From the NCBI GenBank assembly GCA_009829735.1, contig CM020619.1, positions 32,528,283 through 32,592,282 of the forward strand: 64,000 bases of DNA, written 5' to 3'. This DNA is from Pyropia yezoensis (taxonomy: Eukaryota; Rhodophyta; Bangiophyceae; Bangiales; Bangiaceae). Below, in pieces: positions 1-64,000 of the stretch. The notes under the pieces are model-generated. The model worked only from the letters and a program-made list of their open reading frames with translations, searched no databases and was not told the DNA's origin. Position 1 is the first letter of the stretch. Every line of letters begins with the position of its first letter. A program made the position numbers and the translations under genes.

Positions 1-2745
1 ACGGCGGCGGCGCCGCGGCGGCGCGGGCGCGGGTGTGGGCCCCGTCGCAATGGGCGCTCCCCTCCTCCCCTCCCCCCTCTCCCCCCCCCCCCCCCCGCGC
101 CCGGCCCGCAACTCTCCCACGCAATGCAGCACGCGCACCGCGCGTCGGGCGGTGGCCCCAGTGTCCTCCCCGTGCTGCTCCATCACCCTGCCGCCGTCCC
201 ACCCCCCACCGCCACCCCCACCCCCCACCCCCACCCTACCCCCACCGCCACCGCCACCCGCCGCCGCCGTCGCCCCCAGTCGGCCCGTCCGTACGCCGGC
301 GTGGAAGAGGACTGCGGTTGCCTGGCGGCGCCCCCCCCCCACACCCCACCCCCCACCCCCCCCACACACCCTTCTACGAGACCCCCTCCCCGCGTCCCCC
401 GTCGACGACGCCCCTGCCTCCCACCTGTGACGCTCCTCCGCTCCCCCTCCCGCGACGCTGCTCCGTCCCACCCCCCCCCCCTCCTCCGCCCCACCCCCTC
501 TGCTCTTCTCGCACCCGCGCAGCGTGCCGTCCTTGCCGCCCCTCGCAGCACCGCTCGCCACCCCCACAGGCCGTGACGTGGTGCCCAGCGACGGGGGTGG
601 CAAGTGGGGGGCGAGTTGGGGGCGGGGGGGGGGTGAGTGGGAGGAGCGGGAAGAGGGAGGGGCGGCACAGAACGCGTCGTGGCGGGGGGTGCCGAGCGCA
701 CGCACCCCCCCCCCCCCCCCCCCCCCCCCCCGGGCCAATGGCGGCCTCGGTGGCCCCGCGTGTAGCCGGGGGCGGACGGCGTCAACCACCCCCCCCCACC
801 CCCCCCGCGGTTCCACACTCCCTACCCACCCGTGTCCATCCGAGCAGCGTCGAGAGGAGGAGGGGCACCCCCCCCCCCCCCCCAACGCCACCCCCACTTG
901 GCGCCCACCGTTGCAGCCCACCGCCAGCCCCCGCCAGTCTGTGACGTGCGGGGTCCAGAGGGGGAGGGGAAAGGGCAGGAGGGGGAAGGGCAGGAAGGGG
1001 GCAGCACCCCCCCCCCAGCGCAACAGTCCCAGCCCCCCCGCCGGGGGGGGGCTGCGGCGGCGGCGTCGGCGGCGGCGGCGGCGGCGGCGGCGGCAGCGGC
1101 GGCAGCGCGGGCCGGTCAGCACCGCCACCCCCCATCCATCGCGCATTGCCTCCCCCTCCATAGCGGGGGGGGGAAGGATGGGCGGTGCACACAAGTAGGG
1201 TGACGGAGGTATGCGCGCCAGCCCCCCCCCCCCCCCCCCCCCCCCGCCTTCCCCCCGCGCCACAAGGCAATGGCCCTCGCCCGCGGCAAGGCGCTGCCGC
1301 CGTCACCGCCGCCGTGCACTCTACAAGCCGGGGCGAGGCGCCGGCGCGAGGCGCGGGTGTCCCCCACTGGCAGCGCCGCTGGCCGGCCGCCGCCGCCGCC
1401 GCCGCCCGCTGCCGCCGGCGGCCGTCGCGGTGGGGCGACGACGACCAGCAAACGGCGGGCAGCGGGCCGGCGGCGGCGGGGGGCGGTGTGTCTGGGCGCG
1501 CCCCCCGCGTCGTCGTCGGCGGCGTCCACCCCACCCCCCCCTCTCTGCCCACGAGCTCCCCCCCCCGCCCAGCCCCCACGATGGGGACTCCTCCTCCTCC
1601 GTCCCACCCCCCACTCCCCCCCCCCCGCCGCCACCGCCACTGCCGACGCTGGTGGTGGTGGTGGTGGTGGTGGCGGCGGTGGCGAGCCCTCTGCCACTCC
1701 CCCTGCGCCCCCCTGCCGCCACTCCCACCCCGCCCCTACCGCCCCGCGGCCGCCTCGTCGACACGCCCCCACCGGCCGTCCCTCACCCCACCCACCCACC
1801 CACCCCCCCCCCCCTACCCCCACCGCCTCCACGCGTGGCTTTCATCCCCCCACCCCCCCCTCCCCTGGTGGCCACACAGCGCCGCCCATCTGCCTCTGAC
1901 CCCCCTCCCCCCTCCCCGCCCCCCCTTCCTCCCCAACCACACCCGTCCTGTCATCCCCCCCTCACCCCCCCCCCCCCCAACCCCCCCCCCCCACTGGCCG
2001 CCCCCCCCCGCCCCCACCAGGGGAGCGCCGACAGCACGCGCCATCCCCCACCACCGCCCCCGCCTCCCCGGCCCCCACCCCGCCGCCACGCGCGCGCGCC
2101 ACCGCAGCGCACCACGACGGCAGCGGCGGGGCGGCTGCCACCCACACCCACCCCCCCTCCCGCCCCCTCCAAGCACCTTTACCCCGCTCCCCCCGCTCGG
2201 CGCGCGCACCGCCAACCCCCCCCGGGGTTGGCCCGCAACCACCCTCCCACCCACCCACCCGGCCGCCCCTCACCCCCCACTCCGACCTGTGGCCGCCCAC
2301 CGTGCGCCACGCGCGCGCCCACGGCGGCCGGCCCCCCCTCCACCCCCCCCCCCCCCATCCACCACCCGCGCACGGGCGGGGGCATAAGAGCGGCGCCACC
2401 CCGCGGGACAAAACGAGGCGCACCCCCGCCGGGCCGCGGTCCCCCCCCGACACCCGGCGCGTGCGTGTGTGCGACTGCCGCCGTCGTTGCCGACGCTTCT
2501 CCCCTCCACCGGCGGCGCTCTTTTGGTGTGCCCCCGCACCCCCCCCAACCGTTCCTACCGCAAACAACCACCGCCACCACCGCCACCACCCCCGCCGCCG
2601 TCACCGCAACACACCACCTCCACCACCGTTGCCGCCGCCGCCGGCGTCTCCACCGTTGGTGACTGTTGAAGCCGGGCTCGTCTGTCCCCTTCTTCTTCTT
2701 CGGGGGACACCCACTTCCACCTCCCCCCCCCCCCCCCCTACCCCA
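1..2745. other. GC-rich low-complexity stretch, no gene supported
   Basis: This stretch is dominated by C homopolymers (for example around 704-731 and 1219-1244), CCCCCA-type runs, GGC/GCC trinucleotides and a short (GGT)n run near 1650-1670. Every frame on both strands stays open for hundreds of codons, giving Pro-, Arg- or Gly-rich products with no domain and no consistent coding signature. The last part is presumably the promoter and 5' leader of the gene starting at 2781. Confidence 0.7.
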
Positions 2746-2780
2746 CACTTGTTCGTGTGTCTTTCTCTTTCGGCCGCGCC

Positions 2781-3376
2781 ATGACGTCCTCCCGGCCATG
2801 CCGCCGCGCCAGCGGCCCGCCGGCCGTGACGCTAGCCGCGGCGGTGGCCATCGCGGTGGCCGCCGCCGTCGTGGCCGCCGCCACCGCCGCCGCCGCCGTC
2901 GTTCTTGCCCCCCCCCCGCCACTGGCGGCGGCCATTGTCGGCCGCACCGCCGTCGCCGCCGCCGCCCCCGCGACGGTGGCGCCCTCTGCCACGCCCGTCC
3001 CCACCTACGGCGCCCCCCCCCCCTTTGCCGTCGCCGGCGGCGGGTGTGACACGGGCGGGTCTGGCGCCCCCGCCTGTGACGCCGCCGCGGGGCTCTACTG
3101 CCGCCTCGGTGGGGGCGCCGACGCGCCCACCTGCCGCCGCTTTGTGGCGCCCTGCGCGCCGTGCGGCACCGCCGACGTGGCGTGCTGGGATGGCTACACC
3201 TGCGGCGCCGCCGCCGGCGGTCCGCCGGGCGCGCCGTCGGTGTGCGTGGCGCTCGGGCCGCCCACCGAGGCGGATGGCTGTGCGGCCGCCACGGGCGGTG
3301 GGGACGGCGGTGGGGACTGGGGTGGGGGCGGGGGTGGGGACGGGGGGGGCTGGGACGGGACGCCGCCGCCGGCAAC

Positions 3377-3407
<31 letters not shown>

Positions 3408-3623
3408 ACGCTGCCGCCGTGGGCGCTGCCGCAGGCCATCCCCGCCTGGACGGGCGCCGCGGGTCCCGGCCCGTCGCCCGCGGCGACGGCGGCGACGGCG
3501 GCGGGCGGGGATGACGACCGCCGGTACGCGCAGTACCTCCAAGACTACTCTGACCCAGAGGCGTACCGTGAGGCGTACCAGAGCGTCTACGCGCTCTATC
3601 TGGCCAGCCTGGAGCGGAAATGA
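2781..3623 (+). CDS. Secreted or membrane-anchored Cys-rich protein, function unknown
   Basis: A 280-residue product. I start at the second in-frame ATG (2781, context ccgcgccATGa) because it directly precedes a basic, then strongly hydrophobic N terminus. Residues about 13-45 are an Ala/Val membrane segment that could be a signal peptide or signal anchor. Residues 89-167 hold ten cysteines in a compact module (pattern GGGC..AC..GLYC..TC..PCAPC..AC..TC..VC..GC), as expected of a disulfide-stabilised extracellular domain. A Gly/Asp- and Pro-rich linker follows, then an acidic Tyr-rich tail ending LERK. Third codon positions are almost all G or C. I recognise no named family; the spacing loosely recalls small Cys-rich modules of animal secreted proteins, but that is only resemblance. 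The upstream ATG at 2757 is possible but would bury the signal sequence. Confidence 0.7.
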
Positions 3624-5149
3624 GGAGCAGGCAGGGCGTCGGGGGGACTCGTGCCGCCACAAGGGGCGGTGGGGTGGGAAGGAGTCGGTGGGGTGGTGGT
3701 GGATGGTGGGTGGTTGGTTGGTTGGTGATGGGGTGGTGGATGGAGGACGTGGGGGGGGGGGGGGGGGTGAGGAGTGAGTGCTGTACGTGTGCAACAGCGA
3801 TGCTGGGAGCCGGGGGGGCGGATGGTTGTGGTGGGGGGGGGGGGGGGGGGGTGTTGTGCCAAGAAGCGCCCATGTGAGGTGCGGTGGGTGGCGTTGAAGG
3901 TGGGGAAGGGGAGGGAGGGGTAGGGGTTCGGAACGGGGCTGGTGGGGGGAGGGAGGGGATGGGTGGGCGGATGGCTGCCTATACTGTTTGGGTGACGTTG
4001 GTGGGGGAGGGCCGAGGCGTGGCTTGAGGAGTTAAGAGTTTGAAGGGGGTGGGGGGGGGGGGGGGGGGTGGGGAGGGGGTCGAACGGCGGCTCCACGAGC
4101 GTCCTAGCGCTCCCTTCCCCTGCCTACCTGTTCTCCACGCCCCATGTGCCCGCTATGATATGTCTATGTTTCTATTGTCATTGATACCTGTGCTGTGGCC
4201 TATTTCTCATTGTGTGTTCATGTCGTGGTTTCTCGCCGTGGGGTGCAGCCACCGAACGGACGGGCGGGCGATAGGGACGGGCCGACCCCTCCCCCATCCC
4301 GTTACCCCCCTGCCCCTCCCATTGCCACCGCCGCCGCCCCCCCCGACGACAATGGCGGCCCGCCGCTGCCACAGAGGCACAAGACTTGAGGGGGGATGGG
4401 GGAGAAGAGGAGGGAGGGGGAGGAACGGGGGGAGCGGCGGGTGAAGCCGCCGCCGCCCAGCCGGCAGCCCGCGAGCAGGCGCGGCGGTTGCCATCCGGTT
4501 TCGAAAAGCGGCCTTTGGCGGGCGGAACAATGGCAGGCGGGCGCGGGGTGTGTGTGTGGGGGGAGGGTGGGTGTGCCCACAGCTGTGGTGACGGCGACCG
4601 CGTCGCGGGGCCGGGAATTCTACGTGGGATGTGCATCCCTGTCCATGAGCGGCCGGGGTCGAGCCTTGGGATGATACCTCTCCCCCTCGGCGTCGCGCGC
4701 AGGGGGGGGAGGGGGGGAGCGTCGCGGCAGCCGCAGCGCGCCCGCCGCGTGCGGCCCGCCGCCCCAGGGGGGCGCCCGCCTCCCCGCGCGGCCGGGCGGG
4801 CCGCCCGTGGGCAGGCGCCCTGCCCCCCCTGCATGCCCCCCCCCGAAGCGTCTGCGGGTGCGTCCCCCCCACCCGCCCCCCCACGCTCGCCCTACCGGCG
4901 GGTACACGCCCACACCCCGTCCTCCCCCCCCCCCCGCCCTTGTTGCGGGGCCTGTTCTGTTTCGCCGCTGAACACGGCGCGTGCGGATCCTCGCCCTCCA
5001 CCCGCACCGACGCAAGCCGGCGGGTGTCGTCGGGCCTCCCGCCATCCATCCCACGGGCGCACATCTCCCCCCCCTCCCCCCCCCCCCCCCCCCCCCCCCC
5101 TCTCTTCCCCCCCCGCCACCCCCCGCCTGTCCCTTCCGTCGCTTCCCTC
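3624..5149. other. Intergenic, G-rich then C-rich, no gene supported
   Basis: The stretch contains poly(G) runs (3751-3767, 3835-3851, 4048-4069), a short (TTGG)n microsatellite near 3713-3730, a small island of balanced composition at about 4140-4240, and poly(C) near 4925-5100 just upstream of the Hint gene. Open frames here are Gly-, Arg- or Pro-rich and change frame at each homopolymer. The last part is likely the leader and promoter of the 5150 gene. Confidence 0.6.
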
Positions 5150-5954
5150 ATGGCGCGCGCCGTGGCAGGCGCGTGGCGGCCGCGGCGGTGGCCCGGCGGG
5201 ATGGCGCGCGCGGCGGTGGTGGTGGTGGCGGTGGCGGCGGCGGTGGTGGCGGCGGCCGCGGCGGCGGCGGCAGCGGCGGTGAGTGGGGGCGGGCGCGCCC
5301 GCGCCGACGCTGTGCGCATTCCCTTTACGGCGGGCACGTACGTGCTGGTCCACGAGCGGACGTACGGCGAGTCGCAGGCGACGTGCCCGCGGGAGGTGAC
5401 TTTTCTGCGCGTCGTCCCCGCCGTGTCGACGACGGCGGCGGCGGCCGCCGCCGCCACCACCACCACCACCACCACAACCGCCGCCACCGCCGCGTCGGCC
5501 GCCGCCGCCGCCGCTGCTGACGACACCGTGACCGTCGCGGCGGCCGACACACGGGTAGACGGTGCGCGGTGCAGCGGTTCGGGCACCGCCAGCCTGACGG
5601 TCGCGCCGGTACAACCCGGCGGGCCAGAGGGGGGCCCGCTGGATGGGAGTGCCGGCCAGCGGCCGCTGACGGTGGCCGCCGGCGGCAGCTGGTGTGGCTA
5701 CACGGCCGCCACGCTGGCGGGGGTGGCGCTGCGGCTGGGCGCCCCCGCCACGGGCTGGATCAATGCCCACGGCGGCGCCGCCGGCGGTGCCGTGGCGGTC
5801 GGCGCCACCGCCCTGCAGGTGGCCGTCCGGATGACTGCGGACATAGAGGCCAGGGCGCTGTGCTTTCTCGTGCGCACCCCCTCTGACGACCCGGGTGGCG
5901 GGGGTGGCGTTGGCGGCGACGGCAGCGACGGCAGCGACGGCGGTGACAGCAGCA

Positions 5955-6002
<48 letters not shown>

Positions 6003-6856
6003 CCGGTGGCGGTGGCGGTGGCGGTGGCGGTGGCGGCAGCAGCCCAGAGGGGGAGGAGGCCAGCTGCTTTGCCGGCAGCGGCGTCGTGGAGCTCCGATCG
6101 GGCGCCGTTAGGCGGGTGGCCGACCTGGCCGTCGGGGCGGTGGTGCGCGTGTCCGCCACCGCCTTCTCGCCGGTCATTGCCTTTTCCCACCACACGCCCG
6201 GCGCACGCGCCGCCGACGACGACGACGACGACGCGGCGGCCGCGACAAACTACGTGCGGCTTGTCACAGCGTCGACGGCGCTCGACGTGACGCCGGGCCA
6301 CTTTGTGTACGCGGACGGCCGGCTGGTGGTGGCGGCGGCGGTGGTGGTGGGCGACCGCCTCGAAGTGGTGCCTCGCCGCCACCGCCGCAGCGGCAACGGT
6401 GGCGGCGGCGGCGGCGGCGACGGCGGCGGCGGCGACGACGGCGGCGGCGCGGCCTCCCGCGCAGAGCGAGTGATCCGCGTCGAGGCCCGCCGCGCGGCCG
6501 ACGGGGTGTACGCGCCGCACACGCTCACCGGCGACATCATTGTGAGTGGGGTGCGGGCGTCCACCTACACCGCTGCCGTTGCGCCGGCGGTGGCGCATGC
6601 GGCGCTGGCGCCGGTGCGGTGGGCGTTTGGGGTGACGGGCGGGGACGTGCTGGGGCGGCTGCTCCACGGGGGGGGGGGCGCGAGCGGGCGGCTCGTGCGC
6701 GCCGTCCATTGGGTGCTGCCAAAGGGGGCGGCCGCGTACGGGTGCCCGGAAGAGGGTGCCAGTGGGACGGGGCGTGGGCAACCAGGCGCTGCGTCTGCAC
6801 GGGCGGGCCGCTGCCGCCGTCGTGTCGTGGCGGCGGTCGCTACGCAGGATACATAG
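5150..6856 (+). CDS. Secreted Hint (Hog-type) domain protein
   Basis: A 568-residue product started at the ATG at 5150, which precedes a signal-like Ala/Val segment (residues about 21-45); longer in-frame upstream sequence is poly-Pro leader. Residues about 50-250 form a novel N-terminal region with a few cysteines. A poly-Ser/Gly linker (about 266-300) follows. The Hint domain begins at CFAG (Cys306), continues with a T-x-x-H motif (Thr381, His384 in TPGH), and has the family signature GVYAPHT (about 452) and the later SGVRAS. In Hint/Hog domains the leading Cys and the T-x-x-H pair catalyse N-to-S acyl shift and self-cleavage, so the module is probably released from its C-terminal domain. 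Asp-rich and Gly-rich inserts interrupt the Hint fold. The last 50 residues are basic and low-complexity, so the 3' end could be mis-framed or spliced. Families of Hint proteins outside animals are known in red algae and other protists. Confidence 0.8.
5947..6001 (+). repeat. (AGC)n microsatellite encoding poly-Ser
   Basis: A nearly pure AGC run, interrupted once by AAC, encodes about 18 Ser and one Asn. A GGTGGC repeat encoding poly-Gly follows directly. It forms the linker just before the Hint domain and is likely length-polymorphic. Confidence 0.9.
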
Positions 6857-8658
6857 CTACGGCGGCCGCCGCGGGGACCCCGCGGAGCCCTCGCGTGGAC
6901 GGGGCCACCCACGCGCGGTCAGGTGCCATGCACATACGAGATTCCCAATTCACCCAGCCAATAGAATCTGACCTCTCTATTAACGTGGGGACCTGGTGCC
7001 GAGCTCTCGACGGATCCTGGCCGCACCTGTTAACGGATGGCCCCCAGCGCAGCAAGGTCCTCGGGCATCAGCCTATAGAATCCTCGAGATAACACTTTCA
7101 CGTCATGACCTCGACCACCGAGAAAAGTGACAAGAAGTATCAATATATTCTCTACTTTTGGAAAATATGATGGCCTCGGGTAGGTTTCGAATAGTCCTCT
7201 CCTGTCACAGTCTTGTCACCTGGGCTACCCCCATCTGTCCGCCCCCGCGCCCGCCCCCTCTCTCTCACCCTATCCAGTGTTTTGTATCAGCACCCAGGGT
7301 CGCGCTCTGCATCCACTGGCACCGCCAGTCGCCCCCCGCATGACGCATGCGGGGGGGCCCCCCCTTCCCCCGCAGCATGACCGCCGCTGTCTCGGTCGCC
7401 GTCGCCGCCACAGCCAATGACGACACCGCCGTGACAGCCGCCGCCACCGCCGCCCCTTTGCGGCGCGCGGCGGCAGGAGCAGTGCTGATAGCGGCAGGTT
7501 TTGAGGCTTTCCGCCGCTGTCACCATCTTGGAGGGTGCCAATCACCGCCTCCGCCGCCGCCTCAACCCCCTCCAGAGGCGCTAGCACGCCCGCGAGCGCC
7601 GCCGCCGCCCAGCGGGCCGCGTCGACGCTCCCGCTGTCTAATTCCGGGGGAAGCCCATGCCCCCGCCTCGGCCCCTGCCGCACACGATGCCGCCCGTGTC
7701 GCCGCTTCCGGAACCGCCCTGACACTCCTTCCGTCTTGTCTCATCCAGCGCAGCGGGCGGGATCGGCCGCAGGACGACCGCGACCTACGCCGCCGCACCC
7801 CACGCCCCCGCTGCCCACAATGTATCACTTATTACTCCATTGATTAGCGCCTCCCTCCCTCCCCGCATCTTCACTTTTTCGAGTCGTTCTCCTCGAGTCA
7901 TCTGCGAGAACTGCGCGAGGAGGGCACACGCCGACGCCACCCTCAAAGCCTCGTTCATAATATGGTGCCTCCTCCTCACCCCCATAGCGGTCCCTCTCCG
8001 CTCTTGTACGTCCTCATCTAAAATGCACCTCATAGAGGTCCAACAACGTCAGTCATACAGATTGACGCCGCTCTCTCCACTGCCTTCTGAAGGTCGAGCA
8101 GGGAACATTCAAAGGTTTTGAAACTTTTCATATAGCACCAGAAGCGCTAATCAAACTTTAAAAGCGTCCCTCATCAAAGCACGAATCTCGTATGTGCATG
8201 GCACCCGAGCCCGCGAGGACGCCCGGAAGGAGAGACCACCCCGCAGAAAAAGTGGGTGGTGTTTTCGCCAAAAAGAGTCCAGTTTTCAGTGGACGAGAGA
8301 CACACGGGGTTGGTGGTGTTGACGCGGAGCTCCTTCATGGCCCCATCTTCCACGCTCGCGCGACCATCCGTCGCCGCCCGCGCCCTCGTGGATCCCCCTC
8401 TCTCCGCCCTCTATCCTTCACTGCCTTCTATCCTTCACCGCCCTCTATCCTTCACCGCCTTCCCCGACTCTCTTTCCTCCCCGGCTTTCCCCCCCTCCCT
8501 CCCCCCCCCCCCCCCCCTTGCCCTCATCGCCTGCTGCCCTCTCGCCCGTCCTTCTTCTTGTTGAGACAAACGCTGGCTGTTCGCAACCGTCTCGGTCGGC
8601 CTCCCCCCCCCCTTCTTTCCCTTCCCTTCCCCGTCCGTGCTCCTGCGGTGTGCCCTTC
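6857..8658. other. Intergenic; possible minus-strand exon near 7490-7640
   Basis: At 6900-7300 the composition becomes balanced, with no long frame. Between 7340 and 7830 both strands are open. The minus strand at about 7490-7640 reads as an Ala/Leu/Glu-rich segment with plausible codon use (…ALAGVLAPLEGVEAAAEAV…), but it has no convincing start, stop or splice partners. 7840-8330 is AT-richer, and 8400-8650 is C/T-rich, probably the leader of the 8659 gene. Confidence 0.4.
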
Positions 8659-9507
8659 ATGGCGTTCGTGAGCGCCATCCCGCTCGGTCGCGTCGGCGGC
8701 CGGCGCCCCCACCCCCACGCGCGCGGGCGCCCGCTCCCCGCCGCCCCTGGGCAGTGGCGGTCTGTGCCGACCACGACGACGACGGCTTGCCCTGCCCTGT
8801 CGCCCTCTACTGGCCCGACCCCCTTCACGACCACCACCCCCCGGTGCGGGGCGTTGGAGGAGAGCAAGAAGCGGAACAAGTACAACATCCCCGACCTCAA
8901 CGACCAGTACCGCGCCGAGCTGGCGGCGGTGGAGCGCAAATATGGGGGGCGCCCGCCGTCGTCATCGGCGTCGGCGGCAGCGGGAGGCGCCGCCGGGGCC
9001 ACCCGCCGGCCCCCCACCGGGTCGGTCTTGTACCAGCCGGGGGGGGTCCGCGCAGACGCTGCGTCCGCGGCTGCCGCCGCCGCTGACGCTGCCGCCGACG
9101 ACGCGGTGGTCGACCGGGCGGCGGCGCTGGAGCCGTACCGACGGGTGCAGCGGGCGCTCGTTGGGGACACCCTCACGCTGGGGGCGCTGGCGGTGGCGGC
9201 CGGCTGGGCGGCCCTCCCTGCCACCGACGCGCGGTCGGTGGGGGTGGGGGTGGTGGCGAGCCTCGCCTACGTCTACCTCCTCGGCCGTGGGGTGGACAGG
9301 CTGGCCGACGGGGCGTTGGCGAGCGGCGGCGCCGGCGGCGGCGCCGACGGCCTGGCGCCCGCGCGCATTGGCATTGCGGGGCTGGTGCTGGTGGGGGCGG
9401 CCCGCAGCGGGGGGGCGGTGCACGTACTGCCGGCGCTGGCGGGTTTTTTTGTGTACAAGGTCGCCGCGCTCATGCCGCTGGTGACGGGCGCCGCGTACGA
9501 GGACTGA
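8659..9507 (+). CDS. CGLD22/ATP-synthase-protein-I-like plastid membrane protein
   Basis: A 282-residue product. The chosen start gives MAFVSAIPLGRVGGRR, which looks like a red-algal plastid transit peptide (Phe near the N terminus, then Arg/Ala/Pro). A Ser/Ala-rich linker follows. From about residue 155 there are four hydrophobic segments (about 160-178, 188-206, 231-249, 253-275), with YRRVQRAL at the start, SLAYVYLLGRGVDRL in the middle and GFFVYKVAALMPLV near the end. This order (small membrane pair, LGR-VD motif, final GFF-YK motif) matches my recollection of the conserved plastid CGLD22 / cyanobacterial ATP synthase protein I-like family, which is linked to assembly of CF1FO ATP synthase in the thylakoid. 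The assignment is by remembered motif only. The frame is uninterrupted and the stop (TGA) follows an acidic end, YED. Confidence 0.65.
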   Translation: MAFVSAIPLGRVGGRRPHPHARGRPLPAAPGQWRSVPTTTTTACPALSPSTGPTPFTTTTPRCGALEESKKRNKYNIPDLNDQYRAELAAVERKYGGRPPSSSASAAAGGAAGATRRPPTGSVLYQPGGVRADAASAAAAAADAAADDAVVDRAAALEPYRRVQRALVGDTLTLGALAVAAGWAALPATDARSVGVGVVASLAYVYLLGRGVDRLADGALASGGAGGGADGLAPARIGIAGLVLVGAARSGGAVHVLPALAGFFVYKVAALMPLVTGAAYED

Positions 9508-10020
9508 GGGAGATGGGGATGGGGCGGCGGGGGGGGGGGGAAGAGCGGGCCGATCCTGGCGGACGGTGTGGGGTGGCGGCGAGTGGAGATTGGGGAAGGG
9601 GGGGCGCCACAGCAAGCGGTCCGCGCTCCCACTCCCTCGGCCAGTTGAAGGGGCCTGCCCGGATGGGGCACGGTACTGCACCGGCAGCAGCACGTAGAAG
9701 CCACATGCTGCCCAGCGGCTTGCAGGGGGGCCTCAGCGCAGCACCGCGTAACAGGAAAAATACTCTTGTGATGGAGACTTTTGATCGGTCCACTATGAAC
9801 GTTAGTAATTATGTGAGTCACACTCGTGTCCGGACCAGCAGAGGGTGACCCACCACACTCCCAAGTTTTGACTCAGGTCGACAACGTAGAGAATGGTGCT
9901 CCAGAAAAGCCGCCCGCGCCTCTCTCGCTGCTCTGAATGACTGTGGAAGACTGTCGGCCTCTTCGTTATAGGCCCACCTGGGCTTGTACGGGGGTGGTAC
10001 AAGGTCGGGGATTGACTGTA

Positions 10021-10137
10021 TTGTGCGTCCCGCAAAAAGTGGACGTGCACGGGTCGTGCAGTGTGAGTTTGATTGGTCCAGTGCCCGATATTTGACATGA
10101 TCACGACACGAGCACGTCCACTTTTTACGAGACGCAC
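10021..10137. mobile_element. Stowaway-like (Tc1/mariner-type) MITE, copy 1
   Basis: A 117-bp element flanked by TA on both sides (10019-10020 and 10138-10139). Terminal inverted repeats begin TTGTGCGTCCCGCAAAAAGT and end with the complement (ACTTTTTACGAGACGCAC). The same 117-bp element occurs at 16858-16974. It has no coding capacity and is presumably mobilised by an autonomous relative in trans. Confidence 0.85.
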
Positions 10138-11118
10138 TAAAGCACACAAACGGCCTTGCACCCCCACTTGTCCTCCCTGGCGTCGGCATCACGGCGGCGG
10201 AGCGCGGGACCGACAAGTCGCCCCGAGCAGCACTCCCAGGACGAGCGGTGCATTGCGGGAGGTGGGCGAGACAGGCGACGTCCCCGCGACGCAGGCCACT
10301 CAGTGTCGGAGGAGTTGGTCGGCGTGGGGAGGGGGAAGAGAGAGGTGACACAGCGATCTCTCTGCGCTTGCGGCGGGGGGGGGGGGGGGAGGAGGGGAAA
10401 AAGAGATCCGACTGCTCTTGTCGGTTGTGCCCCCCCCCCCCCCCCCCCCCAGCCGGGAGAGGGGGAGGGGGCCTTGACTCCGCCCCGCTCGTTGACCGCG
10501 GGAAGTGGGCGGGCCGGGCGCGGCGCCCACACGGCGCACGGCTCGGTCGGCGGGTGAAAGATCGGCGGAGGAGGGGGTGTAGCAGGGGAGAGAGGACACG
10601 CTGCTGTCGGCGGCTGTGCGCCGGCCCCACCCCCCCACGGACGCGTGCGCCGGCGTCGACCCGCCGCTGGTGGTGTGCCGTTGCGAAAGAACCTACGTGG
10701 CCGATGCCCACACGTGGCCTCTTCCAAAATCGAGTCGTCAATAAGAGGACTCCCAGGACGGCTAAATGCTAGCTCAGCCTGTAAGTACGACCGATGTGGC
10801 GATGTACGTTGTAGCGCGCTGTGTGCGGACCTGGGCGCAGCCCTCTCGGAAGTCTGTACGTGTACGTCACACACGTCACATGGTCCAGCCAATGGGAGCC
10901 GCGAATGGACCGATACACGTACTGTACACGTACAGGAAGGGAGGGCGAGCTTGGAATGGACGTCAGTCCTTGTCTATTTCCCCTTGCCCGAGGGGCCACT
11001 ACGATACAGACTCCCTCTGTCCCACCCTGCTTTTTGTGCCGCTGCCACCCCCCCCCTCTCGCCCCAACCAGTCGTCTCCCGCGCGACGCTGAGGCTGCCG
11101 CTCGGTCTTTTGCCCGTC
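10138..11118. other. Intergenic upstream of the 11119 gene
   Basis: The stretch is G-rich then C-rich around 10375-10450 (poly-G and poly-C runs), with mixed sequence after. A frame open from 10645 runs directly into the 11119 gene. Its upstream part has ordinary codon use and no domain, so I treat it as leader or promoter. An extended N terminus that serves as a targeting peptide cannot be excluded. Confidence 0.45.
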
Positions 11119-12082
11119 ATGGCGGCGAGCCCCCCGCCGAGGCGGGTACCAGTGGCGATCACGTGCTGGGAGGGCACTGATCCCTACCCTACTGACCAGC
11201 CGCTCGTCAGCGATGGGGGCATCGTCACCTTCGCGTCGGACTTTCTGGGCGGCTTCGATGCCACCGGGCCCCACGGGGGCCTCCCACGGGGTGTGGAGGC
11301 GGATGTGGCCTGGCTGCGCGCCTGGCCGCTCCCCGCCGAGGTGTACTATGGGGCGGGCATGGGCCCCCTGTTGCCCTTTACCTGCGTCGCTCCAGCGCCC
11401 CAAGGGTCCACCCCCACGGCCGCGCAGGTGGCGGCGGACCTCCACAAGACGGACTTTGCTGCGGGCGCCCCGGGCGTGAATCTGGACACGGACAGCCCCG
11501 AGTGGCGGAGGCCGCCTTGGGACGCGACGGGGGTGGACCAGGTGCACACGGACGAGGAGCACAACTACCTGTTTTGCAGCGCAGAGGACCTGGCGGAAGA
11601 CATGGACGACCCGATAGCGCCCCTCTCCGAAGAGGAGATGGCAAGGGCCCAAGCCGTGAAGGAGGAGTCCAACCAGGCGTACGTGTCTTGTGTTCTCTCT
11701 TTTGCGGCTGGCTCAATGGTGGGGGCGTCCGCCGCCCGCTGCCCTGCGCACGCCGCGGCGCATGCGAGGAGGGTGGAGGGGCTGCAAGAGCGCCGGGACC
11801 GGCCTGACAAGATAGTTGGACCCCCACGATGCGGCCTGGTTGCGACATCCCCCCCCCCCGTCCCCCCCTCTCCATGATTGACACAGACTGCGGGCGCTCA
11901 AGGCCTACGTGCTGGGCGGCCACGTCTTTTTCGTCGTCCTCCACACCCAAAAGAAGGTGTGGGAGAACGGGGAGGTGTCTGACCCCCGGGACGTCCACCT
12001 ATGGGCGGTGGGCGTGTCGCCCACGTCGGGCAACCTGGTCGGCGCGTACGGCAGCCAGTCGTGCCACAACCTGTGTGACTAA
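11119..12082 (+). CDS. Two-exon gene, conserved-looking protein of unknown function
   Basis: The exons are 11119-11678 and 11887-12082, giving a 251-residue protein. The start has G at -3 and +4 (gtcATGg). Exon 1 ends two bases into an Ala codon at a GTACGT donor (11679). The acceptor CACAG ends at 11886, and exon 2 restores the Ala codon and continues in frame. Without splicing, the frame runs into low-complexity Pro and stops at 11877. Exon 2 reads as clearly protein-like sequence (KAYVLGGHVFFVVLHTQKK, then SPTSGNLVGAYGSQSCHN) and ends NLCD-stop. Exon 1 contains CWEGTDPYPTD, an acidic DSPEW segment and EEMARAQAVKEESNQ. I recognise no family, signal peptide or membrane segment. The exon 2 Gly/Val/aromatic pattern suggests a compact globular domain. 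Confidence 0.65.
11679..11886 (+). other. GT-AG intron (208 bp), phase 2
   Basis: The donor is GTACGT, the acceptor is GACACAG, and a C-rich tract lies 15-40 bases before the acceptor. Exon phases on both sides agree, so removing the segment joins two good coding blocks in frame. Confidence 0.75.
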
Positions 12083-13382
12083 GGGCAGCGCGGCGGCTGT
12101 GCAGCGGCGGCGCGCGGGGCCGGCCGTGCGGGTGGGGGACGGACGGACGTGCCGTTTTGCGGGCGGGAGCGCCGCCGCCGCCGCCGTGCGCCCGCGCGCG
12201 ACCGCTGGGCAGGGCTTACTCGGGGGCTGAGTTTAGAGGCGGCGGGTGCCGGCGGTGCTAAAATTCAAGCGGGGGGGGGCGGGGGGGTGCAGTGGGGGCA
12301 GCCCCGCGCGGCGCAGCCGCTGCAAGCAAACGCTTTTGTGCACGCGGCGGCCGCCTTTCCGGTCGCGTCGACGGCGTGCCCCGTGGGGGCGGCGTCACAG
12401 TTTGGCAGGCACGCCCCGCAGGCGGTGGGCGGGGGGGGTGTGCGGTGGAGAACAGGCAGGGCTCGGGTCGCCGGTGCGACGGCGGCGCCTCAGCCGCCGC
12501 TCCAGCGCGGCGGTGCTGGAGCGGCCAAGTGCGCGCGCAGCGACAGCGGCGCAGCCGCTACGGCCGCCGCCGCCGCCGCCGCCAGCCCCACGGAAACTGG
12601 GCTCACCGCAGTGCCGGGGGTGGCGGGAGCGTGTGCCCCACAGTAGAGCCGCCAGTGACGGGGCGCCGTGGGGCGAGCGGTGGACTGCCGGGGGGGACGG
12701 CGGTCGACGTGGCGGACGTGGACGGGGCGGTGGATGACGCACCGGCCTGCCAGGCGCGGCCGGGGGGAGGCCGTGCCAACAGGGGAGGCCAATGGCGGCC
12801 AGCCGGTGGGGGGAGGCACTGCCACGGGGCGGCAACTCGGGCCGTAGGCCGCGGGGTTAATGACGACGTGGGGAGGCACCCACGGAAGAGGGAGGAAGCG
12901 CGGCGGGTGGGGGAGGCGCTGGGCCCTGGGAGGGGAGGGGGAACAGGGGTGCGTACACTTCGTGCGCCCCCGTCCCCCCTGTTTCCCCGGCCCCACGCCG
13001 GGTTCCCCCCCTACTCCCCATGCACTCGGCTAGGCCTGACGGGGGAGGCACGGACGGTGGGCGGGGGAGGCGCGGACGGTGGGCGGGGGAGGCACGGGCT
13101 GCGGCCGGGGGGAGGCGCGGAAGGCGGACGAGAGGAAGAACTGCAGGGGAAGGGGCGGTGCTGACGCCGCCGAGTGCCTGGAGGTGGGCGCAAGGTCGAT
13201 GGGGGAGAAGCGCGTGTGTGGGGGTGGAACGGCCTATGCTTTAGAGGGGTCCATCTGCCCCAGGTGCGATGTCGCGCGTGAGAGGGCTGCCGTGCACATA
13301 AGAGCTGAAGAGGAGCCCGGCCGAGTGTATGAGGGAGGGAGCGGGGGCCGGGGGAAGCACGCGGGGACAATACACACCATCT
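12083..13382. other. GC-rich intergenic region between convergent genes
   Basis: No gene is supported. Frames are Gly/Arg-rich. At about 13032-13125 there is a tandem array of about four imperfect copies of a roughly 24-bp G-rich unit (core gggcgggggaggc, with cacgg or gcgg ends). The array lies between the 3' ends of the 11119 (+) and 13383 (-) genes. Confidence 0.6.
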
Positions 13383-15638
13383 TTATGTATCAATCCCCCC
13401 CCATAGAACAGCCACCACCGCTACCGCCGTCGCCGCACCCAACACCACAGCCACCACCTTAGCCACCAACACCGCCAACTTCACCGTCACTACCACCGCT
13501 AAACCCAAAGCATACTCATTAGCACCCGACGCCCGCCACCTATCTGACACGCGCACCCACGCGGTGGCCACACGGCGGGGCAACACCCCCCCCGGCCAGA
13601 CACGCCCGGCGGCGGCAGGCCCACCATCCGCCCCCTCCGAGTGCCGCCGGGCGGCGGCAAAAAACTGGCGCGTCGCCACCACCGCCCCCCGCCGGGTCTG
13701 CCAGTCGGGGCCAAGGAGGCACGCCACCGACTCGTCCACCCCTGCCCCGCCGGCGCACACCGTCGCGCCATCAATTTCGTGGTGCGCCGCGGCGGCTCCG
13801 ACGGCCGCCGCGAACGCATCGCGCCGTGGGGGGGTGTACCGCCGCGCCACGTAGGCCACCAGCTTGGCCGCCACCGTCGGGGGATCCCAGTCGAGGGCAT
13901 CGGCGAAAAAGGCGACGCCAAAGGACGCCGTCACAGCGCCGTCACCGCCGGCAGATGGGGAGAGCGGGTCACGACGCGTCCGGCCGGCTGCGCGGTCGAC
14001 GCCCTCGTCCACGAGCGCATCCACAACCACCTCCTGGGGCTTGTCCAGGTCGTCTGGCGCGGCTGCCTCGACGGCGGCGCCGCCGCCGGCGGTCGTCTCC
14101 TCCCCGCAGTCGCTCCGCCCGCCCTCTACACCGTCAGCCGAGACGGCCGCGCCGTCAGAGGTTGTCGCCGCCTCTGGCGCCTGGAGGCTCCGCGCCGCCC
14201 ACGCCAGCTCCCGGTCGACCTGCTCAATCGAATCGTACGGATGGAGACATTTTTTCAGCGACCGCTGCTGCGTGGGGGTGAGGGTGTCCTTGACGTCGTG
14301 GATGCGCTGGAGCACCCGCCGTGCGGCTGCCAGGTCAGAGGGGTCGGCCATGTGCTGGTAAACCACAGCCGCCCCCGCGGCGCTGTTCACCCACACCTCC
14401 ACAGCGTCGGCGGCCGAGCTCAGCGCCCCGCCAACGAGCGGCGCCAGGCTGAGGCCAATTTTGACCAGGGACTTGACCAGCGCCACCCTGCGCTCGCGCT
14501 TCTCCTTGTCTTGAATGTAGTGCTGCAGGTCCCGGACGCCCATCATCGTTGAAAAGAGCAGCTGGCCCGTGCTCTTTGCCGCCGTCTCAAGGCAGTGGAC
14601 CCGGTGGTTGACGTGCACGAGAATTTCGCGGATGTGGGCGAGCTCGTCGAAAAAGGTGGCGTGCAAGCACAGCGCCGTAGACATGATGGGGACGTGGATG
14701 GGGTCCAGTATACCATGCTTGGCAGCGTCCATGACAATGGTAGCGACAAGGCGCTTGTCGCGCGGCTCCAGGTGGCCGAGCACCGGCTGGTACACGCGCT
14801 CAAACCAGCCATGCCCGCTGGCCTTTGTGTCCCCGCCTGGGGAGGGGCGCAACTGCAGCCCCAGGCGAACAGAAAGAAGCAGCAGCTGGTGCGCACACCG
14901 CAGGCAGCGGACATCCAGGATACGGGTCGGCACCAGCAGCCACTTAAAGGCGGCGACCTCCGTCAACATCTCTGGGTGGGCTGCAAACGTATCGAGGGCG
15001 GCCTGGAGTGCCGCAAAAGCACGGTCCACAGGTGTCGCCAAAGCCACCACCGGGCCCCACGGAGCATCCGCCGATAAGTAGAACAGCGGTGACTTGCCAT
15101 GCACGTCCTCCATGTCCATCGAGGCGCCCGCAGCCAGCATCGCCGCCACCGCCCTCGTGTGGCCCGCCTTGGCCACAATGTTCAGCGAAGTGCACCCACT
15201 CTTGCTGACCGCGTCCACCGGCGAGCCTGCCGCCAACAACGCCGCCACCACCGCCGCGTCCCCGCCATGGGCTGCCGAGTGCAGTGGCGTGAAGCCATAG
15301 TTGGAGGCCGCGCCCACTGGCGCACCTGCCGCCACCAGCACCGCCGCCGCCGCCGCGTGCCCGCGCTGGGCCGCTGCGTGCAGCGGCGTGAAGCCCTTGT
15401 TGCTGACCGCGTCCACCGGCGCGCCTGCCGCCACCAACGTCGACGCCACCGCCGCGTGCCCGCCCAGGGCCGCCTCGTGCAGCGAGGTCCACCCATTCAC
15501 GTCAGCAGCGTCCACGGTCGCTCCCACAGCCAGCAGCGCCGCCACCCGCGCCCCGTTCCCGACCCTGGCTGCGAGGTGCAGTAGCGTTGACACGCCGTCG
15601 CGGGGGCCACCCGCCGGGCGTCGTGCCTCCCACAACAT
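13383..15638 (-). CDS. Ankyrin-repeat protein with C-terminal transmembrane segment
   Basis: A 751-residue product starting at the first ATG (15638). The frame stays open upstream for 33 codons to about 15737, where a CCGCCGCAG acceptor-like site suggests a possible upstream exon. Residues about 15-182 are five ankyrin repeats (GWTSLHEAALGGHAAV, GFTPLHAAAQRGH, GFTPLHSAAHGGDAAV, GCTSLNIVAKAGHT) plus a partial sixth. The middle (about 200-470) is an unrecognised helical domain with a hydrophobic stretch, GLSLAPLVGGALSSA. An acidic Ala/Glu linker follows. Residues about 590-690 vaguely resemble a SAM-like helical fold (IDGATVC … LLGPDWQTRR). The C terminus is one or two membrane spans (ALGLAVVVTVKLAVLVAKVV onward). 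The architecture suggests a tail-anchored scaffold protein. The ankyrin assignment is firm, the rest is not. Confidence 0.75.
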   Translation of the reverse strand: MLWEARRPAGGPRDGVSTLLHLAARVGNGARVAALLAVGATVDAADVNGWTSLHEAALGGHAAVASTLVAAGAPVDAVSNKGFTPLHAAAQRGHAAAAAVLVAAGAPVGAASNYGFTPLHSAAHGGDAAVVAALLAAGSPVDAVSKSGCTSLNIVAKAGHTRAVAAMLAAGASMDMEDVHGKSPLFYLSADAPWGPVVALATPVDRAFAALQAALDTFAAHPEMLTEVAAFKWLLVPTRILDVRCLRCAHQLLLLSVRLGLQLRPSPGGDTKASGHGWFERVYQPVLGHLEPRDKRLVATIVMDAAKHGILDPIHVPIMSTALCLHATFFDELAHIREILVHVNHRVHCLETAAKSTGQLLFSTMMGVRDLQHYIQDKEKRERRVALVKSLVKIGLSLAPLVGGALSSAADAVEVWVNSAAGAAVVYQHMADPSDLAAARRVLQRIHDVKDTLTPTQQRSLKKCLHPYDSIEQVDRELAWAARSLQAPEAATTSDGAAVSADGVEGGRSDCGEETTAGGGAAVEAAAPDDLDKPQEVVVDALVDEGVDRAAGRTRRDPLSPSAGGDGAVTASFGVAFFADALDWDPPTVAAKLVAYVARRYTPPRRDAFAAAVGAAAAHHEIDGATVCAGGAGVDESVACLLGPDWQTRRGAVVATRQFFAAARRHSEGADGGPAAAGRVWPGGVLPRRVATAWVRVSDRWRASGANEYALGLAVVVTVKLAVLVAKVVAVVLGAATAVAVVAVLWGGIDT

Positions 15639-16857
15639 GCCCGCTGCCGCCGCGGGGGTGCCCGTGAGGTGCACCGCCGCACCGGCGACGGGGGCGCGTG
15701 GTGGCTCGACCCCAGCCGGAGCCGCCGTCACGGCCACTGCGGCGGCGGCGGCCGTTGGGGGCAGGCGCCCCGACCGTGGCGCACCCCTCCCCCGTCACCC
15801 ACTCTTCGCTTGCCGCTTGCCGCCGCCGCTGTCGCCGCCGCGGCGGCGGCCGCCGCCGTCACCTCCGCCGCCGCCGCAGCCGTGACGCCGCCGCCGCCGC
15901 CGCCGCCACCGCCGCCCCTGCCGCCTTTGCACGCCGTTACCGCGGCGGCGGGTGCGGCGCTGCCCTCCCCGCGGGGGCGCGTCTTCCCCCTACCGTCGAC
16001 GCGCCGGCGCGGTCAGGGGGCGGCGGCAGCGGGCGCGGCGGGCGCAAGGAGGAAGAGGGGCGGGATGGGGGGGGAGGCGGGGGGCGGGGGGGGGGGGAGG
16101 GACCACGCTCGCCGCCTGTCGTGGGGCGGCGGCGGTGACGTTTCTGTCGCTGTGGGGTGGGGCGCCCTGATATTTATAGGGAGGTGGGGGGGGGGGGGAG
16201 GGGGGGGGGCGGGGGGGGAAGGGCGGCGTGTGCCGTCTGTCGAGGGGCGGCGGCGGTGGCGCCACGGCCGCCGCGGGGGCCCCCGCAGGTCACCCCCCTG
16301 GGGGCGCCCTGAAGTCGGGGGCAAGGGGGGCGTGGGCCCACGCGCATGGCCCCATGAGAGGGCCATGCGAGGCGGCCGCCGCGTCGCCGCACATGATGTG
16401 ACAGGGATAGGGGGGAGCGGCGCCCCCCGCCACCCCCCCCCCCCCGCAGGCCATGACGTGGGCGGCCGCGCGGGGGGCAGGGCCGACGCGAGATGCGCAG
16501 AGTGAAGATCCGCTGCGCAGCACTGCTGATCCCTGTCAAGATACAATCACAATCCAAGCCCGATTCTGGCCATGCCTGTTGCTTTTTGATGCAAGATCTT
16601 GCCGTGCCCGAGCAACAAAGTGCACTGCTGGTCGCGCAGCGGCTTGCTTTTTTGCTCGATGACAATAATATTGTTGTCCACGCGATATGTATCTCCATGA
16701 ATACTCAACGCTCCTGCCAGTCCAATGACCCAATGAGAGAGAGAAAGAGTGAGGCTCTCGGCACAGCGGCACATTTTATTGGTGGTTGAACCGAGCACTG
16801 GCAGCAGCTGAAGAGAGGAGATACTTTCGATGACAGGTGCATGACGGCGTTCAGGTA
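15639..16857. other. GC-rich upstream region of the ankyrin gene, then transition
   Basis: 15740-16480 is a mix of GCC/GCG trinucleotides and poly(G)/poly(C) runs, with all frames low-complexity. It probably holds the promoter of the minus-strand ankyrin gene. From about 16500 the composition shifts sharply to about 50% GC and stays there through most of the next 13 kb. No gene is seen. Confidence 0.5.
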
Positions 16858-16974
16858 TTGTGCGTCCCGTAAAAAGTGGACGTGCACAGGTCGTGCAGTG
16901 CGGGTTTGATTGGTCCAGTGGCCGATATTTGACATGATCACGACACGAGCACGTCCACTTTTTATGGGACGCAC
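16858..16974. mobile_element. Stowaway-like MITE, copy 2
   Basis: A 117-bp element with TA at both ends (16856-16857 and 16975-16976). It is the same length as copy 1 at 10021-10137, in the same orientation, and differs at only a handful of positions. The terminal inverted repeat is TGCGTCCCGTAAAAAGTGG. Confidence 0.85.
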
Positions 16975-17281
16975 TATATGTTCTCGCCTCGCCAGTGTGA
17001 GGGCTCGCCCAGTTCTCAATTACACTTCCAAAAAAAACATTGTCCACAAGCGCGGCGATGGTCGGTCGCTTGATAGCGCTTCAAGGGATCCCGTCTCTCT
17101 GCCGGGAGTGCTCTCCTTCTCCGTGCGCTCCCGGTCATAGCAAGCTACTGCTGATCCCGAATTTTGTCCTGGGGGACAAGCACTGCACTGCTGTTTTGCG
17201 ACCGCTTCGTGGAAACTGAGATTGACCGGTTCGGAAGAGTACTGAGAAAATATCTTGGACATTCTGCAGGCCGATCCCAGG

Positions 17282-17908
17282 TAGGCCGGTGCTGCACGCC
17301 CCTTTTTCGGGGGCATGCAGGCGTGACACGCCCTAAACACGCCTTAAGCACGCCCTGAACAGTTCATCCGGCCCTGCACGCCCCAAGAAATTAACACAAT
17401 TTTACCAGACGAGTGCAAATTATGAAGAAGCTCTGCCACCATGGACCTTGGGTCGCGCCGGACTCTTTCTGTCAGAATCAGGCGCACTGGCTGCAGTCAC
17501 TCGTGGCGGCGCCCGTGGAGCACACATGCCTGCTCTGGCCCCCACTGCGCCATGAAAGCGACAAAGCTGGCAGCCACGTCCGGCGCGACTGCCTCGAAGG
17601 CCTCACGACAACCACGGCATGTGCGTGAGCTGGGCGCAGGCAATCCCAGACTGGATGTACGTAGCATCGCTCCCGCCCGGTATGCCGAACTGGATGGCCT
17701 CTGTGCCTGGGTCCTTGACAATCAGTCAATTAGGGCTTCATTGCGCGATGCTAAGTATCAGAACGTATGCACGTCTATTGAAAGTACGATCCCGCCTTAG
17801 TGCACGCCCCGAAATCTCGGGCGTGCAGGCGTGACAAGCCCTAAAACACGCCTATTCCGCCCGGAGCGTGCAGCTTAGTGCACGCCTTGGGCGTGCCGCA
17901 CAAGCCTA
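17282..17908. mobile_element. hAT-like non-autonomous transposon nested in left arm
   Basis: A 627-bp element. Terminal inverted repeats of about 20 bp match at 17 of 20 positions (TAGGCCGGTGCTGCACGCCC against TAGGCTTGTGCGGCACGCCC read from the other end). It is flanked by an 8-bp duplication, atcccagg (17274-17281) and atcccaag (17909-17916), differing at one base. The opposite palindrome arm has the uninterrupted sequence around 23785, which is an empty site. Subterminal copies of a motif beginning gcaggcgtgaca and ending cacgcc lie near 17320 and 17825. An 8-bp duplication with TAGG termini fits the hAT superfamily. There is no transposase. Confidence 0.85.
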
Positions 17909-18321
17909 ATCCCAAGATCGTCTCAGGAACTTTCCTAAAAGGTCATGGGGACAGATTTTGCAAACCGATCTTGTCAACATTTGATACTGCTTTCCCGGAG
18001 AATGCAGAAAGGTATTTCCTGGAGCGCTGAGAAGTCTTTCAAATTATCTGACGTTGCAAGTGATATCGTAAGAAACGCTGCTAGACCTCGCAAATGTTCA
18101 GGAACGGTTTCTGTTATGCTTCAGAGTTCGGCCCTCGAATGCCTTCTCGGATATCATAGCGGATCCCATGACGATTCCGCCACCCGCAATCTCTGCTATT
18201 GCTCAGTGCCTGATTCTGGCCAATCAGGGCAGAAACGCATACAAATTGCAGATGACCAATAGCATGCCTCAGATAAGACCTCTCTGACGACAGCTGCTGC
18301 TCCTTCGACCAATGACAGCTC

Positions 18322-18994
18322 TGCATGGGGGTCCGTTGAAGTGAAGACGGAGGATCTAAGATTTCCAGGCGATTTCGCGACCACATCGGCACCAGTTGCC
18401 AGCTGCATAACTGATCTCTTCAGACCTGCTGGGGACGGCGCATGTGGTGGAGGAGATACGACCGATATCGGACAAGAAGCAATAGTGCTTTGATCACTCT
18501 GCGTTCAGTTCGACTCACGGTCGCGGCAGCCAATGAAGTGCTTCCCGGCATCTGAGCGCCACAGCGCGCTTTTGGTTACTTCCCAGATACTGGCACGCAA
18601 TAGGCTCATCCTCTTGTTCATGCGCTTATGTTCTTGTTCGGATCAGCCAAAACTCGGCACATAGCAATACAGTCTTCAAGGACGATCTCAGGAACAGTTC
18701 TGAGATTAGTTCGTAGAGCAGTTCGCACTTCTTAATGCATTTATCGTGTAATTGAAGTAGTACATCATACTCACGGCACGTTCAGTTGACAAAATGTAGC
18801 TCATCTGAATGGCTGAGCAAGCGCTTCACTTGCCTTCTCGACCCAGATCTTCACGCCATCTCAGGCGAGTGTGCATTGCGGCCGAATCTCCATGAGCACC
18901 AGGCTCTACATCTCGTCGACCTTCCCGAACACCGGTACCCGCCGGCGCTCCTAACAGCAGTCCACTGTGTATCGCCAAAAAGTGTGCACTTGAT
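18322..18994 (+). repeat. Near-identical inverted block, left copy (partner 22706-23379)
   Basis: Compared by eye with the reverse complement of 22706-23379, this block of about 673 bp shows only a few substitutions. The sequence just outside position 18322 drops to about 80-85% identity, and just inside 18994 to about 70%. Confidence 0.8.
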
Positions 18995-20103
18995 TGTTCC
19001 CTGTGGCGTCCGCGGCCCCTCCACCCCGTGGGGAGGGGGGGCCCCCGGGGGGGGCGGGGGGGGCCTTGGGCGCGCGTCCTCCTGGTGCTACCCGCCCCTC
19101 TGCGTCCACGGGGTGCTCGGCAGCCGGCTACCTGTGACCACGCGGCTTCTATCCCCCCGCTCCCCTTGGGACCACCAGTTCTCTGGACAAGATTGGGTGA
19201 TCAGCAGGATTGCTGACTTCTGAAATCTGTCCTGGTGGACCAAGACTGACTCTCTCAGACGGGCTCTCAGCCAATCAGATACGCCGCTGGGACTGACTCC
19301 CAGGCCGATGTGCCCCCACAGGCTGGAATCGACTCCATTTCTCTTCACATCTCCGGGGAAGCCAGTGGATCTGCCAAGTTCTCCCGGCAAAGTGCTCCTG
19401 ACAGTCGAAACTCTCAAGCTTCTAACAAGAAATAGTGAGAAGCTGTTGCGGCTCTTTCTGGCCGGGCATTCGGCCACATGACTGGGTTATCAAGAAGCTG
19501 GCAGCGCTGTCCAGCCAATGCGGTGCCCGTAAAGTTTAGAAATTGACTTCATGTGTCGGTCTCGGGCCACCAGGACAAAAGTCAGCAAGCAGCAATAGCA
19601 AGCAGCACTACAAAAAGCGGTTGTGAATATGTCGACTCAGGTTGCCGCGGGCGAACGGGTGGAGCCGGGTGCCGTTACGGTGGGTCTCTATTGTGACCCG
19701 GACTCTTTTGCTTGAACTAGCTGTTGTTCGTGACGCGCAATTTCCAGCAAAAACACATCTAAAAGAAAGGTCTTTACACTTTTCTATACTTTAGACTCTG
19801 GTCGAAAAGAAAATACGCCCACGCAACCCGCTGGACACTCTCAGGAACGCCGGATAATGGCAGACTTTATACAGCTGGTCCACTCCGGACAGGAGACCGT
19901 GTCGCCGGCCTGGATTCAAAAGGCTTTCGAGCGGACAATTTTCAATTGAGGATATCTCGGTTTCAGGATCTTGAACACTGAGGGTTCTATCATCATGCGC
20001 CACATATTTAGATAGATATCTACGTATATACAAATGCGGCGGCTTACAATAGAACTCTAATTCTACTTGAGGTCTAGGGTTGGATTGGCGCCCCCTTTCT
20101 CAA

Positions 20104-20749
20104 AGCATCTCCACCAGTGGAGCCAAGAGCCATAATCCCGCAACGTGGCACTGCTTCGGCTTTTGGTTCATTGGTGAAGGTGCGGGCCGAGCGGACTGAA
20201 GCCAAATCCGCATGTGACGAGCCAAACTATGACCATTCTCACCATTCTTAGTCCAGAAATGAGTGTCGACGAGTCTCGATGACGTACGCGAGGTCTTAGC
20301 TTTCAACGGCAGCGATTGGCTCTGAGACAAAGAGGCGAGCCAAAGAACCGTTTTTGCCTCGCGGCTTTGGCTCAGAGCCATACACAGAGCCATATCGACG
20401 CCGACCGGGAGCAGGTGGGCCCAGTAGGTTCGTGACAGGTGGCACACTGTCAGTTTCGGCACCTCCTGTAGGCTCTCCTTCGTGTAAGACGTTGTCTGAC
20501 GGGCATTCTTTCATCGACCTGGTCGCACACCTCCTGGGTGCCCAGCACGACTGAACGGGAGAGCTGCTCGACAGGTATTTTGGACCTGACAAACTGTGAC
20601 AGAGTGCTTAATCGGTCGTTAATTGGGCTAGTCCACCCCGCTTCGAGACGTGACGCTTACTTTCTTTGGCTCCGTGGCTCGGCAGGGGTCCGATGGCGAG
20701 TCACAGCCCCGCCATACGGTAAGGCTTTGGCTCCATTGGTGGAGATGCT
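20104..20749. mobile_element. TIR non-autonomous transposon nested in left arm
   Basis: A 646-bp element whose ends are inverted repeats: AGCATCTCCACCAGTGGAGC at the left, and the complement of AGCATCTCCACCAATGGAGC at the right. The first 22 positions have one mismatch. CTCAA flanks it directly on both sides (20099-20103 and 20750-20754). It contains no long frame. The terminal sequence resembles common plant-type MITE ends, but I cannot assign the superfamily. Confidence 0.7.
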
Positions 20750-20884
20750 CTCAAGGCGCGGTGTCTAAAGACGCCCAAAAGCCCCCTATGAGCAGGGTTG
20801 CGACCCATACCTTCAACCAAACCAAATTCAACCACATATTTACGTTCAAGGTAACGATCTGAGACACGCGCCTTGTTGGATTCG

Positions 20885-21262
20885 ACGTTTTTACACGTCC
20901 TTGTCTGCCGGACTTGACGAGTCGCTGAGACTTTCTGGGGCCTGGCGGAGCGTGAACCGATCGCTCTTCGCGACCGTCACCACGGAACGCCTCCCCATTG
21001 GCTTGGAGGCACGAAACAGGTGCGAAGTGAGCCTGTTCCGAGAAGGTAGCCCGCCTAGTTCCTGAAGTATTTGACATTTTCCGACCGTCCGTTGGAAGAT
21101 ACGTGACATTCTCATAGAGAGAAAGAGGCGTATAACACACAGACAAGCGGAGAAGGGAGAAAACGAAGAGCACGAGAAGAGACCGCTTGACGAGCTGCAT
21201 CGACTACTGCCCTCAAACGACAAACTTCAAGTGCGTCAAACTATGGGAAGTCTAAAATAAAC
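20885..21262. repeat. Left inner arm of palindrome with relic signal-peptide frame
   Basis: On the minus strand an ATG at 21200 opens MQLVKRSLLVLFVFSLLRLSV, a signal-peptide-like start, followed by ENVTYLPTDGRKMSN. The same DNA, diverged and with indels, lies on the plus strand beginning with an ATG at 21342. The two ATGs are 70.5 and 71.5 bp from the palindrome centre. The open frame continues to 20751 but is not conserved, so I treat it as a relic rather than a gene. Confidence 0.6.
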
Positions 21263-21278
21263 CGCCACATATGTGGCG
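21263..21278. repeat. 16-bp perfect palindrome at the centre of symmetry
   Basis: CGCCACATATGTGGCG is self-complementary. It lies midway between the two matching inner arms and marks the axis of the large inverted structure. Confidence 0.85.
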
Positions 21279-21640
21279 CTATACTATAGACGACTCATTT
21301 CTTTTTAAGCAACCAAGTTTTTCATTTTCTCATCACAGTCGATGCAACTCGACGAGCTCTTGCTGCTCATTTTCTTTGTTCTTCACCTCCTCCTCTTGGC
21401 TGTTTCTCACTGCCGCTTCTGTGGAGAAAAAAGAAACAGTCACCTACGTTTCAACAGACACGAGGAAAGTGTCGTGTACTATAGGGTTCAGGAAGGCTAC
21501 TTCCGAAGACAATGGTAGAACTCACGCTACTGGCGTGCGCGCCATACGCATCAGTCAACACATTTGTACGCCAGCTGGGGCCACGGCGCATTTGATTGAA
21601 CGCCTTGCATCGTGCCGTTCCCAGTACTGGACTTTCCTGT
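21279..21640. repeat. Right inner arm of palindrome
   Basis: This is the diverged mirror copy of 20885-21262. The ATG at 21342 opens MQLDELLLLIFFVLHLLLLA, matching the left copy's start. An indel then shifts the conserved part (TVTYVSTDTRKVS) into another frame, so the copy is broken. Confidence 0.6.
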
Positions 21641-22534
21641 CGAGCGTGGGTGTCAAACTTTTCCAGAAATTCAAGATCGCCACCAAAGCGGTACACGTGT
21701 CGCTGGTGATGGAGGCTACTCTGGTCCCGAGTACTATTGAGCAGACAACCTTCCGGGGCCCGTGTCACTGCGCTACAGGATACGAGACTGTTCGAAAGCA
21801 TTGAAGGCGAAAGGTTCGTCAACCGAAGATAACGAAGAATTCAAGGAATGATGTTGTAGACCTTACGGCCTCAATGAGGAAAAACGTTATTCCAAAATAT
21901 ACTGAGTAAGAGTCTTCAGAAGGGCGCAAGTGCAACTTTCGCAAGATTCTTGAACAGTTCCTTGAACCATGCGGCCGTCGCCCCAGGAAAGTGCTGACAT
22001 CAATTGTCTGAGGAGTTTCTCGGAATGGCTCTCAGAACGGTTCTCAGAACAGGTCTGAGAATCTGCTGGGTAAGAATTTAGGGAAACTCCGGAAGGCACT
22101 TGTGCCAATTTGATGTCAGAGAGTATTATATATCCGAATCGATTGACAACGTTACAGTAAGAGTCATGCTGGTAAGTTTCAGAGTATCTTTCCGCAACAT
22201 TGGTCGTGTGTTCGGGATATTTATGTACAAGAAACGTTCTATCGTCGCTTTGCAACGACGCTCCACGATTTTTATCTACCTGGGCTGGTGGCGTCGCCGA
22301 TCAGAACGGACCACAGTGAAAGCAAGCACGAAATATGTGGATGTGTGTTGCTTTGATCCTTAGACGTGCGATGACCTGTGTGAGTATGGAAGTGAGCGCT
22401 TTATCAAATGTGCTGAGCCTTAATGTTTTTCATGAATTTACGGAAAAGTCGTGGATCGGCGCGTTGATGAACGTCCTTGTCTCTTCCACCCACTCATCTT
22501 CCCTGTTGAGATCGCGAGCACCAGCATTCACACG

Positions 22535-23905
22535 GCCGGGCAGGAAAGGGGATAGGAGGATAGGAGCCGCGTGGTCAGAGGTAGCCGGCTGTCGAGTAGT
22601 CCATGGACGCGGGAGGCCGAGCAGCACGACAGGGACATGCGCCCAAAGCCTCCGCCGCCTCCCCCCCCAACGAGGGGAAGGGGCCGCGAACGCCGCTGTT
22701 AAGAATCAAGTGCACACTTTTTGGCGATACACAGTGGACTGCTGTTAGGAGCGCCGGCGGGTACCGGTGTTCGGGAAGGTCGACGAGATGTAGAGCCCGG
22801 TGCTCATCGAGGTGCGGCCGCAATGCACACTCGCCTGAGATGGCGTGAAGATCTGGGTCGAGAAGGCACGTGAAGCGCTTGCTCAGCCATTCAGATGAGC
22901 TACATTTTGTCAACTGAACGTGCCGTGAGTATGATGTACTACTTCAATTACACGATAAATGCATTAAGAAGTGCGAACTGCTCTACGAACTAATCTCAGA
23001 ACTGTTCCTGAGATCGTCCTTGAAGACTGTATTGCTATGTGCCGAGTTTTGGCTGATCCGAACAAGAACATAAGCGCATGAACAAGAGGATGAGCCTATT
23101 GCGTGCCAGTATCTGGGAAGTAACCAAAAGCGCGCTGTGGCGCTCAGATGCCGGGAAGCACTTCATTGGCTGCCGCGACCGTGAGTCGAACTGAACGCAG
23201 AGTGATCAAAGCACTATTGCTTCTTGTCCGATATCGGTCGTATCTCCTCCACCACATGCGCCGTCCCCAGCAGGTCTGAAGAGATCAGTTATGCAGCTGG
23301 CAACTGGTGCCGATGTGGTCGCGAAATCGCCTGGAAATCTTAGATCCTCCGTCTTCACTTCAACGGACCCCCATGCAAAGCTGTCATTGATCAAAGGAGC
23401 ACCAGCTGTGGTCAGATGGGCCTCATCTGAGGCACGCTATTGGTCATCTGCAGTTTGCTTGTGCTCCTGTCCTAATTGGCCAGAATCAGGCACTGAGCAA
23501 TAGCAGAGATTGCGGGTGGCAGAATCGTCATGGGATCCGCTACGATATTCGAGAAGGCATTCGAGGGCTGAATTCGGAAGCAGATCAGAAACCGTTCCTA
23601 AACATTCGCGAGGTCCAGCAGGGCTTCCTACGATATCTCTTGCGACGCCAGAAATCTCGGAAGATACCTCAGCGCTACAGGAGTTACCTCTCTATATCAT
23701 CTGGGAAAGCAGAAGCGAATGTTGACGAAGTCGTTTTGTGATATCTGCCCCCATGACAAGTTAGGAGAGTTCCTGGGACGATCCTGGGATCGGCCTGAAG
23801 AATTTCCAACATAATTTCTCAGGACAGTTCCAAACCGGTCAATCTCAATTTCCACGAGGCCGTCGAAAAACGCCGTGTGATACGGCCTCTGGAACAGAAT
23901 GGGCC
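22535..23905 (-). repeat. Right outer arm of large imperfect palindrome
   Basis: This is the reverse complement of the left outer arm, without the nested 627-bp element. It therefore preserves the pre-insertion sequence. The block 22706-23379 is nearly identical to 18322-18994. No transposase or other gene is visible in either arm. Confidence 0.85.
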
Positions 23906-25564
23906 TTCTAGAGAAGCCGCCACTTATCACAACAAATACTGCACAGAAACTCGTGAGTTTTTTTAGTAAAACGGCCGCACCTCCTCCGAAAGATCGCTAC
24001 GAGGCTGACCTTCGTGAGCGAATAGTGACTTTGTTGTTGCGACGCACGAAGATTGCAAATTTCTACGGCGCTGTAGAAATGCTCCTGGACCTGACTTTTT
24101 CCCGGATCGTGACTATTCACAAAAAGAAAAACGTTGCACAGAAAGACAGAAGTGCAAGAACTCATTGACAAATGGTTCCATTGATTGCTGAACTACGGAT
24201 GAGAAGAGGAAGCATGTACTCGATCCATGCAGGATACAGTCGATACATAACTGGATGTGGCAACGCTCCTTGAAAGCGCCGTTGTAGCCTCCAAGAATAG
24301 TTGAACATATTTTTGAATAGCAGTCCCCCTGAATTGCTCAAAAGACTCTTCTTCAGTCGCGTGGGACTCCTGATCTCGTGTTCGGCCACAAGTGACCTTG
24401 CGGGCCTCAAAAGACGTACAAGTACTCAGCTTGGTCAAGTCGTGTGTTTTGTTTACTCGAACGTGCCCGAATCGCGCTCATATCGCGCCTGAATCGCCAG
24501 GGCGATTTTGGGCGCATCACGGCCTCTTGGCGTATTCGTAGCGCCCGAAAAAGGTCCACCCAACGCGCATTGGGCACGTTCCACAGATTTTCTGTTGCAG
24601 AACCCCTATTCTTGTTTCATAACGACAACAGTAACGACTGGTCATTGGCATGCCTCAAGTGGCACACCTCCAGAGAGTGCTCTTCATTGCGTGAAGACGT
24701 ATTCTGATTAGCGGAACGTGAACACGGAGATTATTGCACTGCTGTCGTTTGACGCGTCAACAGGTAAACGCGGCAGGCCCGGAGTCGAGCAGACTCCGAG
24801 CATGATAAATGAAGAGTCCGAGTGTTTTGAGAGAATCGACGAGACCTCTTAAACTTTAGGGTGCGCACTTCATGGACAATGACTTGCTCGAAACGTTTCG
24901 GACGGTGCGTTGCAGCCAAAAGGAGCGTGAGATTGTCGAAAAATGTGTGACAGGACTCGGAAGAAAGCAACACGTGCCCTCTCTTTGGCGTGTCGAGACA
25001 AGCACAAAAACTCTTGTGGGCGATGCACACAATTTCTCGAAGCGCGTGCGGTACATGCAGAGCAGTGTACCTTGCAGCTCGCGATGCTGTCGCCATCACT
25101 CACTTCATCTTCAGCTTCACGACCAGGTCCATGCCCACACGAAAAAGTGAAGCTGCTGCTGTACTTGCCGCTGTCATTGATCTATTTTAAGTGGTATCTG
25201 TTGAATGCGGCACCAGACATTAACAGTTTCAACACTCCACGTTTTGTGCATCGTGCGACCGATGTTTCACTTCGTTACTTACCTACCTCAAGCCGCGTGC
25301 TCCGCCACAGATAAGTGGCTTGAAATGTGGCTCAGCCCCGCGCGCTGGTACCGCCTGGAAAATGTTGTGGCCAAGAGCGCGCGATGGAAGAGAGCGAGCT
25401 GTATAATACTCCTGTTGCGACCTGCATGGGGCTCTACCAGCGTCTCTTCATTTTTCTGAAGCGCGCCGTATCCCCTCAAATGACACAACTGTCGTCCGAG
25501 CAGATGTTCGTTGTACGTTGTGGGGTCAAAACGTTTTCAATTGGGAATCTTCCGTAATTGTTCC
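23906..25564. other. No gene seen
   Basis: Composition is balanced. The longest frames are under 125 codons, overlap on both strands and carry no recognisable domain. Probably decayed repeat sequence. Confidence 0.5.
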
Positions 25565-25644
25565 GGTGACGTGGCCGAGTGGTCTAAGGCGCCAGTTTAA
25601 GGCACTGGTCTTTCGGGGCGCGAGTTCGAATCTCGCCGTCATCA
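25565..25644 (+). tRNA. tRNA-Leu (anticodon AAG)
   Basis: The acceptor stem GGTGACG pairs with CGTCATC (25637-25643; one G-U) and the discriminator is A (25644). T8 G9 and the D arm GCCGAGTGG…GGC are typical of Leu tRNAs. The anticodon stem CCAGT/ACTGG encloses the loop TTAAGGC, giving anticodon AAG. The long variable arm marks class II, and the T arm is GCGAG-TTCGAAT-CTCGC. The internal A-box (TGGCCGAGTGG) and B-box (AGTTCGAATCT) are present. No intron, and CCA is not encoded, as expected for a nuclear gene. Confidence 0.95.
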
Positions 25645-25661
25645 ATATACGAACTAAGTCA

Positions 25662-25666
25662 TTTTT
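25662..25666 (+). terminator. RNA polymerase III terminator (T5)
   Basis: A run of five T on the coding strand, 18 bases after the tRNA-Leu gene, is the usual Pol III stop. Confidence 0.7.
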
Positions 25667-26069
25667 GCGGTGAGGACTGTCTTCTGCCTACATCCTCGTG
25701 CACGCCCAGGTGAACGGCTCCTTGTGGCACATCCACCAAAAAGCACACATGCGCCTAAGCGGGTCTCGCACATCAAACTTTTTCTTGATCTCGCGCTCGA
25801 GTCATTGTCCCATGAGGGGCCGAGCCAAGTGCCCCTGTAGCGGACTGTGCCGGGTTCTGATCGCGATCCTCGTAGGTGCTGGGATGATGCCCTTGAAAAT
25901 AGCCGTCGTCCGGTGGAACCGGGGGCTCGCTCGTCAGAACATGCCTTCGAGAAAGGCCGTCAGCCGATGATCCGGTCAGGTCCACAGCTTGCCGTCACGC
26001 ATATGAGATGCATCCCTGCGAGCCAACATGCCCCCCCGCCCTCTTCTGACCAATAAGCACACACTGCGT

Positions 26070-26402
26070 CTACCCAGGAACCGTGATAGTTCCTGAAAAG
26101 AACGGGTCCCCGTGTTGGGCCCAGTCAGCCCAATTCGAAAAGAACTGAGACGCGCGCGCCGATAGCGGCACCACGCGTGTCCTGGCAGCGATGTCGATCG
26201 TCATCGCAACCGCGGAGTCAGCTGCGGCGGTGGCGGCGGCCTTCGGAGTGGCGCTGGCGGGGGCCGCAGTTATGGTCGCGACTGAACCGGTAGCTGCGCC
26301 GTGCGCAGCGTTTCCAACCGTGCTGCCGTCGGCGACAGTTGCCGCGACAGCTGCGACGATCGGGAAGAGAAACAAACGGCAAAACGTTCGGAACCTGCAC
26401 AC
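26070..26402 (-). CDS. Doubtful small secreted protein
   Basis: A 110-codon frame that begins MCRFRTFCRLFLFPIVAAVA, a good signal-peptide shape, continues as an Ala/Thr-rich stretch and ends SGTITVPG. A 110-codon frame on the plus strand (26191-26523) overlaps it and is equally Ala-rich, so at most one of the two is real. There is no family recognition, and it is isolated among repeats. Confidence 0.25.
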   Translation of the reverse strand: MCRFRTFCRLFLFPIVAAVAATVADGSTVGNAAHGAATGSVATITAAPASATPKAAATAAADSAVAMTIDIAARTRVVPLSARASQFFSNWADWAQHGDPFFSGTITVPG

Positions 26403-26796
26403 GTACAGCTGCGCGTGGCGGGCCGGGTGCCATCCAGGTAAGAGTGAGCCTCAGGCAGTTGTATCAAATAGCGGGGGAGTCGGTGGCGTTGAGCGTGCCG
26501 GTATCTATTGTGTGCTGGTGTGAGAGTTAGAACGGTCTTTTTCTGCGGTCAACCTCGTCAGTCCAGTCTTGGGGGGGGTGCCCCCTCCTGGGGCAAGCGC
26601 CGTGCTTCACGCGAAGCCGATTCAACAGGAGATATTGACGCCACCTGTCGCATCGCCGCGGTGAAGATGGATGTCCCTAGCTAGGTTCACGTTTATCTCC
26701 AACGAAAGCATGGCAAAAGTGCCCGCCATGGTGGTTCTTCCTCGAAAAGGGGCAGCCGGACCCCGGAACAGAGTAAGAGTGGCGTGCACACCAGAT

Positions 26797-27158
26797 TGTA
26801 GTACAAAAGGAATCCGTTCCTCGTCCACTCTCAGGGAACTTTTACCAGCGGGGATCGGCAGCAAAGTCACAGGGAGGCCAAGGTCGCTGTCCTTGGAGCG
26901 CGAGCCACGGGGCCGAGATGGGAGCCCAAATGGGAGGGGTATGTTGTTCTACCATGGCCGGCGGTGGATTCGCCGTCGGCCCCCTTGTTATAAACCCACG
27001 GAGACACCACAAACTACGCTCCACCCCAAGATGCGGGTCCCTCTGGTTATACGTAACTGGTAGATACCGTAACCCAAGCGAACTCCAAACTTGACAGTTA
27101 AGGATTAGAAGTAGGCCCCCTAAATTAGGGACGCAATACGGTCATCCATGTTGCTACA
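26797..27158. mobile_element. Solo LTR, 362 bp, copy 1 (target duplication CAGAT)
   Basis: It starts TGTAGTACAA and ends GTTGCTACA, so the tips TGTAG/CTACA are inverted repeats. It is flanked by exact CAGAT on both sides (26792-26796, 27159-27163). It shares length and most of its sequence with 29423-29784. A TATA-like gttataaaccc lies near 26988. Because each copy has its own duplication, the two are separate solo LTRs and not the ends of one element. Confidence 0.9.
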
Positions 27159-27163
27159 CAGAT

Positions 27164-28529
27164 CCCCTCTGGACATAGATATACTGTGCGACTCGCTGTC
27201 AAGAACACGAATCTCGGCTGTAAGGGGCACCCCGAGAGAGTCGTCGCAGAGCGAAACGTGCCGTGAGTGTACAGGAATAGGACTGGATGAGCGCCGACCA
27301 GCCAGCTGTATACCTAAAAATTACCGTCGGGAACACTCGTGCGATCCTAAATCTCTACAATATGTTCACAATGTGGCAACATTGTGAGGCACCACCCACA
27401 CCCGGGCAGCCCTCAACGTACTGGTGAACGGTGTCAGCTGCCCGCGCAAGCCAATGGGGCTGCGGGGCACGGGGAAGGTGCCGGGCGGGGTGACGGTGAT
27501 GGGGGTGGGGAAGAAGATGGGCGTGACTTCGGTGAGGGTCGAGGGGGTCGAGGGGTTCGAGGGTAAAGGAGGTCGTTGTGTCTGTGTCTGTTGTTCCCCC
27601 CGAGGTCTCCCCGGGTGGCGCCCGCACTCACGCATTACATACCCCCGGGGGGGCACCAAGGGAGCCCCAAAGCATGCGATTGCCCGTGCCGCCGGGGGGG
27701 CGGCACCAATGGGCTCAATACAAGGCATAGGCTCTCAGAACAAGTCAAGGCGGGTGTGCGCGCCCCACGGCGCCCCACAAGACAGCCCCAAGCGGGGGCG
27801 GGGGCGGCGTGCGGCGCTCGTAGCGCCGCGCGGCTGGCCTCACATGCCGGTCGGCCGGAAAGGCCGCAGAGGCGTGTAAGCCAGACGCAAGTCTTCGGGT
27901 CGAGAATCTCCCGTGGGTCAGCAAATCTTGCCGTTCCCATTGGCTCGTGGGGAGATTGTTCCGGCTGGCCGATGAGTCAGAGATGTGGCTTGTCCTGCGG
28001 TCTGTCAGTCCTCTGATTCGCGGAGAGAAAATATCCGTCCGGGGATGAGACAGGGTACTAACGGGTAGCCGATCCGCAGCTCTCGTGCTGGCCGTCCGCG
28101 ACCCGCAGAATCTCGGCCGGACACCGCGGCATCTCCAGATTACCAGGGAGTTGATGCGTCTTGGAAGGAGTTGGCTGAGAAGGACAGGGAAGGAGAGGCC
28201 CCAGTCCTTATCCCCGAAGCTAGAGTCTTGGGGATTTAGGGGGCATATCCTTACAAACATATGCCGTCGAAAGACCGTCGAAGCGACCGTCGGATTATAT
28301 GTGAAACCTCCCTGTTAGGCTGGAGGCCCCAGTCATGTGCAGCGCGACTGCGACAAAGTCTGCACAGAAAGTCCAAGTTTCGCCTGGCCCTCGGATGAAG
28401 AGGCATCTGAGGGCATACCCACCCATGTGGACTAACCGGGTGACTTAAACGAGGCCATGTACTAGTTCTCGGTTTGCAAGTCCTACTTGTCTTTCTTCAA
28501 AACTTGAAAATCACTTCAGTCAATGAGAC
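27164..28529. other. No gene seen
   Basis: Mixed composition, with a GC-rich patch at about 27440-27870. Short frames on both strands have no recognisable product. Confidence 0.5.
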
Positions 28530-29417
28530 GTGCGTCTCACCGACGACTGCGCCAGGCGCTGCGACTGCGAAAGAAGACTTGGCGGCAGCGGAGCGCCGGC
28601 TGAGGTGTCTGCATCGGCCGCCCGGTCCACCGCGTTGGTGCCTCTGCCGGATCGCCTGTCGCCGCCGCGAGCTGTGGCAAAGGCTCCCCCAGCCAGCACG
28701 GCCGTCGACCCTCCAGCCGCCGTCCGGCCAGCGGCGCCGTGCACCTCTGCGCCACCTCCCCCCCCTCCCCCAGCCGCCCCTCCGCGGGCCGCGCGTACCC
28801 AACCCGCGGCGGCATCAGCGGCGGTGGTCGACGGCCGCTTCGCCGCCGTGCTTGCCGTCCCTGAAGCCGACACGGGCGAGGCGCAGGCGCGCCTGGCCGC
28901 CACCGCCGCCTCAGCGACCAACTCTATCCGCGCCGTGTACGTGTTGCTGTCCGCGTCGATGACGGCCAATACCCTCTCCCGGCGGGTGGCGCCCACAGGG
29001 AAGGCGGATGGGGGGCTCGCCGCGGCGGCGTGCACGACGGCAACGCATGCGCTGGTGAAGCGTGTGACGGTGGTACGTGGAGTGGCATCTTCCATGGGCG
29101 GTCGGGACTGGTGGAGCGGCTGCCCCCACCGTGCCCGGCACTGACGGTGTGGGGGTGCCGCTTCTCGAGGTGATAGTGGCGCTGTGCCCTCTGTCCTTAG
29201 GTGGCATTTTGTGGAACGACGTTGCAGCAGCTGTGCTGGCCGCAGCAGTGCAAGCGGCCGCGGCGGAGTGGCGGCGGCTGGCGGGGTGGGCGGGGCGGCG
29301 GCTGTCGGAGCGAGGGGGTGGACCGGCGCGGGTGTGGGGTGCGCGGCCCGGTGGAGGACGAGCAGCGAACACTGGGAGTGCCATGCCCTTAAGATTGAGG
29401 TGGCGCAGGGGCTGCGA
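28530..29417 (+). pseudogene. Possible gene fragment, GC-rich, maybe spliced
   Basis: This is a GC-rich island inside the repeat block. A plus-strand frame (28530-29144) becomes protein-like at about 28820-29070 (VDGRFAAVLAVP, then NSIRAVYVLLSASMTAN). A second block in another frame (about 29200-29340) reads GGILWNDVAAAVLAAAVQ. A GTACGT donor at 29073 and a CTTAG acceptor at 29200 could bridge them, but the simplest joining is out of phase, so the model is unproven. The opposite strand is also open over most of the island. The 29423 solo LTR sits at its end and may truncate it. No family is recognised. Confidence 0.3.
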
Positions 29418-29422
29418 CAGAG

Positions 29423-29784
29423 TGTAGCACAATAGGGAACTGCTGCACGTCCACTCTCAGGGAACACTCACCAAGGGGGATGGGCACCAACGTCACCGGG
29501 AGGCCGAGGTTGCTGTCCTTGGAGCGCAAGCCACGGGACCAAGATGGGAGCCCAAATGGGAGGGGTTTGTTGTTCTACCTTGGCCGGCGGTGGATTCGCC
29601 GCCGGCCCCCTCGTTATAAACCCTCGGAGACACTACTAACTACCCTCCACCCCAAGATGCAAGTCCCTCTGGTCATACGTAACTTATAGATACCGTAACC
29701 AGTGCGGACTGCCAAATTGAGAGTTAAGGGTAAGACGTAGCCCCCCTATATTAGGGTCACAATACGGTCATCCATATTGCTACA
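29423..29784. mobile_element. Solo LTR, 362 bp, copy 2 (target duplication CAGAG)
   Basis: It starts TGTAGCACAA and ends ATTGCTACA, with CAGAG on both sides (29418-29422, 29785-29789). It is homologous over its full length to 26797-27158, with substitutions but equal length. A TATA-like gttataaaccc is kept near 29614. Confidence 0.9.
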
Positions 29785-29789
29785 CAGAG

Positions 29790-31089
29790 ACTGCGGGGGG
29801 GGGCGGCGACCCGTAGCGGTTGCGGAAGGGGGTGGGGGTTGGGGGGCGAGAACGCGCACGGTCACGGCGGCGGCGGTCCGGCGCGGCCGGGGCGTGAGGC
29901 GGGCGGGGGCCTGGCTGCCCGCGGCACGACGCACCGTGCACGCCACCAGAGTACCGGCCTGTCCTGTTTGGCGCCCGTGCTCAATGTGTCTGTGCTTTAC
30001 TACATTGGGGGGGGGGGCACCGTCTGCGCTGAACAGGAGACGACGAAGCGGCTCACGTTGCCGCGCAACCAGAGATAAAGTGATGCAGGACGTCGAGCAG
30101 CGTTAGAGTCAACACTCATCGTCGGCAGCCGCGCCCACCTGTATCTTGATGCCATCTGATTGCACTCGTCACATCTCCACGTCCAGCACAGCATTAGGAC
30201 TGCTGTAGGGATTGTTGAAAATATTCCCAACTGCATCTCGGCTGCATCTTTTGGACCCTACATGTCATTTCCATGCTCAGGCGTCGTTGCCTGCGACCGT
30301 TCTGTTTCAAGTCTGGGAGCCTGGGGACTTGGCCACAGAGATTGTCTTAAAGCAGTCCAGAATGACAGTCAACGCAGGCAAATGCGGGCGACCATCCGGC
30401 CATCCGTATCTATGCTCCGTGGGGTAGTTCTCGATCTGGTTAGGACATCATTTCAACTTCATCTCAAGCGTTAGGGTGGGGCCTCAGTCCTACGCAGTGC
30501 CCCCAGTGGCCCAAATATGCCCTGCCTTGCCTCGTAAGAAGCGACAGAACCGCTTATTGACTCCGTGCTGCGGGGCTACAGAGCGTATTTGAAGCCTGTG
30601 AAGGGCTGATAGCAGATGATTTCTTGGATTCTGGGCTCTATCATAAGCACTAGGTAGGTGCTGCGCCTGAGAGCAACGTGAGAGAGCCACATGCCTGCAC
30701 TAAAATCCACGAAGCGCATGAGGCGACGGCGATTCTCGTTCGACGTGCTCTCACGGCCAAGGCACAGCCCGAAATGACTTGGCCTGTGCGCCTGTGTCAT
30801 GGGACAGGCCACAGAGGTCGTCTCAGAGCACGTTTATCAAACGGAAGACAATGATTATAGTACTCATTTTGTCTACGAAGCGTCAAAATCAAGGCGGACG
30901 TGGTGTCACGCACTCCTGTCTCTCTCTTATTTCTCTCCTCTCATTCTCTTTTCTCTCTCGGTCCAGACTGTCAAACGGCGTTCAATGGCTTGCAATGCGT
31001 TACATGTCATTCAATGGCCGCACAAAAAGTCAGATGCAACGAGATACTTGTGTAAAAACTATCATGCAGCCGCGTGGCTCTCTCGTGCC
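29790..31089. other. No gene seen; 3' side of the minus-strand gene
   Basis: A GC-rich remnant at 29790-29960 continues the island split by the solo LTR. After that the composition is balanced, with short frames only. A plus-strand frame overlapping 30800-31570 is the antisense shadow of the 31090 gene. Confidence 0.5.
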
Positions 31090-32766
31090 TCACACAAAGT
31101 TGTTGGTAAAGAAGCGGTGGTCGCGCCAGTCACCGGCATCAGAAGCAAAGCTCTTAGGGAAACGACACACCCCAACACGATCCACCCACTCCCAGTCGTG
31201 CTCCACGCAGAGAACGTCAATAATCTTGTTCGAAGAAACGGCCGCAAGGGTGGGGCGTATCTTGCCCTCCCGAACCTGGTGGCACCACCGAAGCCGCTCG
31301 CACCCGTATGCCGTGAAAGGACACTCAGGCACGGAGCTTGCCGTCTCAGCACAGTGCACCACAACAGTCCGACTGAGCGTGCCGTTGTGGGCCGCAATGA
31401 TCGCGCGTGCCTGCCCCACTCCGACCGTCCCGTCTTCTGCTCGGTAGCGAATCCAGTCATACCAAGGGCGTCCCTTCATGTCCGGGGTGGCCCAGACCAT
31501 GGTGCGATCGCCGCGCGCCCGACAGATGTCAGCCTCTGGCAACCACGTCCCGGACTGCGTCGTGATGAAGTCAGATGAAGCGCACTGCAGGGCATCGTCC
31601 AAAGTCACCAAGCCAGATGCAGCTGCAAAGTCGGAGACGGAGCTGAGCGCCCCACGGGCACGCATACGACGCAATTTGGACGCCTTCTTGGAAGTCGCTG
31701 TTGATGTCTGCCGCTGTCGTGAGAGTCGTACTACGCTCTCGATCTGCTCCGTGAGCACCATCTGCAACGCTGCGTTGTCACGACTCTTGTTCGTGAGCGT
31801 AAAAGCCAGCTTGAAAAACTTGTGCAGGGCCTCGTTCACGCCCGTGTTGCCGTCTTGGAGGTTGCCTCGCAGGAAGAACTCATCCAGCAGATGCGACACT
31901 GCGCGATGCAGCTTGGTTGTGTGCGAGGGCCCAAATAGGGGCTGGTAGTCGTTCTCAATCCAACGACTCATACGACGACAGACAGACTTGGCTTGCGCCC
32001 AGGTGAGCGACGATGGCGTGGGGAACGCGACCTTCAACGGCAATGTCGTTGAGCCGGTCGCCCGCTCCACCGACAAGCACATCTGATGAGCTGCGGCTAT
32101 GCGCGTCCCAGACATGGTACAAGCGTTGGCAAACACGTCGCGCAGCGATGGGGTGATGAAAGCAAATGTGTCCGTCGGAGCGTTGTCCTCGTACACAGCA
32201 CGACAGCACTCCTCATCACCAAACTCATCGAGGTAGTCCAACACCTTCGCGCAGAGCGTGTCACCGATTTCCCCCACACAGGCGACGGGAGAGACGTGAT
32301 CCGCAAAAGCAGCACCGTGCAAATCATTAGCGGCACGCATCTTTGCTGATCTGTCCTCAACTGGATCCTCCCCGCTCACACACTCACCAGAGCTGTAGTC
32401 ACTCGTCGCCGACGCGTCACTGTCGTATGCCGACGAGCTTTCTCCTTGCGAGTCCCAGTCGCTCTCTCCTGCACCATCTCCACCGTCACCCCTCTCCTCA
32501 GCATCGCCAAAACCCCCCTCCTCTTCGGAATCATCTCCCCCGCCCCCACCCACGGAATCATGATCGACATCCTCCTCCTCGCCAGTCCCATCTCCACCCC
32601 CGCCTCCCCCATCATCCTCTTCTGAGCTTTCCATGGCCATGCTCTTCGCAGTCTCAGCATCAGCAGCATCATCTGCAAGCCTGTGCCGCTTGCGCAGGTG
32701 ACGGCCAAGGTGGCAGGGACTGAGAAGACGACCGTCGTCACAACCGTGTACGGTACACCGCTTCAT
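31090..32766 (-). CDS. C2H2-finger/acidic protein, possibly transposon-derived
   Basis: A 558-residue product. I start at the ATG at 32766 because it begins MKRCTVHGC and a finger; the frame upstream runs through a poly-Gly homopolymer and is unlikely to be coding. Residues about 4-30 form a C-x4-C…H-x4-H zinc-finger motif. About 45-135 is an acidic Gly/Asp/Glu/Ser region. About 150-330 is a helical region with GNLQDGNTGVNEALHKFFKL and TNKSRDNAALQMVLTEQIES. About 390-550 is a well-structured Cys/Trp/His-containing domain (WATPDMKGRPWYDWIRYR, then CVEHDWEWVDR). The N-E-x-x-HK…TNK pattern and a C-terminal chromatin-type domain are reminiscent of parts of protist transposases or their domesticated relatives, but I see no catalytic triad and no flanking TIRs. 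Confidence 0.6.
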   Translation of the reverse strand: MKRCTVHGCDDGRLLSPCHLGRHLRKRHRLADDAADAETAKSMAMESSEEDDGGGGGGDGTGEEEDVDHDSVGGGGGDDSEEEGGFGDAEERGDGGDGAGESDWDSQGESSSAYDSDASATSDYSSGECVSGEDPVEDRSAKMRAANDLHGAAFADHVSPVACVGEIGDTLCAKVLDYLDEFGDEECCRAVYEDNAPTDTFAFITPSLRDVFANACTMSGTRIAAAHQMCLSVERATGSTTLPLKVAFPTPSSLTWAQAKSVCRRMSRWIENDYQPLFGPSHTTKLHRAVSHLLDEFFLRGNLQDGNTGVNEALHKFFKLAFTLTNKSRDNAALQMVLTEQIESVVRLSRQRQTSTATSKKASKLRRMRARGALSSVSDFAAASGLVTLDDALQCASSDFITTQSGTWLPEADICRARGDRTMVWATPDMKGRPWYDWIRYRAEDGTVGVGQARAIIAAHNGTLSRTVVVHCAETASSVPECPFTAYGCERLRWCHQVREGKIRPTLAAVSSNKIIDVLCVEHDWEWVDRVGVCRFPKSFASDAGDWRDHRFFTNNFV

Positions 32767-32786
32767 AACACCAGGAAGGCGATCAG

Positions 32787-32814
32787 CCCCCCCCCCCCCC
32801 CCCCCCCCCCCCCC
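32787..32814. repeat. Poly(C) tract, 28 bases
   Basis: 28 uninterrupted C (G on the sense strand of the adjacent minus-strand gene), 21 bases upstream of its chosen start. It is likely in the 5' leader and prone to length error. Confidence 0.9.
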
Positions 32815-33111
32815 GTGGCGTCGAGCACAAGCCGAGAAAGCGGGGAAGACGAGGCTGCTTCGCGTCACACGCTGGGAAAGCGGGGAAGACGAGGCTGCGT
32901 CGCCGATATGGTAGAACTGCCGGTACATGCGTCGCCCGTGAGGCAGACGTGGAAGACCGCAGGCAGAGTCACGTGCGTCGCCCGTGAGGCAGACGTGGAT
33001 GAGCGCTGGCGAAGTCACCGTCGCAAAGGACTCTCGGGATTGATGCTGCGCGCCCCACCAACACCAACCACTTAGGACACATTTGAGTCCTCTGCATACA
33101 GGGCTTGTCAA

Positions 33112-34676
33112 AAAAATGGACTCACTCGTCCACCTGCACTGCGAAACGCTTCAGTGCATTGGCAGTGCTCCATAGTTTTAGGGCAAAAATGATCACCCAA
33201 ACATTCATGGGCTGTCTTGAAAACTAGCGTGTGTGCCATGCGATTGGGCCCTGGTGTGGACCACAGAGAATAAACCACGAATCTGTGCGTGGAGGTGCGA
33301 TTTAGACATGCTTTCAGAATTTCGGCGTACAACTGTGCGAACGAAATACAAAAATGCAATTTGGCATGATGACGGAATGTTTGTAGTTGTGGAAATTGCC
33401 TCACAAGTTTATGTCATAAACTACAGTACCGTCGGCGGTTGGTGCACGTTGGGTGATATGTGAGGGGAGGGGGGGCGGGGGGGGGTGGAGGGGGGCGGGG
33501 GGGGGGGGAGGAGGAGGCAGGAAGGCCGGGTCGGGTGGTAAAGATGGCCGCGAGGAGCAGGTGGGTGGGAAGGAAGCGCGGACGGTGAGCCCGGCCGGCG
33601 CAGGTCCCGGCTGTGGTGGCAGGGCGGGGACGGTTGTGGCGGCGGCGGTCATCACGGGCAGCGTGGCTTGCTGGCGTCCCCGCATCCACTGTTGTCTTCG
33701 TCGCCGTCAACAATTGGGCTCGTCTACGGTGCTTTCAATTGGCGCTGGCGTCGCCAGATGCGGCCAAATGCAACCCCGTTCCGTGCAGTGCATAGGCAGT
33801 GTTCATGCATTTTGAGGGCCTGAATCTCCCGCGACTGTGGGTTGCCCGCCGTCGTTGGCGGGCGGCCCGCGCATCTCCCCTGGGCGGGCCGTTGGCGCAG
33901 CTACTCAGGGCGTGTGGTGCTGTGCGGCTTGCCGTGGTGCACTGCCATGCACCGCGCGGTACTTCGTGCGTTTGGCCTTGCGATTGCCGGTGACGCGCTG
34001 GGTGTCGCCAACCGCAATCCAGCGGTGGGCACAGTGGGGGAGGCGGCTGCCCATCCGTCCGTGCGCGCGGCGGCGGCGAGCGCGGGCGCGGGGGACGCGG
34101 CGGGGGCTGCCGATCGGTCCGTGTGCGCGGCGGCGGGGGCGGAGAAGGAGGCGGCTGGCGGCGCCGCCGATCTGTGTGTGGGCGCGGGGGTGGGGGCGGC
34201 GGCGGCCGATCCGTCTGTGGGCGCGTAGGTGGCGGCGGCGGCGGCCGGTCCGTCTGTGGGCGCGGGGGTGGCGGCGGCGGCGGCCGATCCGTCTGTGGGC
34301 GCGCAGGTGGCGGCGGCGGCGGCCGATCCGTCTGTTCGCGCGGGGGGCGCGGCGTCGGCTCACGCGGCGTCGACGGCATGCACGGCGGCTGCATCTGGCC
34401 GCGACGCGTTGGGCGCGGCGGTGGTGGAGGCGTGGGAGGAGGCGGCTGGCGACGCGGCGTCGGCTGGGGAGGCGGCGGCGTCGCGCGACGTACCGGCGGA
34501 CGTGCTGGGGGACGCGGCTGGGGACGTACTGAGGATCGCGGCGGGAGACGCGGCGGGGGACGCGGCGGAGGACGCGGCGAGGGACGGCGGCTCGGCCGGT
34601 GCTTTGAGTGGTGTCAACCACTCCCTTGCCCGGGGCGGGCGCGCAGACGCTGCCGGCGTCGTCGACCACCGCCGAG
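33112..34676. other. Upstream region with in-frame GC-rich repeats
   Basis: 33112-33440 is AT-richer with no gene. After about 33840 a plus-strand frame (MHRAVLRAFGLAIAGDALGV… from 33948) is Ala-rich and carries a 13-residue repeat. It meets a TAG at 34226 inside a repeat unit, then continues in the same frame to 35131. This could be an upstream exon of the 34677 gene with a nonsense change or error, but I found no splice pair that joins it convincingly. Confidence 0.35.
34196..34335 (+). repeat. 39-bp minisatellite, about 3.5 copies
   Basis: The unit is about gatccgtctgtgggcgcg plus ggtggcggcggcggcggcc, 39 bp or 13 codons, so it keeps frame (DPSVGAxVAAAAA). Diverged copies lie upstream to about 34120. 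Confidence 0.75.
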
Positions 34677-36865
34677 ATGGCTGGGCAGGCCCGAGGGGCT
34701 GCCGCATCGAGCTCCGGCGGCCGGGGGGCGGCCAAGGTGGGGCGGGGGGGGGCCACGGCAGGGCGGGGGGCGGCCAAGGCGGGGCGGGGCGCGTTGGCGT
34801 CAGGGCGGGCGGCGGCAAAAGCTGGAACGGGGGCCGCTGTGTCGGGGGTAGGGCGGGGCGCGTCGGCGGCAGGGCGGGCGGCGGCAAAAGCTGGAACGGG
34901 GGCCGCTGTGTCGGGGGCGGGGCGCGGCGCGTCAGCGGCAGGGCGGGCGGCGGCAAAAGCTGGAATGGGGGCCGCTGTGTCGGGGGCAGGGCGCGGCGCG
35001 TCCACCACCAGGTCAAGGGGGGGGGGGAAAGAGGCCCCGGCCTCCACTGCGTCTCCTTTTCGTCTTCGCCAGTCGACGCTCACGCAAGCGGGTGCAACAA
35101 ACGCCCTCAAGAGGCTCTCTGCCGCGCGTAGCGGCGCGCGTGGCGCGGCTGCCGCCGCACGTGGCGGCGAGCGTGGCGCGGCTGCGGCCGCACGTGGCGG
35201 CGAGCGTGGCGCAGCTGCGGCCGCACGTGGTGGTGAGCGTGGCGCGGCTGCGTCCGCACGTGGCGGCGCGCGTGGCGCGGCCGCGGCCGTGCGTGGCGGT
35301 ACGATTAGCGGCGCGCGTGGCGCGGCCGCGGCCGCGCGTGGCGGCACGCGAGGTGCGGTCGCTACCGCGGCGGATAAGGTATGCTCTTGTGCAACTATGT
35401 CTTTATCATGGCGCAGCGGTGCCCTTTGGCGTTCCTTGGCTTGTGTTGACGGTGTGACTCATTTTTGCGTCGTGGTCGGTGGCCGCTTCTAACTTCCGCG
35501 TCCCCCGTGTTGTTTGTGCCCCATGTTCGTCCTGGTTGGTCGCTGCGTCTGTCTCCCGTGTCCCCCGAGTTGTTTGTGTGCCTCGCTCCAATGACTGTGC
35601 TGCACAGGCTGGAAAGAGAAAGATCGGACGGCAAGCGCAGGCTAGCAAGGAGGTGTCCGGCAGTTGCTCGGTACGTTTGCGCAACCGGCGTGGCTCCTTT
35701 TGGCAGCTCTTTTGTGCCATCTGCATTGTATATGAGCATTTGTCCTCTGTGATGCCTCATGTGGTGTCATCTGGACCACATCTCACATACATTAAGGCCC
35801 CATCTGGATTACCGTCTCGCTTCTCAAGCCGTGTGTGCCCCCACCCCCCTGCATTCTCATGATACGTACGACGCAGTCATCTGCAGAGGAGCCTGCACCT
35901 GCACCGAAGCGTCCGAAGTACGCTGTACAAGGCAAGAAGCGGCGACGCTCGATGAGGGAGACGCTGCTCCGGGAGCTGGCAAACGACAGCGACGAGGATG
36001 GCGGGGACGACTCGGACGGGTCCGCCGCGGCGGCCCTAAAAGAGCGGGACGCTCGGCGGGCGCGTTCTATGGAGGCCGCGGTGGAAGCCGCCGATGCCGC
36101 CAGGAAGGCTGTCCCGAAGGCGCCCGTTCGGCGGAAGGGAATGGCGAAGGCTGCGCCGCCGCCTTCAACGAAAGGTAAAGGCAAGGTACCTGCTGCACCG
36201 AAGAAGGGCAAGGTACCGGCTCTTCCTGTCGGGAACGCGGCGCGGACGGCTAAGGGGGACAAGCCGACGAGGGCGGCCCTAGGTGAGTTGGCCGGGCCAG
36301 CTCTGACGCGCGCCGTCCGCCGGGAGGTGACCGCGCGCACCATCGCGCTCTTTAGCAATCCGCAGGACGCCGACGACGTCTTCCTGTGCAACGATGACGC
36401 GCGGGCCATGTACATTGCCAGCATCATGGCGGTGGCTCCGGCCAGCATGGAGCGGGCGGAAGAGTTGGCGCGTCAGGTGGCGGTGGTCAACGCGCGGCCG
36501 AAGAAGGAGGAGACCAACAGAGCGCCGCGCACGACGGACATTCTGGGGCAATGTGCCCAGGCGCGGTCCACGACGTACCACAGCGTGTGCACTTGGGTGT
36601 GGTCGTCGTGGACTTCTATGGTGGAGTACGAGTCGACGGAGGTGAACTACAAGGGCAAGGACGAGAGCAAGCGCACAGCAGCCATCGGGATGTGGTGGCT
36701 GAAGGGGAGACGCTACCTCAACACCAAGAGCGGGCGCGCTGCGCTGTACAACTTGTGCGCCGCGTACGTCAGTCGGTACGGTATGGAAGACGCCTACACG
36801 GACCAGTACCACAAGGGGCGTCGGGTGCTCAGCCTGTTGCTCGCCGTCATTGCCCTGATCGTCGC
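34677..36865 (+). CDS. 5' part of interrupted host gene, unknown nuclear-type protein
   Basis: The exons I infer are 34677-35378, 35608-35652 and 35877-36865; the last is cut by retroelement 1. Donors are GTATGC (35379) and GTGTCC (35653), and acceptors are CTGCACAG (ends 35607) and ACGCAG (ends 35876). All junctions are phase 0, so frames agree. The start at 34677 is the first ATG of the frame, and the true 5' end may lie further upstream. Exon 1 encodes three 23-residue repeats and six or more 11-residue RGG/Ala repeats. Exon 2 encodes 15 basic residues (AGKRKIGRQAQASKE). Exon 3 begins with a Lys/Arg stretch (KRPKYAVQGKKRRR), an acidic patch, Ala/Lys linkers, then a folded-looking domain ending AVIALIVA. 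The RGG repeats and basic clusters suggest nucleic-acid binding. The family is not recognised. The interrupted frame reads on into the LTR and stops at 37376. Confidence 0.65.
34791..34997 (+). repeat. 69-bp minisatellite, 3 copies, in frame
   Basis: Three units of 69 bp (23 codons; ASAAGRAAAKAGTGAAVSGA plus GRG) lie in exon 1 of the interrupted gene. The copies differ by a few substitutions, and the unit length is a multiple of three. Confidence 0.8.
35132..35350 (+). repeat. 33-bp minisatellite encoding RGG/Ala repeats
   Basis: About six to seven units of 33 bp encode (E/A)RGAAAAARGG. The period is a multiple of three throughout, with one interruption (TISGA), consistent with selection for an open frame. 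Confidence 0.8.
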
Positions 36866-37334
36866 TGTGGCAAAAACCACTCGCACACACGGCACCCAAG
36901 TTGGGGCGGTGTGCAAGGGCTGCCTCCCGTGTCGGGGGAACCGGAAGAAGTGCAAGTCGCACACACTCTGTCCCTGTTGTGGGGCAAACCCCCCACGGAC
37001 AGACAAGAGGATGGTGTGTGGTCCAACAGTTTCTTGGTCGGGACGGGGACGCAGGGCCAAGCCCCGCTGTCCCTCCCCTTATCCCCCCAGGGTCCACTCA
37101 GAATCTCGCCACTCAGAATCTCCCACCCCAGCACCTGCCCACCGGGCCACACGAAAATTCAAGACGATAAATGCAGAAAACCCTCAAATCCAAGTTGGAT
37201 TTACTACTAAGCTAACTATCCCAAACTTAGGGAATATGGACCCAAATGCAGGGGGAGGAACGGATCAGGCTAGTGGCCTGCCGCCCCTTGCATGGCACGT
37301 GTTGCCCCCCTACCTGGGGGTCAATACTGCCACA
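36866..37334 (-). repeat. Element 1 3' LTR
   Basis: 469 bp, matching 45781-46249. In element orientation it starts TGTGGCAG and ends TGCCACA. It borders the polypurine tract at 37335-37350. Confidence 0.95.
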
Positions 37335-37350
37335 CTCCCCTCTCCTCAGT
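37335..37350 (-). promoter_or_regulatory. Element 1 polypurine tract
   Basis: In element orientation, GAGGAGAGGGGAG directly abuts the 3' LTR. This is the expected plus-strand primer of an LTR element. Confidence 0.8.
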
Positions 37351-37678
37351 TCCGACCGACCCGGTCGGCCCTGTGAGGGGGTGCGTAAACGCACGTCTCG
37401 GCGTTGGGGGGACGCGACTTGCTGTCCCCCCCCCCTTGAGTACGTTACGCTGATGTGGAGGCGGTCACGTTGACCGCCCCTCTCCTCAAGCTTGCCCACT
37501 CGGCAGCTTGCTCTCCTCGGTTCACACCTCACCACCACCACCACTTCTCCTTCACCTTACACGGGGCCGCCCCACGCTGGGGAGGCCACCCGTTTACCCA
37601 CGATCCGAGTCCCCCTCAACTCGAGGCGGGTCTCGTGCCGCGATAGCCAGGGCGCCTCTCCCCAACTTGGGGAGAGCC

Positions 37679-39622
37679 ATGGCGACTCCGGGAGTGGAGA
37701 CGGACTCTCTCGATGAGCGTATGGAGGACACCTCCTACGGTGCAGCGCCTGCCGGGACTTCCGGCGGGGGCTCCGCGATCGCTCCGGGGGATGAGACTCC
37801 CGCGTCACCCGGCTTTGGGTTGACGGCGGGATCTCCCCCGGAGGCGGGACAAGTTGTCCCGCGTGAGGCCTTGGGGCGGTGGTTTTACCCCGCTTGGCCT
37901 CTGTATGAGGAGGGGTTGACTGTTCTTCGCTGTGGCCGACTTGGCGCAGCGATGGGTCGGGTATGGGACCGCCTACGGGAGAAGTATTCCCGTAGGGTCG
38001 GGTTCCCTGCCGGCTTCAGGACGGACCAGTTTGCCTTCCTGGACGACGAGGAGGTCGAGGACGTGCAGCGGGCCAAGGCCATGGTGGACCGCGGGGGAAC
38101 TATCCCGGGTCCCGGCGACTTGCCGACCTTCACTTGGGACGCGGTGGCAACTCGCCCCCCGTACCTTCACGAGGCCGATCCGCACACTCATCACTTTCAT
38201 GTGCGGATGGAGAAGGACTTCCGACGAGGTCCCTACTTGGTGACCTCGGCTCAACTTGAGTTTCCTCAGCAGTCTGCTGCCAGTAAGGAGCAATACTACC
38301 CGAAGAAGCCCGAGTGGTGGCCTCAAGTTGAGGTCCCCTACGGGTTCCCGGCGTTATTGCCACGATTGCTTGACCACTTCGGCTCCGTCATGTTGACGGC
38401 TGGCCCTGATCATCTGGTGTGGGCCATGTTGGCCACCCAGTGGCTCCTCGAGGTCATGTCGACCTGGGTGTCATGTGTTCAGCGGCGGGGGATGCTCTGG
38501 CATCTCCCCCTCCGGCTCATCCAGGGTTTGGAACAGCTCACCCCTCAGCTAGTTGCTGAGGGGTGCTCATCAGGACAACTCACTCTACTTGAGGAGATGC
38601 TCCGCCTCCACAAGTCTATCGAGTGGGAGAGCATCGAGCACAAGTTGCGCCGCCCCACTCGTGGGCCCAAGGACGATGGCGCACTTCGCCAGTTCGTGTG
38701 GGTCGCTCGTGAACTTCACGACGGCCGTGTGGTCCTACGAGAGGGGTTGGGCATCGGGGACTACCCGTATGCCCCGGGGGTGGATCGTCACACTGCGCCA
38801 CCCCCGGACAAGCCCATAGTTATGGCTGTGCCCTCATATGATGACCATATGACTCAACCTACTGCGGGGGCCCCAAGTCAGGGTCGCAGTTACACCCGGG
38901 TACCGCCACCTCGGCGTGCCCCTCCGCTTCCTCCTGTTCCTTTCCAGCCTCACGGGAACATCCCGATCAGCGTGGCCGTGGAGTCATCCACACCGGTGTC
39001 CCCCAACTTCGGGGCCACCCTCCTGACGGTATACCCCAAGTTGGTGTTACCGCCCACGCCTCTAACCTCAAAGATGATGATCACCATGTTGGTGCGCACC
39101 ATTTCCTGGTTGGCCGCGTCGACCGCAACCCTCCAAAGTTCCGAGACTCCTCAACTTGAGGAGCGCGTTCGTACTGCAGTGGCGACCGCGAGTTGCGAGT
39201 CGGTGGCGGAGTTTATGACGGCCGAGTTGGCTCGCATTGGGGCTATTATGCCCCAGCCAGCCCCACTTGGGCGTGGCAAGCGTCGTGCGAGCCGGGCATA
39301 CTCGCCTCCTCGCCGTCGTCGCCGTCACTCGCGGCGCTCTCCCTCCGTGTCGGAAGACGAGTTGTCTTACTCCGTCTCGGAGTCCTCTACCCCGTCGGAG
39401 ACGGAGTCTGTCCAGCGTCTGCGTCGCAAACTTGCGCGCAAGACCAGGCAGAAGAGTAGCCACGGTCGGCGCCACTTGCGCGACCGTGAGGGGCGCGACG
39501 GTTCCGACTTGGAGCCGCCGCCCCTTCCAACGAGTGGAGACCGTTATCGGCGTGGGTCTCGCCGCTCGCCTCCACGTGAGGGCGAGGGCCGTGGGGTGGG
39601 AGAGTCTAGCATGCGTGCCTAG
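37679..39622 (+). CDS. Antisense extra gene of element 1 (aORF), 647 residues
   Basis: It is encoded opposite to gag-pol, between the pol stop (39734) and the 3' LTR, and converges on pol with a 111-bp gap. The start at 37679 has a strong context (gccATGG); a frame open upstream to 37508 is leader. Residues about 1-60 are low-complexity Gly/Pro. About 60-360 is a conserved-looking core (FLDDEEVEDVQRAKAMVD, RPPYLHEADP, KEQYYPKKPEWWPQVEVPYG, LVWAMLATQWLLEVMSTWV, WHLPLRLIQGLEQLT). A Pro-rich linker and a second helical part follow. The last 90 residues are Arg/Ser-rich (SPPRRRRRHSRRSPS), as in nuclear RNA-binding proteins. Core motifs align with the antisense gene of element 2, so this is an element gene and not chance. 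Antisense extra frames are known in some plant Ty3 lineages; function unknown. Confidence 0.8.
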   Translation: MATPGVETDSLDERMEDTSYGAAPAGTSGGGSAIAPGDETPASPGFGLTAGSPPEAGQVVPREALGRWFYPAWPLYEEGLTVLRCGRLGAAMGRVWDRLREKYSRRVGFPAGFRTDQFAFLDDEEVEDVQRAKAMVDRGGTIPGPGDLPTFTWDAVATRPPYLHEADPHTHHFHVRMEKDFRRGPYLVTSAQLEFPQQSAASKEQYYPKKPEWWPQVEVPYGFPALLPRLLDHFGSVMLTAGPDHLVWAMLATQWLLEVMSTWVSCVQRRGMLWHLPLRLIQGLEQLTPQLVAEGCSSGQLTLLEEMLRLHKSIEWESIEHKLRRPTRGPKDDGALRQFVWVARELHDGRVVLREGLGIGDYPYAPGVDRHTAPPPDKPIVMAVPSYDDHMTQPTAGAPSQGRSYTRVPPPRRAPPLPPVPFQPHGNIPISVAVESSTPVSPNFGATLLTVYPKLVLPPTPLTSKMMITMLVRTISWLAASTATLQSSETPQLEERVRTAVATASCESVAEFMTAELARIGAIMPQPAPLGRGKRRASRAYSPPRRRRRHSRRSPSVSEDELSYSVSESSTPSETESVQRLRRKLARKTRQKSSHGRRHLRDREGRDGSDLEPPPLPTSGDRYRRGSRRSPPREGEGRGVGESSMRA

Positions 39623-39733
39623 TTGGCAGCTGCCTTTGTTGTGAGAGTGTGAGGGTTAGGGCTGTAGTTAAAAGCCACTCTGCGTACCACTTCGACTTGA
39701 AGCACTCTCTTGGCACTGTTGCTCGGCCTTCCC

Positions 39734-42700
39734 TCACGTTGAGGGAGGGCTGTTAGGGTCTATCTCATTCCGGGCACAGTACGCCCGGACCTTCTCAGCA
39801 GGAAGGTCCTCCACATACTCCCACGTATCATCCTTGGCTTTGTAGCCAAACCAACGCACCCTCAACATGAGGCGGTAAGTATCCTCATCCCAGCCGTGGT
39901 CGATGAACTTGTCGAACACGTACTCCTGCGGGCCCTGTTTGGCCGCAGGCAGCGAGGGCAGGCGCCACGTTTTCAAAGCACGCGCCCAAGCTGGGTCGCC
40001 TGCAGGCGGTGGTGCAACTTTGACCACGTCCTGTCCGTTCACTGTGCGGACCCCATCGTCACTTTCGATGGTGAAGCGCCGCCCATCAGTACGAAGGACC
40101 TGGTACGGCCCCTTCGTCTGGAACACCAACTTACCCCCAGCTGGGGTGTGTGAGTGGACCAATACCCAGTCACCCTGCTCGGGGACATGCTTGGCGTTGC
40201 GCACCTTTTTGTCAAAGGTACGCTTGTAGCGCTCTTGTGCTTTGTCCATCTCAGCCCTGACTTTAGGGATGAGGTTCTCAAGCCTAGCAGCGAACTCCGC
40301 CTTACTCTCAGTAGGAGTAGGCGTCCTGCCACCATCCTCCCTAGTTGGGAGCGGCCGCCGCTCGGCAATAGACCGCACGCGACGGGGGGTCACAAAAGCG
40401 AGGGGTACTTCCCCAGTAGACGAGTGAACCTGCGAATTGTATGCAGTGGTCAGAATAGAAATGTATTGGTCCCACGTCTTCACGTGCTCACTCACATAGT
40501 GGCGCAGCTGCCTAACAATAGTTTTGTTGAAGCGCTTCACCTGCCCATTAGTTTGTGGGTGGTAGGGGGTGGCATAGTTTGCCTTAACCCCCAACATATC
40601 CAGCACTCCCTGAAACAGTACAGACGCAAATTGCGGTCCATTATCCGATAGTGTACTATCCGGAATGCCATACGCGGCAACCCAGTGATCTAGGAAGGCT
40701 GACACGACCGACATGGCCGTGATCTCTGCCAGTGGGATCGCTCGCGTAAGTTTCGTGAAGCGGTCACAGATGACCAGGAGGTACTGGTTGCCCTCCTCGG
40801 TCACTGGCAGTGGCCCAAGGATGTCCATCGCCAACGCGGCGAAGGGCTCCTTGGCCGGAAACAATAGCATAGCCGTAGTAGGCCGCCGTTCCATCAGACG
40901 GTTCTGTGCACAACTTGTGCAGGCAGCCACCCAACTGTAGATGTCCACCACCATGGACGGCCAGTAGTACCTGGTCCTCAGGGTCTGGTACAGTTTACTA
41001 GACCCCAGGTGTCCACCCGTGGGAGCGTTGTGCTCCCTCTCAAGGATACTGTCCTTGAGGGATGCGGGGACGACAAGTTGTTCGGTCCCCTGGAATACCC
41101 CCCTCCTCATGAGGAGGCCATCGTCTCCCAGAAAGAACCGCGTCTCCGCCACTGTATCCAGTGTATCCCTCTGCGACTTGCAGAAGGGATCCTCGGCCTG
41201 GGCCTTCACCACTTCGTCCAGGGACAGGGGCAAGTACTTCGTGTTCCCTGGCGCCTCGGGATTCAACGCCTGACCCGAGCGCGTGACTACCCCCACGATG
41301 GGGATGTCCTCATCGACTGGGGTGGTGTCCAGTCCCTCGGTAGGTACCCGAGAGAGGCCGTCGGCAAGGGCATGTTGCCTGCCAGGTCGGTACTCAATAT
41401 CAAAGCTGAAGGGTGCAAGTCGCACCCTCCACCGGTTGAGACGAGTGTTTGTACAGTCCGTCTTGAAGATGAACTGCAACGCGCGGTGGTCACAGCGGAT
41501 GAGGAACTTCTCACCCTCTAGGTAGTGACGAAGTGACGTCACCGCCCACACCACTGCGAGTCCTTCCAACCCGGTGACTCCGTAGTACTTCTCGGCCGAG
41601 TTTAGCCCCTTGCTGAAGTATCCCACCGGCAAGTACTCATTGTCCGGCTGCTGCTGAAGCAACACACAACCAAGTTGGTCGTAGCTAGCGTCCACATCCA
41701 GGATGTAGTGGCCTCCCAACCTGGGAATAGCCAGGATAGGGGGCTTCAGCAGAAGGTCCCGAAGAGTCTCAAAGGATTCCTGCTCCACCCGACTTGGGGG
41801 AGGCAGGTTCTTCGGTAGCGTTGAGCTCACTAACTCATTCAACGGCTTGGCCACCTTGGCGAAGCCCTTGGTGAAACGTCGGTACACGTTACACATCCCG
41901 AGGAAGCTCCTCATCTGGGTCTGGGTCCGGGGGTACTGAGCCTTACGGATGGCCCTCAAGTTTTTCTCGTTGACACTGAGACGCCCCGGACGGACAACAT
42001 GTCCCAAGTACTCCACCTCTTGAGTGAAGAGGTGGCACTTACTCGCCTTCAGTGACACACCCGCGTCAGCAAGTAGCTTGAACACCTGGCCAAGATGGCC
42101 AATGTGTTCCTCCGGACTTCGCGAGAACACAATGATATCGTCTAGGTACACGAGACAGATCTGCCACCGTACTCCGGCCAGAATCATGTCCATAGCTCGC
42201 TGGAAAGTTGCCGGCGCGTTACACAGGCCAAACGGTAGACGCTTGCACTGGTAGGTACCACAGTGACAGGTAAAGGTAGTTTTATGCCTGTCCTCCGGGG
42301 CAATGGGAATTTGCCAGTACCCCGCGTTACAGTCCAGGGTAGAAAACACGTTTGCCTTCCCCAGAGAGTCCAGACAGTCGTCCATCCGAGGTAGGGGATA
42401 ACTGTCCTTCACCGTGCTCTCGTTGAGCTTACGGTAGTCGATACAGAACCGGGGGGTCCCATCGACTTTGGGGACGATCACCACCGGACTCGCCCACTCG
42501 GCGTTGCTGGCCTCGATCACATCGAGGGCCTCCATGCGAGCAACTTGCTCCTTAACGAGGGCCCTTGAACGGGGTCCTCCCCTATACGGTTGTTGGCGTA
42601 TAGGGGGCGCACCGGGTTTCAACTCGATCTGGTGTTGGGTAGCTCTCATGAGTCCCAATTGACCATCCCACAACTTGTGATATTGGTCCAAGAGGCGTTC

Positions 42701-43717
42701 AACTTGAACCCTCAACCTGGGTGGAACACCCTCCATGTTTACATGGGGCCGAGGAGAGGCGGCCGACTTGGCTTGATGCTTCTCCTTTCCGGACTTCGGG
42801 TCGCTACTTGCGCCCGCGTTGAGGGTGACCGCTACTACCGGTCCCTCGAGTTGGTCGATATAGCCGAACTTGGCCCCCGACTTGAAGTACTTGGGCGACG
42901 AGCTCAGGTTCATCACCTGGATCCTCCACGGGACTCCGGCTTTGGAGTCCATCGTGCCAAGGGCAACATGCACTTGGTGCTTGCGAGCAAGACGGGGGTT
43001 AGGGTGCACCAACCCGTTCCCCGCATAATCAGTTACAACATCCACGTGCGCCACCGAGTTGGGGGGCAACGTGACCTTACGGGCTAAACGCAGAGTAGCA
43101 GTAAACCCTTCCCTCACAGAACAAACAGGCTTCGACTGTGAAACTGTCACAGGAGCCACAGACTTTCCCTTACCAAGGATGGGGATGGCTTTCCCATTCA
43201 TCAACCTGACCCAATACTCAGGGCCACAAATCAAAGGCACTTGTGTTACGACATAAGGGGTACCCAGAAGCAGGGGTACCGATATATTCTCAACTACACC
43301 ATAGGTCACGTCGACCTCATGGGTCCCCAACCGAGTTGGTAGGGTCACGGCACCAACGATGGGAAGTACCCCACCATTGATATCAATCAGGTGGTCAGCT
43401 TTAGACTTCCAGCGTTGGAGCTTCATCTCCTTTGGTAATAGCGACTTGCGTATCAAGGAGGCTCCTGACCCGGTATCAAGTACGATACGGGCACAACAGG
43501 CGCGGCCGGGGGCAAGTTGCACCCGTCCAGCCACCTGGAAGTTCTCACCCGTCAGCACCGCGATGACCCGACGTGGGTTTACGATCTTGGGAAGTCCCAC
43601 CCGAGGTGGGCGGACTCCCTTAGGTCGCCGCAGTATCCGACACGGTTGGTTCGTCCTCTTGGCCCACTTGGCCGAGGCTGCCGTTGTGAGCTTCGGACGA
43701 CCAGCTCCAACGGTCAT
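39734..43717 (-). CDS. pol: Element 1 Pol: protease, RT, RNase H, integrase, chromodomain
   Basis: 1327 residues from the ATG at 43717. That ATG overlaps the gag stop (ATGA), but expression is more likely by -1 frameshift at 43720-43726. Protease active site DTGSG is at residues 81-85. RT carries the catalytic YLDD at 524-527, with FCIDYRKLNESTVKDSYPLP upstream. RNase H follows (LDVDASYDQLGC, then LEGLAVVWAV, RCDHRALQF). Integrase has the HHCC zinc region (REHNAPTGGH … CTSCAQN), the catalytic core with DNGPQF near residue 1025, and HPQTNGQVKRFN. In the last motif Lys replaces the usual Glu of QVERFN, so the catalytic Glu of the D,D(35)E triad appears to be missing or shifted. A C-terminal chromodomain (LRVRWFGYKAKDDTWEYVED) classes it as a chromovirus. 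The frame is uninterrupted. Confidence 0.95.
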   Translation of the reverse strand: MTVGAGRPKLTTAASAKWAKRTNQPCRILRRPKGVRPPRVGLPKIVNPRRVIAVLTGENFQVAGRVQLAPGRACCARIVLDTGSGASLIRKSLLPKEMKLQRWKSKADHLIDINGGVLPIVGAVTLPTRLGTHEVDVTYGVVENISVPLLLGTPYVVTQVPLICGPEYWVRLMNGKAIPILGKGKSVAPVTVSQSKPVCSVREGFTATLRLARKVTLPPNSVAHVDVVTDYAGNGLVHPNPRLARKHQVHVALGTMDSKAGVPWRIQVMNLSSSPKYFKSGAKFGYIDQLEGPVVAVTLNAGASSDPKSGKEKHQAKSAASPRPHVNMEGVPPRLRVQVERLLDQYHKLWDGQLGLMRATQHQIELKPGAPPIRQQPYRGGPRSRALVKEQVARMEALDVIEASNAEWASPVVIVPKVDGTPRFCIDYRKLNESTVKDSYPLPRMDDCLDSLGKANVFSTLDCNAGYWQIPIAPEDRHKTTFTCHCGTYQCKRLPFGLCNAPATFQRAMDMILAGVRWQICLVYLDDIIVFSRSPEEHIGHLGQVFKLLADAGVSLKASKCHLFTQEVEYLGHVVRPGRLSVNEKNLRAIRKAQYPRTQTQMRSFLGMCNVYRRFTKGFAKVAKPLNELVSSTLPKNLPPPSRVEQESFETLRDLLLKPPILAIPRLGGHYILDVDASYDQLGCVLLQQQPDNEYLPVGYFSKGLNSAEKYYGVTGLEGLAVVWAVTSLRHYLEGEKFLIRCDHRALQFIFKTDCTNTRLNRWRVRLAPFSFDIEYRPGRQHALADGLSRVPTEGLDTTPVDEDIPIVGVVTRSGQALNPEAPGNTKYLPLSLDEVVKAQAEDPFCKSQRDTLDTVAETRFFLGDDGLLMRRGVFQGTEQLVVPASLKDSILEREHNAPTGGHLGSSKLYQTLRTRYYWPSMVVDIYSWVAACTSCAQNRLMERRPTTAMLLFPAKEPFAALAMDILGPLPVTEEGNQYLLVICDRFTKLTRAIPLAEITAMSVVSAFLDHWVAAYGIPDSTLSDNGPQFASVLFQGVLDMLGVKANYATPYHPQTNGQVKRFNKTIVRQLRHYVSEHVKTWDQYISILTTAYNSQVHSSTGEVPLAFVTPRRVRSIAERRPLPTREDGGRTPTPTESKAEFAARLENLIPKVRAEMDKAQERYKRTFDKKVRNAKHVPEQGDWVLVHSHTPAGGKLVFQTKGPYQVLRTDGRRFTIESDDGVRTVNGQDVVKVAPPPAGDPAWARALKTWRLPSLPAAKQGPQEYVFDKFIDHGWDEDTYRLMLRVRWFGYKAKDDTWEYVEDLPAEKVRAYCARNEIDPNSPPST

Positions 43718-45660
43718 TCGTTTCCCGCCGACTTGGCGTCCGAATCTGAGGGCGAAGGGGACGACGACGAGTCCGAGGACGACGTGTCCGCCCCCTCCGT
43801 CGAGGGGGTGGCGACCGCCACCACTGGTCGAGACCCACCCTCGCGGCGTGAACGCACTTCGTTCGTAGCCGACTTCTTACTCGCATTCCTAACAAGTTGT
43901 TGGATGCGTTTACTCAACTTGGGGCAATCATATGCCCAGTGACCATCGGAGTTGCAGTTCCAACACCGATGATCAGTTCCCGGAGGGGTCTTCCCAACTG
44001 GGGAAGACGACGAGGTACCTTGGGAAGTTCCCACGGCAGCTACCACCCTCTCCTTGCGGATTCGGCGTGCCTCTCGCAACTCTCTGGCCTGGCGCGCCTC
44101 TTCCCGTTCCTTGGCCAACTCGGCCTGACGCTCCTGGCGTTGTTCCTCCCGCAACTTGCGGTAGGCCTCGCCTCTGCGGTAGGCGAACCTAGCTTACTCG
44201 GCCAGGGTCGCCCGGGCAGTGTTATGCTCCCGGGTCTCCATCCGGACTGACCAATGGAGTCCCTCCACAAACCGACTCTTCACCACAGCTTGTGGATGAA
44301 GAAACCCACAAAGATTGTTGAGCTTACGGACTCGCTCCGCAAAGGACAACTCGTCTTCCGCCTCTTCCTGATGGGCTTGCGTAAACTCCTCGACTTGAGA
44401 AGCCAACGCCGCTTCATCAACCATGGCCCTCAACAACCAGTTGACGAGCTCCAAATAGGACGTCACCTCCCCAGCGCCTCCACTTGAGGAGCTGGGCATG
44501 ACGGACATAAGTTCTGTCCGCAGGTCTCCCTTCGTAAACTCCTGTAGCATGTAAAAAGCCATGCCTTCACTTATGGCATTGTCGTCACAGGCTTTTGTGA
44601 AACGACGTCGGAACTCAAAGACACGGAGGGGGGGAGTTCCATCCCACTCCGCTTTGTGCCCAAAAGAGTGAAGTGCATTCTTTTTGGCACGGCCCATGGC
44701 TCGGGCCTGGTCAGGACCATACGCCACCGACTTGTTGTGGAGGGCGTAGGTCTCACAGTCAAAGATCCTCTGGTAGACCGGGTTGGCTACCTGGATCTTG
44801 GGCGGCACCTCACGTTGAGGGAACAGCCGCTGGGGCACTGGGGTAAGTTCACCCTCAGTGCCTGTAGTCCGGCGCGGCGCGCTTGGTGTAGCCGCCGGGG
44901 TTGTCGGGGGGAACTCCCCCATGAAGGGCGTACGCCCCACCGAGTATGGTGTGGCTCCCTCGTTGGGAGTCACAGGGGTCGCCCCCTGTTCGGGGCGACC
45001 CGAGATAGGCGTCAGGGGGGATTCCCCCTGCGCCTGCGGGCTCGAAAGCCCCAATCCGGTCTGGACATTAAGGCCATCTGGCAAACTCGCCACAATCTGA
45101 TTCAGAATAGTATTCGTCATTGTGACCACCAGGTCCGGCAAAGTCTGCCGCAACACATTGGTCGCCTCCCGACGGACAGTTTCCGCGAGGAGTGGATTGA
45201 CGACTCCAGTTGAGTCTCGGTCCGCCTCCGGGAGTCCACCTGAGGGGTAACCACATTCCTCAGGGGCCTCAACCGGGGGCATGGGCGCGAGCCCATCGCC
45301 GACCAACGGAGGTAAGCCGTCCTCCGAAAGCCTAGTTGGCGACGGCTCCATGCCAAAGTTGGCTCCAACCCGAGTGGAACCCGCGGGGACAGTCCTCACC
45401 CCTTGGGACGTTCCCGTTGAGTATACCACGCGGTGGCCAGACTTCGGCCCACCCACATCAGAAGTGTCACCCGAGTGAACTCCCGACTGAGTCGGGGTGG
45501 CCTGTTGCCCGCCCGCACTTCCAGTCCTGCTGGCTTGAGGGACCTCTAGTCCCTCTGCGACCCCAGGTAAACCCACCTGTGTCTCACCAGTATTCAAAGG
45601 CACTGAAGTACGTGCGTCACCCGTGTACTCCCCGGACGACGGGGGGTCCGAGCTAGCCAT
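43714..45660 (-). CDS. gag: Element 1 Gag, with one in-frame TAA
   Basis: It starts at the ATG at 45660 (ggccATGg) and ends TGA at 43714. A single in-frame TAA at 44194-44196 divides it into a capsid-bearing part (488 codons) and a nucleocapsid part. Both parts are in the same frame, so this is a nonsense codon or readthrough site and not a frameshift. The N-terminal half is Pro/Gly/Thr-rich. The capsid region contains FEFRRRFTKACDDNAISEG, ELVNWLLRAM and EDELSFAERVRKLNNLCGFL, typical of Ty3 Gag. After the stop comes a charged helix (REEQRQERQAELAKEREEAR), then a CCHC zinc knuckle CWNCNSDGHWAYDC at about residue 566. Element 2's Gag is uninterrupted over the same span, so the stop is probably a recent mutation or a base-call error. 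Confidence 0.9.
43720..43726 (-). promoter_or_regulatory. -1 ribosomal frameshift site GGGAAAC (element 1)
   Basis: Zero-frame phasing is G GGA AAC, followed by one codon (GAA) and the gag stop TGA. Pol lies in the -1 frame and is open from here. The heptamer fits the XXXYYYZ rule exactly, and the same site in the same position occurs in element 2. Confidence 0.75.
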
Positions 45661-45759
45661 GTTGGCTAACGATCCGTATGACACGGTCCAAGTCCACCGT
45701 TCCTCTGAGACAGAGGGCCCCCTACACCCGGGTGCACCCGGAGGTAAAGTTTACCTCTG

Positions 45760-45778
45760 ATCCCCTGCTGCTCCACCA
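45760..45778 (-). promoter_or_regulatory. Element 1 primer-binding site
   Basis: In element orientation, TGGTGGAGCAGCAGGGGAT begins two bases after the 5' LTR. It starts TGG, as expected for pairing with a tRNA 3'-CCA. It is identical to the site in element 2. The implied tRNA would have a 5' acceptor strand of about GGAGCAG; I cannot name it. Confidence 0.75.
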
Positions 45779-45780
45779 AA

Positions 45781-46249
45781 TGTGGCAAAAACCACTCGCA
45801 CACACGGCACCCAAGTTGGGGCGGTGTGCAAGGGCTGCCTCCCGTGTCGGGGGAACCGGAAGAAGTGCAAGTCGCACACACTCTGTCCCTGTTGTGGGGC
45901 AAACCCCCCACGGACAGACAAGAGGATGGTGTGTGGTCCAACAGTTTCTTGGTCGGGACGGGGACGCAGGGCCAAGCCCCGCTGTCCCTCCCCTTATCCC
46001 CCCAGGGTCCACTCAGAATCTCGCCACTCAGAATCTCCCACCCCAGCACCTGCCCACCGGGCCACACGAAAATTCAAGACGATAAATGCAGAAAACCCTC
46101 AAATCCAAGTTGGATTTACTACTAAGCTAACTATCCCAAACTTAGGGAATATGGACCCAAATGCAGGGGGAGGAACGGATCAGGCTAGTGGCCTGCCGCC
46201 CCTTGCATGGCACGTGTTGCCCCCCTACCTGGGGGTCAATACTGCCACA
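45781..46249 (-). repeat. Element 1 5' LTR
   Basis: 469 bp, apparently identical to 36866-37334. It is followed on the plus strand by target duplication GTCGC (46250-46254) and the resumed host exon. Confidence 0.95.
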
Positions 46250-47611
46250 GTCGCGAAGGTATGGACCGTGCCCCTTTGTTGTGTGTGTTGGTGTGTGCGT
46301 GGGTGTGTGTGTGTCGTGTGAACTTTGTCTCTGTCGTTGTATATCCTGGCATTCGGCCCCATCCGGCGCCATTCGTCATTGGACTGCATCTTACCTTGCA
46401 TTCGACTGCATCTGACCTGTATTGGGCCCTCTGTTTTTCTGGGTGCCTGCATCACTCTGGCCTTCGGTGTGATTGTGACTGCGGCAGATTCGGTCTCAGC
46501 TTCTCCTCGACGTGTACGGACTCGCGGCACTGAAGAAGATGATGGGAGGCCTGAACCCGTCGCACCGCGCGTACTTCTGTGAGGAGCTCACCGCTCTGCA
46601 CGCCACGGCGGTCAAGCCTGGCTGCCAGTGGATTAAGCTGTTTGCCACCGACGTCAAGGAACCCTCTTGCGCGGCAGTGAAGGACCCAGACTCTACGCTG
46701 GGCACCACAACGCGGGTGGACAAGATCGGGCGGCGCACGCTGTACCACGGGGTCCAGTCCTCGTTGCAAGCCATCCTGGACCTTCTGAACGACGACAGCG
46801 ACTCGGAGGAGTCTGACTTGTCGTCCGACGATGACGTCGTCCACGTCGTCATCCCGGTGACGGCGACAGCGCCGTCATCTCGCGAGGCAAAGCGCAGAGA
46901 GCGTCTCATGTCGGTGGCTCGGGTGGGGGCAGCGGGTATGCCGGCAGTCAAGGCCGAGGTTGTTGAACCCGGCGTTGCACACGACATCTCCTCGTGGTAT
47001 TCGGTTTCTTACGACGACTCCAACGAGCAGGAGTCGGACCACTCCTACGTGAGATTCGACGAGGGGGCCATGGAGGACGCCGAGTTTCTGAACGCGGAGC
47101 TGATGATAGAGGACCTGAAGGACCTCGAAGCGTCGACGGGTGTTTTTGAGTACCGGTACACGAAGTTTGGGGGGTGTGACGATGAGGAGGCAGTGGGTGG
47201 AGAGGACGGAGAAGCGGCGGCGGAGGACGACGACGAGGAGGTGGCGGAGGAGGAGGTGGACGGGGCGGAGGATAAGGGGGAGGAGGAGGAGGAGGGGGAG
47301 GAGGAGGGGGAGGAGGAGGGGGAGGAGGAGGAGGGGGAGAAGGAGGAGGAGGAGGAGGGAGAGGAGCAGGGGGAGGAGGAGGGAGAGGAGGAAGAGGAGG
47401 GGCAGAAGGAGGAGGGGGAGAAGGAGGAGGAGGAGGAGGGGGAGGAGGAGGGGAAGGAGGAGGGAGAGGAGGAGGAGGAGGGGGAGGAAGAGGGCGAGCG
47501 CGAGGAGAAGGGGAGGAGGAGGGGGAGGGCGAGGAGGAGGGCGAGGAGAAGGAGGGTGACGGAGAGGCTGAAGAGAGCGGCGCCGGCGAGAGCAGCGAGG
47601 GCACCACGTGA
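46250..47611 (+). CDS. 3' part of interrupted host gene, acidic tail
   Basis: After the target duplication (46250-46254) the host exon resumes with GAAG to 46258, then a GTATGG donor. Intron 46259-46487 (229 bp) ends GCGGCAG, and the exon starting at 46488 is phase 0. Ignoring the retroelement and one duplication copy, the exon cut at 36865 continues in frame. The last exon encodes a conserved-looking part (LAALKKMMGGLNPSHRAYF, VDKIGRRTLYHGVQSSLQAI), a Ser/Asp/Glu-rich stretch, LNAELMIEDLKDLEAS, and then a Glu/Gly tail from GAG/GGG repeats. In this copy the tail shifts frame near 47510 and would run to 47777. In the duplicate copy one extra G gives a frame that ends GESSEGTT-stop at the position equal to 47611, so I place the likely stop there. 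Confidence 0.6.
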
Positions 47612-49040
47612 CTCGCGGTCCAACTTGCTGTTCAGTCGGTTTGTCGGTCTGTACTTGCTTTGTGCCCGCACCCGGCTTGGTGAGATACCACCCATGTGTG
47701 CATATGGCCTGCATTTGGTGTGCCAAGGACTGCATAAGACGTTGTTTGGATGCATGATGCGATCACAATGTGGATGAGGAGAACCCAACTTCTTGATCAA
47801 TAGTGGTCGACGGTCGGTAGCGTGGTTGAGAGGCTGGGCTGGTGAGCATGAAGGGGGGGGGGGGGGGGGGGGGGGAGGGGGGGGGGAGAGGGGCAAGCTC
47901 GATGGGGGGAGGGGGTGAAGTGGGGGAGGGGGGGGGGGGGGGGGGGCTGTGGCTGGGGTGTTGGACGCAGTGGCGGCAGCTGTGGCGGCGGTGGCGAAGG
48001 CAGCTCGGCTGCGGTGGCGACGGTTGCGGTGGTGGTCGGGGCGGCCGCCGCTGCCCAGGAGGGAAAACGGCGCTCCCGTGTCAACGGCGGCGAGGAGCAC
48101 CACACCGGCCGGTGGAAGGGTGGGGTATGGTGGCAAGGTATGGCCGACGGCCGCCCCGCTGCCCACCGCCATCTATTATGGTGCCGGCGGCACTGGCGGC
48201 GGCGGCGGCGGCGGGCTCTGCCAACCGCCACCGCCGCCTCCCCGCCCCCTCCTCGCCCCTCCTACCCCCTGGCGGCCGCGCAGGCGGCGGCGGCTCTGAC
48301 GCGGGCGACGACGGCCGCGCCCGGCGGCGAGGGCACTGGCGGCGGCGGCACTGGCGGCGGCGGCGACGGCCGCGCCCGGCGGCGGCGGCACTGGCTGCGG
48401 CGGCGACGGCCGCGCCCGGCGGCGGCGGCACTGGCGGTGGCGGCACTGCCGGCGGCAGCGGCGACGGCCGCGCCCGGCGGCGGCGGCACAGGCGGCGGCG
48501 GCGGCGGCAGGGCTACGCCAAGCGCCACCGCCGCCTCCCCCCCCCCCCCGCCCCTCCCATCCCTGGCGGGCCGCGCCGGCGGCGGTGGCATTGGCGGCGG
48601 TGGCGACGGCCGCGCCCGGCGGCAGCGGCACTGGCGGCGGCGGCGGCGGCTGGGCTACGCCAAACGCCACCGCCGCCCCCCCCCCCCCCCCGCCCCTCCA
48701 ACCCCCTGGCGGCCGCGCCGGCGGCGGTGGCATTGGCGGGCGGCGGCGACGGCCGCGCACAGCGGCGGGCGGCGCTGACGGCGGCGGTGGCGTTGGCGGC
48801 TGTGGCGACGGACGCGCCCGGCGACGGTGGCATTGGCGGCGGCGGCGACGGCGGCGCCCGGTGGCGGCGGCTGTGGCGGCGGCGGCGACGGCCGCGTTCG
48901 GCGGCGGCGGCACTGGCGGCGGCCGCGACGGCCGCGCTCCGCCAAACGCCACGCAAACGCGGCCGCGCTTTGCCAACTGCCACTTCCGCCCCCCCCCTAC
49001 CCGCCCTCCCCCCCCCGGGGAGCGCGCCGGCGCTGCGGAG
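47612..49040. other. 3' flank of host gene plus GGC-rich minisatellite
   Basis: 47612-47840 is ordinary sequence, probably the 3' UTR. Poly(G) runs follow at about 47850-47945. From about 48180 to 48960 there is a long imperfect minisatellite built from units such as cactggcggcggcggc and gacggccgcgcccggc, with all frames open on both strands. Its right edge (…gcgctgCGGAG) is where element 2 inserted. Confidence 0.65.
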
Positions 49041-50972
49041 TGTAGCATCCCTGGCCCCGACTTGGCGCCGACCCGGGACTGTAACCAGAGGGCACCAGGT
49101 GCCAGAACACGCCCGCCGTGTGGCGATGGTTGGCGGCCGTGGCCCGTGCCCGGCACTGGGATGCGGTGGACTACGCTATCCACACGCGAGAGAGGGATTT
49201 CTGATGTTTTTGCATATTTGTGAGGGACTTGATTTGAGAGAATTTGAGTGTGAGATTAGTGAGTGGGAATAGAATTAGTAGTGATAGTGGCCCCCGACCT
49301 GACGAGGTTAGACTCGGGTCGGGGCCACTCGGGGTTATGGGGGGGCTACCTGGCCAACGTGCCGGGGTTCCCCCAGATGCACGTTAAGAGGGACAGCGAG
49401 GCGCCCTCGGCCCGCGCCCTCAGGAAAAAGACAACTGCGCGTTTGCTTTCCTCTTCCCCGTGTGCCACTACCGTGCGTATCTGTTTGCTCTGCGAGCAGG
49501 CACGTGAGGCAACAGGCATACCATTCTCGTAGTTCCCCTTTCTGCGTTACCTGTCCCTTTCCCCCGAGGGATATTGACACGTGGTCTGAGAGGATCGAGT
49601 TTTATACCACATATTTGGTGGAGCAGCAGGGGATTGGAGTGTTTGAGAAGAGACATTTGGGAGCAGCGGTTGCGTTGTTCCTGTTCTGTCTTTTTCTGTG
49701 GTTTGGGAATTATTTGCACCCGTTCACGGGAACCCCATTCCTGGCTCTCCAACCCCTTCTTGTGGTCTTGCGATCTTTGGACACGCAGGCAACTGGACTG
49801 TGGCTGTCAGAGACCAACATGGCTACCTCCCTGGCCGACGGTGCCCGAAGGGGTAGACCCCGCGTCCCTTGACGCATCCCTGGTCACCGCGGGGACGGTG
49901 CCCAACCCGGCGTTCTCCCTACGGGTGAAGCAGACCTGGGCGTGACATCCGGTAGTGGACTGGAGTCTACAGGCGGCCAAGTACCGCCTGCTCCCGTTCC
50001 TCCGGCTGTTCCTCCTGTGGAGCCACCCCGGGGTCAACGGCGTTCGAGTCCGCTCGCAGCAGACGTCTCCCTCCTGTCGGTTCTACTCCTCAACCTCCAG
50101 GGATAGCCCCTGGTGTGTTTACTCCTGGACCCACACATGGCAGCTGGGTGTATACACCTCTTCCTGTGGGCACTAGCAGTGCCGGAGGCACCGCTATGAC
50201 TGGTTCTACGGGTCTTCCTGAGACTTCGACTCCTGGGGCCGGCCAAGCTTTTCCTCCCCTTGCGTCCTATGGAGCGGGGAGCTCTAAGACCGGTAACCGG
50301 AGCAGCCGTAGGCGTCGGCGTCGTCGCCGTCGCTCTAGCACCAGCGAGACCAGTTCCTCCAGCTCTGAGGAGGGATATGACTGGGATGCATCTCCCGGTC
50401 CTACCCGGCGCAGGCTAGTCGAGTTCGACTTCCCTGCCCACCAAGTGGGAGATGCCACCCTGAACAAGGTCACGTATTGGGGTAACTACCGGCTGGAGAA
50501 CCAAGACCAAGGTTACACCCGGAAGATGGCCAAGAAGATGGCATCCCTGAGCCGGCGAATGCAGCCGAGTTTGTGGGGACATCCTAAGTTTTCCGGGAAG
50601 AGACGGCGCTTATCTTTGCCTTCCTGCGCCGGTTTGTCAAGGCATGCAATGACAACGATGTGTCCGAGGGCAAGGCTCTCTATCTCCTGGTTAACTTCAT
50701 GACCGGAGAAGCGGAACAGCGGTTTGCACAGGTTCTACCAGACTCTGCCGGGCATATTGTTGGACGTACCGTCGCGAGTTATCCGGAGGCGGTCAACTGG
50801 CTCCTGTCCAACTACGCAGACGCGGACTCCCTGCGTAAGGCAGTCGGTAGGCTGAACCGGGCAACCATGGAGAGACAAGAGACTCCAGAGGCGTTCGCCC
50901 GTCGTGTCCGGGCGATGAGCGATGCTTGTGGCAACGTTTACCCTGAGGACAGGCTCAAGATGATCTTCTCGG
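49041..50972 (+). mobile_element. Truncated second copy of element 2 (LTR and part of gag)
   Basis: LTR 49041-49611 and gag to 50972 repeat 53316-55256 almost exactly, but with several 1-nt indels that shift the gag frame (for example ccctggccgacgg against ccctggcacgacgg). The copy stops exactly at the N gap. I read it as the end of one contig overlapping the start of the next, not as a second insertion. Confidence 0.8.
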
Positions 50973-51472
50973 NNNNNNNNNNNNNNNNNNNNNNNNNNNN
51001 NNNNNNNNNNNNNNNNNNNNNNNNNNNNNNNNNNNNNNNNNNNNNNNNNNNNNNNNNNNNNNNNNNNNNNNNNNNNNNNNNNNNNNNNNNNNNNNNNNNN
51101 NNNNNNNNNNNNNNNNNNNNNNNNNNNNNNNNNNNNNNNNNNNNNNNNNNNNNNNNNNNNNNNNNNNNNNNNNNNNNNNNNNNNNNNNNNNNNNNNNNNN
51201 NNNNNNNNNNNNNNNNNNNNNNNNNNNNNNNNNNNNNNNNNNNNNNNNNNNNNNNNNNNNNNNNNNNNNNNNNNNNNNNNNNNNNNNNNNNNNNNNNNNN
51301 NNNNNNNNNNNNNNNNNNNNNNNNNNNNNNNNNNNNNNNNNNNNNNNNNNNNNNNNNNNNNNNNNNNNNNNNNNNNNNNNNNNNNNNNNNNNNNNNNNNN
51401 NNNNNNNNNNNNNNNNNNNNNNNNNNNNNNNNNNNNNNNNNNNNNNNNNNNNNNNNNNNNNNNNNNNNNNNN
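50973..51472. other. Assembly gap, exactly 500 N
   Basis: A run of 500 N, the usual placeholder for a gap of unknown size. The sequences on either side overlap each other by homology over about 3.8 kb. Confidence 0.98.
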
Positions 51473-53315
51473 GGTGGAGAGGACGGAGAAGCGGCGGCGG
51501 AGGACGACGACGAGGAGGTGCGGAAGGAGGAGGTGGACGGGGCGGAGGATAAGGGGGAGGAGGAGGAGGAGGGGGAGGAGGAGGGGAGGAGGGGGAGGAG
51601 GGGGGGGAGAAGGAGGAGGAGGAGGAGGGAGAGGAGCAGGGGAGGAGGAGGGAGAGGAGGAAGAGGAGGGGCCAGAAGGAGGAGGGGAGAAGGAGGAGGA
51701 GGAGGAGGGGGAGGAGGAGGGGAAGGAGGAGGGAGAGGAGGAGGAGGAGGGGAGGAAGAGGGGCGAGCGCGAGGAGAAGGGGGAGGAGGAGGGGGAGGGC
51801 GAGGAGGAGGGCGAGGAGAAGGAGGGTGACGGAGAGGCTGAAGAGAGCGGCGCCGGCGAGAGCAGCGAGGGCACCACGTGACTCGCGGTCCAACTTGCTG
51901 TTCAGTCGGTTTGTCGGTCTGTACTTGCTTTGTGCCCGCACCCGGCTTGGTGAGATACCACCCATGTGTGCATATGGCCTGCATTTGGTGTGCCAAGGAC
52001 TGCATAAGACGTTGTTTGGATGCATGATGCGATCACAATGTGGATGAGGAGAACCCAACTTCTTGATCAATAGTGGTCGACGGTCGGTAGCGTGGTTGAG
52101 AGGCTGGGCTGGTGAGCATGAAGGGGGGGGGGGGGGGGGGGGGGGGGAGGGGGGGGGGAGAGGGGGCAAGCTCGATGGGGGGAGGGGTGAAGTGGGGGAG
52201 GGGGGGGGGGGGGGGGGGGCTGTGGCTGGGGTGTTGGACGCAGTGGCGGCAGCTGTGGCGGCGGTGGCGAAGGCAGCTCGGCTGCGGTGGCGACGGTTGC
52301 GGTGGTGGTCGGGGCGGCGCCGCTGCCCAGGAGGGAAAACGGCGCTCCCGTGTCAACGGCGGCGAGGAGCACCACACCGGCCGGTGGAAGGGTGGGGTAT
52401 GGTGGCAAGGTATGGCCGACGGCCGCCCCGCTGCCCACCGCCATCTATTATGGTGCCGGCGGCACTGGCGGCGGCGGCGGCGGCCGGGCTCTGCCAACCG
52501 CCACCGCCGCCTCCCCGCCCCCTCCTCGCCCCTCCTACCCCCTGGCGGCCGCGCAGGCGGCGGCGGCTCTGACGCGGGCGACGACGGCCGCGCCCGGCGG
52601 CGAGGGCACTGGCGGCGGCGGCACTGGCGGCGGCGGCGACGGCCGCGCCCGGCGGCGGCGGCACTGGCTGCGGCGGCGACGGCCGCGCCCGGCGGCGGCG
52701 GCACTGGCGGTGGCGGCACTGCCGGCGGCAGCGGCGACGGCCGCGCCCGGCGGCGGCGGCACAGGCGGCGGCGGCGGCGGCAGGGCTACGCCAAGCGCCA
52801 CCGCCGCCTCCCCCCCCCCCCCCGCCCCTCCCATCCCCTGGCGGCCGCGCCGGCGGCCGGTGGCATTGGCGGCGGTGGCGACGGCCGCGCCCGGCGGCAG
52901 CGGCACTGGCGGCGGCGGCGGCGGCTGGGCTACGCCAAACGCCACCGCCGCCCCCCCCCCCCCCCCGCCCCTCCAACCCCCTGGCGGCCGCGCCGGCGGC
53001 GGTGGCATTGGCGGCGGCGGCGACGGCCGCGCACAGCGGCGGCGGCGCTGACGGCGGCGGTGGCGTTGGCGGCTGTGGCGACGGACGCGCCCGGCGACGG
53101 TGGCATTGGCGGCGGCGGCGACGGCGGCGCCCGGTGGCGGCGGCTGTGGCGGCGGCGGCGACGGCCGCGTTCGGCGGCGGCGGCACTGGCGGCGGCCGCG
53201 ACGGCCGCGCTCCGCCAAACGCCACGCAAACGCGGCCGCGCTTTGCCAACTGCCACTTCCGCCCCCCCCCTACCCGCCCCCTCCCCCCCCCGGGAGCCGC
53301 GCCGGCGCTGCGGAG
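51473..53315. repeat. Duplicate of 47200-49040 (host gene tail and minisatellite)
   Basis: It begins inside the Glu-rich tail of the host gene (ggtggagaggacggag, as at 47197) and follows the same sequence to the element 2 insertion point. Differences are mostly 1-2 nt indels in G or C runs. Frames differ between the copies, so neither alone gives a reliable protein end. Confidence 0.9.
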
Positions 53316-53886
53316 TGTAGCATCCCTGGCCCCGACTTGGCGCCGACCCGGGACTGTAACCAGAGGGCACCAGGTGCCAGAACACGCCCGCCGTGTGGCG
53401 ATGGTTGGCGGCCGTGGCCCGTGCCCGGCACTGGGATGCGGTGGACTACGCTATCCACACGCGAGAGAGGGATTTCTGATGTGTTTTTGCATATTTGTGA
53501 GGGACTTGATTTGAGAGAATTTGAGTGTGAGATTAGTGAGTGGGAATAGAATTAGTAGTGATAGTGGCCCCCGACCTGACGAGGTTAGACTCGGGTCGGG
53601 GCCACTCGGGGTTATGGGGGGGCTACCTGGCCAACGTGCCGGGGTTCCCCCAGATGCACGTTAAGAGGGACAGCGAGGCGCCCTCGGCCCGCGCCCTCAG
53701 GAAAAAGACAACTGCGCGTTTGCTTTCCTCTTCCCCGTGTGCACTACCGTGCGTATCTGTTTGCTCTGCGAGCAGGCACGTGAGGCAACAGGCATACCAT
53801 TCTCGTAGTTCCCCTTTCTGCGTTACCTGTCCCTTTCCCCCGAGGGATATTGACACGTGTCTGAGAGGATCGAGTTTTATACCACA
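53316..53886 (+). repeat. Element 2 5' LTR
   Basis: 571 bp. It contains a strong hairpin at 53564-53605 (GTGGCC…CCGACC pairing with GGTCGGGGCCAC). It matches 62393-62963. Confidence 0.95.
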
Positions 53887-53890
53887 TATT

Positions 53891-53909
53891 TGGTGGAGCA
53901 GCAGGGGAT
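53891..53909 (+). promoter_or_regulatory. Element 2 primer-binding site
   Basis: TGGTGGAGCAGCAGGGGAT, four bases after the 5' LTR. It is identical over 19 bases to the element 1 site although the surrounding leaders differ. Confidence 0.75.
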
Positions 53910-54095
53910 TGGAGTGTTTGAGAAGAGACATTTGGGAGCAGCGGTTGCGTTGTTCCTGTTCTGTCTTTTTCTGTGGTTTGGGAATTATTTGCACCCGTTC
54001 ACGGGAACCCCATTCCTGGCTCTCCAACCCCTCTCTTGTGGTCTTGCGATCTTTGGACACGCAGGCAACTGGACTGTGGCTGTCAAGAGACCAAC

Positions 54096-55856
54096 ATGGC
54101 TACCCTCCCTGGCACGACGGTGCCCGAAGGGGTAGACCCCGCGTCCCTTGACGCATCCCTGGTCACCGCGGGGGACGGTGCCCAACCCGGCGTTCTCCCT
54201 ACGGGTGAAGCAGACCTGGGCGTGACATCCGGTAGTGGACTGGAGTCTACAGGCGGCCAAGTACCGCCTGCTCCCGTTCCTCCGGCTGTTCCTCCTGTGG
54301 GAGCCACCCCGGGGTCAACGGCGTTCGAGTCCGCTCGCAGCAGACGTCTCCCTCCTGTCGGTTCTACTCCTCAACCTCCAGGGATAGCCCCTGGTGTGTT
54401 TACTCCTGGACCCACACATGGCAGCTGGGTGTATACACCTCTTCCTGTGGGCACTAGCAGTGCCGGAGGCACCGCTATGACTGGTTCTACGGGTCTTCCT
54501 GAGACTTCGACTCCTGGGGCCGGCCAAGCTTTTCCTCCCCTTGCGTCCTATGGAGCGGGGAGCTCTAAGACCGGTAACCGGAGCAGCCGTAGGCGTCGGC
54601 GTCGTCGCCGTCGCTCTAGCACCAGCGAGACCAGTTCCTCCAGCTCTGAGGAGGGATATGACTGGGATGCATCTCCCGGTCCTACCCGGCGCAGGCTAGT
54701 CGAGTTCGACTTCCCTGCCCACCAAGTGGGAGATGCCACCCTGAACAAGGTCACGTATTGGGGTAACTACCGGCTGGAGAACCAAGACCAAGGTTACACC
54801 CGGAAGATGGCCAAGAAGATGGCATCCCTGAGCCGGCGAATGCAGCCGAGTTTGTGGGGACATCCTAAGTTTTCCGGGAAGAGACCGGCGCTTATCTTTG
54901 CCTTCCTGCGCCGGTTTGTCAAGGCATGCAATGACAACGATGTGTCCGAGGGCAAGGCTCTCTATCTCCTGGTTAACTTCATGACCGGAGAAGCGGAACA
55001 GCGGTTTGCACAGGTTCTACCAGACTCTGCCGGGCATATTGTTGGACGTACCGTCGCGAGTTATCCGGAGGCGGTCAACTGGCTCCTGTCCAACTACGCA
55101 GACGCGGACTCCCTGCGTAAGGCAGTCGGTAGGCTGAACCGGGCAACCATGGAGAGACAAGAGACTCCAGAGGCGTTCGCCCGTCGTGTCCGGGCGATGA
55201 GCGATGCTTGTGGCAACGTTTACCCTGAGGACAGGCTCAAGATGATCTTCTCGGAGGGGCTTCCTGAATATCTTCAAGTGGATGCGGAGAACTACAACCA
55301 GGAACATCAAGAACATACCTTCCAGCAGTTGATGGCCTATACCCAGGGCAAGCACCGGCAAGCCAAGGCCCTCCAGGCTTATATGGTATCAACTCCCAAG
55401 CCGTTGTCGCGAGTTCGTCCCGGACCCGACAAGTATAAGGGAGGTGATAACCCTGTACCGGTACTCGCAGTTGGCGAGGCCTCACCCATGGAGTCAAGGG
55501 ACAAGTGGGGCGGCTTCGTCTCTAAGGAGCAACCTTCCCTGGTCGCCCCCAAGCAGGTCAGGAACCAGCGGTTCCGGTCTTGTTGGCTGTGCCAGAAGGA
55601 GGATCACATGTCCTACCAGTGCCCGACCATTCCCAAGGACCTCCAGGAAAAACTCAAGCGTCAAGGACTGGTGTTTGCAAAGGCGGTCAACTGGGCTGAC
55701 CGGCGGGCACCCTCCAAGATGGACAAGGCACAGGTACATGCCATCCGAGTGGCAACCTTACAGAGTATCACGGAGGCTCTGACAAAGGAAGCTCCTACGG
55801 ACTTTGACCTGGAGACCGAAACCTCTAAGGACTCCTCGGACCCGGGAAACGAGTAG
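54096..55856 (+). CDS. gag: Element 2 Gag
   Basis: 586 residues, uninterrupted, starting at the ATG at 54096 (accaacATGg). Residues 1-160 are Pro/Gly/Thr-rich, and an Arg/Ser patch (RSSRRRRRRRRRSSTSETSS) lies at about 170-190. The capsid part resembles element 1 (FLRRFVKACNDNDVSEGKAL, EAVNWLLSNYADADSLRKAV, ETPEAFARRVRAMSDACG). A CCHC knuckle, CWLCQKEDHMSYQC, lies at about 496-509. The C terminus is acidic. It ends PGNE-TAG just after the GGGAAAC slippery site. Confidence 0.95.
   Translation: MATLPGTTVPEGVDPASLDASLVTAGDGAQPGVLPTGEADLGVTSGSGLESTGGQVPPAPVPPAVPPVGATPGSTAFESARSRRLPPVGSTPQPPGIAPGVFTPGPTHGSWVYTPLPVGTSSAGGTAMTGSTGLPETSTPGAGQAFPPLASYGAGSSKTGNRSSRRRRRRRRRSSTSETSSSSSEEGYDWDASPGPTRRRLVEFDFPAHQVGDATLNKVTYWGNYRLENQDQGYTRKMAKKMASLSRRMQPSLWGHPKFSGKRPALIFAFLRRFVKACNDNDVSEGKALYLLVNFMTGEAEQRFAQVLPDSAGHIVGRTVASYPEAVNWLLSNYADADSLRKAVGRLNRATMERQETPEAFARRVRAMSDACGNVYPEDRLKMIFSEGLPEYLQVDAENYNQEHQEHTFQQLMAYTQGKHRQAKALQAYMVSTPKPLSRVRPGPDKYKGGDNPVPVLAVGEASPMESRDKWGGFVSKEQPSLVAPKQVRNQRFRSCWLCQKEDHMSYQCPTIPKDLQEKLKRQGLVFAKAVNWADRRAPSKMDKAQVHAIRVATLQSITEALTKEAPTDFDLETETSKDSSDPGNE
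55844..55850 (+). promoter_or_regulatory. -1 ribosomal frameshift site GGGAAAC (element 2)
   Basis: Zero-frame phasing is G GGA AAC, then GAG and the gag stop TAG. The -1 frame is open from here to 56126 through the protease active site. Position and phasing match element 1. Confidence 0.75.
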
Positions 55857-58800
55857 GGCACGCGCTCTCCCCAATTGTCTTCCCGAATCTCCAACGGCAG
55901 GGTACTTCTACCCGTTCTCCCCTTGCGTGCCGGGAGAAAGGACGGCAGTTACCTGCTCAACCGGTAGCCGCCTGGACACCCTGTTTGTTCAAGGGGACCT
56001 TGCTCGTCCTGCGTAAGGAAAACCTCAAGATTAATGCTCGTATGCGTGTGGGGGATAGCCTCCCCCAAGCTGTTACGCCGGTGGTCGACACGGGAGCCGG
56101 ACCAAGCGTCATCACTGAGAACCTGTAACCTCCGGGCTGGCGTCGACGTGCCTGGAGAGCGCCTACCAGAACCCATATTGTAGACGCATCAGGTCAAACC
56201 CTACGACCGCTTGGCCGTCTTCCCGTCGCCATCTATGTCAACAATGAACCAATGCTTTTTCCCTTTCTAGTAGTCAAGACCTTATCAGTCCCCCTCATCC
56301 TAGGCTGGGACTTCCAGAAGCAGCATGTCAAGAGCATCCTACCCGGAGAAGGAAAGGTGCAGTTCAACCATGGGTTTGTGTCACCAGTGCTGGAGCACCT
56401 GGACACCAAGGTTCGTGTGGCCAAGAACCAGAAGGAACGCATCCCACCCTCTACCTTGACCCTCATCAAACCGGTGCTCCTACCTCCTCGCTCGGAGACC
56501 AAGGTTCAAGTCACGACCCGGACTGCAGGTCAATGCCTGATCTACGGACGCAAGGAATTTCTGGCGAAACACCGATTATACCTAGCCCACGGACATCACA
56601 AGAAGGTGGAAAGGCACACCCCGTTCTCGGTGCTGATCGTCAACGTGAGCCGGAAGCCAATAACCCTCGCCAAGGGCACTCGAGTTGGTACAGCAGAGCC
56701 TTACCGGGGGTCCGCCCGCGCTATGAGCAAGGAAGACCTCTTGAACCTGCAACAAGAGCTGGCATCCAACTTGACGGCCTTAGACGTATCTCCGGAACAA
56801 GAGCAGGCTGGCCGTACTACTCCGAAGCCCGAACAAGCACCGCCCGGGATGCCGAAGGTCAACCAAGAAAACGTCCCTCCCGACTTGAAGGAGGCACTGG
56901 AGAAGCTTCTCCAGGAATATCGGCACCTGTGGTCTGGAGAGCTGGGCAAGATAGACGCCACCCTACACCGGATTCAACTCAAGCCAGATGCCAAACCAGT
57001 GCACATGCAACCATACCGGGCTGGACCTCATCGCCGGGATGAGATTGAGAAGCAGGTTAACAAGATGCTCAAGATGGATGTTATCGAGCCGTCTGATGGC
57101 GAGTGGGCTTTCCCGGTGGTAGTCGTCCCGAAACCTGGCGGTCACTTCCGTTTCTGCGTTGACTACAGACGCCTGAACGAGATGACAGTCAAGGATGTAT
57201 ACCCGATACCCCGGATGGATGATTGCCTCGACTTTCTTGGTGATGCCACCCTCTTCTCGACGCTGGATTGTAATGCCGGTTACTGGCAGATCCCTCTGGC
57301 TGACGAGGACAAGGACAAGACTACCTTCACGTGCCACCTGGGACTATTCCGGTGCAAGCGTCTCCCTTTTGGTCTCACTAATGCTCCGGCAACCTTCCAG
57401 AGAGCCATCGACATCATCCTGTCGGGGCTAAGGTGGAGAACATGTTCGGTCTACCTGGACGACATCATCGTTTTCTCCAAGACCCCAGCGGAACACCTGG
57501 AGCACCTTCGAGAGGTCCTGGCCCTCCTGTCCAAGGCTGGAGTCACCCTCAAGGCCGAGAAGTGCCACCTGTTTGAGACTGAGGTGGAGTACCTGGGGCA
57601 CGTGCTGAGTCCGGGGGAGCTCCGAGTCAATGAGAAGAACATCAAGGCCCTCCGACATGCACGGCAACCTAAAACCCAGACGGAACTCAAGAGCTTCCTG
57701 GGTATGTGCAACGTCTACCGCCGGTTCGTACGGGACTATGCTCTGATTGCCCGGCCCTTGACCAAGCTTACTAGCAAGAAGCTTCCAGCACAACTCCCGG
57801 TGTTCGACGAGAAGCAGACAGCAGCCTTCGAAGAGCTCAAGAAGCGCCTGACCACCACTCCAGTACTGGCGTTACCCAAGCGGGAGGGCCAGTTTGTTCT
57901 GGAGACTGATGCCTGTGGTGTCCAGGTGGGGTGCTCACTACTCCAGCAGCAACCTGATGGGCACTTCCTCCCGATAGGCTACTACAGTCGCGTCTTGACT
58001 CCAGCCGAGAAGAACTATTCCACGACCGAGCGCGAGTGCTTGGCGGTCGTCTGGGCTTGCTTCCTGTTACGTCCATATCTTGAAGGACAAGAGTTCCTCA
58101 TCCGGACGGACCACGCCAGTCTAAGGTGGCTGCTATGCATGGACAGCAGTCAAGGAAGGGTCGCCCGGTGGCGCCTACGCCTTTCGGAGTTCAAGTACAA
58201 GGTGTGCACCAGAGCAGGGAGGGAGCACCACTGCGCCGACACCATGTCCCGGCTGGAGACTCCTGCAGCCGATACCGGTCCTATCCCGGAGGAAATACCT
58301 TGCTTTATCCTCCCGAATGTCGGACGTGGCTGGCACGCTCCCCTGTACGAGACACCTGAAGCTCATCAACCCGTAACCATTCACCGGATGCTGGAGGCAC
58401 AATTGACGGACCCTCAATGCTTGGAGCTTCGCCACCAAATGGACCTGAACCGGAACAGTCGCTTCTCCGAGTCTACAGACGGACTCCTGGTACGCGTGTC
58501 ACCCTTCGATGGGGCAACTCAAGTTTACGTACCCCGAAGTCTACGAGCTGACATCCTACGCCTGGAGCACTCGTCTCCCCAGGCCGGACATCCTGGTATC
58601 AATCGGATGTATGCTTCCATGAGACGACACTATTACTGGGAAACCATGGCCAGTGACGTCCATAAGTGCCTGGAGGCTTGTGTTTCTTGTGCAAGGAACC
58701 GGTTGTCCCAGAGGAAGAAGACTTCTAAGCTACGCCTATTCCCTGCGGCGGAGCCCTTTGCAAGCATAAGCATGGACATCCTGGGGCCCCTACCTGAAAC

Positions 58801-59944
58801 ATCCAGTGGCAACATATACCTGCTCATCATTTGTGACCGGTTCTCCAAGTTCACTCGAGCAATCCCGCTGAGGACCATCACGGCTCTGGATGTCACGTCA
58901 GCCTTCTGCGAGTACTGGATAGCTGCCTATGGCCCTCCAGACTCCGTCTTAACCGACAACGGTCCCCAGTTTGCATCCCTGTTCTTCCAAGGAGTCTGTG
59001 ACCTGATGGGCATCAAGAACTTGTACACCACGACGTACCACCCTCAAACGAACGGCCAGGTGGAACGATTCAACCGGACCCTGGTGGACATGCTACGGCA
59101 CTACGTGGAGGAGCACCAAGAAGACTGGGACGAGCTCCTGGCTGTCCTCACTCTAGCCTACAACTCCCGAGTTCACCGGACAACGGGAGTCGCTCCACTC
59201 GACTTTGTCACCCCGAGGCGGCTGACCAACTTCTCCCTGGAAAGAATACCGGATGGTCTCCAGCCTGCACTGAAGTCAGGTCCCAAGGCAAAGGATGAGT
59301 TCCTGGAACAACTAAAGCTCCTGCTCCCAAGAGTCAAGGAGTCAATCTCAAAGACCCAGGAGCGATACAAGCGGGACTATGACAAGGGCGTTCGGGAAAA
59401 GAACAAGGAACTGGGTGGTGGTGACTGGGTTTTTGTGGACAACCATAGCAAGACCCGGGGGAAGCTGGACTCTAAGACGGATGGACCTTATGAGATTCTT
59501 AATACGGATGGCTGGACCTCCCTTCTAGACGTGGATGGTTCCCCGTACCGGGTGAGCAGCGACCATGTCACCCGAGCTCCACCGCCAAGCCAACGGGACT
59601 TGACCCGGCGTAAGCGAGCCGCAGTACCCTGGCTATCCCAAGAAGAAGGCCGGGAATATGTCTACGTCAAGTTTGTCGACCATGCCTGGAGAGACGGGCG
59701 CCTGTATCTGCGAGTACGCTGGTTCGGTTTTAACCCGGCAGATGATACATGGGAACCCTCAAACCGGCTACCCATCGCGGACGTCTGTGCCTACAAGCGA
59801 CGGAACGGGATTGAGGGCACTCCAGTGGCCAGAGCCGGCAAGATTCTGGAGTCGGACACGGAGGAGGACCAAGAGGACGGGGCCAACCAAGACCCTCGGG
59901 ACGAGACGAGCTCACACGCAACGGATGCGGAACAAGAGGATTGA
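55851..59944 (+). CDS. pol: Element 2 Pol with one in-frame TAA in protease
   Basis: Read in the -1 frame from the slippery site. The protease motif DTGAG starts at 56087. An in-frame TAA (56126-56128) follows nine codons after that motif, and the same frame reopens at once and continues to 59944. The 1230-codon part from 56252 holds the end of protease (VPLILGWDF), RT (VDYRRLNEMTVKDVYPIPRM, YLDD at 57452), RNase H (LETDACGVQVGC, ERECLAVVWACF, RTDHASLRW), integrase with HHCC region (LEHSSPQAGH … CVSCARN), core DNGPQF (58955) and HPQTNGQVERFN with the catalytic Glu present, and a chromodomain (LRVRWFGFNPADDTWEPSNR). The TAA would abolish protease and all downstream Pol unless read through, so it is a disabling mutation or an error. 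Confidence 0.9.
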
Positions 59945-60089
59945 GAAGAAGGGAACGGGTATATCAAGGAGAACACGCAATGCAAGCATGGAACAATCAA
60001 GGAAAACAAGCACCCGCTCGAGCAACCCTTCTCTCCGCCTCTTCCCTCCTCGCTTCTCCCAAGACCCTCACCCTCCTTGCCTCCAACTA

Positions 60090-62207
60090 CTACTCCCGGC
60101 GCGGACGCTGAGCCGCGGGAGTGTCCTCCGGCGCTGCCTCCGCGGTACGACGGGAACCGGAGGAAGACGGGATGACGTAGTGCGGTGGACGCGGCGCATC
60201 CCGGTATGACGCCATCGGAGTAGTACCAGTAGTTGCCGGTGGCTCCCGCTCATCCAGATATGTCCGTCGGCGCCGCTGGAAGCCCGTGAAGGTCTCTGAC
60301 CACTGCTGGGCCAAGCCATGCCGCGTCAAAGTCGCCAGAAGTTCGCCAACCACCGGGTTGTTCGACATCTGACCGCTATCTGCGCAAGCAAACACCCGGT
60401 CGACCACGTTGTTCAAGACGCTGGCGTAAGTACCCAGCACCAGAGAAGACCCGACGCCTTCAACCTGCACCGGAAGACGACCCAGCTGGTCTTCAATCAT
60501 ACCGACGTCGTACTGGTCGCATGTCGGACCACCTTGATTCAGGTACCAGTCAGGCACCCGGAAGCGGGTAAGGCGCAGAGTCGGCGCCGGAATCTCGAAC
60601 CGCCCCGAGCACGACACTACCGGACGGTCCACAACGGCCCCCGAAACCGGAGTACCCAACTCCAGCGGAGGCACAGCGCCGCCGGCGTTGGAAGAAGGCG
60701 TCCGAGGCAGAGCGGCCGGAGTAGTCGGCGACCGAACGGCCACTCCCAGACTCGCCGCAGACAGGCGCGGTGCCGGAGGAGCTTGAAGTACCGGCACAAC
60801 CGGAACAGGGCGTGAACGCGCCGGCGACGGTTGAGGCGAGGCCACCGGGGCGACAAGTGCAACGGGAGGAAGCGGAGCCGCCGCAGACGCCCGACCGACC
60901 GCCGCGGCCCATCCCGACTCCTGCACCGGCGGCCCAACTGGCAGAAGATCAAGGGCGGCCGGAGCAGGAAAGCTACCTAGCTGCGGCAACGCCGGAAGCG
61001 GCGTCGCCAGCTGCACCTTGGCCGGAGAAGACTGGTAGACCACCTGCGCCCAACCGAAGCCATCCCGACGCGGGCGGTTCTGGTCGGCAATCGCGTTCAA
61101 GAAGTTCCGGTCATGCACCGGCACCAGACGCCGGAAGTCGATCATCGCCTGGAAGAGCTCCTTGTACTCCTCGTCCTGGCTGCACAGGAAGTCGACGGTC
61201 AACTTGTCGACAATCCAGACCATCAGGAGGTCAGGGAGAAACCAAAGCCGGTTGGACACCAAGACCTCGTGAAGCCAGTGATTGGCCGCCAAGACTGTCA
61301 TCTCGGACGTGTACATCATGTACGGGATTGAGTGGAAGAAGCCCTTGATCGACGCCTGAGTCAAGGCGTCCAAGAAGTACCAGGTGCAAGGGATGCTGGA
61401 AGGAGCAAACCCGACCGGGATCTCGACTTCCTGCTGCTGCGGGATGACCTTGGGGTAGTACGCCGCCCGGTTAGCCTTGTCCAGCTTCCAGAACTCCTGA
61501 TGATTGCAGCTCACGATGAAGTCACGCTGGCGGCCGCGTCGCTCGCCTTGCTCCCGCGCCGGCGACAACTTGGAGTACTTCCGGGTCAGGAAAGGCGGCT
61601 CCAGAGCGACCATGCTCGGACGGGGGTCGCAGTTCAAGCTTCCCGACCCCTTGAGCGCCTCGTCCCAGACCTTGAGCGCCCGGTGGACGTACCCCTCCTC
61701 CTCCGGCCACCGGAGAACGGACGCGGACACGCGTCGCTCGGTCAAGGGTAGATCCAGCACCAGCGCGAAGGGGAGATCCTCCAGACGAGCAACCCAAGAG
61801 GAACCCGAGAAGCTCTGGGAGCGGTCTTGTGCCAGGCGCATCTGGTCCGCCATGTGAAGACGAACCTTGTCCATCTCGGTCAAGACCCCGCGCTGGAGTT
61901 CCTTGCGCCAGAGGCCCAAGCAGTCCTGCTGGCACTGGGCCGCGCCGGCGTTGCCGACCACCGTGGAGTAACGCCGGGCCGCCAGAGGGTCCTGCCCAAG
62001 AAGCATCTCCGGGAGACCCTCCGGGGGGGCCTCGACCGGGTGCATCGCGGAAGCCGGGGGAACTCGATCTGTCCCCGCCGTGGCGACCGATGCCGGCACC
62101 GACACCCGAGGAACCGGAGGCAGGAGAGGGGCGCGACTACCCGAGTTCTCCTCCGCAACACTCGCCGCCGGAACCACGGGCCCAGCCTGGATCTCGGAAC
62201 TGGACAT
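60090..62207 (-). CDS. Antisense extra gene of element 2 (aORF), 705 residues
   Basis: It is encoded opposite to gag-pol between the pol stop (59944) and the 3' LTR, and converges on pol with a 145-bp gap. I start at the ATG at 62207 (MSSSEIQAG), about 185 bp from the LTR. The frame is open further back into the LTR, which is unlikely to be coding. Residues about 70-400 form a core with DPLAARRYSTVVGNAG, EEEGYVHRALKVWDEAL, LEPPFLTRKYSKL, RAAYYPKVIPQQQEVEIPVG, LAANHWLHEVLVSNRLWFLP and LFQAMIDFRRLVPV. A long Pro/Ala linker, then a second part (LGTYASVLNNVVDRVFACAD) and a short basic tail follow. Several core motifs line up in order with the element 1 antisense protein (PP-F/Y-L, YYPK, VE-I/V-P, a helical Trp-Leu segment). 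Both are 650-700 residues. Confidence 0.8.
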   Translation of the reverse strand: MSSSEIQAGPVVPAASVAEENSGSRAPLLPPVPRVSVPASVATAGTDRVPPASAMHPVEAPPEGLPEMLLGQDPLAARRYSTVVGNAGAAQCQQDCLGLWRKELQRGVLTEMDKVRLHMADQMRLAQDRSQSFSGSSWVARLEDLPFALVLDLPLTERRVSASVLRWPEEEGYVHRALKVWDEALKGSGSLNCDPRPSMVALEPPFLTRKYSKLSPAREQGERRGRQRDFIVSCNHQEFWKLDKANRAAYYPKVIPQQQEVEIPVGFAPSSIPCTWYFLDALTQASIKGFFHSIPYMMYTSEMTVLAANHWLHEVLVSNRLWFLPDLLMVWIVDKLTVDFLCSQDEEYKELFQAMIDFRRLVPVHDRNFLNAIADQNRPRRDGFGWAQVVYQSSPAKVQLATPLPALPQLGSFPAPAALDLLPVGPPVQESGWAAAVGRASAAAPLPPVALVAPVASPQPSPARSRPVPVVPVLQAPPAPRLSAASLGVAVRSPTTPAALPRTPSSNAGGAVPPLELGTPVSGAVVDRPVVSCSGRFEIPAPTLRLTRFRVPDWYLNQGGPTCDQYDVGMIEDQLGRLPVQVEGVGSSLVLGTYASVLNNVVDRVFACADSGQMSNNPVVGELLATLTRHGLAQQWSETFTGFQRRRRTYLDEREPPATTGTTPMASYRDAPRPPHYVIPSSSGSRRTAEAAPEDTPAAQRPRRE

Positions 62208-62378
62208 ACCGTCCAGACTCCGGGGGAACGAGAGGGCCAAGGTGAAGGAGCGAAGGGGGGGGGCAGAACCGGAGCAGGTGATCGTAACCGGGGTGAAGAC
62301 GCTCGACCTCGGCACCGGTGTGGACGTGCTCGAGGCTGTGCACGGTGGCACCTGGTTCGGCCCGAGGACGTGCCGGGC

Positions 62379-62392
62379 TAGGGAGGGAGCTA
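62379..62392 (+). promoter_or_regulatory. Element 2 polypurine tract (weak)
   Basis: AGGGAGGGAGCTA directly precedes the 3' LTR. It is purine-rich except near its end. Confidence 0.55.
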
Positions 62393-62963
62393 TGTAGCAT
62401 CCCTGGCCCCGACTTGGCGCCGACCCGGGACTGTAACCAGAGGGCACCAGGTGCCAGAACACGCCCGCCGTGTGGCGATGGTTGGCGGCCGTGGCCCGTG
62501 CCCGGCACTGGGATGCGGTGGACTACGCTATCCACACGCGAGAGAGGGATTTCTGATGTGTTTTTGCATATTTGTGAGGGACTTGATTTGAGAGAATTTG
62601 AGTGTGAGATTAGTGAGTGGGAATAGAATTAGTAGTGATAGTGGCCCCCGACCTGACGAGGTTAGACTCGGGTCGGGGCCACTCGGGGTTATGGGGGGGC
62701 TACCTGGCCAACGTGCCGGGGTTCCCCCAGATGCACGTTAAGAGGGACAGCGAGGCGCCCTCGGCCCGCGCCCTCAGGAAAAAGACAACTGCGCGTTTGC
62801 TTTCCTCTTCCCCGTGTGCACTACCGTGCGTATCTGTTTGCTCTGCGAGCAGGCACGTGAGGCAACAGGCATACCATTCTCGTAGTTCCCCTTTCTGCGT
62901 TACCTGTCCCTTTCCCCCGAGGGATATTGACACGTGTCTGAGAGGATCGAGTTTTATACCACA
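62393..62963 (+). repeat. Element 2 3' LTR
   Basis: 571 bp, matching 53316-53886. It is followed by target duplication CGGAG at 62964-62968. Confidence 0.95.
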
Positions 62964-64000
62964 CGGAGCCGGTCCGTCACCCCAGCCGAATCGATGGCGG
63001 CGGTGGCGGCGGCGGCGAGGGAGGCACGTGGCGGTGGCAGCCCGCCACCGACGCCACGCCGTCAGAGTTAGAGGGGGGGAGCGAGGCGGACGCGCGCGGC
63101 AGCGGTGACGATCCGCCGAGTGACACGGACACAGACGTGCGACGGCGGCGGCCATGGCGGTCATTGCCGCACGTACTGACACGTCGTCTGCTCTCTTCTT
63201 TTTCTGTTCCATGTGTTTGTTTATGATCGGTCGGCTGACGTTTTTCTTCGCACGCGCATCCAGAGACCCCTGTGAGGCTTGTGCATGCTTGGTCATTTAA
63301 TGACGGGGGCGCAGCGCACATGGACCACGGCTGTGCTGGGCTGAGATGGCATCCAGATGGACGATAATGCGTTCTGATTTGATTTACCTTGGCCGATACG
63401 CGCACGTCAATTCCCCCCGCCCGTCTCGCCCGGAGCCCCAGCACCGCAGGCCAGCAATGGCCACGGCAGCGTGACCCGACACGACAGTGACCCGTGTCTG
63501 AGACGCCGTGTCTGTCCGGCCGACACGGTCGCAACACGCAGCTGGCTAATGTTCGTTAGGCGCACGAGTGGCCCGCCTGAATGTCGACTCAAGACGGGCT
63601 GCGTAACACTCACGCAAGCGACAACAAGTGGCGGTAAGTTCTTTCAAGTCAAGATAACCGGAAGATGGCTGAACAAGATTTGGCGAGCCATTGAGGCTTG
63701 ATTTAAGTGGTAAAGAAATGAGTATAATTCAAACAAATTATATTTCCCGTCGCCTGTGCCGGTTAAAACCGGTGACATGTGTTCGTATCTTTTCTATATA
63801 TCTGGACCAGCATCTTACAGCATCTGCTGGAAACGCATGTAGAGCTCAAAAAAATGGGACGGTCTGGAAGATGCAGCCTAGGTCATGTCAGATGGCGCTA
63901 AGATGGGGTGGGCACGGAGGCCGACGATGAGGCGATTCGCTCCAGAGTCACACCAGCTAAGCACGTCAGCCACCCCCTGTGGTGGTACTCCCCCCCACGC
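62964..64000. other. Right flank; possible acidic exon near 63040-63180
   Basis: After the target duplication the GC-rich repeat sequence resumes. A plus-strand segment at about 63040-63180 reads as acidic then basic sequence (PSELEGGSEADARGSGDD, then RRRRPWRSLPHV) and could be an exon, but it lacks a start and clear splice partners. The final 800 bp are of balanced composition, with short frames only and no gene identified. Confidence 0.35.

Follow-up and report, generated by a model that had tools for sequence, protein, structure and literature searches.

Homologous antisense reading frames between pol and the 3' LTR in a Ty3/gypsy retrotransposon lineage of the red alga Pyropia yezoensis

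Antisense accessory open reading frames (ORFs) of LTR elements have been described mainly in plant elements of the Tat/Retand type, where their function is unknown (PMC7264820, PMC11963269). As characterised in PMC11963269, Retand elements are non-chromoviruses, occur there only in Eudicotyledons and Liliopsida, have a pol–LTR region of 2.9–6.6 kb with tandem repeats in about half of them, and carry antisense ORFs of the TRP28 type (PF04195) that lie between pol and the 3' LTR and are kept across families. Similarly placed and oriented genes are listed in a review (PMC7264820) for maize Grande (gene23), rice RIRE2 and PvRetro13, and for Grande gene23 an antisense promoter of its own and a nuclear protein are reported there. 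Outside plants, the brtn gene of the fungal Botrytis element Boty/BcGypsy1 is described as an antisense gene in the pol–LTR slot (PMC7264820, PMC8365987), while HBZ of the retrovirus HTLV-1, an antisense gene with its promoter in the 3' LTR (PMC7264820, PMC11963269), offers an analogy only.

The locus considered here shares this layout. Within the window, that is, the whole 64,000-nucleotide stretch of P. yezoensis DNA that was analysed, two elements each carry a long antisense ORF (aORF) in the slot and orientation of gene23, RIRE2 and PvRetro13, to which it is likened by layout alone; the likeness to brtn rests on published descriptions. The host is a red alga, whereas those of Grande, RIRE2 and PvRetro13 are land plants. 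Like the Retand TRP28 ORFs, the aORFs belong to Ty3/gypsy elements, lie antisense between pol and the 3' LTR and recur across families, but their proteins have no PF04195 match, and the accompanying pol matches a chromodomain profile, in contrast to the non-chromovirus pol of the Retand lineage proper.

Two complete elements and their antisense frames

Both elements are complete Ty3/gypsy LTR retrotransposons, with paired LTRs, TG...CA ends, a target duplication, gag and pol (Table 1). Their LTRs end in TGT...ACA, and their 5-bp target duplications are perfect (GCGAC for element 1, CGGAG for element 2). Pfam places RT, RNase H, H2C2 and rve in sequence in both pol frames, the Ty3/gypsy order, while the protease gave a weak match in element 1 pol (E=0.041) and none in the element 2 frame. 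The gag frames were named by position in both elements; a zinc knuckle was matched in that of element 2 only, below threshold, and the element 1 gag frame had no Pfam match. The two pols are 47% identical over 1205 aligned positions, and a 21-base primer-site sequence, offset by two bases, is common to both elements.

Table 1 Features of elements 1 and 2, in positions of the window
Feature	Position	Strand	Basis
Element 1	36866-46249	-	
Element 1 3' LTR, 469 bp, identical to own 5' LTR	36866..37334	-	self-BLAST, 100% over 469 bp
Element 1 leader, 3' LTR to aORF1 start, 344 bp	37335..37678	+	coordinates
aORF1, 647 aa, ATG start, antisense to gag-pol	37679..39622	+	translation
aORF1 conserved core, residues 141-330 (YYPK; VEVPxGF; W/L segment, predicted helical)	38099..38668	+	alignments
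aORF1 C-terminal block (predicted helical), residues 441-525	38999..39253	+	alignment
aORF1 Arg/Ser-rich tail, residues 526-647	39254..39619	+	absent from aORF2-4
Element 1 pol with RT, RNase H, integrase and chromodomain; protease match weak	39734..43717	-	Pfam
Element 1 chromodomain, pol C-terminus	39779..39913	-	Pfam Chromo E=8e-4, under cut-off
Element 1 gag frame	44194..45684	-	open frame; named by position before pol
Element 1 5' LTR	45781..46249	-	self-BLAST
Element 2	53316-62963	+	
Element 2 5' LTR, 571 bp, identical to 3' LTR	53316..53886	+	self-BLAST
Element 2 gag frame, zinc-knuckle-like motif	53973..55856	+	open frame; Pfam zf-CCHC E=0.019, under cut-off
Element 2 pol	56252..59944	+	Pfam
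Element 2 chromodomain, pol C-terminus	59675..59770	+	Pfam E=4e-4, under cut-off
aORF2, 705 aa, antisense to gag-pol	60090..62207	-	translation
aORF2 C-terminal block (predicted helical), residues 546-650	60258..60572	-	alignment
aORF2 conserved core, residues 186-370	61098..61652	-	hhalign
Element 2 leader, aORF2 start to 3' LTR, 185 bp	62208..62392	-	coordinates
Element 2 3' LTR	62393..62963	+	self-BLAST

The surroundings of element 2 include a 3.8-kb duplication (47196-50972 and 51473-55254, 98.9% identity) that takes in flank, an element 2-type LTR (49041-49611) and 5' gag; this extra LTR is 99.3% identical, compared with 100% between the element's own LTRs, and the arrangement may reflect post-insertion duplication plus conversion or an assembly effect. 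Elsewhere, the window holds a 1.26-kb inverted repeat (17909-19167 and 22546-23790, 90% identity), a 638-aa frame with a Hint module (4940-6856, plus strand, E=6.7e-18) and a 784-aa frame with ankyrin repeats (13383-15737, minus strand).

A first reading of the window from its letters alone (the sequence-only reading) had proposed frames of 650–700 residues opposite to gag-pol in the pol–3' LTR slot, and the two proteins of Table 1, both converging on pol, bear this out. The stops of pol and aORF are 111 bp (element 1) and 145 bp (element 2) apart, and the aORF starts are separated from the 3' LTR by 344 bp in element 1 and 185 bp in element 2. Read on the minus strand, 37679-39622 contains 14 stops, so the frame of element 1 is a plus-strand one. 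With a G+C content of 63–65% in the slots and long spurious frames common in the window, such frames might be artefacts, shadow ORFs of a G+C-rich genome. However, the open frames that hold aORF1 and aORF2 (722 and 766 codons) exceed those of all 1000 order-1 simulations per element (longest 449 codons for element 1 and 636 for element 2), and in sense orientation the slots hold frames of at most 195 and 209 codons, which leaves no long sense ORF to shadow. As the chance argument is weak in a G+C-rich genome, the case rests on homology and selection; these, and the relatives carried by a second species, refute a shadow ORF, which we consider hardly credible.

The 344-bp leader of element 1 is proposed as the putative site of an antisense promoter or 5' UTR. 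Among four such leaders, the only exact 9–12-base word common to three was a C/T run. The antisense strand of the 3' LTR of element 2 reads TATAAAA (62958-62952, minus strand) at its outer edge, and element 1 has no TATAAAA box at the equivalent place.

Homology, selection and the five pol families

The homology of aORF1 and aORF2 is supported by both pairwise and profile comparisons. BLASTP aligned them at 23% identity over 166 aa (E=4e-8), and a profile of families 1 and 3 (family 1 being that of element 1, family 2 that of element 2) matched family 2 in hhalign with a probability of 94.5% (E=7.8e-8, 179 columns), the score of 67.2 lying well above the best of 100 local shuffles (31.6) and the reversed sequence (23.6, probability 0.9%). 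An origin of the aORF from gag was tried with element 2 gag and rejected, as hhalign found no similarity to the aORF profile (0.7%). Among the ordered motifs listed by the sequence-only reading, YYPK, VE-V/I-P-x-GF and the Trp/Leu segment align in families 1, 2 and 3 and less well in family 4, and the C-terminal block aligns more weakly. Its suggestion that the Arg/Ser-rich tail hints at function does not carry over to the proteins in common, since this tail occurs in element 1's family only, being absent from aORF2, 3 and 4, and is among the two least constrained segments of aORF1.

What had been described as a homologous pair proved to be part of a larger set of antisense homologues in this red alga: an aORF follows pol in families 3–5 of the genome too (107.5 Mb in 11 contigs searched), giving five pol families in all. 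Besides the window elements, antisense ORFs between pol and the 3' LTR were found at loci L037, L038, L041, L044 and L045, with gaps of 128 bp (L037) and 479 bp (L044) after pol. The aORF of family 3 (L037, L038, L041) is about 638 aa long, and the L037 protein aligns with aORF1 at 36.6% identity across 287 aa (E=3e-43), while the aORF of family 5 (L045) is 46% identical to aORF3 over 622 aa and has 3 stops. The 815-aa aORF of family 4 (L044) is the weakest case. It matches aORF3 in tblastn at E=2e-4 and, used as the query, finds L046 (family 1 type, E=1e-5) and L037 (E=8e-5), with L038, L040, L045, L048 and L050 at E=0.29 or worse; searched against L044, aORF1 gave nothing at E<=10 and aORF2 no better than E=7.5. 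In hhalign, aORF4 nevertheless reached a probability of 88.6% (E=2.7e-6) in an alignment of 325 columns that takes in the C-terminal block, and its score of 56.4 was approached by none of 100 local shuffles (best 29.1; reversed 22.1).

Two loci, L047 and L051, are mosaics and were left out of the comparison of slot and orientation. L047:1-3901 combines family 4 pol (97.6% to pol4), some 500 bp without a match and a fragment of a family 3 aORF (98% identical to L037 in DNA), and is either a recombinant element or a nested insertion. L051:1-4001, where a family 3 type aORF fragment adjoins part of a pol close to pol1 (89%) together with a frame resembling gag1 (95%) on the opposite strand, probably consists of nested pieces.

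The family also extends beyond P. yezoensis. Protein searches preceding a core-restricted one were insensitive and returned one protein each, whereas the core as query returned eight relatives, four of which are Pyropia vietnamensis records. These four are 55–64% identical to the aORF3 core, three of them look nearly alike, and all are annotated as 'hypothetical protein', which makes the result relevant to annotation.

The history of the aORF agrees with that of pol. Integrase identity among the five families ranges from 73% (families 3 and 5) down to 33% (families 4 and 5), family 4 being 33–41% identical to the others, and the pol tree, (f4 and outgroups,(f2,(f1,(f3,f5)))), joins families 3 and 5 (support 1.00), then 1 (0.995), then 2 (0.81). 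In the aORF tree, families 1, 2 and 4 stand apart from families 3 and 5 and P. vietnamensis (0.98), and families 2 and 4 are joined (0.94), the position of family 5 within the family 3 group being weakly supported (0.45). This agreement bears on the possibility that the aORF is a captured host or viral gene, or what is left of another transposon, that travels along as a passenger. Such a capture would fit the missing similarity to element 2 gag and the unexplained origin of the frame, and is possible as an ancient origin; a present-day passenger, however, should decay, whereas the aORF is constrained and follows pol in its tree, and we hold the passenger explanation to be unlikely.

Copies of the aORF are numerous and largely intact. 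Scoring the best candidates, so that all counts are lower bounds, gave at least 68 full-length genome matches for aORF1 (stops in 0 of 68 scored), at least 63 for aORF2 (a stop in 1 of 63), at least 150 for the aORF2 core (a stop in 1 of 150) and at least 150 for the aORF3 core (stops in 13 of 150, 8 of these 13 being under 88% identical to the query). Many copies are near-identical: 30 loci differ from L005 by 0–22 changes across 1941 bp. The L034 element has an open pol frame of 1346 codons yet a truncated aORF, so not every copy requires an aORF in cis; the aORFs of L040 and L041 are also truncated or frameshifted. At L034:1414-3500 the aORF retains its C-terminal part only, and the remainder resembles G+C-rich repeats by eye.

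The aORF is under purifying selection at the protein level. Pairwise Nei-Gojobori dN/dS was below 1 in 17 of 18 pairs, which share a query and include several copies with stops and are hence neither independent nor all drawn from active elements: 0.22–0.36 for aORF1 (5 pairs), 0.12–0.26 for aORF2 (3 pairs), 0.31–1.05 for aORF3 (7 pairs, the 1.05 coming from L040, a truncated copy with 22 changes) and 0.38–0.71 for aORF4 (3 pairs, the 0.71 coming from L054). Pol or integrase of families 1, 3 and 4 gave 0.07–0.49 (14 pairs), and was exceeded by the aORF value in four of the five pairs of family 1 and in all three of family 4. Third codon positions took most of the changes in 14 of 15 pairs, 13 of them at p<0.05; this set excludes the pairs of aORF3 with L040, L047 and L051. 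When segments were pooled over four aORF1 pairs (without L005), three aORF2 pairs and two aORF4 pairs (without L054), leaving out aORF3, dN/dS in the core was 0.19, 0.05 and 0.23, respectively, and in the C-terminal block 0.28 for aORF1 and 0.11 for aORF2; neither the C-terminal block (0.56) nor the linker (0.90) of aORF4 differed from neutral. Within aORF1, the Pro-rich linker (0.21) is constrained like the core, the Arg/Ser tail (0.56) less so, and residues 76-140 (0.77) are indistinguishable from neutral; the aORF2 tail (0.33) was not significant. Profile similarity, recurrence in other copies and dN/dS below neutrality, on which the sequence-only reading depended, have all been found.

These values also bear on an RNA-level explanation, in which the antisense RNA pairs with sense RNA and feeds small-RNA control while the open frame is incidental. 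Antisense regulatory RNAs are known in some LTR elements (as reviewed in PMC7264820), and the convergent layout could bring the 3' ends of pol and aORF transcripts into overlap. An incidental frame, however, would not be protein-homologous across families at 18–45% identity, nor does it fit the third-position excess and the dN/dS of 0.12–0.36 in all 8 aORF1 and aORF2 pairs. We regard an incidental frame as quite improbable; antisense RNA may have a second role beside the protein.

The aORF protein and its proposed role

Few clues to the protein come from known families. None of nine aORF proteins matched Pfam at E<=10, PDB sequence searches with aORF1, aORF2 and the profile gave chance-level matches only, and scans of viral and prokaryotic contigs gave no confirmed match. 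For PF04195 (TRP28), matches were found in 0 of 9 aORF proteins at E<=10, with filters that drop most weak matches, and nowhere in the genome. A possible loose likeness of the aORF core to the TRP28 pattern is unsupported by these profile searches and serves as a lead only. By layout, the elements are aORF-3R-like; with no PF04195 match and a chromodomain in pol, they are not Retand/TRP28 members. AlphaFold2 models (mean pLDDT 32 for whole aORF1, 49 for its core) are too weak to assign a fold, and at this low confidence they place helices in the core and the C-terminal block.

An envelope-like or movement-like protein, as proposed for post-pol ORFs elsewhere, could be expected in this slot, which is that of env in retroviruses, and the core has hydrophobic helical segments. 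However, the highest 19-residue hydropathy mean in six aORF proteins was 1.22–1.54, so that by hydropathy no transmembrane-grade segment is present, and the env-like ORFs described in PMC7264820 are in sense orientation, making an env-like protein on the other strand very unlikely.

We favour, with a probability of roughly 0.6, one protein-coding aORF gene family that occupies the pol–3' LTR slot of one chromodomain-bearing Ty3/gypsy lineage in Pyropia and encodes an antisense-expressed accessory or regulatory factor. An antisense mRNA would arise from a promoter located either in the 185–344 bp leader or in the 3' LTR, and its 3' end would lie near the end of pol. The encoded protein would consist of a Pro-rich N-terminus and a linker around the core and a C-terminal block, both predicted, at low confidence, to be helical. 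By analogy with Grande gene23 it may serve the cycle of its own element in an accessory or regulatory capacity, working like the antisense accessory genes of Grande/Retand elements; the likeliest route, which is a guess from the same analogy, would be contacts with nucleic acids or proteins through which sense expression or nuclear steps are tuned. Such a protein could also act in trans between copies.

Host lineage, origin and significance

The assignment of the aORF elements to the chromoviruses, made by the sequence-only reading, holds at the level of profiles rather than of single sequences. Single-sequence Pfam Chromo scores stay under the curated cut-off in families 1–3, and family 4 pol alone had no Pfam Chromo match at E<=0.1, but a profile of the pol C-termini of four families has an HP1 chromodomain as its best match (E=6.7e-9) and, at E<=0.1, picks up 44 PDB sequences, most of which carry the names of chromodomain proteins. 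From these comparisons 'chromovirus' seems a reasonable label, its phylogenetic context being the in-genome integrase tree alone. An earlier survey, working with the data of its time, detected no retroelements with a chromodomain in P. yezoensis (PMC3350952). L033 and L036, which belong to a further, abundant group of Ty3 elements, have Chromo and Tf2-type SH3 domains that score over the Pfam cut-off.

Three further Ty3 families of this genome (L031/L052, L032/L053, L035/L036) have integrase and host in common with the aORF elements and differ from them in having no aORF match. Comparison of two copies of each places the end of similarity at about 0.86, 0.93 and 1.0 kb beyond pol, which leaves no room for an aORF, and tblastn with the four aORFs against L031, L032, L033, L035, L036, L052 and L053 gave nothing better than E=0.08. 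These three families form one lineage (integrase 63–86% mutually identical, 22–28% identical to the aORF lineage), to which L033 is related through an integrase 97% alike to that of one of them (as a relative of L032). The integrase loci are the best 150 of 3595 candidates, and other lineages may be missing from this comparison.

On balance, we lean, by little, towards the view that the red-algal chromodomain lineage gained its antisense gene independently of the flowering-plant Tat/Retand elements, before the present families split, and has kept it since, which would make it an ambisense lineage with a new regulatory protein family. The kind of gene is already known, as Boty provides an antisense gene outside plants (PMC7264820). 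Judged by titles and abstract openings, the open-licence literature yielded no antisense genes in red-algal LTR elements, and the protein family, the host group and the chromodomain context appear new within the literature searched.

The occurrence, in a Retand-like slot, of an aORF with no detectable relation to TRP28 makes the role of antisense genes in retrotransposons testable in a second system and suggests that this layout evolved more than once. If the independent gain is true, antisense accessory genes arise repeatedly in LTR elements.
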